Source of the DNA: Variovorax sp. 54
Lineage (GTDB): Bacteria > Pseudomonadota > Gammaproteobacteria > Burkholderiales > Burkholderiaceae_C
Direction: 5' to 3'
Assembly (NCBI RefSeq): GCF_002754375.1
Contig: NZ_PEFF01000001.1
Coordinates: 2,232,001-2,296,000, forward strand
DNA: 64,000 nt
The notes beneath the pieces were generated by a model. That model was not told where the DNA came from. It was given only the letters and a program-made list of their open reading frames with translations, and ran no database searches. The stretch's first letter is position 1, and the number at the start of each line of letters is the position of its first letter. Of this stretch, positions 1 to 64,000 are shown one piece after another. The position numbers and the translations under genes are program-made.

Positions 1-1
1 C

Positions 2-298
2 GACCAGGTGCTCGAAGACTTCTTCCAGCAACAGGCGCCCTTGCCCGACGACCTGCACTTTCTGGCGTCGGCCTATGTTTTCGAAACAGCACGCCGCGAG
101 TTCGGCGGACGCTACCTGCGCGGCGACGACGACAACCCCTTCGTCCTCGTGATCGGCCCCGACAGCGCACAGGTCGGCGTCTGCGCCATGGCCAAGGTGC
201 GCGGGCGCGCCGTCAACGGTCCGGAAGACAGCCTGGCGTTCTTCTACGCCGGCATCGCGCCCGTGGTGCAACGCGGCGTGAGCGCCACGCTGATCTGA
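2..298 (+). CDS. C-terminal part of an unknown protein (5' end outside the window)
   Basis: An open frame enters from the left edge and ends in TGA at 296-298. About 99 residues are visible, so the true start lies outside. A GTG at position 8 is in frame but has no ribosome binding site and the frame stays open before it. The visible part looks soluble and mixed alpha/beta, with a central stretch VLVIGPDSAQVGVCAMAKV. There is no signal peptide or membrane segment. I do not recognise a family. About 138 bases follow before the next gene. Confidence 0.6.
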   Translation, partial: DQVLEDFFQQQAPLPDDLHFLASAYVFETARREFGGRYLRGDDDNPFVLVIGPDSAQVGVCAMAKVRGRAVNGPEDSLAFFYAGIAPVVQRGVSATLI

Positions 299-375
299 CG
301 CTGACAACGCAGCCGCAGCGGCATCACAGGCCGCTGCTACCCGCTGCGCCCGCCCCCTTCGAATAATGCGGCGAC

Positions 376-400
376 GGCCGGCGCGCACCCTGCGCCGGCC
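376..400. repeat. GC-rich inverted repeat between the first two genes
   Basis: GGCCGGCGC at 376-384 pairs with GCGCCGGCC at 392-400 around a 7-base loop. There is no T-run, so it is not a canonical intrinsic terminator. It could still be a transcript-end stem for the upstream gene. A -10-like AATAAT lies just before it at about 362-367, so part of it may lie in the leader of the DJ-1/PfpI gene. Confidence 0.35.
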
Positions 401-436
401 GGTTTCGCACCACCTCATCCGAAGGAGACAAACCCG

Positions 437-1015
437 ATGGCTCGCAAGATCCTGATGCTCTGCGGCGACTACGCCGAAGACTACGAAACCATGGTGCCGT
501 TCCAGACCCTGCTGGCCGTCGGCCACACCGTGCATGCGGTGGCGCCCGACAAGAAGGCCGGCGACTGGGTGCACACCGCCATCCACGACTTCGAAGGCGC
601 GCAGACCTACAGCGAGAAGCCGGGTCACCGCTTCACGCTGAACGCCACCTTCGACGAGGTGCGCCCCGAGGCCTACGACGCACTCGTGATCCCCGGCGGC
701 CGTGCGCCCGAGTACCTGCGCATGCACCCCCGCGTGGTCGAGATCGCGCGCCACTTCCTCGCGACCGACAAGCCGGTGGCCGCCGTCTGCCACGGCGCGC
801 AACTGCTCGCGGCCACGGGCCTCATCAAGGGCCGCAAGGTGTCGGCCTACCCGGCCTGCCAGGTCGAGGTGGAACTGGCCGGCGCCGAGTACATGGGCAT
901 TCCGGTCGACCAGGCCGTGACCGACCGCAACCTCGTCACCGCACCGGCCTGGCCAGCGCATCCGGCGTGGCTGTCGCAGTTCCTGGTGGTGCTCGGCACG
1001 CGCATCGAACACTGA
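437..1015 (+). CDS. DJ-1/PfpI family protein (class I glutamine amidotransferase-like fold)
   Basis: The protein has 192 residues, typical of the PfpI/DJ-1 superfamily (proteases, glyoxalases/deglycases, chaperones). The nucleophile elbow AVCHGAQ is clear, with Cys118 followed by His119. Acidic residues in the first loop (DYAEDYE, residues 11-17) can supply the usual glutamate next to the cysteine. [14 protein letters not shown] (about 82-95) is the conserved segment before the elbow. There is no signal peptide, so it is cytoplasmic. A ribosome binding site (GAAGGAG) lies 8-14 bases before the ATG. The family does not fix the substrate; deglycase/glyoxalase-like stress protection is as likely as proteolysis. 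The neighbours are unrelated. Confidence 0.9.
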
Positions 1016-1089
1016 GCCGGCGAAAGTGCGTGGGCGGCGCTACAGTGCCGCGTCGCCCCGATTCACCCCGCCTCTCGAGGAGATGGCCC

Positions 1090-1512
1090 ATGTGCGAAGT
1101 CTTCATCAGCGCCGATCCGCAAAGCTACGACGCGCGCACGCGCTCGGTGCGCCTGCACGGCGTGGTCACCAGCATCCGGCTCGAGAACCTGTTCTGGCAG
1201 GTGCTCGAAGAGATCGCGCAGCGCGACGGCATGGCCGTGGTGCAGCTCATCGAGCGGCTGTACGACGAGCTGGTGGCGGCGCGCGGCGAGGTCGGCAACT
1301 TCGCGTCGTTCCTGCGCGTGTGCGCGTTGCGCTACGAGGCGATGGTGGCGCAGGGACGGATTCCGGCCGACACGTCGATCGCGATCCGCTCGCTCGATGC
1401 CAACGCCGTGCTGCATGAACTGCCGCAGGGTTGGGGGCGACCGGCGCAGCAGCAACAAACAGACGGGACGCGCGTGCACACGCTCCACACCGCCGTGCGG
1501 CGGCATGCGTAG
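1090..1512 (+). CDS. Ribbon-helix-helix domain protein
   Basis: The protein has 140 residues. The start at 1090 follows GAGGAG at a good distance; a longer reading frame begins at 967 inside the previous gene and was rejected. Residues about 17-75 match the RHH_4-type layout: a basic beta strand (TRSVRLHGVVTSIRL), then LENLFWQVLEEIAQRDGMAVVQLIERLYDEL, and a third helix. The C-terminus is Gln- and His-rich and probably disordered. These small dimeric proteins are usually DNA-binding regulators, but no target is visible. The gene converges on the autotransporter; the stops are 17 bases apart. Confidence 0.75.
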   Translation: MCEVFISADPQSYDARTRSVRLHGVVTSIRLENLFWQVLEEIAQRDGMAVVQLIERLYDELVAARGEVGNFASFLRVCALRYEAMVAQGRIPADTSIAIRSLDANAVLHELPQGWGRPAQQQQTDGTRVHTLHTAVRRHA

Positions 1513-1529
1513 GCGCCGCCCTCACGAGA

Positions 1530-4500
1530 TCACCAGCGGATCTTCACGCCGACGCTCGCGTTCACCCCGCTCTTGACGCGCGCGTCGCCGCCGGAGCCCG
1601 CCCACAGCTTGCCCAGCTCCACATACACGCTCGTGTTCTCGGCCACCTGCAGCGTGGCCCCTGCCGCCAGCTCGGTGCTGCTGCCGCCGGTGCGCGTCGC
1701 GATGTCCGTGACACCGGCCGGGCCGACGAAGCGGGTGACGTCGGTGCCGCTGCTGTTGCGGTAGAAATTGACCCGCACATAGGGCTGCAGCAGCCCGGCG
1801 CTGGTGACGAACTCGCCCTTCACCCGCACGCCGGCGCGTGCCCGCCAGCCGTTGTGGCTCTTCTGCTGCACGAGGGCGCCGGAGATGCCCGTGTCGCCCA
1901 GGCTCACCCGCTGGTGCACCAGCTGCACCTGCGGCTCGAGGGTCCAGTTCTGCGCAATGGGAATCGACTGCCCCACCTCGATGGACGCCAGCAGGCTGTT
2001 GCCCTTGCCGCCCCGGGAGAAGCCCAGCGTGGGCATGGCGCTGTAGCGGAGGCGGCCGGCCTGCAGCACGCCGTCGACGTACAGGCCGCTGGCGTGCTTC
2101 CAGGTGGCATAGGCGCCCAGGTACTCGCTCTTCTGGTTGTTGGTGCCCACGCCGAGGTTCGCCAGGCCGCTGGCAAAGCCGTTCACGCGCATGTCGCCGT
2201 CGAGCTGGCCGACGTACACGCCCGTGCGCCAGTCGGGGTTGGCCCACAGGTCGGTGCCGGCCTGGAAGCCCGTGAGGCGCCCCTTGCTCGTAGGGCTCAC
2301 GGTGCCGCCCTGCGCGATGGTGCGCTCGGTGCTGATGATGCGGCCCCAGGCCTGGCGGTAACCCTGCGCGGGCGTGACCGTGTTCGCACCCGTGACCAGG
2401 TTGTCGCCCATGCGCAGATGCAGGTTGCCGAGCATCGCGAGGCTGGACTGGCGCAGCTGCTCGGGCAGCGCGGCGTAGAGCGGCACTTCGGCGCGGTAGG
2501 TGGGCACGACGAGCACAGGCACGCCGCCTGCGCCGCCAGTGCTGGTGCCGCCACCGCTGGCAGGCGGCGTGCCGGGCGTCACGGGCGTCACCGGCGTGAC
2601 GGGGGTGACGGGCGCGGTGGTCGAGCGCAGGTACCAGTTCTCGCCCGCGCCGGTGGCATCGGCCGCATGCAGCCGGTACTCGTAGGCGCCCGCATCGACG
2701 TGCGTGCCGGCCAGCAGGAACGCGCTCCTGGTGGTCTGCGCGGTGGTCGTCGCGCCGTTGAGGGCGCTGATCACCTCGATGCCGTTGCCGGTGGTGAGCG
2801 CGCCCAAGCCGCCCAGGTTGGTGATCTGCACATTCGTCGTGCCGCTGGCGACGGCGGTGGCGCCGCTCAGGATGAGCCGGTCGCTCGCGCTCGCACTGCC
2901 GCCCAGCGCGGTACCCAGTCGCAGCGTGCCGCCGTTGCCCACCCAGGGGCCGTTGACAGTGAGCGTGGTGCCTGGCACCGCGCCCACCAGCGACACCGTG
3001 CCGCTGTGGGCCATCGACGCGAGGGTCTGGCTGTTGCCGGCCAGGTCGAGCGTCGCACCGGTGGCCACGGTGAAGGGGCTCACGCTGCTGAGCACGTTGG
3101 CCGCGCCAGCGCGCAGGGTGCCTGCCGCGATGTTGGTCCCGCCCGCATGGGTATCGGCACCGCTCAGCGTGAGCACGCCCGCGCCGATCTTCACGAGATC
3201 GCTGACGCCGGAGATCGCACCCGTCCACGCCATGTTGTTCCCGTTGGTGTCGATGGTGCCCGTGCCGCCCAGCAGCAGGGCGTTGTTGACGCTGAGGCCA
3301 CCGGCGCCCGCGACGACGCTGGCGGTCGCGCCCGCGCCGATCGAGATCGCGCCCGTCATCGACGAGCCTGTGTTCAGCGTGAGGCTGTTGGCGCCGCCCG
3401 TGAACGCGACCGCCGCGGCGCGTGTGAGGCCGTCGCCGCCCAGGCCACCCGAGATCGTTCCGCCATTGGTCAGCGTGAGGTTGGCGCCCGTCACGCCCGC
3501 GCCACCCACACCGTTGGCACCGCTCGGGCCGCCGCTGCTGTTGGCCCCGCCGACGCCGCCCGCTCCACCGGCGATGGTGCCGGTGTTGGTGATGCTTGCG
3601 CCCGCGCCGGTCGATGCGAGGCCCGCCCCGCCGTCGCCGCCAGCGCCCGGTGAACCAGTGCCACCCGCCCCACCGCCGGCCGCACCGCCAGCGCCCCCGG
3701 CGCCGCCCGTGATCGCGCCGGTGTTGCCGACGGTGACAGCGACGCCCGCGAGCGTCGCGCCGATGCCCCCAGCGCCGCCGCCGCCGCCCGAGGCGTTGGA
3801 ACGGGCGGGCAGCAATTCGGCCCCACCGGCGCCGCCGGCACCGCCCGTGAGGGGGCCGGTGTTGTTGAAGCTGAGTCCCGGGTTGGTCGCGTTCAGGTAG
3901 AACCCGCCGCCCCCGCTGCCGCCGCCGCCGCCTTGCGAGAAGGCGTCGCCGCCCTTGCCGCCCGCGCCGCCCGTGGAAGACCCCGTGGCCGTGTAGCTGC
4001 CGAGCGGACCGCTGAGGATCGAGCCGTAGCCGCCGGCACCGCCGCCGCCGGCCGCCCAGTACCCGTTGCCGCCCGCGCCACCGATGCCACCGGTGTAGCT
4101 GTCGGACGAGCTGCCGAGGTTGTTGGCGATCGACATCCCCTGGAAGCCACCGCCGCCGCCCCCGCCATAGCCGTTGCCGTTGCCGGGGTCACCGGTCTGC
4201 GCCTGGCCCGCGCCGCCGGCGGCGCCCTGGAACGCACCGGGCCCCGTGGGCGCGCTGGTGGTGCCGGCTGCGCCGCCGGTGCCCGGCGTGGCACCGCCGA
4301 AGCTGCCGATGCTGGCGTTGGCCCCCGCCGTGACGCCGCCCGGCGTCGACGATCCGCCCGTGCCGCCGAATGCATTGACCGTGGTGTCGTTGAGCCCGCC
4401 GCTGCCGCCCGTGCCGTCGCTGCCGCCCGTGCCCGCATTCAGCGACGGGTCGCCGACCGGCTGGCCGCCCGCGCCGCCGGCCGCGAGCACCGGCACGACG

Positions 4501-4649
4501 CAGACCCACAGGGCCGCCGCTGCTGCTGCTGCCGCCACCGCGCGCACGCCGCCCCCGCCGCACGACCGCGCGTGGCCGCGCGCGATTTCCGGTGCGGCCA
4601 CCCAGGTGCCGGCGGTGGGACTCCACAGGGTTCGGAAGAACTTGTTCAT
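1530..4649 (-). CDS. Glycine-rich autotransporter (type Va secretion)
   Basis: The protein has 1039 residues. The start was set at MNKFFRTLW (4649) because AAGGGAG lies just upstream and this is the extended signal peptide region typical of type V proteins; the frame is open for 89 more codons. A long hydrophobic alanine run follows (residues about 37-60). The passenger (about 60-700) is very rich in Gly, Ala, Ser and Thr, with many GGAGGAGG-type stretches and PATR-like beta-strand motifs (GVLTLSGADTHAGGT). A Pro/Thr-rich linker (VTPVTPVTPG) leads into an autotransporter beta-barrel of about 325 residues, ending in the outer-membrane signature VKIRW. Its function is probably adhesion, but no catalytic motif was seen. 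tamA-tamB, known to help such proteins assemble, lie at 49-55 kb. Confidence 0.88.
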   Translation of the reverse strand: MNKFFRTLWSPTAGTWVAAPEIARGHARSCGGGGVRAVAAAAAAAALWVCVVPVLAAGGAGGQPVGDPSLNAGTGGSDGTGGSGGLNDTTVNAFGGTGGSSTPGGVTAGANASIGSFGGATPGTGGAAGTTSAPTGPGAFQGAAGGAGQAQTGDPGNGNGYGGGGGGGFQGMSIANNLGSSSDSYTGGIGGAGGNGYWAAGGGGAGGYGSILSGPLGSYTATGSSTGGAGGKGGDAFSQGGGGGSGGGGFYLNATNPGLSFNNTGPLTGGAGGAGGAELLPARSNASGGGGGAGGIGATLAGVAVTVGNTGAITGGAGGAGGAAGGGAGGTGSPGAGGDGGAGLASTGAGASITNTGTIAGGAGGVGGANSSGGPSGANGVGGAGVTGANLTLTNGGTISGGLGGDGLTRAAAVAFTGGANSLTLNTGSSMTGAISIGAGATASVVAGAGGLSVNNALLLGGTGTIDTNGNNMAWTGAISGVSDLVKIGAGVLTLSGADTHAGGTNIAAGTLRAGAANVLSSVSPFTVATGATLDLAGNSQTLASMAHSGTVSLVGAVPGTTLTVNGPWVGNGGTLRLGTALGGSASASDRLILSGATAVASGTTNVQITNLGGLGALTTGNGIEVISALNGATTTAQTTRSAFLLAGTHVDAGAYEYRLHAADATGAGENWYLRSTTAPVTPVTPVTPVTPGTPPASGGGTSTGGAGGVPVLVVPTYRAEVPLYAALPEQLRQSSLAMLGNLHLRMGDNLVTGANTVTPAQGYRQAWGRIISTERTIAQGGTVSPTSKGRLTGFQAGTDLWANPDWRTGVYVGQLDGDMRVNGFASGLANLGVGTNNQKSEYLGAYATWKHASGLYVDGVLQAGRLRYSAMPTLGFSRGGKGNSLLASIEVGQSIPIAQNWTLEPQVQLVHQRVSLGDTGISGALVQQKSHNGWRARAGVRVKGEFVTSAGLLQPYVRVNFYRNSSGTDVTRFVGPAGVTDIATRTGGSSTELAAGATLQVAENTSVYVELGKLWAGSGGDARVKSGVNASVGVKIRW

Positions 4650-4889
4650 GACTTCAACTCCCTTTTCGTTCACTGGCAAATCGGGCGGGTGTCCGCATGC
4701 AGCAGCAATGGCTGGCTCCTCCACGCGACAACGATTTCGGATGTGCAAGTCAAAAATGTAAGAACGCGTGCCAGTTACGCGTATCCCTGCAAGGGGGTAG
4801 CCTGAAACAGGAACGACCTGTCGGATGCGAGGCCCCGCCGCCTCTGTCAGGACGCGCGGTAGACGGTCTACCCCACCGCGTATCCGTAC

Positions 4890-4901
4890 GTAACATGTGA
4901 C
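4890..4901. promoter_or_regulatory. GTAAC/GTGAC half-site pair upstream of the autotransporter
   Basis: GTAAC at 4890-4894 and GTGAC at 4897-4901 repeat with a 7-base period; a further GTTAC lies at 4774-4778. They are about 245 and 125 bases upstream of the autotransporter start. The 7-base spacing matches the pair before the flp pilin gene at 14620-14631. This is a candidate operator only. No sigma-54 site with canonical spacing was found between it and the gene. Confidence 0.35.
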
Positions 4902-4950
4902 TTTGGGACAGCACAATCATTCGCGCCGGGCGTGGCACGAACGGCGATAC

Positions 4951-4981
4951 CCCAAAAGAAAAGGCACCCTCGCGGGTGCCT
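4951..4981 (-). terminator. Rho-independent terminator of the pca/Bug operon
   Basis: Read on the minus strand, GGCACCC, a CGCGA-type loop and GGGTGCC (4963-4980) are followed by TTTTCTTTT (4952-4962). It lies 40 bases after the stop of the last Bug gene. It closes the minus-strand operon that begins at 9650 and separates it from the autotransporter promoter region. Confidence 0.85.
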
Positions 4982-5020
4982 TGTTCGTTGCAGGTGCCGC
5001 GCCGAGCGCGAGCTGTCCAA

Positions 5021-6034
5021 TCAGTCCAGTGACACGTTCGCCTTGCGGATCACGTCCGTGAAGCGCCTCGTTTCCGTCGCCACGAACTGGTCGAACTGCG
5101 GGCGCGTGGTCGGGAACGGCTCGTAGCCGAAGCTCTTGAACTTCTCCAGCACGTCGGGTTCGGCCAGGCCCTTCTCGATGTCGCGCTTGATCTTCTCCGT
5201 CACCGAAGCCGGCAGGCCCTTCGGCACGGCGATGGCGTTCCAGCCGATGACCTCGAAGCCCTTCGGGCCGCCCGATTCGCTCACGGTCGGCACGTCGGGG
5301 AAGGCGGCGTTGCGCTGGGGCGCGGCCACGGCCAGGAAGCGCAGCTTGTTGGCGCGCTGCAGCGGGCCGGCGGTGGCGCTGCTGCCCAGGGCAAAGGCCA
5401 GTTCGCCCGTGGCCACCGAGGTGTAGAGCTGCGTGGTTTCCTTGTAGATGATGTGTTCCATCTGCGTGCCGGTGGCCGACTCGAACAGTTCCGAGCCCAG
5501 GTGCACCGGGTTGCCGACCGACCACGAGCCGTAGTCGAGCTTGCCGGGGTTGGCCTTGGCGTCGGCGATGAGGTCGCCCACGGTCTTGTACTTGCTGTTC
5601 GTGGCCACGGTGAAGAAGAAATACGTCTTGAACAGCGGCAGCAGCGCGTCGAAGTCCTTGCTGGCGTCGTAGGGCAGCTTCTTGAACAGCGCCGGGTACG
5701 CGGCCAGGTGCACGTTGTCGAGCACGACGATGTCGTGGCCGTCTTTCGCGCCGCGCTTGAAGGCGTCGATGGCGATGAAGCCGTTGCCGCCCGGGCGGTT
5801 CTCGACCACCACCGGCTGGCCCCAGGCGCGCGAGAGCTTGTCGGCCACGAGGCGGGCCACGCCGTCCGGACCACCGCCGACCGGGAACGGCGTGATGATG
5901 CGCACGGGCTTGGTCGGGAACGCTGCAGGCTGCTGTTGTGCCGAAGCGGTCAGCGGCAGCAGGCCGCCGGCGGTCAGGGCCAGCGCGGCCGCTGCGATGG
6001 CGCGACGCGAGAGCGACGAACGGAAGAAGGACAT
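5021..6034 (-). CDS. Bug/TctC family tripartite tricarboxylate binding protein (first of three)
   Basis: The protein has 337 residues. The start at 6034 (MSFFRSSLSRR) gives a clean signal peptide with a basic n-region, a hydrophobic core and cleavage near TASAQ; the frame extends 34 codons further without a signal. Mature motifs are typical of Bug proteins: FPTKPVRIITPFPVGGGPDGVAR, VVENRPGGNG near residue 90, and a conserved C-terminal lobe. It is a periplasmic binding protein for a carboxylate or aromatic acid. No TctA/TctB membrane genes are nearby, the usual situation for orphan Bug proteins in Burkholderiales. It is last in the pcaIJF operon, 59 bases after the second Bug gene, so an aromatic-acid or pathway-intermediate ligand is a reasonable inference. 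Confidence 0.9.
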   Translation of the reverse strand: MSFFRSSLSRRAIAAAALALTAGGLLPLTASAQQQPAAFPTKPVRIITPFPVGGGPDGVARLVADKLSRAWGQPVVVENRPGGNGFIAIDAFKRGAKDGHDIVVLDNVHLAAYPALFKKLPYDASKDFDALLPLFKTYFFFTVATNSKYKTVGDLIADAKANPGKLDYGSWSVGNPVHLGSELFESATGTQMEHIIYKETTQLYTSVATGELAFALGSSATAGPLQRANKLRFLAVAAPQRNAAFPDVPTVSESGGPKGFEVIGWNAIAVPKGLPASVTEKIKRDIEKGLAEPDVLEKFKSFGYEPFPTTRPQFDQFVATETRRFTDVIRKANVSLD

Positions 6035-6093
6035 GAAGGAAGTCTCCGGTTTAAAAATCGTTGATTGATTGAGTGCAGCGCGGAGCCGCTCGG

Positions 6094-7071
6094 TCAGTCG
6101 ACCGACGCGCCCGAGGCCTTGACGATGCCGGCCCACAGCGCGCTTTCCTTCGCGATGAGCGCGGCGTAGTCGGCCGGCCCGCCGAGCAGCGGCACGGCGC
6201 CTTCCACGTCGAGCCGCGACTGGAACTCGGCACCGCCCGCCACCTGCAGCATCTGCGCCGACAGCGTCTTCACGAACGCTTCGGCCGTGCCGCGCGGCGC
6301 GAGGATGCCGTAGGTGAGCGTGCTCTCGAAGCCCGCGAGTTCGCGCAAGCCCGACTCGGCCACGGTGGGCACGTCGGGCAGCGACGGCAAACGCTTGGCG
6401 CCCGTGACGGCAATGGCGCGCAGGCGCCCGCCCTTGACCAGCGCGAGCGCGGGAGGGATGACGCTGAACATCATCTGCACCTGGCCGCCCGCGAGGTCGG
6501 TGAGCGCGGGGTTGGTGCCCTTGTAGGGGATGTGATTGATCTTCGTGCCGGTGCGCTGCGCGAAGAGTTCGCCCGTGAGGTGACCGCCGGTGCCGCTGCC
6601 GCTCGACGCGTAGTCGAGCAGGCCCGGGCGCGACTTCGCCTCGTTGACGAGGTCGGCCACGGTGCGCACCTTCGAGGCCGCGGGCACCACGAGCACGAGC
6701 GCGGACGACGCGAACATGGCCACGGGCAGCAGGTCCTTGCGGGCGTCGAACTTCAGGCCCTTGTACAGCGCCGGGTTGATCGACACGGTGCCCGTGTGGC
6801 CCAGCAGCAGTGTGCTGCCGTCGGGCGTGCTGCGCACCACCTGCTCGGTGCCGAGGTTGCCGCCCGCGCCGGGTTTGTTGTCGACGATGACGCCCGACTT
6901 GCGCACCTCGCCCAGGCCCTTGGCCATCTGGCGTGCGAACACGTCGTTGCCGCCGCCGGCCGCGAACGGCACGACGATGCGGATCGGCTTGCCGTCGGCC
7001 TGCTGCGCATGGGCGGGCAGGCCCGCTGCTGCCAGCAGCCCCAGCAGCAGCTCGCGTCGGGCGAGAGTCAT
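6094..7071 (-). CDS. Bug/TctC family binding protein (second of three)
   Basis: The protein has 325 residues. The start at 7071 (MTLARRELLLGL) shares one base with the stop of pcaF (TGATG), which indicates translational coupling and fixes the start. The signal peptide ends near PAHAQ. Bug motifs include PIRIVVPFAAGGGNDVFAR, IVDNKPGAGGNLG and GHTGTVSINPALYK. It differs clearly from the next gene product, so this is not a recent duplication. As part of the pcaIJF operon it may capture a protocatechuate-pathway substrate in the periplasm. No cognate membrane component is present. Confidence 0.92.
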   Translation of the reverse strand: MTLARRELLLGLLAAAGLPAHAQQADGKPIRIVVPFAAGGGNDVFARQMAKGLGEVRKSGVIVDNKPGAGGNLGTEQVVRSTPDGSTLLLGHTGTVSINPALYKGLKFDARKDLLPVAMFASSALVLVVPAASKVRTVADLVNEAKSRPGLLDYASSGSGTGGHLTGELFAQRTGTKINHIPYKGTNPALTDLAGGQVQMMFSVIPPALALVKGGRLRAIAVTGAKRLPSLPDVPTVAESGLRELAGFESTLTYGILAPRGTAEAFVKTLSAQMLQVAGGAEFQSRLDVEGAVPLLGGPADYAALIAKESALWAGIVKASGASVD

Positions 7072-8276
7072 CAGACGCGTTCCAGGATCACGGCAATGCC
7101 CTGCCCCACGCCGATGCACATCGTGCACAGCGCGTAGCGGCCGCCGCCCTTGTGCAGCTGGTTCACCGCGGTGGTGGCCAGGCGTGCGCCGCTGGCGCCG
7201 AGCGGGTGGCCCAGTGCAATGGCGCCGCCGTTGATGTTCACGCGCGCGTCGTCGTCCTTCAGGCCCAGGAGGCGCAGCACGGCGAGGCCTTGCGCCGCGA
7301 AGGCTTCGTTGAGTTCGATGACGTCGATCTGGTCGAGCGTGAGACCGGTGAGCGCCAGCACCTTCTGCGTGGCGGGCGCCGGGCCGATGCCCATGATGCG
7401 CGGCGCGACACCGGCCGTGGCCATGCCGACCACGCGGGCGCGCGGCGTGAGGCCGTGCTTGGCGGCGCTGGCTTCGTCGGCCAGCAGCAGCGCGCAGGCG
7501 CCGTCGTTCACGCCGCTGGCATTGCCGGCGGTGACGGTGCCGTCGGGGCGCACGATGGGCTTGAGCTTGGCCAGCGCCTCCAGCGTGGTGTCACGCGGAT
7601 GCTCGTCCTTGTTGACGATGATCGCGTCGCCCTTTTTCTGCGGCACGCTCACGGGCACGATCTCGGCGTCGAAGAAGCCGGACTTCTGCGAGGCCACGGC
7701 GCGCAGCTGCGAGTTGAGCGCCATCAGGTCTTGCGCCTCGCGCTCGATCTTGTAGTCGGTGGCCACGTTCTCGGCCGTCTCGGGCATCGAGTCGACGCCG
7801 TACTGCGCCTTCATGAGCTTGTTGACGAAGCGCCAGCCGATGGTGGTGTCGTACACCGCGTTGTTGCGGCTGAAGGCGCTCTCGGCCTTGGGCATGACGA
7901 AGGGCGCGCGGCTCATGCTTTCGACGCCGCCGGCAATCATCAGACCGGCTTCACCGGCGCGGATGGCGCGCGCTGCGGTGCCCAGTGCATCGAGGCCCGA
8001 ACCGCACAGGCGGTTGATGGTGCCGCCGCCCACTTCGATCGGCAGGCCCGCGAGCAGCGCCGACATGCGCGCGACGTTGCGGTTGTCTTCGCCGGCCTGG
8101 TTGGCGCAGCCGTAGAGCACATCGCTCACGGCCTGCCAGTCGACGTTCTTGTTGCGCTCGATCAGTGCGCGCAGGGGCACGGCGCCGAGGTCGTCGGTGC
8201 GCACGCTGCTGAGCGAACCGCCGTAGCGGCCGAAGGGGGTGCGCACGGCGTCGCAGATGAAGGCTTGGGTGGTCAT
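7071..8276 (-). CDS. pcaF: 3-oxoadipyl-CoA thiolase
   Basis: The protein has 401 residues, full length for the family. It cleaves 3-oxoadipyl-CoA with CoA to succinyl-CoA and acetyl-CoA, the last step of the beta-ketoadipate pathway. The nucleophile is Cys91 in NRLCGSG. The C-terminal catalytic pair is in GGAIALGHPLGASGAR (His near 357) and CTMCIGVGQG (Cys near 387). NEAFAAQ, another thiolase signature, is present. The protein is cytosolic. The gene lies 28 bases after pcaJ and overlaps the next Bug gene by one base. The sequence alone does not fully exclude a general acetyl-CoA acetyltransferase, but pcaI and pcaJ next to it make PcaF the best call. Confidence 0.92.
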   Translation of the reverse strand: MTTQAFICDAVRTPFGRYGGSLSSVRTDDLGAVPLRALIERNKNVDWQAVSDVLYGCANQAGEDNRNVARMSALLAGLPIEVGGGTINRLCGSGLDALGTAARAIRAGEAGLMIAGGVESMSRAPFVMPKAESAFSRNNAVYDTTIGWRFVNKLMKAQYGVDSMPETAENVATDYKIEREAQDLMALNSQLRAVASQKSGFFDAEIVPVSVPQKKGDAIIVNKDEHPRDTTLEALAKLKPIVRPDGTVTAGNASGVNDGACALLLADEASAAKHGLTPRARVVGMATAGVAPRIMGIGPAPATQKVLALTGLTLDQIDVIELNEAFAAQGLAVLRLLGLKDDDARVNINGGAIALGHPLGASGARLATTAVNQLHKGGGRYALCTMCIGVGQGIAVILERV

Positions 8277-8304
8277 GTGAGTTGTCTCTGTGATGTTGAA
8301 CGGA

Positions 8305-8952
8305 TCAGGCGGCGATCGGCAGGCCGACGAGCTTCTCGAGTTCTTCGCGGGTGAGGCCTTCGACGAGGTCGACGAGCTTCAAACCTTGCGTCGTGCATTC
8401 GAGCGTGGCGAGGTCGGAGTACACGCGCTTGACGCAGCCGATGCCGGTCAGCGGATAGGTGCATGCCTGCACCAGCTTGCTCGCGCCCTGCTTGGTCAGC
8501 AAATCCATCATGACCCACGTCTGCTTGGCGCCGATGGCCAGGTCCATTGCGCCGCCGACCGCGGGAATGGCGTCTTTCTCGCCCGTGTGCCAGTTGGCGA
8601 GGTCGCCGGTGGCCGACACCTGGAACGCGCCGAGCACGCAGATGTCGAGGTGGCCGCCGCGCATCATCGCGAAGCTGTCGGCATGGTGAAAGAACGAACC
8701 GCCCGGCAGCAGCGTGACGGGCTGCTTGCCGGCGTTGATGAGGTCGTAGTCTTCTTCGCCGGCCTCGGGCGCGGGGCCCATGCCGAGGATGCCGTTCTCG
8801 CTTTGCAGGATGACTTCGCGGCCCTTCGGCAGGTGGTTGGCCACGAGCGTGGGCTGGCCGATGCCGAGGTTGACGACGGCGCCGTCGAAGATGTCTTGTG
8901 CCACTCGCGCGGCGAGCTGGTCCTTGGTGCGACGTGTGTATGCCATGGTCAT
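8305..8952 (-). CDS. pcaJ: 3-oxoadipate CoA-transferase, beta subunit
   Basis: The protein has 215 residues. It is the B subunit of the succinyl-CoA:3-oxoadipate CoA-transferase. The catalytic glutamate lies in QSENGILGMGP (about residue 52). GGAMDLAIGAKQ and LLTKQG are family signatures. The start at 8952 overlaps the pcaI stop as ATGA; a second in-frame ATG lies at 8946. The two subunits would be made in equal amounts by coupled translation. Confidence 0.93.
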   Translation of the reverse strand: MTMAYTRRTKDQLAARVAQDIFDGAVVNLGIGQPTLVANHLPKGREVILQSENGILGMGPAPEAGEEDYDLINAGKQPVTLLPGGSFFHHADSFAMMRGGHLDICVLGAFQVSATGDLANWHTGEKDAIPAVGGAMDLAIGAKQTWVMMDLLTKQGASKLVQACTYPLTGIGCVKRVYSDLATLECTTQGLKLVDLVEGLTREELEKLVGLPIAA

Positions 8953-9650
8953 GCTGCCTTCTTGAAGCCGCCGGCTTGGGTCGCCACGCGTTCGATGCGC
9001 ACCACCTGGTGCACGAAGATACCCGGGGTCACGATGGTCTCGGGGTCGAGGGTGCCGAGTTCGGCGATGTCGTGCACGGTGGCGACCGTCTTCTTCGAGG
9101 CCATGGCCATCACCGGGCCGAAGTTGCGCGCGGCCTTGCGGTAGACCAGGTTGCCCCAGCGGTCGCCGCGCTCGGCCTTGATGAGCGCCACGTCGCCGTG
9201 GATGGGGTACTCGAGCACGTACTGCTTGCCGTCGATCTCGCGCGTCTCGCGGTTGCCTGCGAGCTGCGTGCCGTAGCCCGTGGGGCAGAAGAAGGCGCCG
9301 ATGCCGGCACCCGCGGCGCGGATGCGCTCGGCGAGATTGCCTTGGGGCACGAGCTCGAGTTCGAGCTTGCCGCTGCGGTACAGGCCGTCGAACACCTGGC
9401 TGTCGGCCTGGCGCGGAAAGCTGCAGATGATCTTGCGCACGCGGCCGGCCTTGAGCAGCGCCGCCAGGCCCGTCTCTCCGTTGCCTGCGTTGTTGTTGAC
9501 GACCGTGAGGTCCTTGGCGCCCTGCTCGACGAGGCCGTCGATGAGTTCGCCTGGAATACCGGCGGTGCCGAAACCGCCGATGAGCACCGTGGCGCCGTCT
9601 TGGATGCCAGCCAGGGCATCGGCGACCGAGCGCGCGATCTTGTTGATCAT
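8949..9650 (-). CDS. pcaI: 3-oxoadipate CoA-transferase, alpha subunit
   Basis: The protein has 233 residues. It is the A subunit, with the CoA-binding glycine loop GGFGTAGIPGELI (about residues 25-37) and FFCPTGYGT. It works with PcaJ to move CoA from succinyl-CoA to 3-oxoadipate. It is the first gene of the operon pcaI-pcaJ-pcaF-Bug-Bug. The promoter region is shared with the divergent IclR regulator at 9788. GGAG lies before the ATG. Acetoacetate-type CoA-transferases look similar; the pcaF neighbour and IclR regulator favour 3-oxoadipate. Confidence 0.92.
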   Translation of the reverse strand: MINKIARSVADALAGIQDGATVLIGGFGTAGIPGELIDGLVEQGAKDLTVVNNNAGNGETGLAALLKAGRVRKIICSFPRQADSQVFDGLYRSGKLELELVPQGNLAERIRAAGAGIGAFFCPTGYGTQLAGNRETREIDGKQYVLEYPIHGDVALIKAERGDRWGNLVYRKAARNFGPVMAMASKKTVATVHDIAELGTLDPETIVTPGIFVHQVVRIERVATQAGGFKKAA

Positions 9651-9733
9651 GAAGCTTGTCTCCGGGAGTGAAGAAAGAAACCGAACGGTCCGAACAGCCT
9701 GCCGAATTCACGAATCCTCGCGAACTGCAATTT

Positions 9734-9767
9734 GTTCGTCTAAAGAACTTTTGTTCGTATAATGAAT
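9734..9767. promoter_or_regulatory. Paired operator in the pcaI / IclR divergent promoter
   Basis: Two 15-base elements repeat 19 bases apart: GTTCGTCTAAAGAAC (9734-9748), an imperfect palindrome, and GTTCGTATAATGAAT (9753-9767). The second contains TATAAT, a likely -10 for the IclR gene starting at 9788. Overlap of repeat and -10 suggests autorepression. PcaU/PcaR proteins of the IclR family are known to bind repeated GTTCG-type elements, which fits. Confidence 0.65.
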
Positions 9768-9787
9768 TTTAGAGAGGATCGCTCGCC

Positions 9788-10585
9788 ATGGCAACCCGCC
9801 CCGTTTCTGCTATGTCCACCACCGACACGCCCGCCCCTGGCGACAGCTACGTGCAGTCTTTTGCGCGCGGCCTGCAGGTGATCCGCTCGTTCAGCGCGAA
9901 CGCGCCGCACCAAACGCTGAGCGAAGTGGCCGCCGGCAGTGGCCTCACGCGCGCAGGGGCGCGGCGCATTCTTCTCACGCTGCAGACGCTGGGCTATGTG
10001 GTGACCGACGGCAAGCTCTTCACGCTCACGCCGCGCATCCTCGACCTGGGCTTTGCCTACCTGTCGTCGATGCCGATCTGGAACCGCGCCGAGCCCGTGA
10101 TGGAGGCGCTGGTGCAGCAGGTGCAGGAGTCGTGCTCGGCCGCCGTGCTCGACGCGACCGACATCGTCTATGTGCTGCGCGTGCCGACGCAGAAGATCAT
10201 GCGCATCAGCCTGGGCGTGGGCTCGCGGCTGCCGGCGTACTGCACGTCGCTGGGCCGCCTGCTGCTCGCAGACCTGGGCGACGACGAGGTGCGCGCACGC
10301 CTCGAGGCCTCCAACCTCGAAGCGCTGACCAAGCACACCGTGACCGACATCGACGCGCTCATGGCCAAGGTGGCGCAGGCGCGCAAGCAGCAGTGGTGCC
10401 TGGTGAACCAGGAACTGGAAGAAGGCCTGATCTCCGTGGCCGCGCCCATCGTGAACCGGCAGGGCCGCATGGTGGCCGCGCTGAACATCAGCGGGCAGGC
10501 GAACCGCACGAGCGCGAAGGTGATGCAGGAGACGATGCTGCCGGCGCTGATCGATGCGGCGAAGCAGGTGTCGGCGCTGCTTTAG
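9788..10585 (+). CDS. IclR-family regulator of the pca operon (PcaR/PcaU type)
   Basis: The protein has 265 residues. An N-terminal winged helix-turn-helix (about 20-80, with QTLSEVAAGSGLTRAGARRIL) is followed by an IclR effector domain (about 95-260) with the usual SLGVGSRLPAYCTSLGR segment. This segment and the overall sequence resemble the PcaR/PcaU/PobR branch, which respond to beta-ketoadipate or protocatechuate. The gene is divergent from pcaI, with paired GTTCG elements between. A second in-frame ATG nine codons in could also serve. It is probably a ligand-dependent activator of pcaIJF and a repressor of itself. Confidence 0.88.
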   Translation: MATRPVSAMSTTDTPAPGDSYVQSFARGLQVIRSFSANAPHQTLSEVAAGSGLTRAGARRILLTLQTLGYVVTDGKLFTLTPRILDLGFAYLSSMPIWNRAEPVMEALVQQVQESCSAAVLDATDIVYVLRVPTQKIMRISLGVGSRLPAYCTSLGRLLLADLGDDEVRARLEASNLEALTKHTVTDIDALMAKVAQARKQQWCLVNQELEEGLISVAAPIVNRQGRMVAALNISGQANRTSAKVMQETMLPALIDAAKQVSALL

Positions 10586-10634
10586 GAAAGAACGACGCCG
10601 TCATTGGGTGAAGGCTGTCGTGCCCTCACCCCAA

Positions 10635-10655
10635 CCCTCTCCCAGCGGGAGAGGG
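10635..10655. repeat. CCCTCTCCC-GGGAGAGGG inverted repeat
   Basis: CCCTCTCCC, AGC, GGGAGAGGG form a perfect 9-base-pair stem with a 3-base loop, preceded by CCTCACCCCAACC. It sits between two convergent genes, the IclR regulator and the third Bug gene. There is no U-tract. This kind of element is scattered through many proteobacterial genomes and is often taken as a bidirectional transcript end. Confidence 0.6.
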
Positions 10656-10664
10656 AGCAAGGCA

Positions 10665-11669
10665 TCAGGCCTCCGAATGGATGCCCTTCATGATGATCAC
10701 GCCGCCAAGGCGCGTCGTGTCGGCGCGCATGCGCTTGGCCAGCGCGTCGGGCGAACCAGGCTGCGCTTGCCAGCCGGTCTTCAGCAGCGCCTCGCTCACC
10801 TCGGGCGAACTGATCACCTCGACCAACGCAGCATTGAGCTTGGCCACGGCCGCCGGCTTCATGCTGGCGGGCGCGGCAAGCGCGGTCCAGATCTCGAGGT
10901 CGGCACCGCGCACGTCGGCGTCGCGGATCGTCGGCAGCTCGCTGACCAGCGGGCTGCGCTCGGGCGAGGTCACGCCGATGGCCTTGAGCTTGCCCGACTT
11001 CACATGCGGCATCGCCAGCCCCGGCGGCAGCAGCGCCAGCTGGATCTCGCCTGCGAGGATGCCGGCGATCACCTGCGGGTTGCCCGTGTAGGGCTTGTGC
11101 TGCGCAGTGATGGCGGCGCGGCTCTTGAGCAGCTCCATGCCCAGGTGGCCCACGGTGCCCACGCCCGGCGTGCCGTACTTGCCGCCGCTGCCCAGGTTGC
11201 GCACCCACAGCAGCAGGTCGGCCGCAGACTGACCCGTGGCACCGCCCGACACCACCAGCACCAGCGGCGCGGTGCCGATCAGGCCGACGGGTGCGAAGTC
11301 TTTCTCGGGGTCGAAACCGAGCGACGGGTTCAGCAGCTTGGCGATCGTGAGGTTGCCGTTGATCAGCGCGCCGATCGTGTGGTCGTCGGTGGCCTTGGCC
11401 ACTTCGGCGGCCACGAGGTTGCCGCTGGCGCCGGGCTTGTTCTCCACCGTCACCGGCTGGCGCAGGATCTTCGAGAGCGGCTCCGCGATGGCGCGTGCCG
11501 CCAGGTCGGGCGATGCGCCCGCGGGGAAACCCACGAGGATGCGCACGGGCTTGGTCGGCCAGGCGGCATCGCCGCCTGCTGCGCGCTGGGCCCACGCGCC
11601 CGGGGTGAACAGCGATGTGGCAAGGGCTGCGGCGCCGCCTTCGAGCAGGCGGCGTTTGGTGATCTTCAA
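10665..11669 (-). CDS. Bug/TctC family binding protein (third of three)
   Basis: The protein has 334 residues if it starts at the TTG at 11669. That start is preceded by TCTGGAG at 7 bases and gives MKITKRRLLEGG, a basic n-region, and a signal peptide ending near PGAWAQ. The ATG at 11786 adds 39 residues without signal character. Bug motifs present are WPTKPVRILVGFPAGASPDLAAR, VENKPGASGN and GTVGHLG. The gene stands alone, convergent with the IclR gene, with no membrane partner. The ligand is unknown. Confidence 0.85.
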   Translation of the reverse strand: MKITKRRLLEGGAAALATSLFTPGAWAQRAAGGDAAWPTKPVRILVGFPAGASPDLAARAIAEPLSKILRQPVTVENKPGASGNLVAAEVAKATDDHTIGALINGNLTIAKLLNPSLGFDPEKDFAPVGLIGTAPLVLVVSGGATGQSAADLLLWVRNLGSGGKYGTPGVGTVGHLGMELLKSRAAITAQHKPYTGNPQVIAGILAGEIQLALLPPGLAMPHVKSGKLKAIGVTSPERSPLVSELPTIRDADVRGADLEIWTALAAPASMKPAAVAKLNAALVEVISSPEVSEALLKTGWQAQPGSPDALAKRMRADTTRLGGVIIMKGIHSEA

Positions 11670-11874
11670 GACGGACTCCAGAGGGACAGAAAAATCAGGG
11701 TAAATACGTGTATTTTGCTTACGAGACGTTACATGATGATGCTGCGCCGCACAAGTTCGGCACAACTGTGAATGGGGCCATCCCATGGCCTGTCAGCTTG
11801 GTATCCAGAGGTGACGCCCCCCATTTACAATGCCTGCCGCATTCCCCTTCCCCACCAACGAGGTCTTGTCCGCA

Positions 11875-13038
11875 ATGCCCAAGAGCCCCCGGCCTCGCGC
11901 CCGCTTCAGCTTCTCCCCCACCGTGCGCGCCCTGCTTCTGGCCGTTGCGGCCTGCGGCACTGCGCTTCCCGCGCTGGCCGCGACCGAGCACGAGGACGTC
12001 GACCGCCTGATGCAGGCCGGCAAGCTCGACGAGGCCATGACCAAGGCCGAGGCCTTCCTCAAGGACAAGCCGCGCGATCCGCAGATGCGCTTCCTGAAGG
12101 GCGTGATCCAGCTCGACACCGGCAAGCGCACCGAGGCCATCGCCGCCTTCACGCAGCTCACGCAAGACGCGCCCGAGCTGCCCGAGCCGTTCAACAACCT
12201 CGCCGTCATCTACGCGAGCCAGAACCAGTTCGACAAGGCCCGCAACGCCCTCGAAAGCGCCATTCGCACCAACCCCAGCTACGCCACCGCCCAGGAAAAC
12301 CTCGGCGACGTGTACGCGCGGCTGGCCAGCCAGGCCTACAGCAAGGCACTGCAGCTCGACCAGAACAACACCGCCGTGCAGCCCAAGCTGGCCGTGATCC
12401 GCACGCTCTTCACGGCGCCGCCCGCGGCCGGCTCGAAGGGCGGCTCGACGCTGGTGGCCTCGGCCACGACGACGCCCGCACCGGCACCGGCTGCGAAGCC
12501 CGCCCCGGCGCCTGCGCCTGCTCCGGTCGCCAAGGCACCCGCTCCGGCCCCCGTGCCCGCACCTGCGCCCGTCGCGAAGGCACCTCCTGCGCCCGCGCCG
12601 GCACCTGTCGCACCGCCGGTCAAGGTGGCCGCAGCGCCCGCGCCGGCAGCCAAGACGCCTGAACCGGCACCCGCACCGGCACCCGCCGCTGCCCCGGCTT
12701 CCACCGCAGAGATCGAATCCGTCGTGCGCGGCTGGGCCTCGGCCTGGGCCAGCCAGGACATGGACCGCTACCTCGCCGCCTACGGCAGCGACTTCGTGCC
12801 CGCCGGCGGACAGAGCCGCAAGGCCTGGGAAGAAGACCGCCGCGCCCGCATCGTCGGCAAATCCAGCATCAGCGTGAACCTCGAGAACCTCGCGATCAAG
12901 GTCGACGGACAGACCGCCACCGCCAGGTTCCGTCAGGTCTACCGCGCCGACAACCTCAACATCGCGAGCCGCAAGACGCTCGAACTGCAACGCTCTGGCA
13001 ACCAGTGGCACATTCGCAAGGAAAGCGTCGGCGGCTAG
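11875..13038 (+). CDS. TPR protein with Pro/Ala linker and C-terminal NTF2-like domain
   Basis: The protein has 387 residues from the ATG at 11875 (MPKSPRPRARF), which gives a basic n-region, a hydrophobic core and cleavage near LAATE. An ATG at 11830 adds 15 residues but overlaps a -10-like TTTACAAT. After the signal come about three TPR repeats (residues about 40-180), then a roughly 90-residue linker of Pro-Ala-Lys repeats (APAPAPVAKAPAP type). Last is an NTF2-like domain of about 110 residues (VVRGWASAWASQDMDRYLAAY). The linker suggests that it spans the periplasm. The L,D-transpeptidase-like gene downstream starts at its stop codon and ends in a related domain, so the two probably work together on the cell wall. 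Confidence 0.8.
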   Translation: MPKSPRPRARFSFSPTVRALLLAVAACGTALPALAATEHEDVDRLMQAGKLDEAMTKAEAFLKDKPRDPQMRFLKGVIQLDTGKRTEAIAAFTQLTQDAPELPEPFNNLAVIYASQNQFDKARNALESAIRTNPSYATAQENLGDVYARLASQAYSKALQLDQNNTAVQPKLAVIRTLFTAPPAAGSKGGSTLVASATTTPAPAPAAKPAPAPAPAPVAKAPAPAPVPAPAPVAKAPPAPAPAPVAPPVKVAAAPAPAAKTPEPAPAPAPAAAPASTAEIESVVRGWASAWASQDMDRYLAAYGSDFVPAGGQSRKAWEEDRRARIVGKSSISVNLENLAIKVDGQTATARFRQVYRADNLNIASRKTLELQRSGNQWHIRKESVGG

Positions 13039-14516
13039 TGGCAGACATCGTCCGGCATGGCCGGCTTCAGACCCTCCCGTTCCCGCTGAGGAGCGGGAAA
13101 CTGCTCGCGGCCTTGATGGCCGCCTCCGCGCTCGCGCTGGCCACGCCCGGTGTCGCGCTCGCAGCCAACAACCACAACAGCAGCGCCAGCAGCAAGACGG
13201 CCAACGCCAAGAACAGCGGCACGACCAAGGCCGCCAAGGCGGGCGGCAGCCGTGCGTCCGCCAAGGAAGCCAAGAGCGCCAAGGCCGGCAGCGGCAGCAG
13301 CAAGGCGCAGCTGCAAGCCAAGAGCAAGCGCGCCGCCGTCGCGGACAGCGCGAGCCCCGCGCGCCCGGCCCGCAAGACCGCCAGAACAGCCGCGCCGATC
13401 CAGGAAGCCAGCGGCGCCGAGGCCCGCCTGATCGGCGTCTACGAACTGTTCGGCCGCGGCAAGACGCGCGAGGCGCTGGCCAAGGCCCAGACCCTCGTGC
13501 GCGACCATCCGAACTTTCAGCTCGCGCAGCTCGTGTACGGCGACCTGCTCGCGGCGCAGGTGCCGCCCTCGAACGCCATGCCCGACACCGCCGGCATCGC
13601 GCGCCTGCGCGGCAACCCCGCCATGGTCGAGCTGCACGAGGAATCGCGCCGCCGCCTGCAGGCCCTGCGCGAACGCCCGCCCGCCGGCACCGTGCCCTCG
13701 CAGTTCCTCACGCTCTCGACCCGCAGCCGCTTCGCCATTGCGGTCGATGCGTCGCGCTCGCGGCTGTACCTGTTCGAGAACGCCGACAAGGGCATGAAGC
13801 TCGTCGCCGACTACTACATCTCGGTCGGCAAGTCGGGCACCGACAAGGCCGTCGAAGGCGACGCGCGCACTCCGCTGGGCGTGTACTACATCACCAGCAG
13901 CCTCGACCCGCGCTCGCTGAAAGACTTCTACGGCGCCGGCGCCCTGCCCATCAACTACCCCAACCCGTACGACGTGCGGCGCGGCAAGACCGGCAGCGGC
14001 ATCTGGCTGCACGGCACCCCGCCCCAGCAGTTTGCACGGGCGCCGCTGGCCAGCGACGGCTGCGTCGTCATGGCCAACCCCGACCTCAAGCAGCTGCTGC
14101 GCAAGGTGCAGATCGGCGCCACGCCCGTCGTCACCGCGCGCAGCCTGCAATGGATTTCGCAGCCGCAGGCCGAAAAAGAAGAAAAGAAATTCGCCGATTC
14201 AATTACCGCCTGGAAAGATGCCAGAGCCAGCGGCAATGAAGCGCAATTGAAGAAATTCTATTTGCCCGATTTCCAGCGCGCCAGCCGGAAGCCCGTCGAT
14301 GCCGATTCGGTGCTCCGCGACGAATTGACCTACGCACAAGGTAAACGAGTGCAAATCAAGGACGTGTCGTACCTCCACTGGCGCGACACCGAGGACACCA
14401 TGGTCGCCACCTTCGGCGAGGTGTTCGAGGGCGAGAAAAACGGCCGCACCCGCCGCCAGTACTGGCTCCGCCAGGCGGGCGAGTGGAAGCTCTTCCACGA
14501 AGAAATCCTGGGCTGA
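13038..14516 (+). CDS. YkuD-fold L,D-transpeptidase/L,D-carboxypeptidase, Csd6-like
   Basis: The protein has 492 residues from the GTG at 13038, which overlaps the previous stop (TAGTG); a GTG at 13005 is an alternative. A signal peptide (LLAALMAASALALATPGVALA) is followed by a Lys/Ala/Ser-rich low-complexity stretch, a short helical domain, the YkuD domain (about 225-355) and a C-terminal NTF2-like domain. Catalytic residues are visible: His325 in LHGTP and Cys342 in SDGCVVM. The order YkuD-NTF2 matches Helicobacter Csd6 and Campylobacter Pgp2, which trim peptidoglycan tetrapeptides and set cell shape. Cross-linking activity is the alternative. It acts in the periplasm. The TPR partner gene is coupled upstream. 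Confidence 0.85.
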   Translation: MADIVRHGRLQTLPFPLRSGKLLAALMAASALALATPGVALAANNHNSSASSKTANAKNSGTTKAAKAGGSRASAKEAKSAKAGSGSSKAQLQAKSKRAAVADSASPARPARKTARTAAPIQEASGAEARLIGVYELFGRGKTREALAKAQTLVRDHPNFQLAQLVYGDLLAAQVPPSNAMPDTAGIARLRGNPAMVELHEESRRRLQALRERPPAGTVPSQFLTLSTRSRFAIAVDASRSRLYLFENADKGMKLVADYYISVGKSGTDKAVEGDARTPLGVYYITSSLDPRSLKDFYGAGALPINYPNPYDVRRGKTGSGIWLHGTPPQQFARAPLASDGCVVMANPDLKQLLRKVQIGATPVVTARSLQWISQPQAEKEEKKFADSITAWKDARASGNEAQLKKFYLPDFQRASRKPVDADSVLRDELTYAQGKRVQIKDVSYLHWRDTEDTMVATFGEVFEGEKNGRTRRQYWLRQAGEWKLFHEEILG

Positions 14517-14619
14517 GCCCACGTCACCGAAGGGGTTTCCACCCCAAAAGCGTGACTTATTGCCCAAACGAGGCCGCCTTGTCGAGTGTTACAAATTGCA
14601 CTCGCAGGTACCGCGCTAC

Positions 14620-14680
14620 GTAACACGTAACGGGCATGTTCCCGTAACGCTCAACTTCCGGACGTTCCCGCGCCCGTAAC
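14620..14680. promoter_or_regulatory. GTAAC half-site cluster upstream of flp
   Basis: GTAAC occurs at 14620, 14627, 14644 and 14676, all in the same orientation; the first two have a 7-base period. The cluster lies about 110-170 bases before the candidate sigma-54 promoter, the usual place for enhancer-binding activators. Similar half-sites precede the adhesin, the ABC exporter and the autotransporter. Confidence 0.45.
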
Positions 14681-14788
14681 GTGTTCCCCTCGTCCATGCA
14701 AGGCTGCATGCGGTTTACAGAGGGAAACGAACATCTCCAGACTGTGAATAAGTGACCTTTTCTGCCCCGTTGTGGGGGCCGAACGAGG

Positions 14789-14805
14789 CTGGCCGCCTTC
14801 CTGCT
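14789..14805 (+). promoter_or_regulatory. Candidate sigma-54 promoter of the Tad operon
   Basis: CTGGC and TGCT place GG and GC exactly 10 bases apart, as sigma-54 needs. The -24 ACG is not kept and one T of the -12 is missing, so the match is moderate. The predicted start of transcription would be about 110 bases before the flp ATG. A sigma-54 activator gene lies at the far end of the locus (27068). Confidence 0.35.
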
Positions 14806-14928
14806 TTACCCCTCCGAGTAGCACATCCGCGACTCGATCCCATGTGTTTCTTCTCTTGATACACGGAGTTACGCTGTATAACATCCACCGTGCCAGCCTT
14901 TGTTAACACTTCCTTTCAGGAGATCACC

Positions 14929-15126
14929 ATGCTCAGTTCTATTACTCGTTTTCTGCGCGATGAAGAGGGCGCTACTGCAATTGAATATGGCGTTATTGCA
15001 GGCTTGATCACCATTTTGTTGGTGGTTCTCTTCGACCCCACATCGACCACTGGTTTCGCCGGAGCACTCAAAACGCTATTTACAAACCTCGGCAAGCAAT
15101 TGACCCTGGCTGTCCCAGCTTCTTGA
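14929..15126 (+). CDS. flp: Flp-type pilin
   Basis: The protein has 65 residues. The start at 14929 follows CAGGAGATCACC, a strong ribosome binding site. The type IVb prepilin motif is clear: a short basic leader (MLSSITRFLRDEEG), predicted cleavage after Gly14, then ATAIEYGVIAGLITILLVV with Glu at +5 and the Tyr at +6 typical of Flp pilins. It is the major subunit of the Tad pilus, processed by the prepilin peptidase encoded next. Confidence 0.95.
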   Translation: MLSSITRFLRDEEGATAIEYGVIAGLITILLVVLFDPTSTTGFAGALKTLFTNLGKQLTLAVPAS

Positions 15127-15129
15127 GCC

Positions 15130-15621
15130 ATGGCCGGGATCGAGCTGATTTGGCTTCTCCCAGTCATCGTCTACGACTTCTACCAGCGCCGCGTCCCCAA
15201 CTGGCTAGTCCTTGCAGGTGCTGTTTTGGCCCTTACAACCCTCTCCCTTGGTCAGCACCCACTCGGCGTTGTCTGGTCTGACGCGTTAGTGGGCGCGGCC
15301 TTGGGATTCGGCTTTCTCTTGCTCTTCTATGCCGTCGGCCTGATGGGTGCTGGCGACGTCAAGTTTGCTGGTGCACTCGGGCTTTGGGTGGGATGGCAGG
15401 GGTTGCTGCCCATTTGGATGGCTGCCAGCCTGCTGGCAGCAATGCACAGCCTGCTTTGGCTCGCCCTACAACGCTGGCCATGGTTTCCCCGCCTTGCTGT
15501 TGCGTTGTCCGGAAGGAACAAGGCATCGGGAACTGAAACCTCTCGCAAGCGTGTCATCCCATATGCGGCCTACCTCGCCATCGCTGCCGCGATATGGATT
15601 ATTTGGGGCCAACAGAGCTGA
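15130..15621 (+). CDS. tadV: Prepilin peptidase TadV/CpaA (A24 family)
   Basis: The protein has 163 residues. It is an inner-membrane aspartic protease that cleaves Flp, TadE and TadF leaders. Both catalytic aspartates are visible: Asp16 in YDFYQRRVPNW, and the GxGD motif GAGDVKFAG near residue 75. It has about five hydrophobic segments and lacks the N-terminal methyltransferase domain of PilD, as usual for the Tad type. The start lies 3 bases after the flp stop. Confidence 0.92.
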   Translation: MAGIELIWLLPVIVYDFYQRRVPNWLVLAGAVLALTTLSLGQHPLGVVWSDALVGAALGFGFLLLFYAVGLMGAGDVKFAGALGLWVGWQGLLPIWMAASLLAAMHSLLWLALQRWPWFPRLAVALSGRNKASGTETSRKRVIPYAAYLAIAAAIWIIWGQQS

Positions 15622-15693
15622 CCTCATTCGGTCACAGAGGCTCTTCCAGCCACCCGTCGATAGACAGTCCGTTCTCTTGCCCACCCAACGCAC

Positions 15694-16686
15694 ATGATCC
15701 ATCTCACGAAAATCATCGCCGCCATCCTGGTGCTCGTGGCCATTGCGCTGGGAGGTTATGCCTGGATTCTCAGCCGCCAGCCAAAGTTGCCTCCGGTGGC
15801 AACCGCTTCGACCGCGACACTGGAAAGGGCCAACACCAAGACCCACGCTGTCGTGGTTGCAGCCAAAGCGATCCCGGCAGGCACGCTCATTTCGGCCGAC
15901 GCACTGCGTGTGGAGCAGCTGCCTCTGAATCCTACGGGCTCATTCAAAGACGCGACTCCGCTGGTCGGTCGCGTCACCGTGCTGGACTTAGGGGAGGGGA
16001 CCCCACTGCAGGAAGGTCTACTGGTTTCTGGTTTGGCGCTTCGCGTCAACGAAGGCGAACGCGCGCTGGCCATCAAAGCCGACGAAGTCATGGGTGTAGG
16101 CAACAAAGTTCAGCCGGGGGACTTTGTGGATGTCTTCATCATGCTGAAGTCCGAGGGCAAAGACATCGACCGGAGCCAAGCCCGTCTGCTGCTCGCACGC
16201 AAGCGCGTTCTCGCCTTTGGCAATTCATCAGTAGACGGCATGCAGTCCAAGACTGCTGATGGCCCTGCCAATCAAACTCAGCGCATGGAGACTGCACGTA
16301 CCGCAGTGCTCGCAGTTCCAGTGGAAGAGATCAATCGACTGACTCTTGGAGAGTCGAGTGGCCGCCTGCTTCTCGCTTTGCGCAACCCAACCGACCTCTC
16401 CGAACCCGACCCCAAACTCTTCGCCGATCTGCCTACAGCCTTGCAGCCCGTGGCGAGCAAACCGGGCGACGCACGCCGCCCCCCATTGGTAGGCCTTGAC
16501 AGGGCACAGGCTGGCCTCACGGTCGCGGACCTCGTGACTGGAGGCTCTGTAGTGCCCGGGGGCATCAAACGCGGCACTGCGACCCAATCGATCTCCATCC
16601 CAGGACAGCGTCAAGGAACGACGCAGCGCCCCGGTTTGGAAGTCGAGGTGATTCGTGGTGATCGCAGTGAAACCATGCGTTACTGA
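15694..16686 (+). CDS. cpaB: Flp pilus assembly protein CpaB/RcpC
   Basis: The protein has 330 residues. An N-terminal membrane anchor (IIAAILVLVAIALGGYAWIL) is followed by a SAF domain (AVVVAAKAIPAGTLISADALRVE, about 50-115) and an RcpC/CpaB domain (about 115-230). It is a periplasmic component thought to link the secretin to the inner-membrane platform. The last 90 residues are basic and probably flexible. It sits 72 bases after tadV in the expected Tad order. Confidence 0.92.
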   Translation: MIHLTKIIAAILVLVAIALGGYAWILSRQPKLPPVATASTATLERANTKTHAVVVAAKAIPAGTLISADALRVEQLPLNPTGSFKDATPLVGRVTVLDLGEGTPLQEGLLVSGLALRVNEGERALAIKADEVMGVGNKVQPGDFVDVFIMLKSEGKDIDRSQARLLLARKRVLAFGNSSVDGMQSKTADGPANQTQRMETARTAVLAVPVEEINRLTLGESSGRLLLALRNPTDLSEPDPKLFADLPTALQPVASKPGDARRPPLVGLDRAQAGLTVADLVTGGSVVPGGIKRGTATQSISIPGQRQGTTQRPGLEVEVIRGDRSETMRY

Positions 16687-16731
16687 GAAAAACTCGCCCG
16701 CCGTTCCCGCCACAGTTTCAGGAAGAAAACC

Positions 16732-18093
16732 ATGCCTCTGCCCCGTGCGATGAAAAAGCCAGTGCATCGCCACTCCATGACGGGCCCACGTCGACTGGCG
16801 ACCGGTTGCATGCTCGCCATCAGCACCTGGTCTCCGCTACTCGCCGTCAGCGCCCCCGCCTCTTCCTCACCGCCTCCGCTAACGATGCTTGCCGGCACAC
16901 AGCAGGAGCTGTTGATCGAAAAGGGGGTTGATCGCATCGCTATCGCAAATGAAACAGTGGCCGGCGTCACTGTGACTCGCAAGGCACCAGGTACTCCAGC
17001 TGCGCGTCTGATCGTGACGGGGAAGGCGCCGGGCAGCACAACTCTCATGGTCTGGGAAAAAGGCCGTCCTGCCGCAACCACTTACACCATCGAAGTGCAG
17101 CGCCGCGATGCAAAACTGGAAGGGACACAGGACAGCGTCCCAGCCTATCAGCGAGCCCGGGACACCGTACTGTCGAGCCAGTCGGAAAAATCCACCGTCA
17201 TCGACCGTGCGACGGTTAATGTTCGCAGTCACACGGTGCAGGTCGAAGTCAAGGTCGTCGAGTTCAACCGCAGTGTGCTCAAACAGGCTGGCTTGAACAT
17301 CTTCAGTACGCGGGCAAATTCAAGTGGCTTCAGCTTCGGAGTCTTCACTCCGTCTTCTCTCAAATCCGCAAGCTTTGCTTCGAATGGATCCATTACCGGT
17401 GAGTACAACAACCCCTTAGCTCAAGCGTTCAGCTTGCTGCTCAATTTCGGAAAGTCCGGCATCGGATTGAACGTCGGATTCCTCGAAGGCAACGGCATGG
17501 CTCGCGTCCTCGCAGAGCCCACGTTGGTAGCGATGTCTGGCCAGAGCGCGAGCTTTCTCGCTGGTGGTGAATTGCCTGTTCCAGCGCCACAAGGCCTGGG
17601 CACCACGAGTATCGAATATAAGCCCTTCGGCATTGGGTTGACATTGACGCCGACCGTACTTTCCAACGATCGCATCGTTTTGAAAGTAGCACCGGAAGCT
17701 AGCGACTTGGATTACGCCAACTCCTTAAGCATCGGCGGTGTCGCTGTGCCAGCCATCACCACGCGACGAGCAGACACCACCGTCGAGCTGGGCGACGGCG
17801 AGAGTTTCATCATTGGGGGCTTGGTGAGTCGCACGACTTCGTCGAATGCGGAAAAGATCCCCTTGCTCGGCGACCTTCCCATCCTTGGCTCGTTCTTCAA
17901 GCAAAGCAAGTACCAGATGAGCGAAAAGGAACTGGTGATTTTGGTAACACCTCACCTCGTGAAGCCGATCGCACGTGATACCGATCTCGCGCCCTTCCTC
18001 CCAGGCGCATCTGAGCAACGCGATGGTGCCGTCTGGCGCTCCATTTTCTTGAGCACGCCCGGAAATACGGCCCTTCCTGGCTTCTCCCGTTGA
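16732..18093 (+). CDS. cpaC: Tad secretin CpaC/RcpA
   Basis: The protein has 453 residues. After a basic leader and signal segment (residues about 20-45) comes a pilus-secretin N-domain (ELLIEKGVDRIAIAN, then VTGKAPGSTTLMVWEKG) and the secretin core from about 150, with VEVKVVEFNRSVLKQAGLN, VLAEPTLVAMSGQSASFLAGGE and GDGESFIIGGLVSR. It forms the outer-membrane channel of the Tad pilus. The ribosome binding site AGGAAG precedes the chosen ATG; a second ATG lies six codons in. Confidence 0.94.
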   Translation: MPLPRAMKKPVHRHSMTGPRRLATGCMLAISTWSPLLAVSAPASSSPPPLTMLAGTQQELLIEKGVDRIAIANETVAGVTVTRKAPGTPAARLIVTGKAPGSTTLMVWEKGRPAATTYTIEVQRRDAKLEGTQDSVPAYQRARDTVLSSQSEKSTVIDRATVNVRSHTVQVEVKVVEFNRSVLKQAGLNIFSTRANSSGFSFGVFTPSSLKSASFASNGSITGEYNNPLAQAFSLLLNFGKSGIGLNVGFLEGNGMARVLAEPTLVAMSGQSASFLAGGELPVPAPQGLGTTSIEYKPFGIGLTLTPTVLSNDRIVLKVAPEASDLDYANSLSIGGVAVPAITTRRADTTVELGDGESFIIGGLVSRTTSSNAEKIPLLGDLPILGSFFKQSKYQMSEKELVILVTPHLVKPIARDTDLAPFLPGASEQRDGAVWRSIFLSTPGNTALPGFSR

Positions 18094-18133
18094 TCGACCA
18101 GACGCCCCATCTCTCACGAACAGCCACGGTGCC

Positions 18134-19417
18134 ATGAACGCCCCACGCGACAGCATTCCGGAAACGGGTACCGAGACCTACTTGTTCGCATCGAGCAACG
18201 GTAGTCACATCACATGGCTCACGGACGCACTGGGACGCCTTGGCTCGGTCGTCGCGCTCGGGCCAGATGCGAAGTCGATCGACGAGCGAATCGCCCTACT
18301 AAGTCCAGCAGCCATCTTCATCGATTTTTCATTCGATCACAGCGCCGAAGCCGCTCAACTCCAGCAGCGACTCAAGCGCGATTGGCCGATGCTTCCCGTG
18401 CTCGCCGCAGGCAGCTCGACGGAACCGGCGGCCATGCTCGCCGCGCTCCGTGCGGGAGTGGACGATTTCATCGACACGGCAGCCTCGCCACTCGAAGCGG
18501 TCAGTACATTGCGTGCACTGCTCGAGCGGCGCGGAAACCTACAGGGCGGAACGCGAGGCTGTACCCTCGCCCTGCTCGGCGCGCGTGCGGGGTTAGGTGT
18601 TTCAACACTTGCTACCAGCATGGCGATGGTCCTGAACGATCAATTGGGCCAAGCCCCTGTTCGGCCACCCGGACGGAGCGCGAGACATGGTGTCGCCTTG
18701 CTTGATCTCGGACTCCCGGCGCGCGACGGCCTTCTGTATCTCGACACCGAGAGCAGCTTCAGCTTCGTTGACGGTGTGCGAAATCTGCGTCGTCTCGATC
18801 AGACGCTGCTGCATACGGCACTTGCGCACCATGCCAGTGGCATTGCCGTACTCCCGCTTCCCGTGAGCCTCACGCAAATACGCGAGATCTCGCATGCCGA
18901 CTCCGTGGCATTGATCAAACGACTCAGCGACTTCTTCGACTTTCAGATCGCAGATCTGGGAGGCTTCTCCACCATCGACTTCGTTGCACAGACCGTACGA
19001 GAAGCTCAACACGGCTGGGTTGTTTGTGATCAAAGCATTGGTGGCATCGTTTCCACCGCCAGCATGCTCAAGGAGCTACGGACGCGCGGCGTGGAGACCG
19101 AGCGACTTTCATTGGTGGTCAACAAGTTCGACAGCCACGTCGGCCTTTCGGCCAAGGACATCGCCGAGCGCCTCGAATTGCCCTTGCGCCATATCCTCCC
19201 TGCCCGCGGCACACAACTGCTGGCAGCCGCCAGTCGTGGCGAGATGCTGATCCGAACCGCTCGCAATGACCCGTACTCACAAGCTGTTTCCGGGCTTGCT
19301 CGCAGCTTGCGCCATGAATACATGTCCGCCTCGGGCGAACCGCCCGCCAAAGATCCCCGTTGGGTGACTTTGATGTCTCAAATCACCGGCTTCTGGAAGA
19401 GCTCTAGTCAAGGTTGA
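18134..19417 (+). CDS. tadZ: TadZ/CpaE localisation ATPase-like protein
   Basis: The protein has 427 residues. An N-terminal receiver-like domain (about 15-135) is followed by a ParA/MinD-like domain. The expected Walker A is degenerate: GARAGLGVST at about residues 149-158, with no P-loop lysine. Atypical P-loops are known in TadZ proteins, which place the pilus machine at the pole rather than partition DNA. The C-terminal half keeps ParA-like strands (WVVCDQSIGGIVSTASML, LSLVVNKFD). The gene is eight bases before tadA. Confidence 0.9.
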   Translation: MNAPRDSIPETGTETYLFASSNGSHITWLTDALGRLGSVVALGPDAKSIDERIALLSPAAIFIDFSFDHSAEAAQLQQRLKRDWPMLPVLAAGSSTEPAAMLAALRAGVDDFIDTAASPLEAVSTLRALLERRGNLQGGTRGCTLALLGARAGLGVSTLATSMAMVLNDQLGQAPVRPPGRSARHGVALLDLGLPARDGLLYLDTESSFSFVDGVRNLRRLDQTLLHTALAHHASGIAVLPLPVSLTQIREISHADSVALIKRLSDFFDFQIADLGGFSTIDFVAQTVREAQHGWVVCDQSIGGIVSTASMLKELRTRGVETERLSLVVNKFDSHVGLSAKDIAERLELPLRHILPARGTQLLAAASRGEMLIRTARNDPYSQAVSGLARSLRHEYMSASGEPPAKDPRWVTLMSQITGFWKSSSQG

Positions 19418-19424
19418 ACCGCCC

Positions 19425-20738
19425 ATGTCCACCGATATCGAATTTGCCGACGATGACCAGGCGTTCATCAATTCACAGCAGTTCCAGGACATCAAGAGCT
19501 GGACGCACGATCACCTGTTGAGTCGCATCGAGGAGCTGGGCGCGGAGTTCGGCCGTTGGTCTCGCGCTTCGATCCAGCAGTTTGTCGAACTCGAAGTAGA
19601 CAGCTTCGTGCGTCTACGGCGTGTGCCAATCAACGACCGTGAGATGCAGCTCATTGCTGATGCACTCACGAAGGAACTCGCGGGCTTCGGCCCGCTTGAG
19701 GACCTGCTGAACGATCCGGCTGTCGAGGACATCCTGATCAACGGCTACCAGAACGTCTACGTGTCTCGCCACGGCATTCTGGAGCGCGAATCGCTGCGTT
19801 TCACTGACTCCGAACACGTGATGCGAATCGTGCGGCGTATTCTCGCGCCGCTCGGTCGTCGGCTCGACGAGGCCAATCCCATGGTAGATGCCCGCCTCCC
19901 CGACGGAGGCCGCATCAACGTCATCATCGAACCGCTTGCCATCGACGGCTTGTCAGTATCGATCCGCAAGTTTCGCAAGGACCCACTCACACCTGCCGAC
20001 CTTGTCAAACTCGGCACTTTCGATGCAGGCATGGCGCAACTGCTGGAGATCGCGGTTCGGTCACGTTGCAATATCCTCGTGAGCGGCGGCACCAGCTCCG
20101 GCAAGACCTCATTACTCAATGCATTGGCCAGCTTCATCCCCTCGAGCGAGCGCGTCATCACGATCGAAGACACGGCGGAACTCTCGCTGAGAACCAGCCA
20201 TGTGGTCCGACTCGAAAGCCGACCCGGTGGATTCGACGGCACAGGCGTGGTCTCAATCCGAGATTTGCTGCGCAACAGCTTGCGCATGCGCCCCGACCGC
20301 ATCATTGTTGGAGAAGTCCGCGGTGCCGAGGTGATCGAGATGATGCAGGCAATGAATACGGGCCATGAAGGCTCGATGGGAACGATCCACGCGAGTTCAC
20401 CGCGTGAGTGTCTTTATCGGCTCGAAATGCTCGCGGGCTTTGCGGGGTACCAAGGCAGCGAAGTGAGTCTGCGCAGACAAATCGCCAATGCCATCGACTT
20501 CATCGTGCAAATTGGTCGACTGTCGGGAGGTCAGCGCCGCATCCTTTCGCTCAGTGAAGTCACGGGCGTTAACGACAACGTCGTAGCAATGCAGGAGTTG
20601 TATCGCTACGAACCTGTGCTCTCTCCTGACGGGGAAGAACGCGACCGATGGGTGTCGCTCGGCATCGCTCCTCACTCCCCAAAGATTACCCGCTTCAGGC
20701 AGACGCTGGCCCGCCATCAGGGAGACCAACGTGCGTGA
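19425..20738 (+). CDS. tadA: Tad pilus assembly ATPase TadA/CpaF
   Basis: The protein has 437 residues. It is a secretion ATPase of the GspE/VirB11 superfamily that powers Flp assembly. The Walker A GGTSSGKTS is near residues 218-226; VITIEDTAELSL forms the Asp box; MRPDRIIVGEVRGAE is the Walker B; and GHEGSMGTIHA is the His box. The N-terminal all-alpha domain with FGPLEDLLNDPAVEDILING is typical of CpaF. It is cytoplasmic and docks on TadB/TadC. Confidence 0.96.
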   Translation: MSTDIEFADDDQAFINSQQFQDIKSWTHDHLLSRIEELGAEFGRWSRASIQQFVELEVDSFVRLRRVPINDREMQLIADALTKELAGFGPLEDLLNDPAVEDILINGYQNVYVSRHGILERESLRFTDSEHVMRIVRRILAPLGRRLDEANPMVDARLPDGGRINVIIEPLAIDGLSVSIRKFRKDPLTPADLVKLGTFDAGMAQLLEIAVRSRCNILVSGGTSSGKTSLLNALASFIPSSERVITIEDTAELSLRTSHVVRLESRPGGFDGTGVVSIRDLLRNSLRMRPDRIIVGEVRGAEVIEMMQAMNTGHEGSMGTIHASSPRECLYRLEMLAGFAGYQGSEVSLRRQIANAIDFIVQIGRLSGGQRRILSLSEVTGVNDNVVAMQELYRYEPVLSPDGEERDRWVSLGIAPHSPKITRFRQTLARHQGDQRA

Positions 20739-21723
20739 GGCCATGCTCGTCATGGCTGCAATCGCCCTGTTGCTCGCAGCAGCAGGACTGCTGCTGTGGC
20801 AATGGTCGGGCAAGCTCAAGTCTCGGCGAACAACCGATCGCTATTTGGCTCAGCAAATTCATGCCCCCACCAAAACCGAAGCACCGGAGGTCATGCCGTT
20901 GCAAAGTCCTTCGGTCGACAACACAAGTGGACTTCTGACCGACCCCTGGACCGCCGCCGCAACAGCAGAGGCAGCAGCCGCACCTCGACAAGGCCGACTG
21001 CAGGCGCTTCTTCCCGGGTGGCTCGAAGGCGTCATCTCCTCGCGCACGCTGGTACTTGGCTTTCTGGCAATTGGCGGGCTGTGTGCGGTAGCGGCGGGCG
21101 TCGGGGGCCCACCGACGGCACTGGGAGCGCTGATCCTCCTGCTCATCCTGGCAGTCTTCGCGATCTGGCTTCGACTGCAGAAGCACAGGCGCCAACTGAT
21201 CAGCCAGCTTCCGCCGTATATCGATGCAATGGTTCGTCTGATCACCATAGGGAACTCCACACAAGCATCATTTCAGCTAGCCATCGCGACAACAAATGCA
21301 CCTCTGCGCGCTTACCTTGAGCGCGCAGCCAGTCTGGTGCGCGCTGGCATGGACCTCGATCGCGCTCTACACCAGACCGCCACCTACGCACGCATTGAAG
21401 AGATATATCTTCTCGCCTCGATTTTGGGACTTGGCGTCCGCTATGGCGGGCGCTCCGACCTCCTTCTAGAGCGTGTCGGCAACTTCATGCGTGATCGCGA
21501 ACAGGCCGAACACGAACTCGTCGCTATGTCTTCCGAGACACGACTTTCCGCGTGGATTCTCGGTGTGCTTCCTGTGGGCGTTGGATTAGCGATCGTGATG
21601 CTGAACCCCGACTACTTTATGCGTATGTGGCAAGACAGCACAGGACAGATGCTGGTCTTCGGTGCGGTTGGCCTGCAATTGCTGGGAGCCGTACTTCTCT
21701 ATCGCTTGGCGAGGTTGACATGA
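20731..21723 (+). CDS. tadB: Tad pilus inner-membrane protein TadB
   Basis: The protein has 330 residues. The GTG start at 20731 overlaps tadA by 8 bases and has GGAG seven bases upstream; an ATG at 20743 is an alternative. A membrane segment at the N-terminus, a variable stretch and a second hydrophobic pair (about 95-150) are followed by a type II secretion F domain (PYIDAMVRLITIGNSTQASF) and two C-terminal membrane segments. It forms the platform with TadC. Confidence 0.93.
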   Translation: MREAMLVMAAIALLLAAAGLLLWQWSGKLKSRRTTDRYLAQQIHAPTKTEAPEVMPLQSPSVDNTSGLLTDPWTAAATAEAAAAPRQGRLQALLPGWLEGVISSRTLVLGFLAIGGLCAVAAGVGGPPTALGALILLLILAVFAIWLRLQKHRRQLISQLPPYIDAMVRLITIGNSTQASFQLAIATTNAPLRAYLERAASLVRAGMDLDRALHQTATYARIEEIYLLASILGLGVRYGGRSDLLLERVGNFMRDREQAEHELVAMSSETRLSAWILGVLPVGVGLAIVMLNPDYFMRMWQDSTGQMLVFGAVGLQLLGAVLLYRLARLT

Positions 21724-22685
21724 GTTTCACCCCAGTCCAACTACTCACCCTGAGCCTGGCACTGCTCGCCGTCGCATTTCTAGTTGTGGCTGGCTCGCTG
21801 ATCACGAATGAGTTCCTCCGAGCTCGCCGCAGTCAAGCCATCAGCCGCGCGATACTTCGAGGAGCGGCGACGCAGCCCACGGAAACTGTCGAGCCCTTGC
21901 AGGATTCTCTTGAAGCAGCAGGCATTCTTTCGGATATCGACCTACCTTTGCACTGGCTGAACACGCGTGTTGGCCGAGCCTTGGTGACGGACGAAGACCG
22001 TCGGCTGGTCGATCAGTGCGGACTTTCGACCCAGCGAGCCCAACTGGCGTTTCTCGTGACCCGCATCGTGCTCGCCCTCCTTCTTCCGCTTCTTGCCTAT
22101 GTATTCGGTGTAGCCACTTCTTCGGAGCGCTCCGGCATTGCAACGCTGGCTTGCTCCTTCGTTTTCGGCTTCATGGCGCCCAAATGGGCGTTGGCTTGGT
22201 ACGCCGGGAAACGACGTGAAAAAGTGGCTCAGGAACTACCTCTCTTCGTCGACCTGCTTCGTCTACTGCAGGGCGTTGGCTTGAGTCTCGACCAAAGCCT
22301 GCAGATCATGGCAACAGATTTCTCGCACGTGCTACGCGTACTCGGCCACGAGCTCACTATTGCCAATCGGCAATACAGTCGGGGACGGACTCGCGAGCAC
22401 TCTCTGCAGCGCCTGGCCACGCTGCATAGCAACGAGAACCTTCGCGGCCTTGTTTCCCTGCTCGTGCAGGTGGATCGCCACGGTGGTGCGGTGCAAGAGC
22501 CGCTGCGTCAATTCAGCGAGCGACTGCGAGAGCATCGGCGCTCGGAGATGAAGGAACGCATTGGAAAGATCACCGTCAAGATGACCGGCATCATGGTGAC
22601 GACTCTGCTTCCGGCTCTGGTCATCGTGACGGCTGGGCCAGGCTTTCTCGCAGTCATCCGATCGGTAGGAGCACTTACCAAATGA
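21720..22685 (+). CDS. tadC: Tad pilus inner-membrane protein TadC
   Basis: The protein has 321 residues. The start at 21720 overlaps the tadB stop as ATGA, with GAGG before it. It has one N-terminal membrane segment, two in the middle (about 110-160) and one at the C-terminus. The F domain (QELPLFVDLLRLLQGVGLSLDQSLQIM) matches the TadC family. It is the second platform subunit, regularly found after tadB. Confidence 0.93.
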   Translation: MSFTPVQLLTLSLALLAVAFLVVAGSLITNEFLRARRSQAISRAILRGAATQPTETVEPLQDSLEAAGILSDIDLPLHWLNTRVGRALVTDEDRRLVDQCGLSTQRAQLAFLVTRIVLALLLPLLAYVFGVATSSERSGIATLACSFVFGFMAPKWALAWYAGKRREKVAQELPLFVDLLRLLQGVGLSLDQSLQIMATDFSHVLRVLGHELTIANRQYSRGRTREHSLQRLATLHSNENLRGLVSLLVQVDRHGGAVQEPLRQFSERLREHRRSEMKERIGKITVKMTGIMVTTLLPALVIVTAGPGFLAVIRSVGALTK

Positions 22686-23656
22686 AAAATTGCTACAGCA
22701 ATGCTGCGAGCCGTCGCCAAGGATCGCGTGTATCTGGTTGGCGACTGGCTGGCATAGGCGGGAGCCTCGTTCTCACACTTCTGATCGTGGGTTGCGCTGC
22801 GCCGAAGGACCAGTATCTCGGCGCATTCGAAGCCCAGCAGCGCATGGCCGCAGAAGACGCGGCTGCGTCCAAAGCCGGTGCGAATGTCGACTCGCAGGGG
22901 ACCTACCTAAAATTGATCGAGCAGATGCAACGCGAGGGTCTCTGGTTTGCCTCACTTGCACATATTGATGCACTCGAACAGCGATGGGGCTCATCGCCTG
23001 AGACCCATCGTGCCCGGGCAGATGCTCTGCGTAACACAGGGCAGCTATCTCAAAGCGAAGAGTTCTACGGCCGACTGCGCGGAACGCCACTAGAAAGTGC
23101 CGCCTACCATGGCCTCGGACTGCTGGCTGGCGCGCGGGCCGACTTTGCCGAAGCGGTGAATTATCTTCAGAAGGCACAACAACGCAGTCCGACAGACGCC
23201 GTGCTCCTCAATGATCTCGGCTACGCCAACTTGCGCGCCGGCCGTATCGCTGAAGCGCGCTTGCCACTCATGCAAGCGATGCAGCTTCAGCCGGACAATT
23301 CCCAAGCGCAAGCCAATCTGGCGCTCTACCTTGAGGCCAGCGGACAGAAGGAGCAGGCTGCAGCGCTGATGGAGGCTCGTCGCATGCCCGCGGCGACACG
23401 CGCCGCGATACGAGATGCCGCACGGCAACTCCCGAACACCAAACCCTCGCAGCTTGGAAACAATTCGCCTTTCCCTGCCCTCGCCGGCACGCCCAGCACG
23501 CCTGACGATGGAACGACGCCACTGGCGCTGAAGCGTTCACGCTGGTCCAGCAATCTTCGCGAGTCACCCAGGACGATCTCCACTCCAGATTCCGAGCCTG
23601 TTTCGACCGCAGCGACAGCCTTGCCATCCATCTCACTTTCGCGAGGTACACCATGA
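22682..23656 (+). CDS. tadD: TadD-like TPR lipoprotein
   Basis: The protein has 324 residues. The start overlaps tadC as ATGA. A long basic leader and hydrophobic core end in the lipobox LIVGC (Cys at about 38), so it is a lipoprotein. Three or four TPR-like helix pairs follow (about 70-240), including PTDAVLLNDLGYANLRAGRIAEA. The Ser/Pro/Thr-rich tail is probably disordered. TadD-type proteins assist secretin assembly, acting as pilotin-like factors. Confidence 0.88.
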   Translation: MKNCYSNAASRRQGSRVSGWRLAGIGGSLVLTLLIVGCAAPKDQYLGAFEAQQRMAAEDAAASKAGANVDSQGTYLKLIEQMQREGLWFASLAHIDALEQRWGSSPETHRARADALRNTGQLSQSEEFYGRLRGTPLESAAYHGLGLLAGARADFAEAVNYLQKAQQRSPTDAVLLNDLGYANLRAGRIAEARLPLMQAMQLQPDNSQAQANLALYLEASGQKEQAAALMEARRMPAATRAAIRDAARQLPNTKPSQLGNNSPFPALAGTPSTPDDGTTPLALKRSRWSSNLRESPRTISTPDSEPVSTAATALPSISLSRGTP

Positions 23657-24015
23657 GCCCTTTCTCTTCAAAAAGCCGCGTGCTCTGCCAACGCCTTTGC
23701 ATCGCCGCCGCCCTCGTCGGTTTTGGTTCTCCCGGACTTGCCCAATCTTCTGGAACAGGGAGTGCCCCCATTCAACCGGAATCATCGAGCCCTCTCGTCC
23801 CCCCCGAAAATCCGGCTGATCCTACGGAGCTTCAAGTGGGCGACGCCACGCAATCGCTGATGTACTGGCAACGCACAGCGGCCATCGCATCGCCCACGCC
23901 TCGTCCAATACCCGGCCCGATCGCGTATCGAAGCTATGAGCGCTACCTCAAGAGCTTTGAGCATCCGATTCCGGAGCACTTCAATTCGACGGTCAAGACA
24001 AAGACCGGCAATTGA
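23653..24015 (+). CDS. DUF3613 protein of the Tad locus
   Basis: The protein has 120 residues. The start overlaps tadD as ATGA. A signal peptide ends near GLAQS. The core GDATQSLMYWQRTAAIASPTPRPIPG and the following YRSYERYLKSFEHPIPE match the DUF3613 family, which is almost always found inside tad operons. It is a small periplasmic protein of unknown job. Confidence 0.85.
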   Translation: MSPFSSKSRVLCQRLCIAAALVGFGSPGLAQSSGTGSAPIQPESSSPLVPPENPADPTELQVGDATQSLMYWQRTAAIASPTPRPIPGPIAYRSYERYLKSFEHPIPEHFNSTVKTKTGN

Positions 24016-24047
24016 CCGGCAACGTCCCAAGCCTGCGTGGATCAAGC

Positions 24048-24548
24048 ATGAGCCCTCGGATCGCAAGCCCCATGAAAATCGGCCACGCTGGCGTACCGGC
24101 TCGCGGACAACGAGGGGTCTATGCCATCGAGTTCGCGCTGGTGTTCCTGATCTTCTTCGCCGTGCTCTACGCCATCATCTGCTACGGCATCATCTTCACG
24201 CTCCGTTTCGGACTTCAGAATGCAGCTGAGGATGGCGCACGCGCCGCCCTGCGCTATCAAAGTACTCTTCCCGCGCGCGAAACGGAAGCACGGGAGATTG
24301 CACGACAACGAGCCAGCGGTTGGCTGCCAGTGGCACCGACGGTGACGGCCACGGCGTGCCAAGTCGGCACGACCAACTGCACTGCTGCGACTCGAACCTG
24401 CACAGCCCTGTGGACTCAACGCTGTCAGATGGTCGTCACGGTCAGGCTCGACGGACTGCGCGCGGTCCTTCCACCACTGCCAAGCTTCGCAGCCCCCGAT
24501 ACTCTGGTCGGTCGTGCCAGCATGCTGCTGGACGGGAGATCACCATGA
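24048..24548 (+). CDS. tadE: TadE-like pseudopilin (first)
   Basis: The protein has 166 residues if it starts at the ATG at 24048. A TTG at 24012 that overlaps the previous stop and an ATG at 24072 are also possible. The pseudopilin motif is RGVYAIEFALVFLIFF, with Glu at +5 after the Gly cleavage site, then one membrane helix and a periplasmic domain with several cysteines (CQVGTTNCTAATRTCTALWTQRC region). It is a minor subunit of the Tad pilus. Confidence 0.88.
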   Translation: MSPRIASPMKIGHAGVPARGQRGVYAIEFALVFLIFFAVLYAIICYGIIFTLRFGLQNAAEDGARAALRYQSTLPARETEAREIARQRASGWLPVAPTVTATACQVGTTNCTAATRTCTALWTQRCQMVVTVRLDGLRAVLPPLPSFAAPDTLVGRASMLLDGRSP

Positions 24549-25033
24549 ACGTCCGCACGCGCTTCATCTTGACGCGACGAGGCGGTGCAATCCGCATCCA
24601 GCGCGGAGTTGCGGCCATCGAGTTTGCGTTGGTCTTTTCGATGCTCATCCTGGTGCTCTACGGCATCGCGACCTTCGGCGCTGTCCTCTATATCCAACAG
24701 GCGATTGCACGCGCGGCAGAAGATGGTGCTCGCGTGGCATCCATGCGTCCGACATCGACCGAGCTGCAGCAAAACATCATTGATGTCGTGCGCGACTCTC
24801 TGGCGGAATCGCTCGTTGTGCCAAGTCTGCAGAACGCCAATACCGCCGCCAGACGAACTTGGATCGCCAACAACGTCGGCGTCACAGTCGACCTTCCAGG
24901 CACTCAGGTGGTGGTCAAAGTCAAGTATCCGTATGGCGCGAACCGTCTTCTGCCCACAATTCCACTGGTTGATACCAGTCGCTGGATGCCCAGTGAGCTC
25001 AAGACCCAGGCAACGGCGGCGCGCAAAACCTAG
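24545..25033 (+). CDS. tadF: TadE/TadF-like pseudopilin (second)
   Basis: The protein has 162 residues. ATG at 24545 overlaps the previous stop as ATGA; the frame is open further upstream, but this overlap fixes the start. The pseudopilin motif is QRGVAAIEFALVFSMLILVL, followed by one membrane helix, then AIARAAEDGARVASM, similar to the first TadE-like protein. Both are probably cleaved by TadV. Confidence 0.88.
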   Translation: MNVRTRFILTRRGGAIRIQRGVAAIEFALVFSMLILVLYGIATFGAVLYIQQAIARAAEDGARVASMRPTSTELQQNIIDVVRDSLAESLVVPSLQNANTAARRTWIANNVGVTVDLPGTQVVVKVKYPYGANRLLPTIPLVDTSRWMPSELKTQATAARKT

Positions 25034-25045
25034 GGGACTTACGGC

Positions 25046-27010
25046 ATGAACTCACCACTCAGCGCACATCCCATACGTCCAAGTTGGCGAGCATCTCGAA
25101 ACTTGAGACAAAGGGGGTCCATCCTGATCAATACGGCGATCGCCATAGGTCTGATCGTTCTGACATTGATTGGCACCGAACTTGGATACATGTTTTTTCT
25201 GAAGCGGGAGTTTCAGAAAACTGCGGATCTCGCCGCGCTGGCCGGGGCCCAAGCGCTCGAACCGGGTAGTTGCACGAGCGCGCAAACAGCCGCTGTAGCA
25301 AACGCTGCTTTGAACCTTCCAGGCGGCATCGCACCGCTGACCGCCGCCAACATCGAGTGCGGTCGGTGGGATCCTATCCAACGAGCAATCGCCCCTCATT
25401 TTGGCGCCCCAAACGCCGGAGAAAAGCTGAACGCCGTTCGCGTACATCTCAGCAGAGTTCCCCCGCTTCTTCTTAGTGGAATCGTCGGAAATCAGGCTCG
25501 GAAGATCGAAGTCGAAGCATTGGCAGCGCAAAAAAATCCGCGCGCCGTGCTGAACATTCGAAATACCCTTTTGAGCGTTGATTCCTCCAGATCCGCATTG
25601 CTCAACGCGGTTCTGGGCGGCCTGCTCGGTAGCAGTCTCAACGTCGACATTCTCGGCTGGAGAGGGCTTCTGAACACCAACATCAGTCTCCTTTCTTATC
25701 TTGATCAAATCGCAATAGACCTTCAAATCGGCGCCGGAAAATACGATCAAGTCCTCAATACAAAAGTTTCTGCTGGCGTTCTGCTGCAAGCCATGATCAC
25801 AGCGTTGAACCGCAGCGGGAGTACTGCAACCGCTGTCATCACGGCATTGGATGAAATCCGAATCAAGGCCAACGCCGCGGCGGCGCAACCGCTCCTGAAG
25901 CTTGGTGACTTATTGGGTGTACAGACGGGTACAGACGCCGCGGGATTGCAGACAGACCTTCAGATCTTCCAGTTGGTTCAAGGCATGATCCAACTCGCGA
26001 ACAAGGAACACGCAGTCGCTGCGAGCCTTCCCATCACCGTTCCCGGCATCGCCTCGGTCACAACCCAGGTTCAAGTCGTCGAGGCACCCCAGATCTCTGC
26101 GATCGGCAATCCTGAACTGGCCCAACTCGCATCTGATGGCCCTGATCGGATCCAGGTTCAGACAGCGCAGATACGTTCGCTGATCCAGGCTGATCTTCCC
26201 GTGCTCTCTGGCATTACGGGCCTTTTGAACGTGGTGACGGACTTGCTCACTCCAGTTACGAGCCTTTTGAATAATGTCCTCAGCCTGGATCTGCAGGCCA
26301 TTCTCTGCCTTAGCTGCACGCAAACGCGAATCCGCCTAGTGCCAGACAGTCCCGTAAGAATCAGTGTCAATTTGAACGTGGCCTCGGCAAAGTCAAAGGT
26401 AATTGGGGTCAACTGCACATCCCCAACAACCACCAGTCTCACAGTTCAATCCCGGGTCACGGCAGCTGAGCTTCGGGTGGGTCAGATATCGGACGCTGAC
26501 GGCACAGCTCTTCTCAAAACTGGAGCAATACCTGTCGTTCAACCAATCCCTGTCATAGATGTAGAAACCAGAAAATGCTACGCACTCGGCCTCGCTTGTG
26601 ACCCGTGGGAAAAGTACTCCAGAACGGGGCTCAGGGTTGATACGTCGGTCGCTGGAAATTCTGCACCACACACTTATCAGAACCCGCCCGAGCTGAACGC
26701 ACCTCCTCTCTACTACTCGCTCTCATCCACGGACATCGTTGGAAGCTTGTCAGAGACATTGAGCGGGCTTCAACTTCAAACCTACACCTACAACCCTTCG
26801 GCTCCTAACCACTTGGGTAACCTGATCGGCACGGCGACACAACTTATCCAAGGCGCTCTGAGCGTTGTTCAGGATCTCGTGACCACGCTGCTTTCCCCGC
26901 TGTTGGATTCATTGGTCAATGCCCTGTTGAATGCTCTGGGCATTCAGTTGGCCCAAGCCGATATCGGTGCTCGTCTTTCATGCACGCGCGGGGCCGAACT
27001 TGTTTTTTGA
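25046..27010 (+). CDS. tadG: TadG-like pilus assembly protein
   Basis: The protein has 654 residues. An N-terminal region GSILINTAIAIGLIVLTLIGTELGYMFFLKREFQKTADLAALAGA matches the TadG/DUF2134 family: one membrane helix, then a conserved helix with TADLAALAGAQAL. It lacks the pseudopilin glutamate. The long periplasmic part has no known catalytic motif. It carries several leucine-rich stretches of the type LLNVVTDLLTPVTSLLNN and a C-terminal cluster VVQDLVTTLLSPLLDSLVNALLN. This resembles the style of the adhesin at 37.6-41.8 kb, though similarity may be compositional. This is the last gene of the Tad run. Confidence 0.85.
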   Translation: MNSPLSAHPIRPSWRASRNLRQRGSILINTAIAIGLIVLTLIGTELGYMFFLKREFQKTADLAALAGAQALEPGSCTSAQTAAVANAALNLPGGIAPLTAANIECGRWDPIQRAIAPHFGAPNAGEKLNAVRVHLSRVPPLLLSGIVGNQARKIEVEALAAQKNPRAVLNIRNTLLSVDSSRSALLNAVLGGLLGSSLNVDILGWRGLLNTNISLLSYLDQIAIDLQIGAGKYDQVLNTKVSAGVLLQAMITALNRSGSTATAVITALDEIRIKANAAAAQPLLKLGDLLGVQTGTDAAGLQTDLQIFQLVQGMIQLANKEHAVAASLPITVPGIASVTTQVQVVEAPQISAIGNPELAQLASDGPDRIQVQTAQIRSLIQADLPVLSGITGLLNVVTDLLTPVTSLLNNVLSLDLQAILCLSCTQTRIRLVPDSPVRISVNLNVASAKSKVIGVNCTSPTTTSLTVQSRVTAAELRVGQISDADGTALLKTGAIPVVQPIPVIDVETRKCYALGLACDPWEKYSRTGLRVDTSVAGNSAPHTYQNPPELNAPPLYYSLSSTDIVGSLSETLSGLQLQTYTYNPSAPNHLGNLIGTATQLIQGALSVVQDLVTTLLSPLLDSLVNALLNALGIQLAQADIGARLSCTRGAELVF

Positions 27011-27067
27011 TCTTCGACAGCCGTCGCCAGTGCGGTCTGGGACAACACATTCCGTCTTTCTATCTTC

Positions 27068-28483
27068 ATGAGTTCCCCCTCCAACTTCGACGAACTCGAC
27101 CTCTTTGTCTGGGAAGGCAAAGCCGACATCCTCGACCGCATTGCGCGGTGCATGGCGAGCTTCGACGTGGAAGTCATCCGGGCCGATGGCCTGCCGCCGC
27201 CTTCGCAGGACCGTGGTGTCGCGCTGCGCCCATCCGTCGCGATCATCAGCGTCACCGTCATCGACGGCGGCGGGCTGCCGCACGCGACCGAGCTGCTGCA
27301 AGGCATGCCCGTGATCTGGGTCGCTGCGGCTTCGCGCGAGCGCGATTCGCGCACGTATCCGCCCGAGTACCTGCACGTCCTGCCCTACGACTTCACCTGC
27401 GCCGAGCTGCGCACGATGGTGGCCAAGCTGGTGCGCCAGCTGCGTGCGCGCGATGTCGCGCCGCAGGCGCCCGACATGCTGGTGGCGCATTCCGATGCGA
27501 TGAAGGGGCTGCTGGCCGAAGTGGGTGCCTTTGCGGACTGCAACCATCCGGTGCTGGTGCGCGGCGAAACCGGTGTCGGCAAGGAACGCATCGCACAACA
27601 ACTTCACATCGGGCACCAGCAGTACGGCAAGGGCGCGTTCGTGGCGGTGAACTGCGGCGCGATTCCAGATGGGCTGTTCGAGTCGCTGTTCTTCGGCCAC
27701 ACGAAGGGCTCGTTCACGGGCGCGGTGCACGCGCACCGCGGGTACTTCGAGCAGGCGACGGGCGGTACGCTGTTTCTCGACGAGATTGGGGACTTGCCGC
27801 GCTACCAGCAGGTCAAGCTGCTGCGCGTGCTCGAAGACAGCGCGGTCACGCGGTTGGGGGCGACGTCGCCGATTCGCGTCGACTTCCGGCTCGTGGCGGC
27901 GACGAACCGCAATCTGCGCGAGATGGTGGCGAGCGGCGAGTTTCGGGCCGATCTGTTCTACCGGCTCGCGGTCATCGAGCTGCATGTGCCGAGCCTCGAA
28001 GAGCGCGGCGAGATCGACAAGATCGCGATCTTCAAGGCGCTGCTGACGAACGTGCTGGGCGACGAGCTCGAAGCCTTGGGCGAAACGCCGCACTGGCTCA
28101 GCGATGCGGTGGCCGAGACTTACTTTCCGGGCAACGTGCGGCAGCTGCGCAACCTCGCGGAGCGCGTAGGCGTGATCGCGCGGCAGTTGCACGCCTGGGA
28201 CCAGAACCTGATTCAGCGCGCGATCGCGCTCACACGCGGCACGCCGGCACCGGCCACGCTCGCTACCGATCGCAACGGCACGGGGGTCGCACTCGATGCG
28301 AATGGCGACCGCAAGGGTTGGAACAGCAGCGAGCGCAATCGCATCATCGCGGCGTTGGAGATCAACGACTGGAAGCGCCAGGACACCGCGCAGCACCTGG
28401 GCATCAGCCGCAAGGTGCTGTGGGAAAAGATGCGCAAGTACCAGATCCTCGACGGCGAACCAGGCATCCCCGAAGAGACTTAG
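27068..28483 (+). CDS. Sigma-54 dependent enhancer-binding activator with degenerate receiver domain
   Basis: The protein has 471 residues. The N-terminus (about 8-125) has the strand pattern of a receiver, but the expected phospho-aspartate after the third strand is Ser (AIISV) and the acidic pair is absent, as in FleQ-like proteins. The AAA+ core has Walker A GETGVGKE (about 166), GSFTGA (about 214, where GAFTGA is usual) and Walker B LFLDEIGD (about 235). The C-terminal Fis-type helix-turn-helix is about 425-460 ([17 protein letters not shown]). It lies between the Tad locus and the adhesin/secretion locus, and candidate sigma-54 promoters precede both. FleQ and BerB in this group bind cyclic di-GMP; that is possible here but not shown. 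Confidence 0.9.
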
Positions 28484-28600
28484 CTCGCCCCCAGGCTGCG
28501 CGGCACTTCGTGTCGAGCACCGAGCTCACCCCCAGCCTGCGCGCACTTCGTGTCGCTTCGCCAACCCCCTACCGGGGGCAACACCTGAGGCCCGGCAGAG
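28484..28600. repeat. Intergenic GC-rich tandem element with CCCCCTACCGGGGG stem
   Basis: Two imperfect copies of a segment containing CCCCCAGSCTGCGCG and CACTTCGTGTCG follow each other (about 28487-28520 and 28526-28558). They are followed by an inverted repeat CCCCCTACCGGGGG. The element lies between the convergent activator and TolC genes. Similar elements are common between Comamonadaceae genes and probably end transcripts; no T-tract is present. Confidence 0.55.
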
Positions 28601-28651
28601 CCGGTTCCTCGGTGTTTCGCGAAGGGGCTTCGCTGTCGCTTGCCTCGTGGG

Positions 28652-30229
28652 TCAGTTGATTCCGAGACGCGTCGTCCTGCGCAGCGGCGGGTTCGCAAAC
28701 GATGCTCCTGGCGAGCGATCGACCACAGGCTCGCTCGCGCAGGTCGTATTGCTCGAGATGCACAGCGCACCCAGCAGCCCGTCCTCGGTCAGGACATTGC
28801 GGCTCGGGGGGCCGAAGATGCGGTCGATCCAGTTGTTGGCGCCGATCGGGTCGATGCGCAGTTCGCCGGTGGTGCGCGCCAGGCGCAGCTCCGAAATTCG
28901 CAGGTCGAACACGCCGTCGATGTAGTCGAACAGCAGCGTGTAGTAGTCCAGTTGCGCATCGAGCACCTTGGGCAGGGTCTCGCGGCCGAACTCCATGAGG
29001 CGGCGGCGGCCGCGGAAGGCCTGGCCTGAGGTGCTGACGGCTTCCATCAACTGGCGCTCGCGTTCGCGGCCGGCCACGGTGCGCGACCACGACGACGCGG
29101 TGAGCTCCATCAGGTTGAGCTTCACGCCCTCCATCTTGGCTTCCTGGTTCGCGACTTCGGCCAGGGCACCCTTGAGTTTCAGCTGGCGGTCGAAGCCGTT
29201 GCCGAAGTTCCAGTTCAACTCAAACGCAGCACGTGTCGGGTCTTGCGGCGACACGCCGCGCGGGTCTTTGCTCTTCACAACGACGGCGTCGAGCGTGGGG
29301 TACAGGCTGGCTTCGGTCTGGTCGACCAGCGCGCGCGCACGCGCGACGCGGCCCTGGGCTTCGGCCAGTTCGGTGCTGCGCGCCTCGGCGCGGCGCAGTG
29401 CTTCTTCCTGCGAGCCAATGCGCCAGTGCGTCGGTGCAGCGAGCACGGGCAGCGATTCGGGAGCGGGCGAGAACTTGAAGTAGTTGCGGAACTTGGCCAG
29501 CGCCTCGTCGCGCTGGGCCTCGAAGTCGGACTCGCGCGCAGCCACGAGGGCACGGCGCGAGGCGGCCATGTTGAGGTCGTTGTCGCCGCTCACGCCGAGC
29601 GCCACGCGGCGCGCCTCGGCCTTCGACAGTTCGGCCACGACCTCGGTGGCGCGGTGTGCGATCTGTTTCTTCAGGTCGAAGCGCTGCACCTGCAGGTAGG
29701 CGGTGAGCGCGTCCAGCACGACCTTCTGCGAGGTGGTGACGACGGCTTCGTCGTCGGCCTGGTTGGCCAATTCGGCGGCGCGCTGCGTGGCGCTCATGGC
29801 GCCGCCGTCGATCAGGCTCACGCGCGCCTCGGCGGTGAGCACGGTGTAGCTCTGGCTCTGCGCATCCTTGGCGCCGCTGTTGTAGGTGCCCGACGAGGTG
29901 CCGACCTTGAAGCGCGGGTAGCGCGCCATGCGGGCCGCGTCCACGCCGAAGCTGCTGGTGCTGGCGGTGGCCTGTGCGGTCAGCACTTCGGGGTATTCCT
30001 GCGACAGCGCAATGAGCGCCTGCTTCACGCGCTGCGCAGAACTCGCGGCGCCCAGAGAAGGCGAAGACAGGCGGCGCGAGAACGCGAGCGCGGCAGGTGG
30101 CTCGTCCTGTTCAGCGGATGTCTGTTGGGCATACGCGGTGGGCGGCAACGCCATGCTGACGCACAGGGTCGCGCAGAGCACGCCCGGGGCGATGCGCGCG
30201 CGCCGGCCCGGCAACACGGGCTTGCTCAT
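28652..30229 (-). CDS. TolC-family outer-membrane channel of a type I secretion system
   Basis: The protein has 525 residues. A signal peptide ends near TAYAQ. Two OEP repeats are rich in coiled-coil segments (about 80-270 and 290-470). LIDGGAMSATQRAAELANQADDEAV and GEVANQEAKMEG-type stretches are typical of the TolC/AggA/LapE branch. It is the outer-membrane duct. Its start overlaps the HlyD stop as ATGA. A cysteine pair lies near the C-terminus (ALCISSNTTCAS). Confidence 0.92.
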   Translation of the reverse strand: MSKPVLPGRRARIAPGVLCATLCVSMALPPTAYAQQTSAEQDEPPAALAFSRRLSSPSLGAASSAQRVKQALIALSQEYPEVLTAQATASTSSFGVDAARMARYPRFKVGTSSGTYNSGAKDAQSQSYTVLTAEARVSLIDGGAMSATQRAAELANQADDEAVVTTSQKVVLDALTAYLQVQRFDLKKQIAHRATEVVAELSKAEARRVALGVSGDNDLNMAASRRALVAARESDFEAQRDEALAKFRNYFKFSPAPESLPVLAAPTHWRIGSQEEALRRAEARSTELAEAQGRVARARALVDQTEASLYPTLDAVVVKSKDPRGVSPQDPTRAAFELNWNFGNGFDRQLKLKGALAEVANQEAKMEGVKLNLMELTASSWSRTVAGRERERQLMEAVSTSGQAFRGRRRLMEFGRETLPKVLDAQLDYYTLLFDYIDGVFDLRISELRLARTTGELRIDPIGANNWIDRIFGPPSRNVLTEDGLLGALCISSNTTCASEPVVDRSPGASFANPPLRRTTRLGIN

Positions 30230-31542
30230 GGTTCGCGGAAGGCTTCGCGCCGCAGTTTGAGCACAGGCCGCAGGATGTACCAGATGAAAGGATCGGTCCC
30301 CACGCGCAGGTCGACTTCAGACTCCATGCCGGCGGTGATGCGGTTTTCTTTGCGCCCCACGTGCGACTGCGACATGCTGATGAGCAGCCGGTAGTACGGC
30401 GTGCCGTTGGCAATGGCAGCATCGCGGTCGGCGTCGGCCGCCACGAGCTTGACCTTGCCATCGACGGCGCCGTAGCGCAGGTAGTCGTAGGCGGTGATCT
30501 TCACGCGCGCCTCTTGCCCCACTTCGACAAAGCCGCGGTCGTTCGGGTTGAGGCGCGCCTCGACCATGATCTCGTCTTCGTCGGGCACCACTTCCAGGAT
30601 GGATTCGCCGGGCTTCACGACCCAGCCGGGGCTGCCGCTGCGCAAGCCCTTCACGATGCCGTCGGCCGGCGCCTTCACGATGGTGCGCGAGCGTTGCGTG
30701 CGGGCGCGTGCGAGGTCTTCGCTCAGGCTGGCGAACTGGCGCTCGACGGTGGCGAGTTCGTCCGAGGCACGGCGGCGAAAGCGGCCCTCGGCTTCGGCCA
30801 TCTTGGCCTGTGCTTCGGTGATGGCAGCCTGCGCCGAGATCACGCCCTGGCGCGCCACGGCGAGTTCGCTGCGCACGCCTTCGGCCTGGCGGCGCTTCTC
30901 GAGCACCTCGACCTGGCCGACGAGTTTTTCGCTGAGCAGTTGTTCGGAGATTTCCTGTTCTTTCTGCATCAGCTCCAGCCGGTCGCCCAGGCCCTTGACC
31001 TTGGCCTGCTGTTCGAGCTGCTTGCTGCGTGCCTGCTCCAGGTTCGACACGGCGCCGGCCATGACGCCGCGCTGTTCGAGCGCGCGCGCCTGGTAGGCAC
31101 CGACCTCGCCTTCGAGCACGGCCTCGTCGATGTCTGCATCGAACGAATCGCGCTTGAGTGGCTGGCCGCGGCTCTCGGCAATGAGCCGCACGCGGGTGGC
31201 CTGCGTGGCGGCATTGCGCGCGGTGAGCTCTTCGAAGTTCAGGCCGCTGCCGCCCAGGTCGATCTCGACCAGCGACTGGCCCTGCTTGACCTTGTCGCCT
31301 TCTTTCACGAGCACGTTGCTGACGATGCCGCCTTCCAAGTGCTGGATCGACTTCACGCGGTCGGAGGGGATCACGCGGCCCGGCGCGACGACGACGGTTT
31401 CCATCGGAAAACCGAGGCCCACCACCGCCAGCACCGCGACCGCGCCGCCGATGATCCACTGGCGCCGCCGACCCTGCGGCGTGGTCTGCGCCGCCTGTTT
31501 CTCGCTCTCGCCCTGAAGCACCTGCGGCAAGTCTGGTTTCAA
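30226..31542 (-). CDS. HlyD-family membrane fusion protein of the type I system
   Basis: The protein has 438 residues. One membrane helix (about 29-47) is followed by a biotinyl-lipoyl strand (VVVAPGRVIPSDRVKSIQHLEGGIVSNVLVKEGDKVKQGQ, with the family's HLEGGIV signature) and a long coiled coil (about 105-290). The second lipoyl half and a C-terminal beta domain carry the MEVDLRVG-type HlyD signature. It bridges the ABC exporter and TolC. The gene starts 62 bases after the ABC gene. Confidence 0.93.
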   Translation of the reverse strand: MKPDLPQVLQGESEKQAAQTTPQGRRRQWIIGGAVAVLAVVGLGFPMETVVVAPGRVIPSDRVKSIQHLEGGIVSNVLVKEGDKVKQGQSLVEIDLGGSGLNFEELTARNAATQATRVRLIAESRGQPLKRDSFDADIDEAVLEGEVGAYQARALEQRGVMAGAVSNLEQARSKQLEQQAKVKGLGDRLELMQKEQEISEQLLSEKLVGQVEVLEKRRQAEGVRSELAVARQGVISAQAAITEAQAKMAEAEGRFRRRASDELATVERQFASLSEDLARARTQRSRTIVKAPADGIVKGLRSGSPGWVVKPGESILEVVPDEDEIMVEARLNPNDRGFVEVGQEARVKITAYDYLRYGAVDGKVKLVAADADRDAAIANGTPYYRLLISMSQSHVGRKENRITAGMESEVDLRVGTDPFIWYILRPVLKLRREAFREP

Positions 31543-31604
31543 AATCCCGTACCCCTGTCTCTGTCTGTCAGTCGGTCAATCAATCGATCAAGCAAGCAAG
31601 TCGC

Positions 31605-33440
31605 TCAGGCCATCGAGCGCGAGGCGGTGGCGACGCCGGCATTGCCGTTGCTGCTGCCGTCCTCGCTGTCGCTCAGCGCCACCAGCGGCTTCTTCACGCC
31701 GAAGAGCTTGGGCACCATGACGGCGGCGGAGCCGATCTCCACGTTGCCCTGGCCGGTGACGTGATAGACGGTGGTGGCCGCCGACACGATGCGCAGCGAA
31801 TGCGTGACCACGACCACGGTGCGCACCTTGGCCACCGCGAGCATGGTCGCGAGCAGGTTGCGCTCGCTTTGAAAGTCGAGGTCGTTGCTGGGCTCGTCGA
31901 GCACCAGCACCGAGGGCTTGCGCAGGAAGCTCATGGCCAGCGCGAGCTTGCGTCGCTCGCCCACCGAGAAGCCGGTGCCGCCCTCGCCCACCACGGTGCG
32001 ATAACCGTCGGGCAGGCGCGAAATGAAGTCGTGCGCGCCCGAGAGCTTGCAGGCCGCGACGATCTGCTCGTCGCTCTGGCCCGGCGCACCGCGGCGCATG
32101 GTGTCGACGAGCGGGCCGCCGAACCAGTACACCTCTTGCGAGAGGTAGCTGATCCAGCGCGACAGCTCTTCGCGGCCGAACTGCGACAGGTCGTACTCGC
32201 CGATGCTCACCACGCCGTGCGTGGGCGTGTACAGGCCCGACAGCAGCTTCACGAGCGTCGACTTGCCCGCGCCGTTGCGCCCGACGATCACATGCAGGCC
32301 GCCGGGGCCGATGTCGAGGTCGACGTTTTCTAGCACGGGCTGCGGCGCGTCTTCGGTGAAGCTGAAGCTCACGTCCTTGAGCGTGACGCGGCCCAGCGGC
32401 TGCGGCAGCGCCATGCCGGTGGGCGCTTTCTCGACCGGCTCGCCGAGCACGGTCTCCAGGCGCTTGGCGGCTTCCTTGGCGGTGGCGAGCGAGCGCCAGT
32501 TCGACACCAGCCCGGCCACCGGCTGCAGCGCCTTCAGCGCAAGCATGTTGGAGGCGACGAGGCCGCCCACCGTCATCCACTGCTGCATGACGGAGATGGC
32601 GCCGACGGTGACAACGATCACCGAGAACACGGTGAGCAGCACGGTGGTGCCGTCGCGCGCGGTTTCGATCTGGCCGTTCTTGCCAAAGCTCTCGCTGAGC
32701 CAGGCGTTGTAGGTCTGCTGCCAGACGTCGATGGTCGGGCCGTCGTTCGACTGCGCCTTGAGCGTCTCGCGCGCATGGCAGATCTCGGAGGTGATGCGGT
32801 CCAGGCCGCGCCCGCGCAGCACTTCTTCCACGCGACCGGCGCGCACTTCGTCGGCCCACCACCAGGCCAGGAACGACATGATGGCCAGGAAGGCCACCAC
32901 CACCGGCAGCACCGGCAGCGCGACGATGCCGATCACCACCAGCGCAAAGATCGCCATCGGCAAATCGAAGATCGACTGCGCGAGCCCGCCGGTGACGGTG
33001 CCGCGCACGGCCCCCACGTCGCGAAAGTACAGCTGCCAGGACGAGGCCGGCCGCGCCTCGAGCGCGCGCAGCGGGCGACCGAGCATGGAGTGCAGCAGCG
33101 CGCTCGACACGCCGTGGTCGACGGTCGCGCCCGCGTTGCGCAGCAGGCGCGAACGCCGCGTGCGCAGCCAGAACTCGATGCACAGGAAAAACAGAATGCC
33201 GCACACCAGCGCCGCGAGCGTGGAAACGCCGCTGCGCGAGAGCACGCGGTCATACACCTGGAGCAGGAAGATCGAGGGCAGCAGCCCGAACAGGCTGATG
33301 GGCAGCGACAGCCACGCCGCACTCTTGACGAGCGGGTAGGCCGAGCGGAACGCATCGTTCAACGCACCGGCATACGGACTGGCGCCGGGAGTTTCCGGCC
33401 TGTCGGCAACCAGCTGGCTGGGCAAGAGGAACTTGATCAT
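31605..33440 (-). CDS. Type I secretion ABC exporter (permease-ATPase), with altered signature
   Basis: The protein has 611 residues. An N-terminal membrane domain with about six helices (40-330) is fused to an ATPase domain. Walker A GRNGAGKS is near residue 388, and Walker B is LVLDEPSNDLD. The ABC signature expected as LSGGQ reads FSVGERRKLALA (about 490), so the second Gly and the Gln differ. There is no N-terminal C39 peptidase or clear CLD domain, so the cargo is not processed by this protein. In context it should export the 1404-residue adhesin. The upstream gap of 91 bases holds GTTAC repeats. Confidence 0.9.
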   Translation of the reverse strand: MIKFLLPSQLVADRPETPGASPYAGALNDAFRSAYPLVKSAAWLSLPISLFGLLPSIFLLQVYDRVLSRSGVSTLAALVCGILFFLCIEFWLRTRRSRLLRNAGATVDHGVSSALLHSMLGRPLRALEARPASSWQLYFRDVGAVRGTVTGGLAQSIFDLPMAIFALVVIGIVALPVLPVVVAFLAIMSFLAWWWADEVRAGRVEEVLRGRGLDRITSEICHARETLKAQSNDGPTIDVWQQTYNAWLSESFGKNGQIETARDGTTVLLTVFSVIVVTVGAISVMQQWMTVGGLVASNMLALKALQPVAGLVSNWRSLATAKEAAKRLETVLGEPVEKAPTGMALPQPLGRVTLKDVSFSFTEDAPQPVLENVDLDIGPGGLHVIVGRNGAGKSTLVKLLSGLYTPTHGVVSIGEYDLSQFGREELSRWISYLSQEVYWFGGPLVDTMRRGAPGQSDEQIVAACKLSGAHDFISRLPDGYRTVVGEGGTGFSVGERRKLALAMSFLRKPSVLVLDEPSNDLDFQSERNLLATMLAVAKVRTVVVVTHSLRIVSAATTVYHVTGQGNVEIGSAAVMVPKLFGVKKPLVALSDSEDGSSNGNAGVATASRSMA

Positions 33441-33488
33441 GGAAAAAGACCGATCCGTCGGGCAACGACGCCGGCCCCATTATCAACT

Positions 33489-33504
33489 GTTACCCGATCG
33501 TTAC
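33489..33504. promoter_or_regulatory. GTTAC direct repeat before the ABC exporter
   Basis: GTTAC at 33489-33493 and 33500-33504 repeat 11 bases apart, about 50-65 bases before the exporter start. The half-site is the same as in the adhesin and Tad promoter regions. There is no room for a canonical sigma-54 promoter between the repeats and the gene; the nearest GC/CC pair has 11 rather than 10 bases between. Confidence 0.35.
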
Positions 33505-33531
33505 AAGGCAGAAATTCGCCTCCGACGCCTC

Positions 33532-33825
33532 TCAGCATCGGTGTGCGCGAACCTGCGCCGAACCGGTCGATTCCACGCCGCGCGTTCCTTGTGGCGCGGC
33601 GTTTTCCCTGAGCGTGCAATTCATCGTTTTGTGGGTGTAACTGTGGGCAGCGGTGCGGCCGGATGTGCCCGGCAGGCCTTCGGCAAACACGAGGGCGATG
33701 TTGGCGCATAGCAGCATGAGCAGCACCCACGCGCACAGCAGCTGCAGCCAGCCCAGCCACCAGCGCCGCGGCGGTGCCTCGCGCTCGGATTCATAGGGAA
33801 TGTGGACCAGTGCGTTCCATCTCAT
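33532..33825 (-). CDS. Small single-span membrane protein of unknown function
   Basis: The protein has 97 residues. The start at 33825 overlaps the stop of the ligase-like gene as ATGA, so it is very likely translated. A basic/aromatic N-terminus with PPRRWWLGWLQ leads into one membrane helix (LLCAWVLLMLLCANIALVFAEG, about 29-50), then a hydrophilic tail that may be periplasmic. I recognise no family. It sits between the Mur-ligase fusion and the ABC exporter, so it may connect the two in the membrane. Confidence 0.65.
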   Translation of the reverse strand: MRWNALVHIPYESEREAPPRRWWLGWLQLLCAWVLLMLLCANIALVFAEGLPGTSGRTAAHSYTHKTMNCTLRENAAPQGTRGVESTGSAQVRAHRC

Positions 33826-36800
33826 GGCAGTGCTTTCAGAACCCGGGCGAGCCGGGAAAGACCGACACCGGCGGAGCTTTTGGCCAGCACCCAGTCGCCT
33901 GGTTGCAGCAGCCCGCCGAGTGCGGTGGAGAGGTCGGACACATCGACAAACCAATGGGAGCGGACCTTGGTGCGGATGCGCGTGTGAAGCGCCCGCATCA
34001 AGGGTCCGCACAGGAGCACGCGGTCAGGTTGCGACGCCAGCAACTCGGCCTCCAGATCGAGGTGATGGCGTTGCGCCGCGGGCCCCAGCTCCTGCATGTC
34101 GCCCAAAATGGCCACCCGGCGCGCAGGCTCGCAGGGGGCTTGTGACAGCAACTCAAGCGCCGCCCGCATCGAACTCGGGTTGGCGTCGTAGGTTTCATCG
34201 ATCAGCTTGAAGCTTCCACCGCCGATGTGAATGGTGTGCAGCGCACCGCGTCCGCCCGGCGGCTCGAAGTGCGCAAAGGGTTCGACGGCGGCGGCCAGCG
34301 GCAGGCGCAGCGCCTGCAACGCGGCCAGCGCGGCCACGGCGCTGGCGCCCATGTGGCGGCCCGGCGCATTCAGGCGCAGCTGAAAGGGCTCGCCCGCCAC
34401 CTCGGCCTGCACCTCGCCGTGGTCGAAGGCGAGCAGGCGCACGTCGGCGTCCTTGTGCTCGCCGTAGGTCACGATCTGCAGCTGGTGCGCCATGGCCGCT
34501 TCGGCGAAGGTGGCGAACTCGGGCATGTCGCGGTTGAGCACCACGCGGTCGCCCGCGGCCATGGCCTGGAACATGCGGCAGTCGAGCCGCGCGGCGGCTT
34601 CCGACGGGCCGCGGTGCTTCTGCGACGCGGCCGAGATGCCCGTCACCACGATGAGCGACGGCCGCATGAGCTGCGCCGATGCGGGCATGTGCGAGGTGCC
34701 CATCTCGAGCACCCAGTAGGCGGCATGGCGCGGCATGCAGGTGAGGTTCCACGCAACGCCCGACGGCAGGCTGATGCTGCCTTCGGGCTGCGCCACTTCG
34801 CCCCACACGGTGAGCGCGCCGGCCAGCATGGCGGCCACGGTGCTGCTGCCCGCGCCGCTGCCGAGCACGCCGCACACGCGGCCGGTGAACTCGGTGCGCG
34901 CATGGTCGCCCAGCTCGAGCACGGCCTGCAGCACGTTGGGCACCTTCAGCACAGGCACGCGCTTGTCCAGGTGCGGCTTGGGGTCGGTGCACAGCACGGC
35001 CGCGGCCGGCTGCAGCACGCCCTTGAGCGTGACGGCGGCCAGCGGCGTCTTCGAGGGCCGGGCCTGGTGTTCGAACACGACGCGGCCCTTGCGCATGAAG
35101 GTGCGCTGGGTCACGCCGGTGGCGCGCCAGCCGTCTTCGGGCTTGACCACCCACTCGCCGCCGGTGACGCGCGCCATCTCGCTGGCGGTCCACACGGCGC
35201 CGTCGTCGCGCGAGCCGCTGTTGCCGCCACCGCTGCCCCCCGGGCCCGCGCCGCCGGGCTGGCTGCGCCGGTCCAGCAGGTAGCGGTGGTAGGCGGCGAA
35301 GCCCGTCACGTACTGCTCGACGTCGTCGATGCGCACGCGGAACGCGTGGTGCCGCACGAAGAAGGCGCCGACGACCGTGGACGGCCGACGAAAGTACATC
35401 GCCATCTCGGGCCAGAAGAAACCGTTGAGCAGGTAGTGCGCGCGGTAGTCGAGCGCGCGGTAGAACTTCTCGGTGTCCAGCTCGTCGAGCAGGTGCCGCA
35501 TGGCGGGCATGCTCTCCAGCCGCTGCAGCATCTGCTGCGCCGCCAGCATGAGGCTGAGCAGCGTGGGAAAGGTGGTCTTGCGGTCGAGCACGAAGTCCAG
35601 GTAGCCCGCCACGTTCTGCAGCCCGAAGCGGAAGTAGCGCTCCTGCGGGCTCCACTGCGTGAGCTCGTTCACGCAGCCGCTGAGCCAATGGTCGTGCGAC
35701 TGCCAGTGCTGGCTCGCAATGAAATGGTCGAAGGCTTTCTCGACCGCGGCCAGCCAGCGCGGATCGCGCGTGAGGCCATACAGGCGCATGAGGCCGAAGG
35801 CCGCTTCGCCGTCGTAGAAGATGACGCGCGAGGCCTGCTTGAGCGTGAGGTCGGCCGCGTGCAGCACGTGGTCGAAGCGCCCACTGGCCGGGTCTTGCAA
35901 CGCCACCATGCCCAGCGCGAGCTTCTCGAGCAGCGGCAGCCAGTGGCGCGTTTCCATCAGCTCGCAGTAGCGCACGAACATGCGCACGCAGGCCGCGTTG
36001 CCGCCCAGGCGGATCTCGCCGCCGGTGTCGACAAGGTACGCCACTTCGCGACCGTCGGGCAGCGTGTAGTCGCGGATCAGCGCGTCGGTGAGGTGGTCGA
36101 TGGCGCGGTCGATGGCCGCGCGCAGCGTGTCGTCGCGCGTGAGCTCCCAGGCCTCGAGCATGGCGTGCACGGTGCCCGCGTGGCGCATCGCGTCGTAGGT
36201 CGGGATGCGGCGATCGAAGCACGGAAAGTAGCCGTACACGAACAGGCCGTCGCTCTGCATCTGGCGCGCCAGGTATGACGAGCCGCTGCGCACCAACTCG
36301 AGCACCGACTGGGGGTTGAGCGCCGGCAGCTGGCGGCGGCCCGCGTCGAGCCCCGTGCCCACGAGCTTGTGCACCACGCCGTCGGGCTGGCAGAACACGC
36401 CGACCGTGGCCAGCAGATAGACGGTGCGCTCCGACGACTCTTCCAGCGGCAGCGTGCGCTCGAAGCGGGCCTGCGCATACACATCGAAGTTGCGCACGTT
36501 CACCACCGAATGCGCGATGGTCGAATCGCCGCACAGCATGGCGTTGGCGTTGAGCTCCTGCTCGGTGAAGGCGAAGCCGAAGTCCTGGTCGAAGGCCAGG
36601 CCGAGCCGGAAGTAGTTGCGCTTGACCGCGGTGAGCTGGGTCTTGAACTGCGTCCAGTCCATGGGACTGGCGCCCTCGACCCAGTCGATGCGCAGCCAGG
36701 GCGAGACGATGCCGCGCTCGCGCACCCATCGCTCGACGAGGTCGGCGCCTTCGCGCCAGGCGGTCTCGAAGTCGTCGGCGCGCGCGTGCACGACATGTGC

Positions 36801-36923
36801 ACGCTGCGAACCGTCGCTCACCGAGAAGAAGAGCGTGAAGGCCGGGTACGGGGCAGGCAACGCCGCGCACACGGACACCAGGCGCTCGTGGCAGGCGTGG
36901 AGCTGGTCTGAGAAGGACATCAT
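33822..36923 (-). CDS. Fusion of a helical toroid-like domain to a MurF-like ligase with degenerate P-loop
   Basis: The protein has 1033 residues and is cytoplasmic, with no signal. Residues about 1-555 are mostly helical, with repeated hairpins (GYFPCFDRRIPTYDAMRHAGTVHAMLEAWE, YDGEAAFGLMRLYGLTRDPRWL), suggesting an (alpha/alpha)6 toroid as in glycosidase or epimerase families. A Gly/Ser/Pro linker (about 557-577) follows. The rest aligns with MurF: WTASEMARVTGG, RKGRVVFEH, HRGPSEAAARLD, VVLNRDMP, GRHMGASAVAAL, TYDANPSSMRAALELL and ILGDMQELG. The ATP loop, normally GSNGKTT, reads GSGAGSSTV (about 687-695), with no lysine. It lies between the Pal-like gene and the exporter. The substrate is unknown; adhesin modification and a cell-wall link are both guesses. 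Confidence 0.82.
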   Translation of the reverse strand: MMSFSDQLHACHERLVSVCAALPAPYPAFTLFFSVSDGSQRAHVVHARADDFETAWREGADLVERWVRERGIVSPWLRIDWVEGASPMDWTQFKTQLTAVKRNYFRLGLAFDQDFGFAFTEQELNANAMLCGDSTIAHSVVNVRNFDVYAQARFERTLPLEESSERTVYLLATVGVFCQPDGVVHKLVGTGLDAGRRQLPALNPQSVLELVRSGSSYLARQMQSDGLFVYGYFPCFDRRIPTYDAMRHAGTVHAMLEAWELTRDDTLRAAIDRAIDHLTDALIRDYTLPDGREVAYLVDTGGEIRLGGNAACVRMFVRYCELMETRHWLPLLEKLALGMVALQDPASGRFDHVLHAADLTLKQASRVIFYDGEAAFGLMRLYGLTRDPRWLAAVEKAFDHFIASQHWQSHDHWLSGCVNELTQWSPQERYFRFGLQNVAGYLDFVLDRKTTFPTLLSLMLAAQQMLQRLESMPAMRHLLDELDTEKFYRALDYRAHYLLNGFFWPEMAMYFRRPSTVVGAFFVRHHAFRVRIDDVEQYVTGFAAYHRYLLDRRSQPGGAGPGGSGGGNSGSRDDGAVWTASEMARVTGGEWVVKPEDGWRATGVTQRTFMRKGRVVFEHQARPSKTPLAAVTLKGVLQPAAAVLCTDPKPHLDKRVPVLKVPNVLQAVLELGDHARTEFTGRVCGVLGSGAGSSTVAAMLAGALTVWGEVAQPEGSISLPSGVAWNLTCMPRHAAYWVLEMGTSHMPASAQLMRPSLIVVTGISAASQKHRGPSEAAARLDCRMFQAMAAGDRVVLNRDMPEFATFAEAAMAHQLQIVTYGEHKDADVRLLAFDHGEVQAEVAGEPFQLRLNAPGRHMGASAVAALAALQALRLPLAAAVEPFAHFEPPGGRGALHTIHIGGGSFKLIDETYDANPSSMRAALELLSQAPCEPARRVAILGDMQELGPAAQRHHLDLEAELLASQPDRVLLCGPLMRALHTRIRTKVRSHWFVDVSDLSTALGGLLQPGDWVLAKSSAGVGLSRLARVLKALP

Positions 36924-37034
36924 TCGGCCCCGGTCGAATGCGGGCGAAGGCCGGTCGCGTCCGTCATCTGCTCTCGCTTGGATGACGTGATCGCGGACCG
37001 GAAGCCGCCCGTGAAATCATCGCGTGCTCCCGAT

Positions 37035-37532
37035 TCAGCGGTAGCTGAACTCGGCGCGACGATTGAGCTGATGGCCCTCCTCGGTGGTGGCAAGCGATGC
37101 GGGCTTTTCAATGCCCCAGCTGATGGCTTCGATGCGTTCGCCCGGCACACCCATCTGCGTGAGCATGCGTTGCACGGACTCGGCGCGGCGCTGGCCGAGC
37201 GCGAGGTTGTATTCGCGGCCGCCGCGCAGGTCGGTGTTGCCTTCGATCACGACCCGGCTCGCCGGCCGGTTGCGCATGTAGCCCGCGTGGGCCTCGACGA
37301 TGCTGCGGTCGCCCGCCCTGACGTCGTATTTGTCGAAGTCGAAGTAGACGATCTTCGCCGGTGCGTTCGGCGGCGGCGGTGGGGGCGCCGGCTCCGGCTT
37401 GGGCGCTTCGCGCACGCTCTTGTTGGAGTAGTAGTAGGTCGCGTCGTCGCGACCGCCCTTGGGAGGCACGCCGCAGGCCACGAGGCTTGCGCCCATGGCC
37501 ACGAGGGCCAGTATCCGGAAATTCTTGTTCAT
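37035..37532 (-). CDS. Pal-like OmpA-family lipoprotein
   Basis: The protein has 165 residues. A signal ends in the lipobox LVACG (Cys near 20). A proline-rich linker (EPAPPPPPPNAPA) precedes the OmpA/MotB peptidoglycan-binding domain with IVYFDFDKYDVR, IEGNTDLRGGREYNLALGQRRAESV and NRRAEF. The usual EGHTD has Asn for His. It should be anchored in the outer membrane and bind peptidoglycan. A tolB-cpoB context is absent; it lies 89 bases after the adhesin gene and 111 before the ligase fusion, so it belongs to this locus rather than to Tol-Pal. Confidence 0.9.
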   Translation of the reverse strand: MNKNFRILALVAMGASLVACGVPPKGGRDDATYYYSNKSVREAPKPEPAPPPPPPNAPAKIVYFDFDKYDVRAGDRSIVEAHAGYMRNRPASRVVIEGNTDLRGGREYNLALGQRRAESVQRMLTQMGVPGERIEAISWGIEKPASLATTEEGHQLNRRAEFSYR

Positions 37533-37621
37533 GACGGTCCTTTCGCGGGACAGGCCGTTGTCGGCCTGTCCCTGTCTGCTGCTATCGAGGTTTCCCTTCC
37601 TCCTTCTGCGTGTCCCTTGGA

Positions 37622-40600
37622 TCAGCCCAGCAGGCCGTGCAGGATGTTGGTCACGGGTGCCAGGGCACCACCGGCCGGGCTGCTGTGGTCGACCAGGCTG
37701 GTGATCGGGGTGAGCACGTTGTCGAGCACCGGGGCCACCGTGTGTTCGACGGTGTCCAGCACACCGGTCACGACCGCGGCCACCGGGGCTGCCGGCGTGC
37801 CGGCCAGGATGTCGGTCACCGGGGCAGCCGCATGGGTCACGGTGTCGACCACCGTGGAGACCAGCGAGCCGGCAGAACCTGCCGAGCCCGTGGCACCCGT
37901 CACGCCGTCGAGGATGCTGGTGACCGGTTCCAGGATGCCGGCGACCGGTTCGGCGCCGCCCGTCAGGCCGCCGAGCAGGCCGCCCACGAGGCCGTCCGCA
38001 CCGAGCAGGCTGCCGACCAGGCCGTCGCCACCGAGGACGCCGCCGAGCAGACCACCTTCGCTGCCGCCGAGGACGTCGCCCAGGAGGCCGCCGTCACCGC
38101 CGAGGACGCCACCGAGCAGGCCGTCGCCGAGGATGCCGCCGAGCAAGCCGCCAGCGTCGCCGCCGGTCACACCGCCGAGGACACCGCCCAACAGGCCGTC
38201 GTCGCCGAGGATGCCGCCGAGCAAGCCGCCAGCGTCGCCGCCGGTCACACCGCCGAGGACACCGCCCAGCAGGCCGTCGTCGCCGAGGATGCCGCCGAGC
38301 AAACCGCCAGCGTCGCCGCCGGTCACGCCGCCGAGGACACCGCCCAACAGGCCGTCGTCGCCGAGGATGCCGCCGAGCAAGCCGCCGGCGTCGCCGCCGG
38401 TCACGCCGCCGAGGACGCCACCCAACAGGCCGCCGTCACCCAGCACGCCACCGAGCAGACCGCCGTCACCGCCGAGGACGCCGCCCAGGAGGCCACCGTC
38501 ACCCAGCACGCCGCCGAGCAGACCGCCGTCGCCACCGATGACGCCGCCCAGGAGGCCATCGTCACCCAGCACGCCGCCGAGCAGACCGCCGTCGCCACCG
38601 AGGACGCCGCCCAGAAGGCCGTCGTCACCCAGCACGCCGCCGAGCAAACCGCCGTCACCGCCGAGGACGCCGCCCAGGAGGCCACCGTCACCCAGTACGC
38701 CGCCGAGCAGACCGCCGTCGCCACCGAGGACGCCGCCCAGGAGGCCGTCGTCACCCAGGATGCCGCCGAGCAAGCCGCCATCACCACCGAGGACACCGCC
38801 CAGAAGGCCGTCGTCACCCAGCACGCCGCCGAGCAGACCACCGTCGCCGCCGAGGACGCCGCCCAGCAGGCCGCCTTCACCCAGCACGCCACCGAGCAGA
38901 CCACCGTCGCCACCAAGCAGGCCGCCCAGCAGGCCGTCGTCACCCAGCACGCCGCCGAGCAAGCCGCCGTCGCCGCCAAGGACGCCGCCGAGCAGACCGC
39001 CGTCACCGCCGAGGACACCACCCAGCAGGCCGTCGCCACCGATCAGGTGGGCCACGCCGTCGGTCACGAAGTCGACCTGCGTGTCCACTGCGTTCAGCAG
39101 GCCGGTCGTCGCGCCGGCGCCGAGCAGCTGGTCGACCACCGGGCTGACCAAGCCACCCACGCCGTCCGTCACCTGGTCGACGAGGCCGTCGGCCGGGTCG
39201 AGCACGTTCGGGTTGTTCGGCGTGAAGCTCTCGCCGAGCACCGGGGCCAGCAGGCCGTCGACCGTGTCGGTCAGGCTGTCGGTCAGTTGCGAGACCGGGG
39301 CCAGCACGTCGCCCAGGCCGAGGTCGCCGAGCACGCCGTTGTTCAGGCCGTTCGCCAGGCCGGCGACCACGCTGTCAGCCGGGTCGAGCAGCGCCGCGCC
39401 GGTGCCGGGGGTGCCGCCACCGCCGATGCCGCCGAGCACGCCGCCCAGCAGACCGCCGACCAGGCCTTCTTCACCGAGCAGGCCGCCCACGGGGCCGTCA
39501 TTGCCCAGCAGACCACCGACGATGCCGTCCGGTCCGAGCAGGCCGCCGGCACCGTCGCCGCCGAGCAGGCCACCCAGTGGGCCGTTGTCGCCCAGCAGGC
39601 CGCCGAGCAGGCCGTCGTCACCGAGCAGGCCGCCGATGGGGCCGGTGCCGCCGAGCAGACCGCCGACCAGGCCGTTGTCGCCGAGCACACCGCCCAGCAC
39701 GCCGTCGCTGCCGAGCAGGCCGCCGATGGGGCCGGCATCGCCGAGCAGGCCACCGACCAGGCCGTCGTCACCCAGCAGGCCGCCGAGCGGGCCGTCGCTG
39801 CCGAGCACACCGCCCAGCAGGCCGTCGTCGCTCAGGAGGCCGCCGACCAGACCGTCGTTGCCGAGCAGGCCGCCGAGGGGGCCGCCTTCGCCGATGACAC
39901 CGCCGAGCACGCCGCCCAACAGGCCGTCGTCGCCGCCGAGCAGGCCGCCCAGCGGGCTGTCGGCGAGCAGGCCGGACAGTGCGCCGTCCTGGCCGAGCAG
40001 GTTGTCGACCAGGCCGCCCTGGCCGAGCAGTTCGCCGGTGAGGCCTTCCGAACCGGCCAGGCCGGCCAGCACGCCGTCGCCGCCGAGCAGGCCGCCCACG
40101 AGGCCGTCGTCACCCAGCAGGCCGCCCAGGGCGCTGTCGTCGCCGAGCAGGCCGCCCAGCAGGCCATCTGCACCGAGCAGGCCGCCGGTCAGGTTGCCGA
40201 GGGCACCGTCGCCGAGCAGGCCACCCACGAGGCCGTCGCCGCCGAGCACGTTGCCCAGCAGGTCGCCGACCGCGCTGCCTTCGCCGATGAGGCCGCCCAC
40301 GACACCGTCCGGTGCCAGCAGGCCGCCGACCAGGCCGTCTTCAGCGAGCAGACCCTGCACGAGGCTGCCTTCGCCGATCACGTTCTGCAGCAGGCCGCCC
40401 AGCGCGCCGTCGTCGCCCAGCAGTTGGTCGGTCACGCCGCCCAGGCCGAGGGCGTCGGTCAGGCCGCTGACGATGCCGCTGTTGCCGATGAGGTTCTCGA
40501 GCCCGTTGTTGAGCGCGTCGGTCACGTAGTCGACTTGGTTGAGCAGGCCGCCGGTGATGGCACCTGCGGCGCCGGCGCCCAGCAGCGGATCGAGGATCGG

Positions 40601-41836
40601 GCTCAGCGTGCCGCCCAGCGGGTCGGTGATGCTGCCCACGAGGTTGTCCACCGGGTCGAGCTGGTTCGGGTTGTTGGCCTGGAACTCTTCGCCGAGCAGC
40701 GGCGCGAGCACGTCGTCGACGACGTCGGTCACGTTGTCCACCACATCGGTCACCGGGCTCAGCGCACCGCCCAGGCCGAGTGCGTCGTCCACGCCGTCGA
40801 GCACGCCACCCACGATGCCGTCGGCGGGGTCGAGCAGGTGATCGGCGTCTGCGTCGGAGTCGGCATCCGAATCGGCATCCGCGTCGGAATCGGCATCCGC
40901 GTCGGAATCGGCGTCCGAGTCGGCATCCGCGTCGGAATCGGCGTCGGAGTCGGAATCCGCATCGGAGTCGGCGTCCGAATCCGAGTCGGCATCGGAGTCA
41001 GCGTCCGAGTCGGAATCGGCGTCAGAGTCGGCGTCTGAATCGGAGTCGGCGTCAGAGTCGGCGTCTGAATCCGAGTCTGCGTCGGAGTCGGCGTCCGAAT
41101 CCGAATCGCTGTCCGAATCCGAATCCGAGTCGCTGTCGGAGTCCGAATCGCTGTCGGAATCGCTGTCCGAGTCGGAGTCGGAATCCGAGTCCGAATCGGC
41201 GTCCGCATCGGAGTCGCCGCCCGGGCCGCCCACGAACAGCGGGAAGCCGGTGGTGCCACCGTCGCCGCCGCCACCGCTGAGCGCGGCGCCCAGCGCCACG
41301 GCGCCCAGGGCGCCCAGCGCGAATTCACCGAGGCCGATACCGCTGCCGGCTGCGGTCTTCTTGGTCACGGCCAGTGCGGCCGCGTCGGCGTCGCTGTCCG
41401 GCGGGGTCACTTGCAGGTCGCCCGAGGCGACATCCACATTCACTTGTTCGAGGCCACCGGGCAGCTTGGTCGAGCCGATGGTTGCATCGGTGCCGCTGGT
41501 GAAGACGCCGGCCAGCGGCGCCTTGTTGGAGGCCGATCCGGGGAACAGCACGTTGGCCTGGCCGCCGTCCGGCACGATCACGCGGTCGCCGGCCATCAGG
41601 GTCTGATTGCCGTCCACCGGAATGCGGACACCCTCGCGCATCACTGCAACGCCGGGCGTAGCATTGGACAATGTGCCCACGCTGGAAGACGCCACGGCCG
41701 CAGGCGCGGCGGAGGCGCCGGCGCTCATGCCCGGCGCGCCTAGCGGCGTGACGGTGGCTTGGGCAAGAAGCACGGGCGCAGCGCCATTGGCGGAGAGCCC
41801 TTCGGTCGAAACGGTCGATGCTTGTGGAGCGGTCAT
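37622..41836 (-). CDS. Large repetitive adhesin, LapA-like N-terminus, type I secreted (inferred)
   Basis: The protein has 1404 residues. The start at 41836 (MTAPQAS) has AGAGG nearby; the frame extends 23 codons further. Residues about 60-145 look like a retention module ([30 protein letters not shown]), then TAAG at 161-164, a hydrophobic Gly/Ala segment (166-188), and a run of Asp-Ser/Asp-Ala dipeptides (about 207-332). An about 120-residue domain beginning DPADGIVGG follows, and a related copy occurs near residues 815-940. Between and after are Leu/Gly repeats of the [11 protein letters not shown] type with periods of 11, 21 and 26 residues. No RTX nonapeptides and no classic C-terminal secretion signal were found. 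The adjacent exporter genes make type I secretion likely. Confidence 0.82.
38129..39040 (-). repeat. 78-bp and about 63-bp tandem repeats inside the adhesin gene
   Basis: Four near-identical 78-base copies run from 38129 to about 38440 (26 residues, [10 protein letters not shown] and GGILGDDG in each). From there to about 39040 a unit of about 63 bases (21 residues, [10 protein letters not shown]) is repeated with small changes. Near-identity at DNA level suggests recent expansion and possible length variation by recombination. On the other strand these repeats create very long open frames that are not genes. Confidence 0.85.
40842..41217 (-). repeat. Asp-Ser/Asp-Ala coding simple repeat in the adhesin
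   Basis: About 125 codons alternate Asp with Ser or Ala, built from 6-base and 18-base units such as GTCGGAATCGGCATCCGC. The product is a highly acidic, extended spacer like the SD regions of surface adhesins and could bind calcium. It separates the membrane-proximal N-terminus from the first structured domain. Confidence 0.9.
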
Positions 41837-41899
41837 GGCAGCCTCTGTGACAAAAGATGCATCTACAGGGGCAACTTGCGTGCCGCTTTTCCGCCACGG

Positions 41900-41916
41900 T
41901 GCCAATGCCGCGCCAA
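41900..41916 (-). promoter_or_regulatory. Sigma-54 promoter of the adhesin locus
   Basis: Read on the minus strand, TTGGCGCGGCATTGGCA matches the consensus YTGGCACGNNNNTTGCW at all but two fixed positions, with GG and GC correctly spaced. It lies about 65 bases before the adhesin ATG. The GTTACGTAAC cluster is about 100 bases further upstream, where a sigma-54 activator would bind, and such an activator is encoded at the other end of the locus. Confidence 0.6.
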
Positions 41917-42013
41917 CGGCGCTTCAAGTGATTGATTTGTATGAGAATTTTTCTGAAAACCGCGTCCCATGCCGAACGCCGAAACCGCTCACAAAGACCT
42001 CATTTCGCGATTC

Positions 42014-42031
42014 GTTACGTAACGATGTAAC
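42014..42031. promoter_or_regulatory. GTTACGTAAC palindrome plus extra half-site upstream of the adhesin
   Basis: A perfect 10-base palindrome, GTTACGTAAC (42014-42023), is followed by GTAAC at 42027-42031, 8 bases on from the previous half. It lies about 100 bases upstream of the sigma-54 promoter at 41900-41916 and about 105 bases before the divergent DUF1841 gene. It is the clearest copy of the half-site seen in several promoter regions of this window. Confidence 0.5.
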
Positions 42032-42136
42032 GCCACGTACCCGGAACGCCGGACACGTCTCTCGCACTTTCCACAGGCCCGTCGCGCAGACCGCGCCGCC
42101 CGTTTTTTCTCCCTTTCTTCTCTCCTCTATCTAGAT

Positions 42137-42571
42137 ATGTTCAATCCCTCCCAGGAAGACGTGCGCCGCTTCTTCTGCGACGTGTACGCCAAGCACCGGC
42201 AGGGTCTGCCGATGGAGCCGCTGGAAACCATCGCGGCCGGCTGGATCGACGAGCACCCCGAGTACCACGAGGACCTGATCGACGCCGACGCGGCCGTGGC
42301 GCGGGTCTACGACGGATCGAACGGCCGCGAGAACCCGTTCCTGCATCTGTCGATGCATCTGTCGATCAGCGAGCAGTGCTCCATCGACCAGCCGCGCGGC
42401 ATCCGCCAGGCCGTCGAGCTGCTGGCCGCGCGCCGCGGTTCGCTGCTGCATGCGCACCATGAGGCGATGGATTGCCTCGGCCAGATGATGTGGGAGAGCC
42501 AGCGCGCGGGGCGCCCGCCCGATGGCGATGGCTACGTGGCGTGCGTGCAGCGCCGCGCCACGAAGGACTGA
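42137..42571 (+). CDS. DUF1841 family protein
   Basis: The protein has 144 residues. FNPSQEDVRRFFCDVYAKHRQG and ETIAAGWIDEHPEYHEDL at the start, then a His-rich helix (LHLSMHLSISEQ and AHHEAMDCLGQMMWE), fit the DUF1841 family found in beta- and gammaproteobacteria. It is cytoplasmic and mostly helical. The conserved His and Cys residues could bind a metal, but the function is unknown. It converges on the PcaQ-like gene with 7 bases between stops. Confidence 0.85.
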   Translation: MFNPSQEDVRRFFCDVYAKHRQGLPMEPLETIAAGWIDEHPEYHEDLIDADAAVARVYDGSNGRENPFLHLSMHLSISEQCSIDQPRGIRQAVELLAARRGSLLHAHHEAMDCLGQMMWESQRAGRPPDGDGYVACVQRRATKD

Positions 42572-42578
42572 CGAACCC

Positions 42579-43577
42579 TCAGCCGGTCGCGCGCGGGGTT
42601 GTTCCTTTGCGCACCGGCAACGCGCCCTGCGCTTTCGCTGCTTCGCGCAGCAGCCCCGCCATCGCGGCGCGCAACGGCGACGGCTCGGCCTCGCTGCGTT
42701 GCAGCAGGCCGACAGGCTCCTCGGTGCCGGTGGTGTCGATCGGCAAGCGCACCAGGCGGCCGTCGGCCAGCTCGCTGCGCGCGGCGCCCAGCGGCGTGAT
42801 CCACACCGCGTCCGACACCGCCACCAGCGCACGCGCCACCGCCACGTCGAGCGTCTGCAGGGCGTTGGGCGGCAGCGCAAGGCCGCGCGCCGACAGGAAG
42901 CTCTCGGTGTTGTGGCGCGGGGCCGTGCCCTCGCCGTACACGACCAACGGGTAGTCGAGCACCGCCTGCACCGGCGCGGCCTTGAGTGCAAGCGGATGGC
43001 CGGCGCGCACGGCGAACACCAGCGGCTCGGTGTGCAGCAGCTCGAAGCTCAGGCCGCCCATGAGGCGCGGATCGCTCATGCGGCCGACCACGAGATCGAG
43101 CTCGCCGGCACGCAGCTCGTCGAGCAGCACGGCGTTGGCCGCGCTCTTCACCAATACCTGCACCGCCGGCCAGCCCTCGCGCAGCCGCGCCAGCGCCACC
43201 GGCAACAGCGCGGGCGCCACGCTGGGCAAGGCGCCGATGCGCAGGCGCTCGATGCGCCCGCCCGCGGCCGGGGCCACGGCCTGCGCGCTGGCGTCCATCG
43301 CTTCGAGCACGCGCAGGGCGTGGGCCAGCAGCTGTTCGCCGGCCGGCGTGAGGCCCTGCACGCCGCGGCGGCCGGCCTGGCTGCGTTCCACCAGGCGGGT
43401 GCCGACCACGGTCTCGAGCTCCGACAGCGTCTTCGACACCGCCGGCTGGCTCAACGCCAGCCGCTCGGCCGCGCGCGCCAGGTGGCGCTCCTGCGCGACC
43501 GCGACAAAGGCGCGCAGGTGCCGCAACTGCACGTTGCGCACGAAATCCTGGCGAAGCTCGGCGGGGGACTTTTTCAA
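42579..43577 (-). CDS. pcaQ: LysR-family regulator, PcaQ-like
   Basis: The protein has 332 residues. The N-terminal helix-turn-helix (about 17-75) reads LRHLRAFVAVAQERHLARAAERLALSQPAVSKTLSELE, and a LysR substrate-binding domain follows (about 105-310). Ending and length match the PcaQ group, which activates protocatechuate genes in response to beta-carboxy-cis,cis-muconate in other genera. It is divergent from pcaHG with an inverted repeat between. The identification rests on the neighbours as well as the sequence. Confidence 0.85.
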   Translation of the reverse strand: MKKSPAELRQDFVRNVQLRHLRAFVAVAQERHLARAAERLALSQPAVSKTLSELETVVGTRLVERSQAGRRGVQGLTPAGEQLLAHALRVLEAMDASAQAVAPAAGGRIERLRIGALPSVAPALLPVALARLREGWPAVQVLVKSAANAVLLDELRAGELDLVVGRMSDPRLMGGLSFELLHTEPLVFAVRAGHPLALKAAPVQAVLDYPLVVYGEGTAPRHNTESFLSARGLALPPNALQTLDVAVARALVAVSDAVWITPLGAARSELADGRLVRLPIDTTGTEEPVGLLQRSEAEPSPLRAAMAGLLREAAKAQGALPVRKGTTPRATG

Positions 43578-43589
43578 TGCCTTCTGGTT

Positions 43590-43613
43590 ATTGAAACTGG
43601 AACAATCTTCAAT
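43590..43613. promoter_or_regulatory. Inverted repeat in the pcaQ-pcaH promoter region
   Basis: ATTGAA (43590-43595) and TTCAAT (43608-43613) form an inverted repeat with 12 bases between. It begins 13 bases before the LysR gene start and ends about 67 bases before pcaH. A T-N-A-type dyad in this place suits a LysR binding site controlling both directions. It does not match the ATAACC-type PcaQ box of rhizobia closely. Confidence 0.5.
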
Positions 43614-43680
43614 TTACATCATTGATTGCGACTTCTACAGTGCGGGCTTCGGATTCGTCCCACGACAGGAGACAACGTAC

Positions 43681-44403
43681 ATGACCAAGACCCCCGGTGC
43701 CCAGCCCACCCTCACCCCGCGCGACTGGGACGCCCACCCCAGCTACATCTACCCCGGCTACAAGTCGACCGGCAAGCGCGGCCCGCAAAAGCCGCTCATT
43801 CCGCTGAAGGCCTCGCTCGGCGAGCTGCAGCAGCCGGTGTACGGCCACGACAGCATCAGTGAGTTCGACCACGACCTCACGCGCAACGCGCGCGTCAACG
43901 GCGAGCCGCTGGGCGAACGCATGATCCTCACGGGCCAGGTGCTCGACGAGCGTCGCCGCCCGGTCGCCAACACGCTGGTCGAGCTCTGGCAGGCGAATGC
44001 CTCGGGCCGCTACGTGCACAAGGTCGACCAGCACGACGCGCCGCTCGACCCCAACTTCCTCGGCGCAGGCCGCTGCCTCACCGACAGCGAAGGCCGCTAC
44101 CGCTTCCTCACCATCAAGCCCGGCGCCTACCCCTGGGGCAACCACCCCAACGCCTGGCGCCCGCAGCACATCCACCTGTCGCTGTTCGGCCAGAGCTTTG
44201 CCAGCCGCCTCGTGACGCAGATGTATTTCCCCGGCGACCCGCTGCTGCAGTACGACCCGATGGTCACCGGCACGCCCGAGCGCTACCGCAACCGCCTCAT
44301 TGCCGACTTCAGCCTCGACATCACCGAGGAAGGCTATGCCCTGGGCTACCAGTTCGACATGGTGCTGCGCGGCGCCGACGAAACGCCGTTCGAGAACCGC
44401 TGA
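43681..44403 (+). CDS. pcaH: Protocatechuate 3,4-dioxygenase, beta subunit
   Basis: The protein has 240 residues. The start at 43681 follows CAGGAGACAACGTAC; the frame is open upstream within the LysR region. The four iron ligands are visible: Tyr111, Tyr150, His163 and His165 (GAYPWGNHPNAWRPQHIH), corresponding to Tyr408/447 and His460/462 of Pseudomonas. With PcaG it opens protocatechuate between the hydroxyls to give 3-carboxy-cis,cis-muconate. pcaB, pcaC and pcaD are not next to it. Confidence 0.96.
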   Translation: MTKTPGAQPTLTPRDWDAHPSYIYPGYKSTGKRGPQKPLIPLKASLGELQQPVYGHDSISEFDHDLTRNARVNGEPLGERMILTGQVLDERRRPVANTLVELWQANASGRYVHKVDQHDAPLDPNFLGAGRCLTDSEGRYRFLTIKPGAYPWGNHPNAWRPQHIHLSLFGQSFASRLVTQMYFPGDPLLQYDPMVTGTPERYRNRLIADFSLDITEEGYALGYQFDMVLRGADETPFENR

Positions 44404-44414
44404 AAGGATTTCCC

Positions 44415-45026
44415 ATGCCATTGATGACCGCCCAGGCAGCCGACTTCGGCCAGACCCCGTCCCAGACCGTGGGCCCCTACTTCGCCTACGGCCTCACCGC
44501 CACGCAGTACGGCTACAACTTCAACCAGCCCTTCGACGCCGTGCTGGCGCTGGACACCGCCAGCGGCCAGCGCATCCGCCTCGAAGGCCGCGTGATCGAC
44601 GGTGACGGCAACCCGATCAACGACGCGCTGATCGAGATCAGCCAGCCCGACGGCGAAGGCCGCTACCCGCAGACGCCCGACGAGGCACGCGCCCTGGGCT
44701 TTCGCGCCTTCGGCCGCGTCGGCACGGGCACCGACGCGCAGAACCGCTTCGTGTTCCACACCGTCAAGCCCGGCGCCGAAACGCCCGGTGAAGCACCGCA
44801 CATCAACGTGATCGTGCTGATGCGCGGGCTGCTGCTGCATGCCTTCACGCGCGTGTACTTCAGCGACGAAGCCGAAGCCAACGCGAAGGACGCCGTGCTG
44901 CAGAGCGTGCCGGCCGAGCGCCGCCACACGCTGATCGCCGAGCGCGTGGAGCAAGGCGGCGCGGTGACGTATCGCTTCGACATCCGCATGCAGGGCGCCG
45001 ACGAGACGGCCTTCTTCGACGTCTGA
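44415..45026 (+). CDS. pcaG: Protocatechuate 3,4-dioxygenase, alpha subunit
   Basis: The protein has 203 residues. QTPSQTVGPYFAYGLT at the start and GRVIDGDGNPINDALIEISQ are typical alpha-subunit features. As expected for alpha, it lacks the iron ligand set (EAPHINVIVLMRG replaces the His pair region). It pairs with PcaH in an (alpha-beta-Fe) multimer. It starts 11 bases after pcaH, with AAGGA before the ATG. Confidence 0.95.
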   Translation: MPLMTAQAADFGQTPSQTVGPYFAYGLTATQYGYNFNQPFDAVLALDTASGQRIRLEGRVIDGDGNPINDALIEISQPDGEGRYPQTPDEARALGFRAFGRVGTGTDAQNRFVFHTVKPGAETPGEAPHINVIVLMRGLLLHAFTRVYFSDEAEANAKDAVLQSVPAERRHTLIAERVEQGGAVTYRFDIRMQGADETAFFDV

Positions 45027-45046
45027 CCCCCGGGAAAATCCGGACG

Positions 45047-45079
45047 AAAAAAAGCCCGCTGATGCGGGCTTTCTCTTTG
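45047..45079. terminator. Bidirectional terminator between pcaG and the cytochrome gene
   Basis: AAAGCCCGC (45051-45059), a TGAT loop and GCGGGCTTT (45064-45072) are followed by CTCTTT on the plus strand. On the minus strand a run of seven A residues before the stem gives a T-tract. It lies about 20 bases after pcaG and 27 bases after the convergent cytochrome gene. Confidence 0.88.
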
Positions 45080-45105
45080 GCGCAGCGGGCCGGTGCCCGT
45101 CTTGC

Positions 45106-45798
45106 TTACTGAGGCGCGTGATGCAGGCGCGACTCGGGCACGATCTTCAGTTCGCCAGGCAGCGAGCTGATGTAGGTGGCCAGGGTCTTCAGTTCGGCGT
45201 TGGTGAACTTCTTGGGTTCGACCTGTGCGGCCATCACGGCGTTCGAGCGGCCGAGGTGGGGGTTGTTCTTCACGCGGTACGACTTCAGCGCCACGAACAG
45301 GTAGTCGGCGTGCTGGCCGGCCAGCTTGGGCACGGTGCCGTCGTTCGGCGTGTTGAAGTTGGCGCCGTGGCACTTGGTGCAGCTGTTGTCCTTGTCGCGC
45401 GCGATGAGCGCCTGGACGTTCTCGGACGCGGCCTTGGCCGGTGCGGCCGGCGGTGCATCGCCTTCCTTCACGCCCAGCTGGCTGTAGTAGGCCGCGAGGT
45501 CGGCGATGTCCTGTTCGGTGAGGCTGTCGGCGATGGCGCGCATCGTCGGGTGCTTGCGGTCACCGCCCTTGTACGCGGTGAGCGCGGACGAGATGTAGGT
45601 GGCGCTCTGGCCCGCGATCATCGGGACCTTGTGGATCTCGGGGAAGCTCGCCTGGTAGCCGATGATGCCGTGGCAGCCCACGCACATCTGGACCTTCTTG
45701 GCGCCGTCCTGGGGCTTGCCAGTGACTTGCTGGGCTTGTGCCGAGAGCGTCACGCAAGCGACAGCAAGGGCAAACATCGTGGTCAACAACTTGTTCAT
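45106..45798 (-). CDS. Periplasmic diheme cytochrome c (c4-like)
   Basis: The protein has 230 residues. The start at 45798 (MNKLLTTMFA) gives a signal peptide ending near SAQAQ. There are two heme-binding motifs: CVGCH (Cys39, Cys42, His43) and CTKCH in the second half. Each is followed by a MIAGQ or LAGQH stretch and a distal Met region (HPTMRAIADSL and SNAVMAAQVE). This two-domain layout fits cytochrome c4, which passes electrons to terminal oxidases. It is a single gene, divergent from the MoxR operon. Confidence 0.9.
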   Translation of the reverse strand: MNKLLTTMFALAVACVTLSAQAQQVTGKPQDGAKKVQMCVGCHGIIGYQASFPEIHKVPMIAGQSATYISSALTAYKGGDRKHPTMRAIADSLTEQDIADLAAYYSQLGVKEGDAPPAAPAKAASENVQALIARDKDNSCTKCHGANFNTPNDGTVPKLAGQHADYLFVALKSYRVKNNPHLGRSNAVMAAQVEPKKFTNAELKTLATYISSLPGELKIVPESRLHHAPQ

Positions 45799-45948
45799 TT
45801 TGCGCGCACAATCTCGTGGAGATACAGTTTTTCGAATCAACATTCGATTATATGCAAGGGTCCCACGGGAACCTCGCGCGAGCTGCACAAGAGGCTGCGC
45901 AATGCAGTTCGAGTGTGTTCTTTTCTCCACCCTGCCTCCGCTCCACTC

Positions 45949-46803
45949 ATGAAATTCAAGGGCTCAGACAACTACGTCGCCACTCAGGACCTGATGCTGG
46001 CGGTCAATGCGGCCATCACATTGCAGCGCCCGCTGCTCGTCAAGGGCGAGCCCGGCACCGGCAAGACCATGCTGGCCGAGGAAGTGGCGCAAGCGCTCGA
46101 CATGCCGCTGCTGCAGTGGCACATCAAGTCGACCACCAAGGCGCAACAGGGCCTGTATGAATACGACGCCGTGAGCCGCCTGCGCGACTCGCAACTGGCC
46201 GACGTGGACGGCGGCCAGCGCGTCAAGGACATCCAGAACTACATCATCAAGGGCGTGCTGTGGCAGGCCTTCACGGCCGACCAGCCGGTCGCGCTGCTGA
46301 TCGACGAGATCGACAAGGCCGACATCGAATTCCCGAACGACCTGCTGCGCGAAATCGACCGCATGGAGTTCTACTGCTACGAGACGCGCGAACTCATTCG
46401 TGCCAAGCACCGTCCGCTGGTGTTCATCACCTCGAACAACGAGAAGGAACTGCCCGACGCCTTCCTGCGCCGCTGCTTCTTCCACTACATCAAGTTCCCC
46501 GATGCCGAGACGATGAAGCACATCATCGCCGTGCACTTCCCGAACCTGAAGCAGGAGCTGCTCACGTCGGCGATGAAGACCTTCTACGACGTGCGCAACC
46601 TGCCCGGCCTGAAGAAGAAGCCCTCGACCTCCGAGCTGCTCGACTGGCTCAAGCTGCTCGTGGCCGAAGACATTCCGCTCGAAGCCCTGCAGAGCAAGGA
46701 CGACAAGGTCGCCGTGCCGCCGCTGGTGGGCGCGCTGCTCAAGAACGAACAGGACGTGACCTTGTTCGAGAAGCTCGTCTTCATGCAACGCAACAACCGC
46801 TAG
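45949..46803 (+). CDS. MoxR-type AAA+ ATPase
   Basis: The protein has 284 residues. Walker A GEPGTGKT is near 33-40, Walker B LLIDEIDKAD near 113, sensor 1 is VFITSNNEKELPDAFLRR with an arginine finger pair, and the C-terminal lid is helical. It starts at ATG 45949; the long open frame upstream antisense to the cytochrome is not coding. MoxR ATPases work as chaperones with VWA proteins, and one is encoded three genes downstream. Confidence 0.93.
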   Translation: MKFKGSDNYVATQDLMLAVNAAITLQRPLLVKGEPGTGKTMLAEEVAQALDMPLLQWHIKSTTKAQQGLYEYDAVSRLRDSQLADVDGGQRVKDIQNYIIKGVLWQAFTADQPVALLIDEIDKADIEFPNDLLREIDRMEFYCYETRELIRAKHRPLVFITSNNEKELPDAFLRRCFFHYIKFPDAETMKHIIAVHFPNLKQELLTSAMKTFYDVRNLPGLKKKPSTSELLDWLKLLVAEDIPLEALQSKDDKVAVPPLVGALLKNEQDVTLFEKLVFMQRNNR

Positions 46804-46806
46804 GCC

Positions 46807-47055
46807 ATGAGCCGGCAACCCCATTCCACCAAACAGCTGATGAAGCTGGGCATTGCCCAGGCGGTGCTGTTCGTGGTGGGCGCGATGCTCGGCCGCGGGC
46901 TCGGGCTGCTGCTCGGGCTCGACGCCTTCGGCACCGACAGCAAGTACGGCACGCGCGAGATCATCGGCATTGCGCTGATCGGCCTGGGCGGCGGCGCCGG
47001 TGCGCAGGCCGCGCGCGCGTGGTACGTGCACAAGTACGGCGACCCGCGCGGCTGA
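46807..47055 (+). CDS. Small inner-membrane protein, unknown
   Basis: The protein has 82 residues. It has two hydrophobic segments, about 13-38 (LGIAQAVLFVVGAMLGRGLGLLLGL) and 52-68 (EIIGIALIGLGGGAGAQAA), each with Gly-xxx-Gly spacing. It begins 3 bases after the MoxR stop, so it is cotranscribed. No family was recognised. It may anchor the MoxR/VWA pair at the membrane. Confidence 0.75.
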   Translation: MSRQPHSTKQLMKLGIAQAVLFVVGAMLGRGLGLLLGLDAFGTDSKYGTREIIGIALIGLGGGAGAQAARAWYVHKYGDPRG

Positions 47056-47103
47056 GCCCGAGATCTACCGATACCCACCGAGACCCGCACGGAGAGTTTG
47101 CCC

Positions 47104-47691
47104 ATGGCGTTCGTCGAACCCGTCACGCTGAAGGCCCGCGGCATCGCGCTGGTGCCGCTCGCACTCCCCCACGAAGACGGCCTGCGCGCCGCGGCCGCCG
47201 ACGGCGAGCTGTGGAAGCTGCGCGTCACCTCCGTGCCCGAGCCGCAGGACACGCGCGGCTACATCGAGACGGCACTCAAAACCGCCGACCGCTTCGCCTT
47301 CGCCGTGACCGACGAGGCCACTGGCACGGTGCTGGGCAGCACGAGCTTTCACGACATCCTCCCGGGCGTGAAGCGCGTCGAAATTGGCTACACCTGGTAC
47401 GCCGAGCGCTGCCACCGCACCCACGTCAACACCACCTGCAAGCTGCTGATGCTCACGCATGCGTTCGACACGCTGGGCTGCAACGTGGTGGGCTGGCGCA
47501 CCGACAACTTCAACTTCGCCTCGCAGCGCGCCATCGAGCGCCTGGGCGCAAAGAAAGACGGCGTGATCCGCGGCCACGTGATGCGCCGCGACGGCACCAT
47601 CCGCGACACCGTCATGTACAGCCTGCGCGCAGGCGAATGGCCCGAGGTGAAGGCCCAGCTGCAGTACCTGCTCGACCGCCCGCGCGACTGA
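47104..47691 (+). CDS. GNAT-family N-acetyltransferase (RimJ/RimL type)
   Basis: The protein has 195 residues. The start at 47104 has GGAGAG 8 bases upstream. The fold follows the RimJ/RimL pattern: GIALVPLALPHEDGLRAAAADGELW, VLGSTSFHDILPGVKRVEIGYTWY, CKLLMLTHAFDTLGCNVVGWRTDNFNFASQRAIERLGAKKDGVIRGHVMRRDGTIRDTVMYS. It probably acetylates a protein N-terminus or small amine. It lies inside the MoxR-VWA gene group. Confidence 0.9.
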   Translation: MAFVEPVTLKARGIALVPLALPHEDGLRAAAADGELWKLRVTSVPEPQDTRGYIETALKTADRFAFAVTDEATGTVLGSTSFHDILPGVKRVEIGYTWYAERCHRTHVNTTCKLLMLTHAFDTLGCNVVGWRTDNFNFASQRAIERLGAKKDGVIRGHVMRRDGTIRDTVMYSLRAGEWPEVKAQLQYLLDRPRD

Positions 47692-47719
47692 CGACGACGA
47701 CACACAAGGAGCGCACCCC

Positions 47720-48907
47720 ATGCTCATCGACTTCTTCTACACGCTGCGTTCGGCCAAGCTGCCGGTGTCGGTCAAGGAATACCTCACGCTGCTCGAGGCG
47801 CTCAAGGCCGACGTGGTGGGCCCGAACTCCGACGGCGCCTACGGCATCGACGACTTCTACTACCTCTCGCGCACCGCGCTCGTGAAGGACGAGAAGCACT
47901 ACGACAAGTTCGACCGTGCCTTCGCCGCCTACTTCAAGGGCGTCGAGATGCTCACCGACTTCACCAAGGAAGTGCCGCTCGACTGGCTCAAGAAAACGCT
48001 GGAGCGCGAGTTCACGGCCGAAGAGAAAGCCAAGATCGAGAAGATGGGCTGGGACGAGCTCATGGAAACGCTCAAGAAGCGCTTCGAAGAGCAGAAAGAG
48101 CGCCACGAAGGCGGCAGCAAGTGGATCGGCACCGGCGGTACCTCGCCCTTCGGCAACGGCGGCTACAACCCGCAGGGCATCCGCATCGGCGGCGCGGGCA
48201 AGAACAAGAGCGCCGTGAAGGTGTGGGACCAGCGCGCCTACAAGGACTACGACGACACGCAGGAACTGGGCACGCGCAACATCAAGGTCGCGCTGCGCCG
48301 CTTGCGCAAGTTCGCGCGCGAAGGCAACGTGGAAGAGTTGGACCTGGACAACACCATCCACTCGACCGCCGCCAACGCCGGCTACCTCGACATCAAGATG
48401 CGGCCCGAGCGCCACAACAACGTCAAGGTGCTGCTGCTGATGGACGTGGGCGGCACGATGGACGAGCACATCCAGCGCGTCGAAGAACTGTTCTCGGCCG
48501 TGAAGACCGAGTTCAAGCACCTGGAGTTCTACTACTTCCACAACTGCGTCTACGACTTCATGTGGAAGAACAACAAGCGCCGCTTCTCCGAGAAGTTCGC
48601 GACCTGGGACATCCTGCGCAAGTACAACAAGGACTACAAGCTGATCTTCGTGGGCGACGCCACGATGAGTCCTTACGAAATTTTGCAACCTGGCGGCAGC
48701 GTCGAATACAACAACGAAGAAGCTGGCGCCGAATGGATCCAGCGCCTCACGCACACCTTCCCCAAGTTCGCCTGGATCAACCCCGAGCCCCAGGGCGTGT
48801 GGCAGTACCGCCAGAGCATTGCGGTGATGCAGCAGCTCATGTCCAACCGCATGTACCCGCTCACGCTGCGCGGCCTCGAAGAGGCGATGCGCATGCTGTC
48901 CAAGTAA
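47720..48907 (+). CDS. VWA domain protein, CoxE-like
   Basis: The protein has 395 residues. An N-terminal helical part (SAKLPVSVKEYLTLLEALKADVV) and a charged middle lead to a VWA-like domain from about 230. The metal site expected as DxSxS reads DVGGTMDEH (about 240), so both serines are replaced or shifted; this variant is common in CoxE-like proteins. It is cytoplasmic. It probably works with the MoxR ATPase as a metal-insertion or assembly chaperone; the client is unknown. Confidence 0.88.
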   Translation: MLIDFFYTLRSAKLPVSVKEYLTLLEALKADVVGPNSDGAYGIDDFYYLSRTALVKDEKHYDKFDRAFAAYFKGVEMLTDFTKEVPLDWLKKTLEREFTAEEKAKIEKMGWDELMETLKKRFEEQKERHEGGSKWIGTGGTSPFGNGGYNPQGIRIGGAGKNKSAVKVWDQRAYKDYDDTQELGTRNIKVALRRLRKFAREGNVEELDLDNTIHSTAANAGYLDIKMRPERHNNVKVLLLMDVGGTMDEHIQRVEELFSAVKTEFKHLEFYYFHNCVYDFMWKNNKRRFSEKFATWDILRKYNKDYKLIFVGDATMSPYEILQPGGSVEYNNEEAGAEWIQRLTHTFPKFAWINPEPQGVWQYRQSIAVMQQLMSNRMYPLTLRGLEEAMRMLSK

Positions 48908-48965
48908 CCCGCGGCCCCGCACAAGTGGGGGGCATGCCTCACACGTGTGCTGTCAGAATGCCCCC

Positions 48966-50891
48966 ATGGTCAGGGTGGCATCCGTTCTTTCGCCGGCGTT
49001 GTGGCCGGCTTTGCTTTTTTCCGGCGTCCTGCTTTTGCAAGGCTGCAGCCTGCTGCCTAAAAAAGAGGCGGCGGACACCGGCGCGTCCACGGCCGGCGTG
49101 GTGCGCAGCGCCGATGCCGACACCGCCAAGGACGGCGACAAGGCCAAGGCCGACGGCCGGCGCCGCGCCTTCACCGTCGACGTGCGCGGCCCCGAGACCG
49201 AGCGCGACTACCTGGTGCGCCACCTCGAAATCCAGCGCTACCGCGAGCTCGACGACCTGGGCGTGACCGAGGTCTCGCGCCTCATGGTCGCGGCCGAGGC
49301 CAATGCGCGCGAACTGCTGGGCACGCTGGGCTACTTCACGCCCACGCTCACGCTCGAGCTGAAGGAAACGCCCGACAGCACCGAGGCCCCGCGCGAGGTC
49401 GTCATCACCGTCGCGCCCGGCGAGCGGACCCGAGTGTCGACCGTGCAGATCCGCTACGCCGGCCAGATCGCCAACGACCCCACCGCCGAAGCGCAGCGCG
49501 ACGCCATCCGCACCGGTTGGGCGCTGCGCGCCGGCGAGCCTTTCACCCAGAGCGCCTGGGACGACGCCAAGACCACCGCGCTGCGCAGCCTCACGGCCAG
49601 GCGCTTTCCCACCGGCAGCGTGGAAGTCAGCCGCGCCGAGATCGACGCCGACCGCCACGAAGCCCGGCTCGGCGTGACCTACCAATCGGGCCCGGCCTAC
49701 AAGTTCGGCCCGCTGGTGCTGCGCGGCGTGGAGCGCTACGACGCCGACGCCGCACGCCGCATCGCGCGCCTGCCCACCGGCACCGACTACGACCAGCAGA
49801 AGCTGCTCGACGCGCAACAGCGCCTGGCCAGCAGCGGGTATTACGACTCGGTGTTCCTCACGCTCGACACCGACAGCAACACCCCGCTGGCCGCGCCCGT
49901 GATCGCCCAGCTGCGCGAGGCGCCGCTGCAGAAGGTCGTGATGGGCGTGGGCTTCACCACCGACAACGGCCCGCGCCTGTCGATCGACCACACCCACAAC
50001 CGCATGCCGCTGCTCGGCTGGCGCGCCGTGTCGCGGCTCTCGCTGGACAACGACATCCAGTCGCTGGGCACCGAGTGGAACGCCATTCCCAACGACCGCG
50101 GCTGGCGCTGGTTTGCCGGCGGCGAACTCAAGAGCGAACAGTCGGGCAGCTACGTGGTCGACAGCGGCCGGCTGCGCGGCGGGCAAAGCAAGTCGAGCGA
50201 CCACATCGACCGCAGCCTCTTCCTGCAGTACGACTACGCCCACAACCGCGGCACCGACGCGCCGCCCTCGGCCTCGGCCGTCACCGCCAACTGGGGCTGG
50301 ACCGGGCGCTACTTCGACGACAACTCGGCGCCTTCGCGCGGCTACGGCCTGGCGCTCGAAATGGCCGCGGGCTACACGCTCACCGGCCAGCAACTGCCTT
50401 TCACCCGCACCTACGCGCGCTTTCTCGGCGTGCTGCCGCTGGGCGCGGCCGAGGACAAGAACGCCCGCGCGCGCCGCAGCCGGTTGCAGATGCGCCTGGA
50501 GGCCGGCGCCGTCGCCGCCAAGGACAGCGCGCAGATCCCTTCGACGCTGATGTTCCTCACCGGCGGCGACACCACCGTGCGCGGCTACAGCTACAAGCAG
50601 ATCGGCACCGTGCGCGCCGACGGCAAGACCGTGTCGGGCCGCTACCTCGGCGTGGCCAGCCTCGAATGGCAGCGCCCCTTCGTCTACAAGGACAAGCTCA
50701 CCGAATGGGAGAGCGTGGTGTTCGTCGATGCCGGTGCCGTGGCCGACAAGCCCGGCGAGCTCAAGCCCAAGGTCGGCGTGGGCGTCGGCGCGCGCTGGCG
50801 CAGCCCCGTTGGCCCGGTGCAGGCCGACCTGGCCTACGGCGTCGACTCGAAGAAATTCCGCCTGCACTTTCGTCTCGGCTTCACCTTCTGA
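48966..50891 (+). CDS. tamA: TamA, BamA-family outer-membrane assembly protein
   Basis: The protein has 641 residues from ATG 48966; a GTG at 48945 is also in frame. POTRA-like domains occupy about 60-290 (VRHLEIQRYRELDDLGVTEV, PGERTRVSTVQIRYAGQI, YKFGPLVLRGVERYD). The 16-strand surface-antigen barrel ends in LGFTF and contains the conserved VRGYSYKQIG loop. With TamB it inserts autotransporters and other proteins into the outer membrane. The leader reads VLLLQGCSLL, which looks like a lipobox and is unusual for TamA. tamB follows after 8 bases. Confidence 0.92.
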   Translation: MVRVASVLSPALWPALLFSGVLLLQGCSLLPKKEAADTGASTAGVVRSADADTAKDGDKAKADGRRRAFTVDVRGPETERDYLVRHLEIQRYRELDDLGVTEVSRLMVAAEANARELLGTLGYFTPTLTLELKETPDSTEAPREVVITVAPGERTRVSTVQIRYAGQIANDPTAEAQRDAIRTGWALRAGEPFTQSAWDDAKTTALRSLTARRFPTGSVEVSRAEIDADRHEARLGVTYQSGPAYKFGPLVLRGVERYDADAARRIARLPTGTDYDQQKLLDAQQRLASSGYYDSVFLTLDTDSNTPLAAPVIAQLREAPLQKVVMGVGFTTDNGPRLSIDHTHNRMPLLGWRAVSRLSLDNDIQSLGTEWNAIPNDRGWRWFAGGELKSEQSGSYVVDSGRLRGGQSKSSDHIDRSLFLQYDYAHNRGTDAPPSASAVTANWGWTGRYFDDNSAPSRGYGLALEMAAGYTLTGQQLPFTRTYARFLGVLPLGAAEDKNARARRSRLQMRLEAGAVAAKDSAQIPSTLMFLTGGDTTVRGYSYKQIGTVRADGKTVSGRYLGVASLEWQRPFVYKDKLTEWESVVFVDAGAVADKPGELKPKVGVGVGARWRSPVGPVQADLAYGVDSKKFRLHFRLGFTF

Positions 50892-50899
50892 CCCGCGCC

Positions 50900-53800
50900 A
50901 TGCCGACCACGCCCACCACAGCCACGCCCCGTCCTCGCTCGCGCACCCGCCGCGTGCTGCGCGCGCTGGGCTGGACCCTGGTGGGCCTGTTGCTGGTCGT
51001 GCTGCTGCTCGCCGCAGGCGCGTGGTGGTGGCTCGGCTCGAACACATCATTGGCCTTTGCACTCGCGCAGGCCGCACAACGACTGCCCGCGGGCCAGACG
51101 CTCGAGAGCCGCGACGTGACCGGCTCGCTGCGCACCGGCGGGCGCATCGGCTGGCTCAAGTGGCAAAGCGAGACCCTCGCGGTCGAGGTGAACGACGCCA
51201 CGCTCGGCTGGCAGCTCGCGCCGCTGTTCCAGCGCAAGGTGCAGCTCGGAGAGATCCACGCGGCGAGCCTGTCGATCGAACGCCGTGGCCCGCCCAGCGA
51301 CACGCCGACCGAGCCGCTGACGCAGGTCGCACTGCCTGTCGAAGTGGCCGAGGTGCCCTTCCGCATCGACGAACTGCGCTGGGCCGGCCCGCCTCCGCTG
51401 CTGGCCACCGGCCTCGCCGGCCGCTACAGCTACCTCGGCGCGCAGCACGCGCTGGACATCGAAGGCGTCGACATCGCCGACGGCCACTACAGCGCCCGCG
51501 TGCGGCTGCAGGGGCCCGCGCCGATGGCGCTCGACGCCACGCTCGACGGCCGCGTGAAAGCCCCGCTCGCCGAAGACCGCCACCTCGAGGTGCAGGCCAA
51601 GGCCTCGGTGAAGGGCACGCTGGCCGGCCCCGAGGCGCGCCTGCAGGTCGCCGCCGACCTGCAGCCCACCGAGCCCAACGCCGAAGCGCCCATGGAAGCC
51701 ACGCTGCGCGCGCAGATCGCGCCCTGGCTGCCGCAGCCCGTGGTCGAGGCCAAGGCCGACCTGCGCAACGTCGACGCCGCCAGCCTCTGGCCCGGCGCGC
51801 CGCAGACACGGCTCACCGGCACCGTCGAACTCGCACCCGACGCCGCCACCGGCCCCGCCGCATGGAAGGCCTCGGCCGACATCCGCAACGCCGTCGCCGG
51901 CCCGTGGGACGAACAGAAGCTGCCGGTCGAGCAGGTCGAAGCGCAGGTCGGCTTCGACGGCACGACCTGGACCGTGCCCGAAGCCACCGTGCGCGCGGGC
52001 GGCGGCCGCATCGACGCCGAAGGCAGCTGGAGCCCCGCGCCCTCGCCCTGGCAGGTGCGCGCCACCGTGCGCGGCGTGCGGCCCGGCGCGCTGTACAGCG
52101 AGCTGTCGGGCGCGCCCATCGGCGGACAGGTCAGCGCACGGCAGGCCGAAGACTCCGACACCCTCGTCTTCGATGTGGCCCTCCGTGCCGAAGGCAACGG
52201 CGGCGCCGGCAGCAAGGCGCTGCCGGGCTTCGGCCTCGACCGCGCGCTGGCGCAGGGCCAGTGGAAAGACCAGGTGCTCGACCTGCGCACCCTGCGCGTC
52301 GAAGCGATGCGCGCCAGCATCGACGGCAAGCTGCAGGTGCGCGTGGCCGACCAGGCCGCCAGCGGCAAGCTCGACCTCTCGCTGCCGGGCGGCAGCGCGC
52401 AGCTCGACGGCCGCATCGCGCCCTCCACCGGCGGCGGCGACCTCAAGGCGCGCATCGACGACGCCGAGGCGATGCAGCGCTGGGTGCAAGGCCTGCCGGG
52501 CCTGTCGGGCGTGTTCGCGAACGCCAGTGCCAAGGGCAGCGCGCGCCTCGACGCCAGCTGGCAAGGCGGCTGGCAGAGCGTGCAACGCCGCATCGAGAAC
52601 CCCGGCGCCCCCACCGCGCGCGGCAGCGCCGAGCCCAGCCTCAAGGCCGCACTCACCGTACCGCGCCTCGACCTGAACCTGCCCGCCGCCCAGCCCGGCG
52701 GCACGGCCACCAGCGTGCAACTGCGCGAGCTGCAGGCCGACCTCGCCGGCAGCATCGCCCAGGCCACGCTCACGCTCAAGGGCGAGGCCACCACCGGCAC
52801 GCAGAAGCTCGCGCTCGACACGCGCGCCAGCGGCGGCCTCGCCAGCGCCAACCAGTGGCGCGCCACCCTCGCCAGCCTGCGACTTCAAGCGCAAGACACC
52901 GCCACCGCACGCCCCGGCCAAGGCCCTTGGGTGCTGGAGCTGGGCCGCGAAGTCACGGCCACCGTGCGCGCCGCCGACAACCGCCTCGACGTCGAGGCCT
53001 CCGCCGCCGAGGCCACCCTGCGCGGCCCGCTGCCCGGCACCGTGCGCATCGACTGGCAGCCGCTGCGCTTCAACCAGAGCGGCGCCGCACCCAACCGCGT
53101 GTTCCGCCTGCAGTCCAAGGGCCAGATGCAGGGCCTGCCGATGGCCTGGGCCGGCGCGTTCGGCGCCAACGCCACGCTGAGCGAACTCGGCATCAGCGGC
53201 GACCTGCTGTTCAACGGCGACTGGGACATCGACGCCGGCGACACCCTGCGCGCCAAGGCCCGCCTCGCACGCCAGAGCGGCGACATCCGCGTGCAGGCCG
53301 GCGAGGCCGCGCTCGTCACCCGCATCACCAGCACCGGAACCGGCACGGCGAGCGAACGCACCATGAGCTCGGCCAGCGGCAAGAACGACGTCAACGGCGT
53401 CGATCTCACCGCCACGCCGGCCGGCCTGCGCCGCGCCGAACTGCAGCTCGACGCGCAAGGCGACGCCGTGCGCGCCACCCTGGCCTGGGACAGCGAACGC
53501 GCCGGCCGCCTCGACGCCGAACTCGGCACCCGCATGCAGCAGCGCAGCGGCGGCTGGCAGTGGGCGCCCGACGCGCCGCTGAACGGCACCCTGCGCGCCG
53601 CGCTGCCCAACCTCGGCGTGTGGTCGATGCTCGCGCCGCCCGGCTGGCGCATCGCGGGCACGCTCGACGCCAACGCCACCCTGTCGGGCAACCGCACCGC
53701 GCCGCGCTGGAACGGCACCCTCGGCGCCGACCAGCTCGCGCTGCGCGCCCCGGTCGAAGGCCTCGACCTGCGCGACGGCCACCTGCGCGCCTCGCTCACC

Positions 53801-55000
53801 GGCGACCGCCTCGAAATTGCAGAGTTCACGCTCAAGGGCGGCGCCGGCAGCAACGCGCGCATCGGCGGCCAGGGCGGCAACCGCAGCACCGCCGCCAGCG
53901 AAGCGCGCACCGACGGCGGCTCGCTCACCGCGCGCGGCGACCTCAGCTGGGGCAGCAACAACAACGCGACCAGCACCGGCATCCGCATGGCCCTGCAGGC
54001 CGAGCTGCGCGCGCTGCGCGTGCTCGTGCGCACCGACCGCCAGGTGTCGCTGTCGGGCAACCTGCAGGCGCGGCTGGACAACGGCCAGTTCAACGTGCGC
54101 GGCAAGCTCAAGACCGACCGCGCCGTCATCATCCTGCCCGACGAGACCGCGCCCAGCCTGGGCAGCGACGTCGTCGTGCGCTCGGCCGCCAAGGACAGGG
54201 CGGACGCCGAGGCCGCGCAACGCGAAGCCGCCAAGGCCGACGCCCAGGCGGCCAAGGCCGCCAACAAGCCCCAGACCGCCAAGCCGCCCGACATCGTCGT
54301 CACCTTCGACCTCGGCGACGACTTCGCCGTGCAGGGCCGCGGCATCACCACGCGGCTCGAAGGCGAACTCGAAATCCGCAGCACCCGCCTGGACGCCCCG
54401 CCCCGCATCACCGGCGAAGTGAAGACCGTGAAGGGCCAGTACCGCGCCTACGGCCAGCAGCTCGACGTCGAGACCGGCATCGCGCGCTTCAACGGCCCCT
54501 TCGACAACCCCGCGCTCGACATCCTGGCGATTCGCCCGAACATTTCGCAGCGCGCCGGCGTGCAGATCACCGGTTCCGCGCAGTCGCCCCGCGTGAAGCT
54601 CTACGCCGAGCCCGCGCTGTCCGATGCCGAAACGCTGTCCTGGGTCATCCTGGGCCGCGCCTCGGCCACCAGCGGCGGCGAATCGGCCCTGCTGCAGCAG
54701 GCTGCCCTGTCGCTGCTCGGCAAGATCGGCGGCGCCACCACCGGCGGCAGCCTGGCCAGCCGCTTCGGTCTGGACGAACTCGGCTTCAAGGGCCCCGGCA
54801 ACGGCGGCGACCTGCGCGAATCGGCCGTCACGCTCGGCAAGCGGCTGTCCAAAGACTTCTACATCACCTACGAACGCAGCCTGGGCGGCACCTTCGGCAC
54901 GATCTTCATCTTCTACGACCTGACGAAACGCCTCACGCTGCGGGGCCAGGCGGGGCAGACGAGCGGGGTGGACCTGATCTATACGGTGAAGTACGACTGA
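50900..55000 (+). CDS. tamB: TamB, inner-membrane anchored translocation/assembly protein
   Basis: The protein has 1366 residues. A basic N-terminus and one membrane helix (about 22-46, LGWTLVGLLLVVLLLAAGAWWWL) are followed by a long repeated beta-strand region and the DUF490/TamB domain at about 1000-1366. That domain includes VKGQYRAYGQQLDVETGIARFNGPFDNPALDILAIRPN and the end YERSLGGTFGTIFIFYDLTKRLTLRGQAG. It spans the periplasm as a beta-taco and partners TamA, and in other species also moves phospholipids. A Lys/Ala-rich insert lies near 1095-1130. Confidence 0.94.
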   Translation: MPTTPTTATPRPRSRTRRVLRALGWTLVGLLLVVLLLAAGAWWWLGSNTSLAFALAQAAQRLPAGQTLESRDVTGSLRTGGRIGWLKWQSETLAVEVNDATLGWQLAPLFQRKVQLGEIHAASLSIERRGPPSDTPTEPLTQVALPVEVAEVPFRIDELRWAGPPPLLATGLAGRYSYLGAQHALDIEGVDIADGHYSARVRLQGPAPMALDATLDGRVKAPLAEDRHLEVQAKASVKGTLAGPEARLQVAADLQPTEPNAEAPMEATLRAQIAPWLPQPVVEAKADLRNVDAASLWPGAPQTRLTGTVELAPDAATGPAAWKASADIRNAVAGPWDEQKLPVEQVEAQVGFDGTTWTVPEATVRAGGGRIDAEGSWSPAPSPWQVRATVRGVRPGALYSELSGAPIGGQVSARQAEDSDTLVFDVALRAEGNGGAGSKALPGFGLDRALAQGQWKDQVLDLRTLRVEAMRASIDGKLQVRVADQAASGKLDLSLPGGSAQLDGRIAPSTGGGDLKARIDDAEAMQRWVQGLPGLSGVFANASAKGSARLDASWQGGWQSVQRRIENPGAPTARGSAEPSLKAALTVPRLDLNLPAAQPGGTATSVQLRELQADLAGSIAQATLTLKGEATTGTQKLALDTRASGGLASANQWRATLASLRLQAQDTATARPGQGPWVLELGREVTATVRAADNRLDVEASAAEATLRGPLPGTVRIDWQPLRFNQSGAAPNRVFRLQSKGQMQGLPMAWAGAFGANATLSELGISGDLLFNGDWDIDAGDTLRAKARLARQSGDIRVQAGEAALVTRITSTGTGTASERTMSSASGKNDVNGVDLTATPAGLRRAELQLDAQGDAVRATLAWDSERAGRLDAELGTRMQQRSGGWQWAPDAPLNGTLRAALPNLGVWSMLAPPGWRIAGTLDANATLSGNRTAPRWNGTLGADQLALRAPVEGLDLRDGHLRASLTGDRLEIAEFTLKGGAGSNARIGGQGGNRSTAASEARTDGGSLTARGDLSWGSNNNATSTGIRMALQAELRALRVLVRTDRQVSLSGNLQARLDNGQFNVRGKLKTDRAVIILPDETAPSLGSDVVVRSAAKDRADAEAAQREAAKADAQAAKAANKPQTAKPPDIVVTFDLGDDFAVQGRGITTRLEGELEIRSTRLDAPPRITGEVKTVKGQYRAYGQQLDVETGIARFNGPFDNPALDILAIRPNISQRAGVQITGSAQSPRVKLYAEPALSDAETLSWVILGRASATSGGESALLQQAALSLLGKIGGATTGGSLASRFGLDELGFKGPGNGGDLRESAVTLGKRLSKDFYITYERSLGGTFGTIFIFYDLTKRLTLRGQAGQTSGVDLIYTVKYD

Positions 55001-55058
55001 GGGTGCAGACACCCCAAGCTGGTAAAGTGCGGGCCGCGCAGCAGCAGCAGCGCGCACC

Positions 55059-55133
55059 GTCTTCGTAGTTCAATGGATAGAACGGGGTCCTCCTAAGACT
55101 CAGATACAGGTTCGATTCCTGTCGAAGGCACCA
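55059..55133 (+). tRNA. tRNA-Arg (anticodon CCT)
   Basis: The acceptor GTCTTCG pairs with CGAAGGC with one G-T pair. The D arm holds AGTTCAATGGATAGAAC. The anticodon stem GGGTC/GACTC encloses the loop CTCCTAA, giving CCT. The T arm contains GGTTCGATTCC. The discriminator A and CCA are encoded. It decodes AGG. An intrinsic terminator follows directly. Confidence 0.95.
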
Positions 55134-55160
55134 AAACCTGTTGATTTACAACAGGTTTTT
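55134..55160 (+). terminator. Terminator after tRNA-Arg
   Basis: AAACCTGTTG (55134-55143), the loop ATTTA and CAACAGGTTT (55149-55158) end in a T-run. It directly follows the CCA of the tRNA. Confidence 0.92.
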
Positions 55161-55283
55161 CTGGGCCCAGGCCGAAGATCACCTCGCAGGTTCCGGCAAC
55201 CCTTGCCGAGAAGACTGAATGGAAATTCAGGGCTGCACCTTGTAGCAATCAGGCCGCTTGCACACGAATCTCTGGCACTCAAA

Positions 55284-55325
55284 TTGCAAAATAATCTAGC
55301 ATTGGATTTGCAATTAAATCTAGCA
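55284..55325. promoter_or_regulatory. Direct repeat upstream of the Fic gene
   Basis: Two 18-base copies with 24-base period share TTGCA, an AT-rich middle and ATCTAGCA (55284-55301 and 55308-55325). They end 43 bases before the Fic start and overlap likely -35/-10 sequences. The placement suggests an autoregulatory operator, as found in toxin-antitoxin promoters. The Fic protein's own AbiEi-like N-terminus is a candidate to bind here. Confidence 0.55.
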
Positions 55326-55368
55326 ATAGACTAACGGGATCTCCTGGCATCCACGCAAGGCTCCGCGC

Positions 55369-56937
55369 ATGGCAACCCTCCCCGCGACGAACGCTCGCAA
55401 AGCCACCCCGGCGCAGCGGCAGTTGACCACCGCCCTGGAGACGCTCCACGCTCTGCAGCAACAGGATCTCAGCGTCTTCAATACGAGCCAGTTCTCGCGC
55501 GCGGACCGTGAGGCGCTGATGGGCGCGGGATTTCTCCAGCCGGTGATCCAGGGCTGGTACATGTCTGCCAGCCCTTCGACCAAGGCAGGTGACACGACGC
55601 CCTGGATTGCGGGAATGAAGGACTTTCTTGCCGCCTATTGCAACGCCCGGTTCGGCGCCGACTGGTGTGTGTCTGCGGAGTACTCGCTGAAACTGCACGC
55701 CGGCACGTCGTTGCTGCCTCAGCAAGTTGTCATCCACTCACCGCTGGGTAAAAACGGCATGCTGAACTTGCCGAACGGGTACTCGCTCATGGACTACCAG
55801 GCGAGAGATTTTCCGAGCGCCGACCGGCGCAACAGCGTCGGCAACATCCGCACGATGACACTGGCCCACGCACTGCTGAAAGCACCGGAGAATTTCTTCA
55901 GGGCGTCTGCGCAGGACGCACAAGTTGCACTGCTGTCCACCAGCGATGCGTCCGAGCTCAGTCGCCTGCTCGGCGAGGGCAATCACAGCACGATTGCCGG
56001 TCGCCTCGCCGGTGCCTTTCGCGCGGTGGGCCGAGATGCGATCGCGGACGACATCGTCGGCTTCATGCGTGCCTTGGGCAATCAAGTCACGGAGTCGAAC
56101 CCGTTCGAAGCGCCACTTCACATCGTTTCGGGCGATCACACGGAGTCGCCCCATGTCTCCAGATTGCGGCTGATGTGGGCCGCGATGCGCGACGATGTAG
56201 CGAGTGCTTTCCCACAGAACGAACCCGGCAAGCCCAAAGACGTCGCCGCATTCATGCAAGCGGTCGAAGATGTCTACGCCACCGATGCCTACCACTCGTT
56301 GTCCATCGAGGGCTACAGAGTCACGCCAGAGTTGATTCGCCGCGTGGCGAGCGGTGACTGGAACGAAGGTAGCCACGCGCAGGACCAGCAGTCCAGGGAT
56401 GCCATGGCGGCGCATGGCTATTGGCTCGCGCACAACGAGGTCAAGGCATCGATCCGAAAGATTCTCGACGGCGCAAACGCTGGAGACATTCTCAAGAGCG
56501 ATCACGGGGCCTGGTTTCGCGCGATGTTCGCACCCAGCGTCACTGCCGGGCTCCTGGCCGTGACAGATCTTGCAGGCTACCGCGGACATCAGGTCTACAT
56601 TCGCAACGTGCAGCACGTGCCTCCGCCGCGCGAAAACGTGCGCGAGATGATGCCCGTGCTCTTCGAACTGCTGCGCGACGAACCATCGGCCGCGGTACGT
56701 GCGGTGCTGGGTCACTTCATGTTCGTCTTCATTCATCCGTACATGGACGGCAATGGCCGGCTGGGACGCTTCTTCATGAATGCAATGCTGGCCTCGGGCG
56801 GATTCCCCTGGACAGTGCTGCGTCTCGAAGATCGCGATCGGTACATGACGGCGCTGGATGCGGCAAGCAGCCAGAGTGACATCCAGCCGTTTGCGTTGTT
56901 CGTCGCCCAGAGCCTGGGGGCGGCGACGCATTCTTGA
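55369..56937 (+). CDS. Fic domain protein with AbiEi-like N-terminal domain
   Basis: The protein has 522 residues. Residues about 30-190 resemble AbiEi-type antitoxins: a winged-helix part with SRADREALMGAGFLQPVIQGWYM, then a WCVSAEYSLKLH region. The Fic domain follows, with active site HPYMDGNGRLGRFFMN (catalytic His at about 457). An inhibitory helix motif SLSIEG (about 310) fits the [S/T]xxxE[G/N] rule with the helix N-terminal to the Fic core (class II). It probably AMPylates a protein when inhibition is relieved. It lies just after a tRNA gene with its own repeated operator. Both toxin-like and antitoxin-like parts are in one chain. Confidence 0.9.
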   Translation: MATLPATNARKATPAQRQLTTALETLHALQQQDLSVFNTSQFSRADREALMGAGFLQPVIQGWYMSASPSTKAGDTTPWIAGMKDFLAAYCNARFGADWCVSAEYSLKLHAGTSLLPQQVVIHSPLGKNGMLNLPNGYSLMDYQARDFPSADRRNSVGNIRTMTLAHALLKAPENFFRASAQDAQVALLSTSDASELSRLLGEGNHSTIAGRLAGAFRAVGRDAIADDIVGFMRALGNQVTESNPFEAPLHIVSGDHTESPHVSRLRLMWAAMRDDVASAFPQNEPGKPKDVAAFMQAVEDVYATDAYHSLSIEGYRVTPELIRRVASGDWNEGSHAQDQQSRDAMAAHGYWLAHNEVKASIRKILDGANAGDILKSDHGAWFRAMFAPSVTAGLLAVTDLAGYRGHQVYIRNVQHVPPPRENVREMMPVLFELLRDEPSAAVRAVLGHFMFVFIHPYMDGNGRLGRFFMNAMLASGGFPWTVLRLEDRDRYMTALDAASSQSDIQPFALFVAQSLGAATHS

Positions 56938-57223
56938 AGACCCAGCGACCGCACCGGCACCGCCTCGCTGCTTGAACAGCGCCGGCGCGCGGATCTGCGG
57001 CCACGCTTCAGGCGTGATGAACCTGAGGCATGCCGGCAGTGCGCTGATGACGCAGCCCTGCACTTCATCGGGATGAGCTGCACCGCGCATCGCGTACGCC
57101 CCGCCCCGCGCAGGAAAAAGGCGCCCCTCTACGACCCGACGGCGCGCCGGACTACTTTTGGATGCACCGCGTAACGGCATGCTGCCCTTCGTAGCAAGAG
57201 ACAAACACAACAGGGGGCAAGCG

Positions 57224-57628
57224 ATGAACAAGACCGAGGCCTTGGCGGCCATGGTGGAAGTGGCACGGATCGGGCGCGGCATGACGCCCGCCGACGCACT
57301 CACGCACTTGGGTGAGCTGATCGCGCAAGAAGCGCCGGACGATCCGGCGCATGACGTGAATGTCGAAAAGCTGCTGCGCCTCGGTGCCTGCATCTGGTCA
57401 TTGCGGCGCGGGGTGTTCCTGCCCGAGCCGCCCGGGCGCAGCGACGAAGCGGAGGCTGCGCCGGTGCAGCAGCGACCCCGCGAGATCGCACCCATCGGCA
57501 CGGTGCCTGCGCGTGCATCGCACCCCGTTTCGCACCACCCGGTGATTCCGGCCCTGAGCACGTCGGTGCACTACGGGCTCGCGGGCGCCTTCACACCACC
57601 CGAGACTCCTCCACCACAAAGGCCGTGA
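57224..57628 (+). CDS. Hypothetical protein
   Basis: The protein has 134 residues. The ATG at 57224 follows CAGGGGG at a good distance. The N-terminal half is helical and charged (ALAAMVEVARIGRGMTPADALTHLGELIAQEA); the second half is Pro/Arg/His-rich and probably disordered. No family was recognised. Its 3' end overlaps the convergent EthD-like gene by 38 bases. The 286 bases before it contain nothing I can name. Confidence 0.5.
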   Translation: MNKTEALAAMVEVARIGRGMTPADALTHLGELIAQEAPDDPAHDVNVEKLLRLGACIWSLRRGVFLPEPPGRSDEAEAAPVQQRPREIAPIGTVPARASHPVSHHPVIPALSTSVHYGLAGAFTPPETPPPQRP

Positions 57629-58310
57629 TCTCCGCCAGGAAGGTCTTGGCATGCGCCATGGTGCGCTGGCCTTCGGGCGAAGCGAACGCGGCGTTCAGTG
57701 TGTCGGTGTTCTCGAACCACAGTTCCACGATGCCGTCGATCGGCAGCTCGGCGTAGCCGCAGGGCGTGCCTTTGTCGAACTCGCGCGCGACCACCACGTT
57801 CTGGCGGTAGCCGGCCACGCCGGGCATGCGGCGCACATGGTCGGCGTGCACCTTCCATTCGCGGCGGAAGTCGGCCTCCGACTGCGCGACCGGTCGCCGC
57901 AGGGTCGAGATGCGCTTGAGCATCACCGGGCCCGCCGACGATGCGGGCGATGGCGGCGCGATGACCTCGGTCTGCTCGACCGTGACGATGTGCAACCCGC
58001 CCAGAAAGTGCTGCTCGTCGGCGCGGATCTCTGCGGCGAGTTCGCCGATGTTGAAGGCCGCATCGGCCTGAGCCGCCGCATCGAACTGCAGCTGCGAGAA
58101 GCCATCGAAATCCCATGGTCCGCGCACGAAGTCGATGCCGCGCTGCAGGCGATCGGTCACGCGGTTCTGGCGGTAGCCGCGCAGCGTGGGCAGGCGCGCG
58201 ACGAGCGGGCCGTGGCGTTCGCGCCAGTGGCGGCTGAAGGCCTCGTCGGTCCAGCCGGGCTGCTTGCGGATCAGGCCCATGCGCAGGGTCGTCGTGGTCG
58301 GGTCGGTCAT
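57591..58310 (-). CDS. EthD-like dimeric alpha/beta barrel protein
   Basis: The protein has 239 residues. It contains two related halves, each beginning with a strand, then WTDEAFSRHWRERHGPLVARLPTLRGYRQNRV in the first and SEADFRREWKVHADHVRRMPGVAGYRQNVVV in the second. This is the EthD (ferredoxin-like) pattern duplicated in one chain. Such proteins often assist or carry out steps in aromatic or ether degradation. It is coupled by ATGA overlap to the flavin oxidoreductase gene upstream. Confidence 0.85.
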   Translation of the reverse strand: MTDPTTTTLRMGLIRKQPGWTDEAFSRHWRERHGPLVARLPTLRGYRQNRVTDRLQRGIDFVRGPWDFDGFSQLQFDAAAQADAAFNIGELAAEIRADEQHFLGGLHIVTVEQTEVIAPPSPASSAGPVMLKRISTLRRPVAQSEADFRREWKVHADHVRRMPGVAGYRQNVVVAREFDKGTPCGYAELPIDGIVELWFENTDTLNAAFASPEGQRTMAHAKTFLAEITAFVVEESRVV

Positions 58311-59488
58311 CGGTCGGTCTCCTTGTTGGATGGCATCTCTGCCTCGGCGCGCGCACGCGCCAGGCCGGGCGCGCGCTTGGCGAGCCACACGCCGTGGCGC
58401 ACGGGCCAGCGCTGGTACTGCGGGTCGGCGCCGAGTGCAGCGGCCGCGTGGTGCGGCCAGTAGGGGTCGAACAAAGCTTCGCGGCCGAGCGCGACGAGGT
58501 CGGCCTGCCCCGCGGCGAGCACGGCCTCGGCCTGCTGCGCATCGACGATCATCCCGACGGCCTGCGTGACCACGCCGGCCTCGCGCCGGATGCGTTCCGA
58601 GAACGGCACCTGGAAGCCCAGGCCGCGCGGCACGGGCAATGCGCGTGTCTCTTCGGTGAGGCCGCCCGACGAGCAGTCGATCACGTCGACGCCGCAACGC
58701 TTCAGCTCGCGCGCGAGCACCACCGAGTCGTCGAGGTTCCAGCCGTCGAGCGTGCCGTCCACGGCCGAGAGGCGACAGAACAGCGGCTTGCCGGCGGGCC
58801 ATGCGGCGCGCACGCGCTGCGCGATTTCCAAGGCGAGCGACATGCGGTGCTCGCGGCTGCCGCCGAGCGCGTCGTCGCGGTGGTTGGCGTTGGGCGACAG
58901 GAAGCTCGCCACCAGGTAGCCGTGGCCAAAGTGCAGCTCGACCACGTCGAAGCCTGCCTGGTCGGCGCGCACGGTGGCATCGACAAAACGTTGCACGACC
59001 TCGGCCATGTCGGCCGCATCGAGCGCGCGCGGCGCCGACCAGCCGGGGCCGGCCGCGAGTGCGCTGGGGCCCAGGCGCTCCCAGGGCTCGTCGTCGGCCG
59101 CCATGCGCGCCGGGTCGATGGCGGCACCGCCCTCCCACAGCGGCTCGCTGCCGGCCTTGCGGCCCGCGTGCGCGAGCTGCACGCCGATGGCGCTGCCCTG
59201 CGCGTGGACGAAGTCGACCACGGCCTTCAGCGGCGCGATCTGGCTGTCGTTCCACAGGCCGAGATCGGCGGTGCCGATGCGCCCGCGCGGATCGACGGCG
59301 GTGCTCTCGGTGAGGATCAGGCCCGCGCCGCCGAGCGCGAACTTGCCCAGGTGCACCAGGTGCCACGGCGTGGCATGGCCGCGCTCGGCGGCGTGCTGGC
59401 ACATCGGCGAGATGACGACGCGGTTGGCGAGCGTGAGCTCGCGCAGCTGCAAAGGCTGGAACAGCAGAGGGAGAGATGAATCAGGCAT
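58307..59488 (-). CDS. Old Yellow Enzyme family NADH:flavin oxidoreductase
   Basis: The protein has 393 residues and an FMN-binding TIM barrel. LTLANRVVISPMCQHAAERG (Cys as in YqjM-type enzymes), GVQLAHAGRKA, and VELHFGHGYLVASFLSPNANHRDD with the His pair that binds substrate are clear, as is DVIDCSSGG. It probably reduces an activated C=C bond. The gene order with an EthD-like protein, EamA exporter and MBL hydrolase suggests a small catabolic operon; the substrate is unknown. Confidence 0.92.
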   Translation of the reverse strand: MPDSSLPLLFQPLQLRELTLANRVVISPMCQHAAERGHATPWHLVHLGKFALGGAGLILTESTAVDPRGRIGTADLGLWNDSQIAPLKAVVDFVHAQGSAIGVQLAHAGRKAGSEPLWEGGAAIDPARMAADDEPWERLGPSALAAGPGWSAPRALDAADMAEVVQRFVDATVRADQAGFDVVELHFGHGYLVASFLSPNANHRDDALGGSREHRMSLALEIAQRVRAAWPAGKPLFCRLSAVDGTLDGWNLDDSVVLARELKRCGVDVIDCSSGGLTEETRALPVPRGLGFQVPFSERIRREAGVVTQAVGMIVDAQQAEAVLAAGQADLVALGREALFDPYWPHHAAAALGADPQYQRWPVRHGVWLAKRAPGLARARAEAEMPSNKETDR

Positions 59489-59500
59489 GTGTGCAAGAAA

Positions 59501-60424
59501 TCAGGAGGCCGGCGCAGCCACCGGCCGCGTGCCGAGCCAGGTGCCGGTCATCACCGCGGCAAAGCCGAACAGGTGCCACCACGTGAGCACTTCGCCCAGC
59601 AGCAGCGCCGCGAACAGCACGCCGAACACCGGCACCCAGTAAAGAAAGACGGCCGTGCGCGCCACGCCGATGACGGAGATCGCACGGTTCCAGATGAGGT
59701 TGCCCGCAGCGGTGGCCGCGATGCCCGAGAACAGCACCAGCGCCCACGGCCACATGCCGGGAAAAAGCTGCGCCGTGCCCAGCCGCGACGGCCCGAGCAC
59801 GGTGTGCACCACGAGCATGAGCGTGCCGATGACGTAGATGACCCAGCTGATCGACAGCGGATCGATCTGCCGCGCCAGCCGCTGCACGCCCACGCCGCCG
59901 ACCGCGAAGCTCACGACCGACAGCGCGAGCATCAGGTCGCCGATGCCGGCGCTCGACAGGCCCGCGCCCGGGTGGCTCAGCACCACCGCCGCCACGCCCA
60001 TGAAGCCCAGCGCCACGCCCACCATGCGGCGCGGTGTGAAGCGCTCGCCGAAGACCAGCGCGGCCATCAGCGCCGACACCAGCGGACTCAGCGCCATGAT
60101 GAGTGCGCCGTTGGTGGCGGTGGAGCGCAGCAGCCCCTGCGCGAACAGGACCTGGTTGCCGTAGACCATGAGGAACGCACAGCCCGCCATCACCGCGAGC
60201 TGCCGCGCCGTGAGCTTGGGCACGCCGCCGCGCCGCCACAGCACGATGGCGCTGAGCGCGCAGCACGCCACGCCCATGCGCAGTGCCGAGAGCGGCAACG
60301 TCTCGAAGGACGCGGTGAGCGCCTTCACGACCGACACGTTCACGCCCCACACCAGCATCGCGAGCAGCATCCAGCCCTGCACGGACGCGGGCGTGGCGCC
60401 GTGCGAGGGCGCGGGTTGGCTCAC
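59501..60424 (-). CDS. EamA/DMT-family transporter
   Basis: The protein has 307 residues from the GTG at 60424, one base after the MBL stop. Ten hydrophobic segments are arranged as two EamA repeats. The first starts WMLLAMLVWGVNVSVVKALT and the second GDLMLALSVVSFAVGGVGVQRLA. ALIMALSPLVSALMAALVFGERFT and YWVPVFGVLFAALLLGEVLTWWH are the typical repeat ends. It probably exports or imports a metabolite; the direction and substrate are unknown. Confidence 0.9.
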   Translation of the reverse strand: MSQPAPSHGATPASVQGWMLLAMLVWGVNVSVVKALTASFETLPLSALRMGVACCALSAIVLWRRGGVPKLTARQLAVMAGCAFLMVYGNQVLFAQGLLRSTATNGALIMALSPLVSALMAALVFGERFTPRRMVGVALGFMGVAAVVLSHPGAGLSSAGIGDLMLALSVVSFAVGGVGVQRLARQIDPLSISWVIYVIGTLMLVVHTVLGPSRLGTAQLFPGMWPWALVLFSGIAATAAGNLIWNRAISVIGVARTAVFLYWVPVFGVLFAALLLGEVLTWWHLFGFAAVMTGTWLGTRPVAAPAS

Positions 60425-60425
60425 C

Positions 60426-61394
60426 TTAGCTTTCGAGGGCGTTCCACATCTCGATGTCGCGCTCGGCCGTCCAGATGCGCGGGTGCACGTGGCCGGTGGC
60501 CTCGTCGTAGGCACGGGTCACGTCGAAGGGCATGCAGTGGTCGAAGATGACCCAGTGGCCGTAGGTCGGGCGCAGCGCGGCCACGGTTTCCTTGTAGATC
60601 ACGTTGAGCGACTTGCCCTCGGCCACGCCGTTGTTCACCAGCGTGTAGACGTCGGAGATGAAGGCGCGCGTGGAGGCAATCGCCTTGCGCACGTCGGCGG
60701 CGTTTTCCAGTGCGGCGCCACGGCCCGGCACCAGCTTCTCGAAGCCGAAGCCGGCCAGGCGGTCGAGCGTGGTGGGCCAGTCGCGGAAGTAGCAGTCGCC
60801 CGCGTACGCCGTGCTCTGGTATTCGACGAGGTCGCCGGCGAAGCAGATCTTCTGGTCTTCGAGGTAGGCGATGGTGTCGCCCTTGGTGTGGCCGCGGCCG
60901 ACCTGCGCGATCTTCACTTCGAGCTTCTTGCCCAGCCACACGCTCATGGTGCCATCGAAGGTCATGGTGGGCCAGGTGAGGCCAGCGGGCACCGATTCGA
61001 CGTTGCGGAACAGACGCGGGAAGCGGCCGATCTCGCTGGCCTTGTCCTGCTCGCCGCGTTCGACGATCAGGTCGTAGGTGTCGCGGCTGGCCAGGATCTG
61101 CTCGGCGCCTTCCTTGAAGTACGCCGACGCGCCCAGCACGCGCACCGCGTGGTAATGGCTCAGCAGCACGTACTTGATGGGCAGCGGCGTCACTTCGCGG
61201 ATGCGGCGGATCACGTCCTGCGCCATCGCGGGCGTGGCCTGGGTGTCGACCACCATCACGGCCTCATCGCCGATGAAGACGCCGGTGTTCGGGTCGCCCT
61301 CGGCGGTGTAGGCGTAGGCGTTCTCCGAGAGGCGGGTGAAGGAGACCTTCTTTTCTTCGAGGTCGGCCTGGCTGGCGAATTTCTTGGTGGTCAT
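60426..61394 (-). CDS. MBL-fold metallo-hydrolase with altered HxHxDH motif
   Basis: The protein has 322 residues. The start at 61394 has AAGGA upstream; an earlier ATG at 61427 has none. The metal motif reads SHYHAVRVLGAS (about 78-90), with Val-Arg where Asp-His is usual. Later ligand regions are present: GRGHTKGDTIAYLEDQKICFAGDLVEY and LVPGRGAA. The fold is clear, but the second metal site should be weakened. It lies directly downstream of livF with a small gap and may hydrolyse a compound brought in by the Liv system. Confidence 0.88.
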   Translation of the reverse strand: MTTKKFASQADLEEKKVSFTRLSENAYAYTAEGDPNTGVFIGDEAVMVVDTQATPAMAQDVIRRIREVTPLPIKYVLLSHYHAVRVLGASAYFKEGAEQILASRDTYDLIVERGEQDKASEIGRFPRLFRNVESVPAGLTWPTMTFDGTMSVWLGKKLEVKIAQVGRGHTKGDTIAYLEDQKICFAGDLVEYQSTAYAGDCYFRDWPTTLDRLAGFGFEKLVPGRGAALENAADVRKAIASTRAFISDVYTLVNNGVAEGKSLNVIYKETVAALRPTYGHWVIFDHCMPFDVTRAYDEATGHVHPRIWTAERDIEMWNALES

Positions 61395-61423
61395 TGGGGT
61401 TCCTTTGATGTGAGCAGTAAGAG

Positions 61424-62134
<711 letters not shown>

Positions 62135-62154
62135 GATGGTTTCGGTCCTCTGGC

Positions 62155-63936
62155 TCAGGCGGGCACGGCGGCCATGTCTTCTTCGTCGTCCACGCCCAGG
62201 TAGGCCTCGACCACGCGCGGATTCGATTGCACCTCGGCGGGCTTGCCTTCGGCGATCTTCACGCCGTAGTCGAGCACGATCACGTGGTCGGAAATCGACA
62301 TCACGAGGTCCATGTGGTGCTCCACCATCAGGATGGACACGCCGCACTTGCCGATGCGCACCAGCAGTTCGCCGAGCTCGGCGGTCTCCTGCGGGTTGAG
62401 GCCGGCGGCGGGCTCGTCGAGCAGCAGCAGCTGCGGCTCGGTGGCCAGCGCGCGCGCCAGCTCCACGCGGCGCTGCAGGCCGTAGGGCAGGCTGCCGGCA
62501 GGCCAGTGCGCCAGGTGGCCCAGGCCCACGAGATCGAGCAGCTGCAGCGCGCGGTCGCGCGTGGCGCGCTCCTGCTTGCCGGCCGTGGGCCAGGCCACGA
62601 GCGACGACAGGAAGCCGTTGCTCATGCGGCTGTGCCGACCGAGCATCACGTTGTCGAGCACCGACAGGTCGGCGAACAAACGCAGGTTCTGGAAGGTGCG
62701 GCCCATGCCCAGGCAGCAGATGGTGTGCGCCGGCTGGCCCACGATGTTGCGGCCCAGGAAGCGGATCACGCCCGCGTCGGGTTCGACCACGCCGGTGAGC
62801 ATGTTGATCATGGTGCTCTTGCCGGCGCCGTTCGGACCGATGAGCGCATGGATGTGGCCGCGCTGCAGGCGGAACGACACGTCCTGCGCCGGCTTCACGC
62901 CGCCGTACGACTTGGTCACGCCCTGCACCACCAGCAGCTCGCCTTCGCCGCCGGGACCGATCTGGCCCGGCACGCCATTGCCGGCCGCCCCTTCGCCGCG
63001 ATGGCGCGACTTCAGGAACCACTTGTTGAACAGGCCCACCACGCCGCCCGGCATGACATACAGCGCGAACAGCAGCAGGAAGCCGTACAGGAAGTGCTGC
63101 GCCGAGGGCCAGCGCGCGAGCAGCGCGTCGGTCGCGGTGAGCAGCACCGCGCCCACGATGGGGCCGTACATCGAGCCCGCGCCGCCGAACAGCACCAGCA
63201 GCAGGATGAAGATCGACAGGTGGAAGGTGATGAAGTCGGAGTTGATGTACTGGTTCTGCTGCGCCACGAGCGCGCCCGCGATGCCGCAGGTGACGGCCGC
63301 GACCACGAAGGCCATGACCTTGGCGCGGTACACGCGCACACCCACCGACGACGAGGCGATCTCGTCCGCCTGCAGTGACAGCAGCGCACGGCCGAAGCGG
63401 CCCTGCAGCAGGTTGCGCAGCAGCAGGTGCAGCGCGGCACTGAGCACGATGCCCAGAATCACCCATTGCACGCTGCTCAGCGGCTGGCCGTTCCAGGTCA
63501 GCGGGCGGATGCCGTAGATGCCCTGCGCGCCGCCGAACACGTCGGTCCATTCGCCCACGAGCTTCTCGACCACGATGCCGAAAGCCAGCGTGACCATCGC
63601 AAGGTACGGGCCCTTCACGCGCAGCGAGGGCAGCGCGATGAGCACGCCGCACACGCCCGAGACGACAGCCGCAATCACCAGCGCGAGCCACGGGCTCAGC
63701 TCGGTGCGCGAGGTGATGAGCGCGACCGCATACGCGCCGGCCGCGAACAGGCCGGCCTGGCCCAGCGATTTCTGCCCTGCGTAGCCGACCAGCACGTTCA
63801 TGCCGGCGGCGCACAGGTAGTAGACGCACATCATGAAGGCGATGCGCAGGTAGTAGTCGTTGCCGGACAGCGAGACGAGGCCGCACAGCACGGCCGCCAC
63901 CAACACCACGGCGGCGGGATGGGCGAGGCGCTTCAT
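62155..63936 (-). CDS. Fused LivM permease and LivG ATPase
   Basis: The protein has 593 residues. The LivM-type permease (about 1-310, eight to ten membrane segments, with GYAGQKSLGQAGLFAAGAYAVAL) continues through a polar linker (about 310-335) into a LivG-type ATPase. Walker A GPNGAGKS is near 365, GMGRTFQNLRLF follows, the signature is LPYGLQRRVELARAL, and Walker B is LLLLDEPAAGLNP. There is no stop or frameshift between the parts. Such fusions are known in Burkholderiales. livH upstream overlaps by ATGA. Confidence 0.93.
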   Translation of the reverse strand: MKRLAHPAAVVLVAAVLCGLVSLSGNDYYLRIAFMMCVYYLCAAGMNVLVGYAGQKSLGQAGLFAAGAYAVALITSRTELSPWLALVIAAVVSGVCGVLIALPSLRVKGPYLAMVTLAFGIVVEKLVGEWTDVFGGAQGIYGIRPLTWNGQPLSSVQWVILGIVLSAALHLLLRNLLQGRFGRALLSLQADEIASSSVGVRVYRAKVMAFVVAAVTCGIAGALVAQQNQYINSDFITFHLSIFILLLVLFGGAGSMYGPIVGAVLLTATDALLARWPSAQHFLYGFLLLFALYVMPGGVVGLFNKWFLKSRHRGEGAAGNGVPGQIGPGGEGELLVVQGVTKSYGGVKPAQDVSFRLQRGHIHALIGPNGAGKSTMINMLTGVVEPDAGVIRFLGRNIVGQPAHTICCLGMGRTFQNLRLFADLSVLDNVMLGRHSRMSNGFLSSLVAWPTAGKQERATRDRALQLLDLVGLGHLAHWPAGSLPYGLQRRVELARALATEPQLLLLDEPAAGLNPQETAELGELLVRIGKCGVSILMVEHHMDLVMSISDHVIVLDYGVKIAEGKPAEVQSNPRVVEAYLGVDDEEDMAAVPA

Positions 63937-64000
63937 ACCTTCTCCACCGTCGAGCGCCCGAACAGGCCCGTGGGCCGGAAGGCCAGCACCAGAATGACGA
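63933..64000 (-). CDS. livH: LivH permease, last residues only
   Basis: The final 22 residues read ILVLAFRPTGLFGRSTVEKV with a stop overlapping the next ATG (ATGA at 63933-63936). This ending is typical of LivH permeases. The rest lies outside the window. Confidence 0.85.
   Translation of the reverse strand, partial: VILVLAFRPTGLFGRSTVEKV

Follow-up and report, generated by a model that had tools for sequence, protein, structure and literature searches.

We propose, with moderate confidence, that the window analysed here (64,000 nucleotides of Variovorax sp. 54) carries an operon for a BapA-like adhesin and its type I secretion, with a conserved sigma-54 site and a dedicated partner for the acidic dipeptide tract of the adhesin. 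The candidate partner is the toroid half of a toroid/MurF-like fusion protein. The toroid family is tied to (Asp-Ala/Ser)n adhesins over two phyla and different secretion routes, and within a single adhesin family the presence of the tract follows that of the toroid. Judged from sequence, a cytosolic toroid would recognise the Asp tract before export and, we infer, probably helps to modify it. The genes and features of the locus are as follows.

27068..28483, plus strand: sigma-54 activator (AAA+ plus Fis HTH)
28652..30229, minus strand: TolC-family outer membrane protein (domain matches)
30226..31542, minus strand: HlyD-family adaptor (TIGR01843 above cut-off)
31605..33440, minus strand: type I secretion ABC exporter (domain matches)
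33532..33825, minus strand: single-span membrane protein, 97 aa
33822..36923, minus strand: toroid/MurF-like fusion, 1033 aa
33822..35213, minus strand: MurF-like half with lost P-loop, probable pseudoenzyme
35241..36923, minus strand: toroid half, residues 1–561, with residues 200–556 as alpha/alpha barrel
37035..37532, minus strand: Pal/OmpA-like lipoprotein, 165 aa (lipobox by eye; OmpA domain, E 6.6e-20)
37622..41836, minus strand: adhesin, ATG start at 41836, 1404 codons, Gly-Leu-rich repeats
40793..41251, minus strand: (Asp-Ser/Ala)n dipeptide tract, read in the adhesin sequence
41198..41836, minus strand: adhesin N-terminal module, residues 1–213, beta-rich at about 54–161
41870..41885, minus strand: sigma-54 (−24/−12) promoter site CGGCAC-GCAAG-TTGCC (CGGCAC-N5-TTGCC), read from the sequence

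The original prediction had described seven minus-strand genes running in one direction from adhesin to TolC, with gaps of 89 and 111 bases and a sigma-54 activator at the far end. All seven are present in that order, both gaps are correct, and the activator (27068–28483, plus strand) is convergent with the TolC gene. The gene for the single-span protein has an ATGA overlap with the stop of the fusion gene; a 107-aa frame at 33760–33437 was rejected as the membrane protein gene because it is the wrong frame, the real one being 33825–33532. The 97-aa frame is present too in the four other Variovorax loci read, and a Pfam search with it returned no match. No glycosyltransferase was found among the proteins of the operon, and the defence library returned no matches other than those of regulator and MotB/OmpA type. 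The fusion shares 99% identity with V. boronicumulans proteins; the host genome is 6.64 Mb. Beyond Variovorax, the order adhesin, Pal-like lipoprotein, toroid/MurF fusion, exporter, HlyD and TolC recurs in Pseudacidovorax, Xenophilus and four further genera. The order is thus kept well past close strains, which had been set beforehand as the test of a single sigma-54-promoted adhesin-secretion unit, and that claim stands.

The sigma-54 promoter predicted to open the near end was found at 41885–41870, and its GGCAC-N5-TTGC core, whose spacer varies, precedes the adhesin gene in 30/31 loci that have the adhesin start (28/29 once two doubly counted strains are removed; L033 is the exception). The core also occurs in Pseudacidovorax, Xenophilus and three further genera. 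A TTG start for the adhesin at 41905 was rejected because the longer frame would cross the promoter. The activator gene lies 57 bases downstream of a Tad-type gene that ends a Tad-pilus cluster, and the N-terminal ~130 aa of its product had no Pfam match. We assign the activator to the 41885–41870 promoter only tentatively because it faces the operon from the opposite side, after the Tad-pilus cluster.

At E 0.1 Pfam had no match for the adhesin, NCBIfam offered no RTX model, and RTX calcium repeats were not found. Its NCBIfam matches were to a serine-rich model and to ClfB/Sdr models in their Ser-Asp part only, all far below cut-offs and around residues 220–356 of the longer 1427-aa frame. 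For the N-terminal module, Foldseek with a structure model of mean pLDDT 58 ranked 5ix9 first ("Cell surface anchoring domain"; E 0.2, target TM 0.68), giving weak support to a possible anchoring or retention-like role.

The locus resembles LapA-type systems in that type I exporter genes adjoin a large adhesin, and the original prediction had drawn this comparison. The LapG protease (PF06035) had 0 matches in the host genome, with a positive control in Caulobacter; the LapD receptor (PF16448) also had 0 matches in the host, with 14 controls silent and the same search positive in Kosakonia. As neither was matched, we dropped a LapA/LapG/LapD reading of the host locus: with no LapG, LapD or RTX match, the system is not LapA-type in the strict sense. 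Control of the adhesin may be transcriptional, via the sigma-54 site. The Pal-like member, thought to be without precedent in such an operon, is already known: in Shewanella the LapA-type bpf cluster contains SO4321, an OmpA-like gene that takes part in biofilm formation (PMC4523816).

Residues 574–1030 of the fusion have the MurF fold (cf. PDB 4cvk, 1gg4) but do not share the P-loop Lys or the catalytic segment of MurF. The P-loop GxxGK[S/T] was lost in 8/8 Mur domains examined from the window clade (L057 gave no match and is outside this count) and intact in 17/17 other toroid-associated Mur domains. In the window the sequence at this place is GSGAGSST, with the P-loop Lys gone, and the V. 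beijingensis orthologue P0088 likewise has no P-loop. In the "HLE...K" segment, two residues with catalytic roles in MurF, the His and the Lys, are altered too in the window clade, and two operons of the same type (L033 and L079) are missing the Mur half. These sequences point to a probable pseudoenzyme in the Variovorax clade. No signal peptide was seen by eye in the fusion, so it presumably resides in the cytosol, away from the wall. The focus on the MurF half was probably misplaced; the toroid half is the constant member.

No Pfam family matched the window toroid. Its fold is the alpha/alpha barrel of AGE epimerases and GH76 enzymes, yet its identity to either chain of the cellobiose 2-epimerase and GH76 barrels compared (PDB 3wkf, 4v1r) is at most 12%, and a PDB profile search with the toroid alignment returned one chain only, which was non-significant. 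Other toroid members of A3 had only GH127/GH88 Pfam matches (E 0.011 and 0.027), and the relative P0190 carries a precomputed GH88 label. Across 34 sequences, 32 polar positions of the toroid are conserved at ≥94%. Likeness to alpha/alpha barrels does not establish a function. Public databases often label toroid proteins "Mur ligase", even toroid-only ones without a Mur domain, and such labels direct readers to peptidoglycan.

The toroid family is rare: toroid genomes numbered 10/200 in the family, 3/300 in the order, 4/370 in the class and 13/397 in the phylum, counts that come from differing queries and overlapping samples and include the host each time. Toroids usually lie beside adhesins with long (Asp-Ala/Ser)n tracts in Proteobacteria, Staphylococcus and Enterococcus, with a Mur ligase, CapA or a glycosyltransferase as partner. 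Among 72,556 plasmid records, 54 had toroid matches. Loci on plasmids include sdrF-toroid-glycosyltransferase in S. epidermidis, Sdr-like adhesin-toroid-Mur ligase in S. simulans, and "clumping factor" pieces-exporter-toroid/GT4 in K. aerogenes; in Agrobacterium, Nitratireductor and Sulfitobacter, plasmid toroids also stand at adhesin/exporter loci. Toroid-GT2 and toroid-GT4 fusions are present in the protein database. The host itself has two paralogues, one with toroid, CapA (PGA_cap) and Mur domains (L008) and one with toroid, Mur and D,D-carboxypeptidase-like domains (L009); the CapA domain (PF09587), present in the former, is absent from the window fusion. In Kosakonia the neighbours of the toroid are LapG, LapD and a large frame with a tract; a divergent gene there encodes Mur, S11 and CapA. 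The occurrence of toroids beside Asp-Ala/Asp-Ser adhesins in very different bacteria suggests a dedicated handling or modification of the tracts.

The adhesin next to the window toroid has an SD-type tract. A strict run of at least 10 dipeptides was present at 49/70 toroid loci, of which 22 lie outside Variovorax; these counts ignore kinship and include a few strains twice, and most of the named loci come from Variovorax. The same run was found at 0/40 control type I secretion loci from toroid-negative genomes of the same family. These controls are exporter loci and not matched adhesins; each genome contributed a single HlyD place from among the highest-listed ones. They exclude toroid-positive genomes and three places near contig starts (G031, G067, G050), and 8/40 are shorter than 20 kb. 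At 12 of the 21 toroid loci without a strict run, the contig ends ahead of the adhesin start, and at L036 the tract is long but less regular. With the 12 cut contigs left out and L036 counted in, 50/58 testable toroid loci therefore have a tract. The other 8/58 have none at all: the Variovorax paralogues L008, L009 (these two from the host) and L038, together with L034, L035, L097, L099 and L104.

We then followed the adhesin family of the window through its N-terminal module, which was found at 26 places in 13/200 genomes. Eight of these genomes have a toroid (frame-split in G014), and there the tract is present at 12/12 places, 4 of them in second adhesins encoded at a distance from the toroid gene. 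In the five with a degenerate or no detected toroid, it is present at 0/13 assessable places; a 14th (L170), which ends 7 residues past the module, was not counted. At the corresponding operon position, three of the five (G072, G170, G115) carry a degenerate toroid, and they have Asn-Pro-Thr-Asp linkers where the tract would be. The remaining two had no toroid match at E 1e-30, the cut-off for all toroid-negative calls, so weak relatives elsewhere in negative genomes may be missed. A hold-out of new phylum-sample genomes supplied 8 toroid loci: three with a D-A/S tract, among them a GT4-like fusion with a Ser-Asp run (L186); one with a D-G tract, located at the autotransporter gene immediately before it; two that follow an adhesin-like gene truncated where the contig stops (Ig/cadherin repeats; VWA and RTX); and two with neither tract nor adhesin-like gene. 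The eight tract-less loci above and the 3/8 of the hold-out count against the proposed link.

Many tracts are nearly pure Asp-Ala, with almost no Ser. Glycosyltransferase-linked tracts were Ser-rich (2/2, plus the Ser-Asp run of L186) and active-Mur loci were Ala-rich in 11/14 cases, the exceptions being L037, L102 and L036. Because not all active-Mur loci are Ala-rich, we rejected a strict rule by which glycosyltransferases go with Ser and Mur ligases with Ala, and regard it as a tendency only.

Type I substrates exit the cytosol in one step. Together with the lack of a visible signal peptide, this implies that the toroid would act on the acidic tract in the cytosol, before or during export. 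In tracts of near-pure Asp-Ala, Asp is the sole reactive side chain, so that decoration or processing of the Asp side chains would be the likely action. Where a variable partner exists (active Mur ligase, CapA or glycosyltransferase), it would synthesise the moiety or put it on, and the toroid would act alone if that partner is inactive or lacking; the interchangeability of Mur ligase, CapA, GT2 and GT4 suggests a tract-recognising core joined to a donor or attachment module. What may result is a bulky, protected and stiff stalk next to where the adhesin is anchored, comparable with the stalks of glycosylated Ser-Asp repeats in the Sdr proteins of staphylococci. We put forward more tentatively, as a possibility held with low confidence, a general form of this proposal: toroids would constitute an Asp-directed modification system of at least two phyla, in which the carboxylates of (Asp-Ala/Ser)n stalks are decorated before export with interchangeable donors (Mur ligase, CapA, GT2, GT4) and the Mur partner of the Variovorax clade has decayed to a pseudoenzyme.

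Linkage and co-variation would also be explained if the toroid were a cytosolic chaperone or export pilot that binds the polyanionic tract non-covalently, shields it and feeds the exporter, with no chemistry involved. Its occurrence with dead or missing Mur partners, and beside type I as well as Sec/LPXTG-type adhesins, also fits such a role. We nevertheless consider it somewhat unlikely: the 32 polar positions kept at ≥94% over 34 sequences look enzymatic, as do the fusions to glycosyltransferases, CapA, Mur ligases and a peptidase-like domain, and the conserved positions combined with a sugar-enzyme-like fold favour catalysis over mere binding. Distinctly less probable is that toroid and Mur belong to a capsule-like polymer pathway (a poly-amino-acid or cell-wall branch) and are passengers in adhesin operons that do not act on the adhesin. 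The CapA (PGA_cap) and D,D-carboxypeptidase-like domains of the paralogues and the toroid loci without an adhesin in the stretch examined agree with this, but the tract tracks the toroid also where the adhesin gene lies in another part of the genome, and the same pairing occurs in Firmicutes with a different secretion route. The model originally predicted, in which a functional MurF-like ligase attaches the adhesin to the cell wall or modifies it there, is highly improbable, since P-loop loss in all eight domains examined speaks against a working enzyme in the window clade, the "HLE...K" segment is changed, the Mur half is absent from L033 and L079, and the fusion is presumably cytosolic.

If the proposed action of the toroid on acidic dipeptide tracts is correct, it would give a function to an unassigned family of two phyla and link Gram-negative type I secreted adhesins with the staphylococcal Sdr-type adhesins. 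It would also make the role of Asp-Ala tracts directly testable, along with the high-running BapA of Paracoccus. Acidity by itself can slow proteins on gels. The type I secreted BapA of Paracoccus denitrificans, which has 891 Asp-Ala repeats and is needed for biofilm, runs above 300 kDa versus 212 kDa calculated; the authors name composition first as a possible cause and do not exclude modification (PMC5588039). No partner enzyme is described for BapA/BapBCD in the portions of that paper drawn on here. The BapA operon of Burkholderia cenocepacia comprises bapA and three downstream exporter genes on one transcript, four genes in all, with no toroid or Mur gene in the description consulted (PMC3426421). 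The LapA/LapG/LapD and Shewanella BpfA systems share with the window a large adhesin, an ABC-HlyD-TolC exporter and, in Shewanella, an OmpA-like member (PMC4523816); LapG and LapD, unmatched in our host, are both combined with the toroid at Kosakonia loci. At the level of titles and abstract openings, the literature linked no Mur ligase or toroid gene with such adhesins, and a report of this kind may still exist. The glycosyltransferase pairs beside sesJ (PMC4850167, PMC7029136) are not toroids, and a methylation case (PMC11784438) was set aside because it concerns another adhesin type.

The closest parallel is with SdgA and SdgB, which are encoded beside adhesins and modify a long acidic dipeptide tract, protecting the adhesin from host protease; S. 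aureus uses them for tracts that occur without a known toroid (PMC3794999). SdgA and SdgB are glycosyltransferases that put GlcNAc on Ser, whereas the toroid is a different protein family and many toroid-linked tracts are almost free of Ser; the toroid neighbour of S. epidermidis sdrF is not mentioned in the sections of PMC3794999 cited here. The analogy suggests that the window operon would work like an SdgA/SdgB-type accessory system dedicated to a tract, without being a member of it, because the operon has no glycosyltransferase and its candidate partner is of another protein family.

The sigma-54 activator gene (window 27068-28483, plus strand), which converges with the TolC gene of the toroid operon, may belong to a neighbouring Tad/Flp-pilus cluster, because that cluster ends 57 bases before the activator begins. 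The cluster spans window positions 19425-27010 and has Pfam matches to the T2SSE ATPase, T2SSF and Tad_C/TadE-G-like families; in many relatives, a Tad-like match lies at the same position. On the other side of the operon, upstream of the adhesin gene, window positions 42579-45026 hold a LysR regulator and dioxygenase-like genes, and LysR or dioxygenase matches occupy this position in many Variovorax relatives.

The host genome encodes a second adhesin (C1:5947012-5947578; loci L163 and L180), distant from the toroid operon, that shares the N-terminal module of the window adhesin with 79% identity and bears its own Asp-Ala/Ser tract. A sigma-54-activator-like match is located ~3 kb from it. 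Two toroid paralogues are also present in the host:

L008:10319-15235, toroid fused with CapA and a Mur ligase with an intact P-loop
L009:7966-12468, toroid fused with a Mur ligase with an intact P-loop and a D,D-carboxypeptidase-like domain

No tract was found at either paralogue in the 20 kb fetched.

Toroid loci with an active Mur or CapA partner were repeatedly adjoined by a predicted secreted alpha/beta-hydrolase (S9-like), also found in L101 and L148:

L032:9906-10844, predicted secreted alpha/beta-hydrolase
L077:8944-9855, predicted secreted alpha/beta-hydrolase
L094:18105-19151, predicted secreted alpha/beta-hydrolase

A second class of toroid loci (L034, L035 and L185) had no adhesin within the fetched stretch. 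In these loci, the toroid gene is adjoined by that of a small secreted-looking protein, for which we obtained weak metallopeptidase matches in L034 and no match in a Pfam search in L185. In the draft genome G014, the toroid gene is broken across two reading frames (L031, about 9026-9035), reflecting either a sequencing error or decay.

Immediately upstream of the toroid gene in locus L190 is an autotransporter gene (5853-8957; beta-domain E 4.5e-46), and an Asp-Gly tract of 178 residues is encoded in that stretch. This autotransporter is possibly a third secretion route for toroid-linked tracts.
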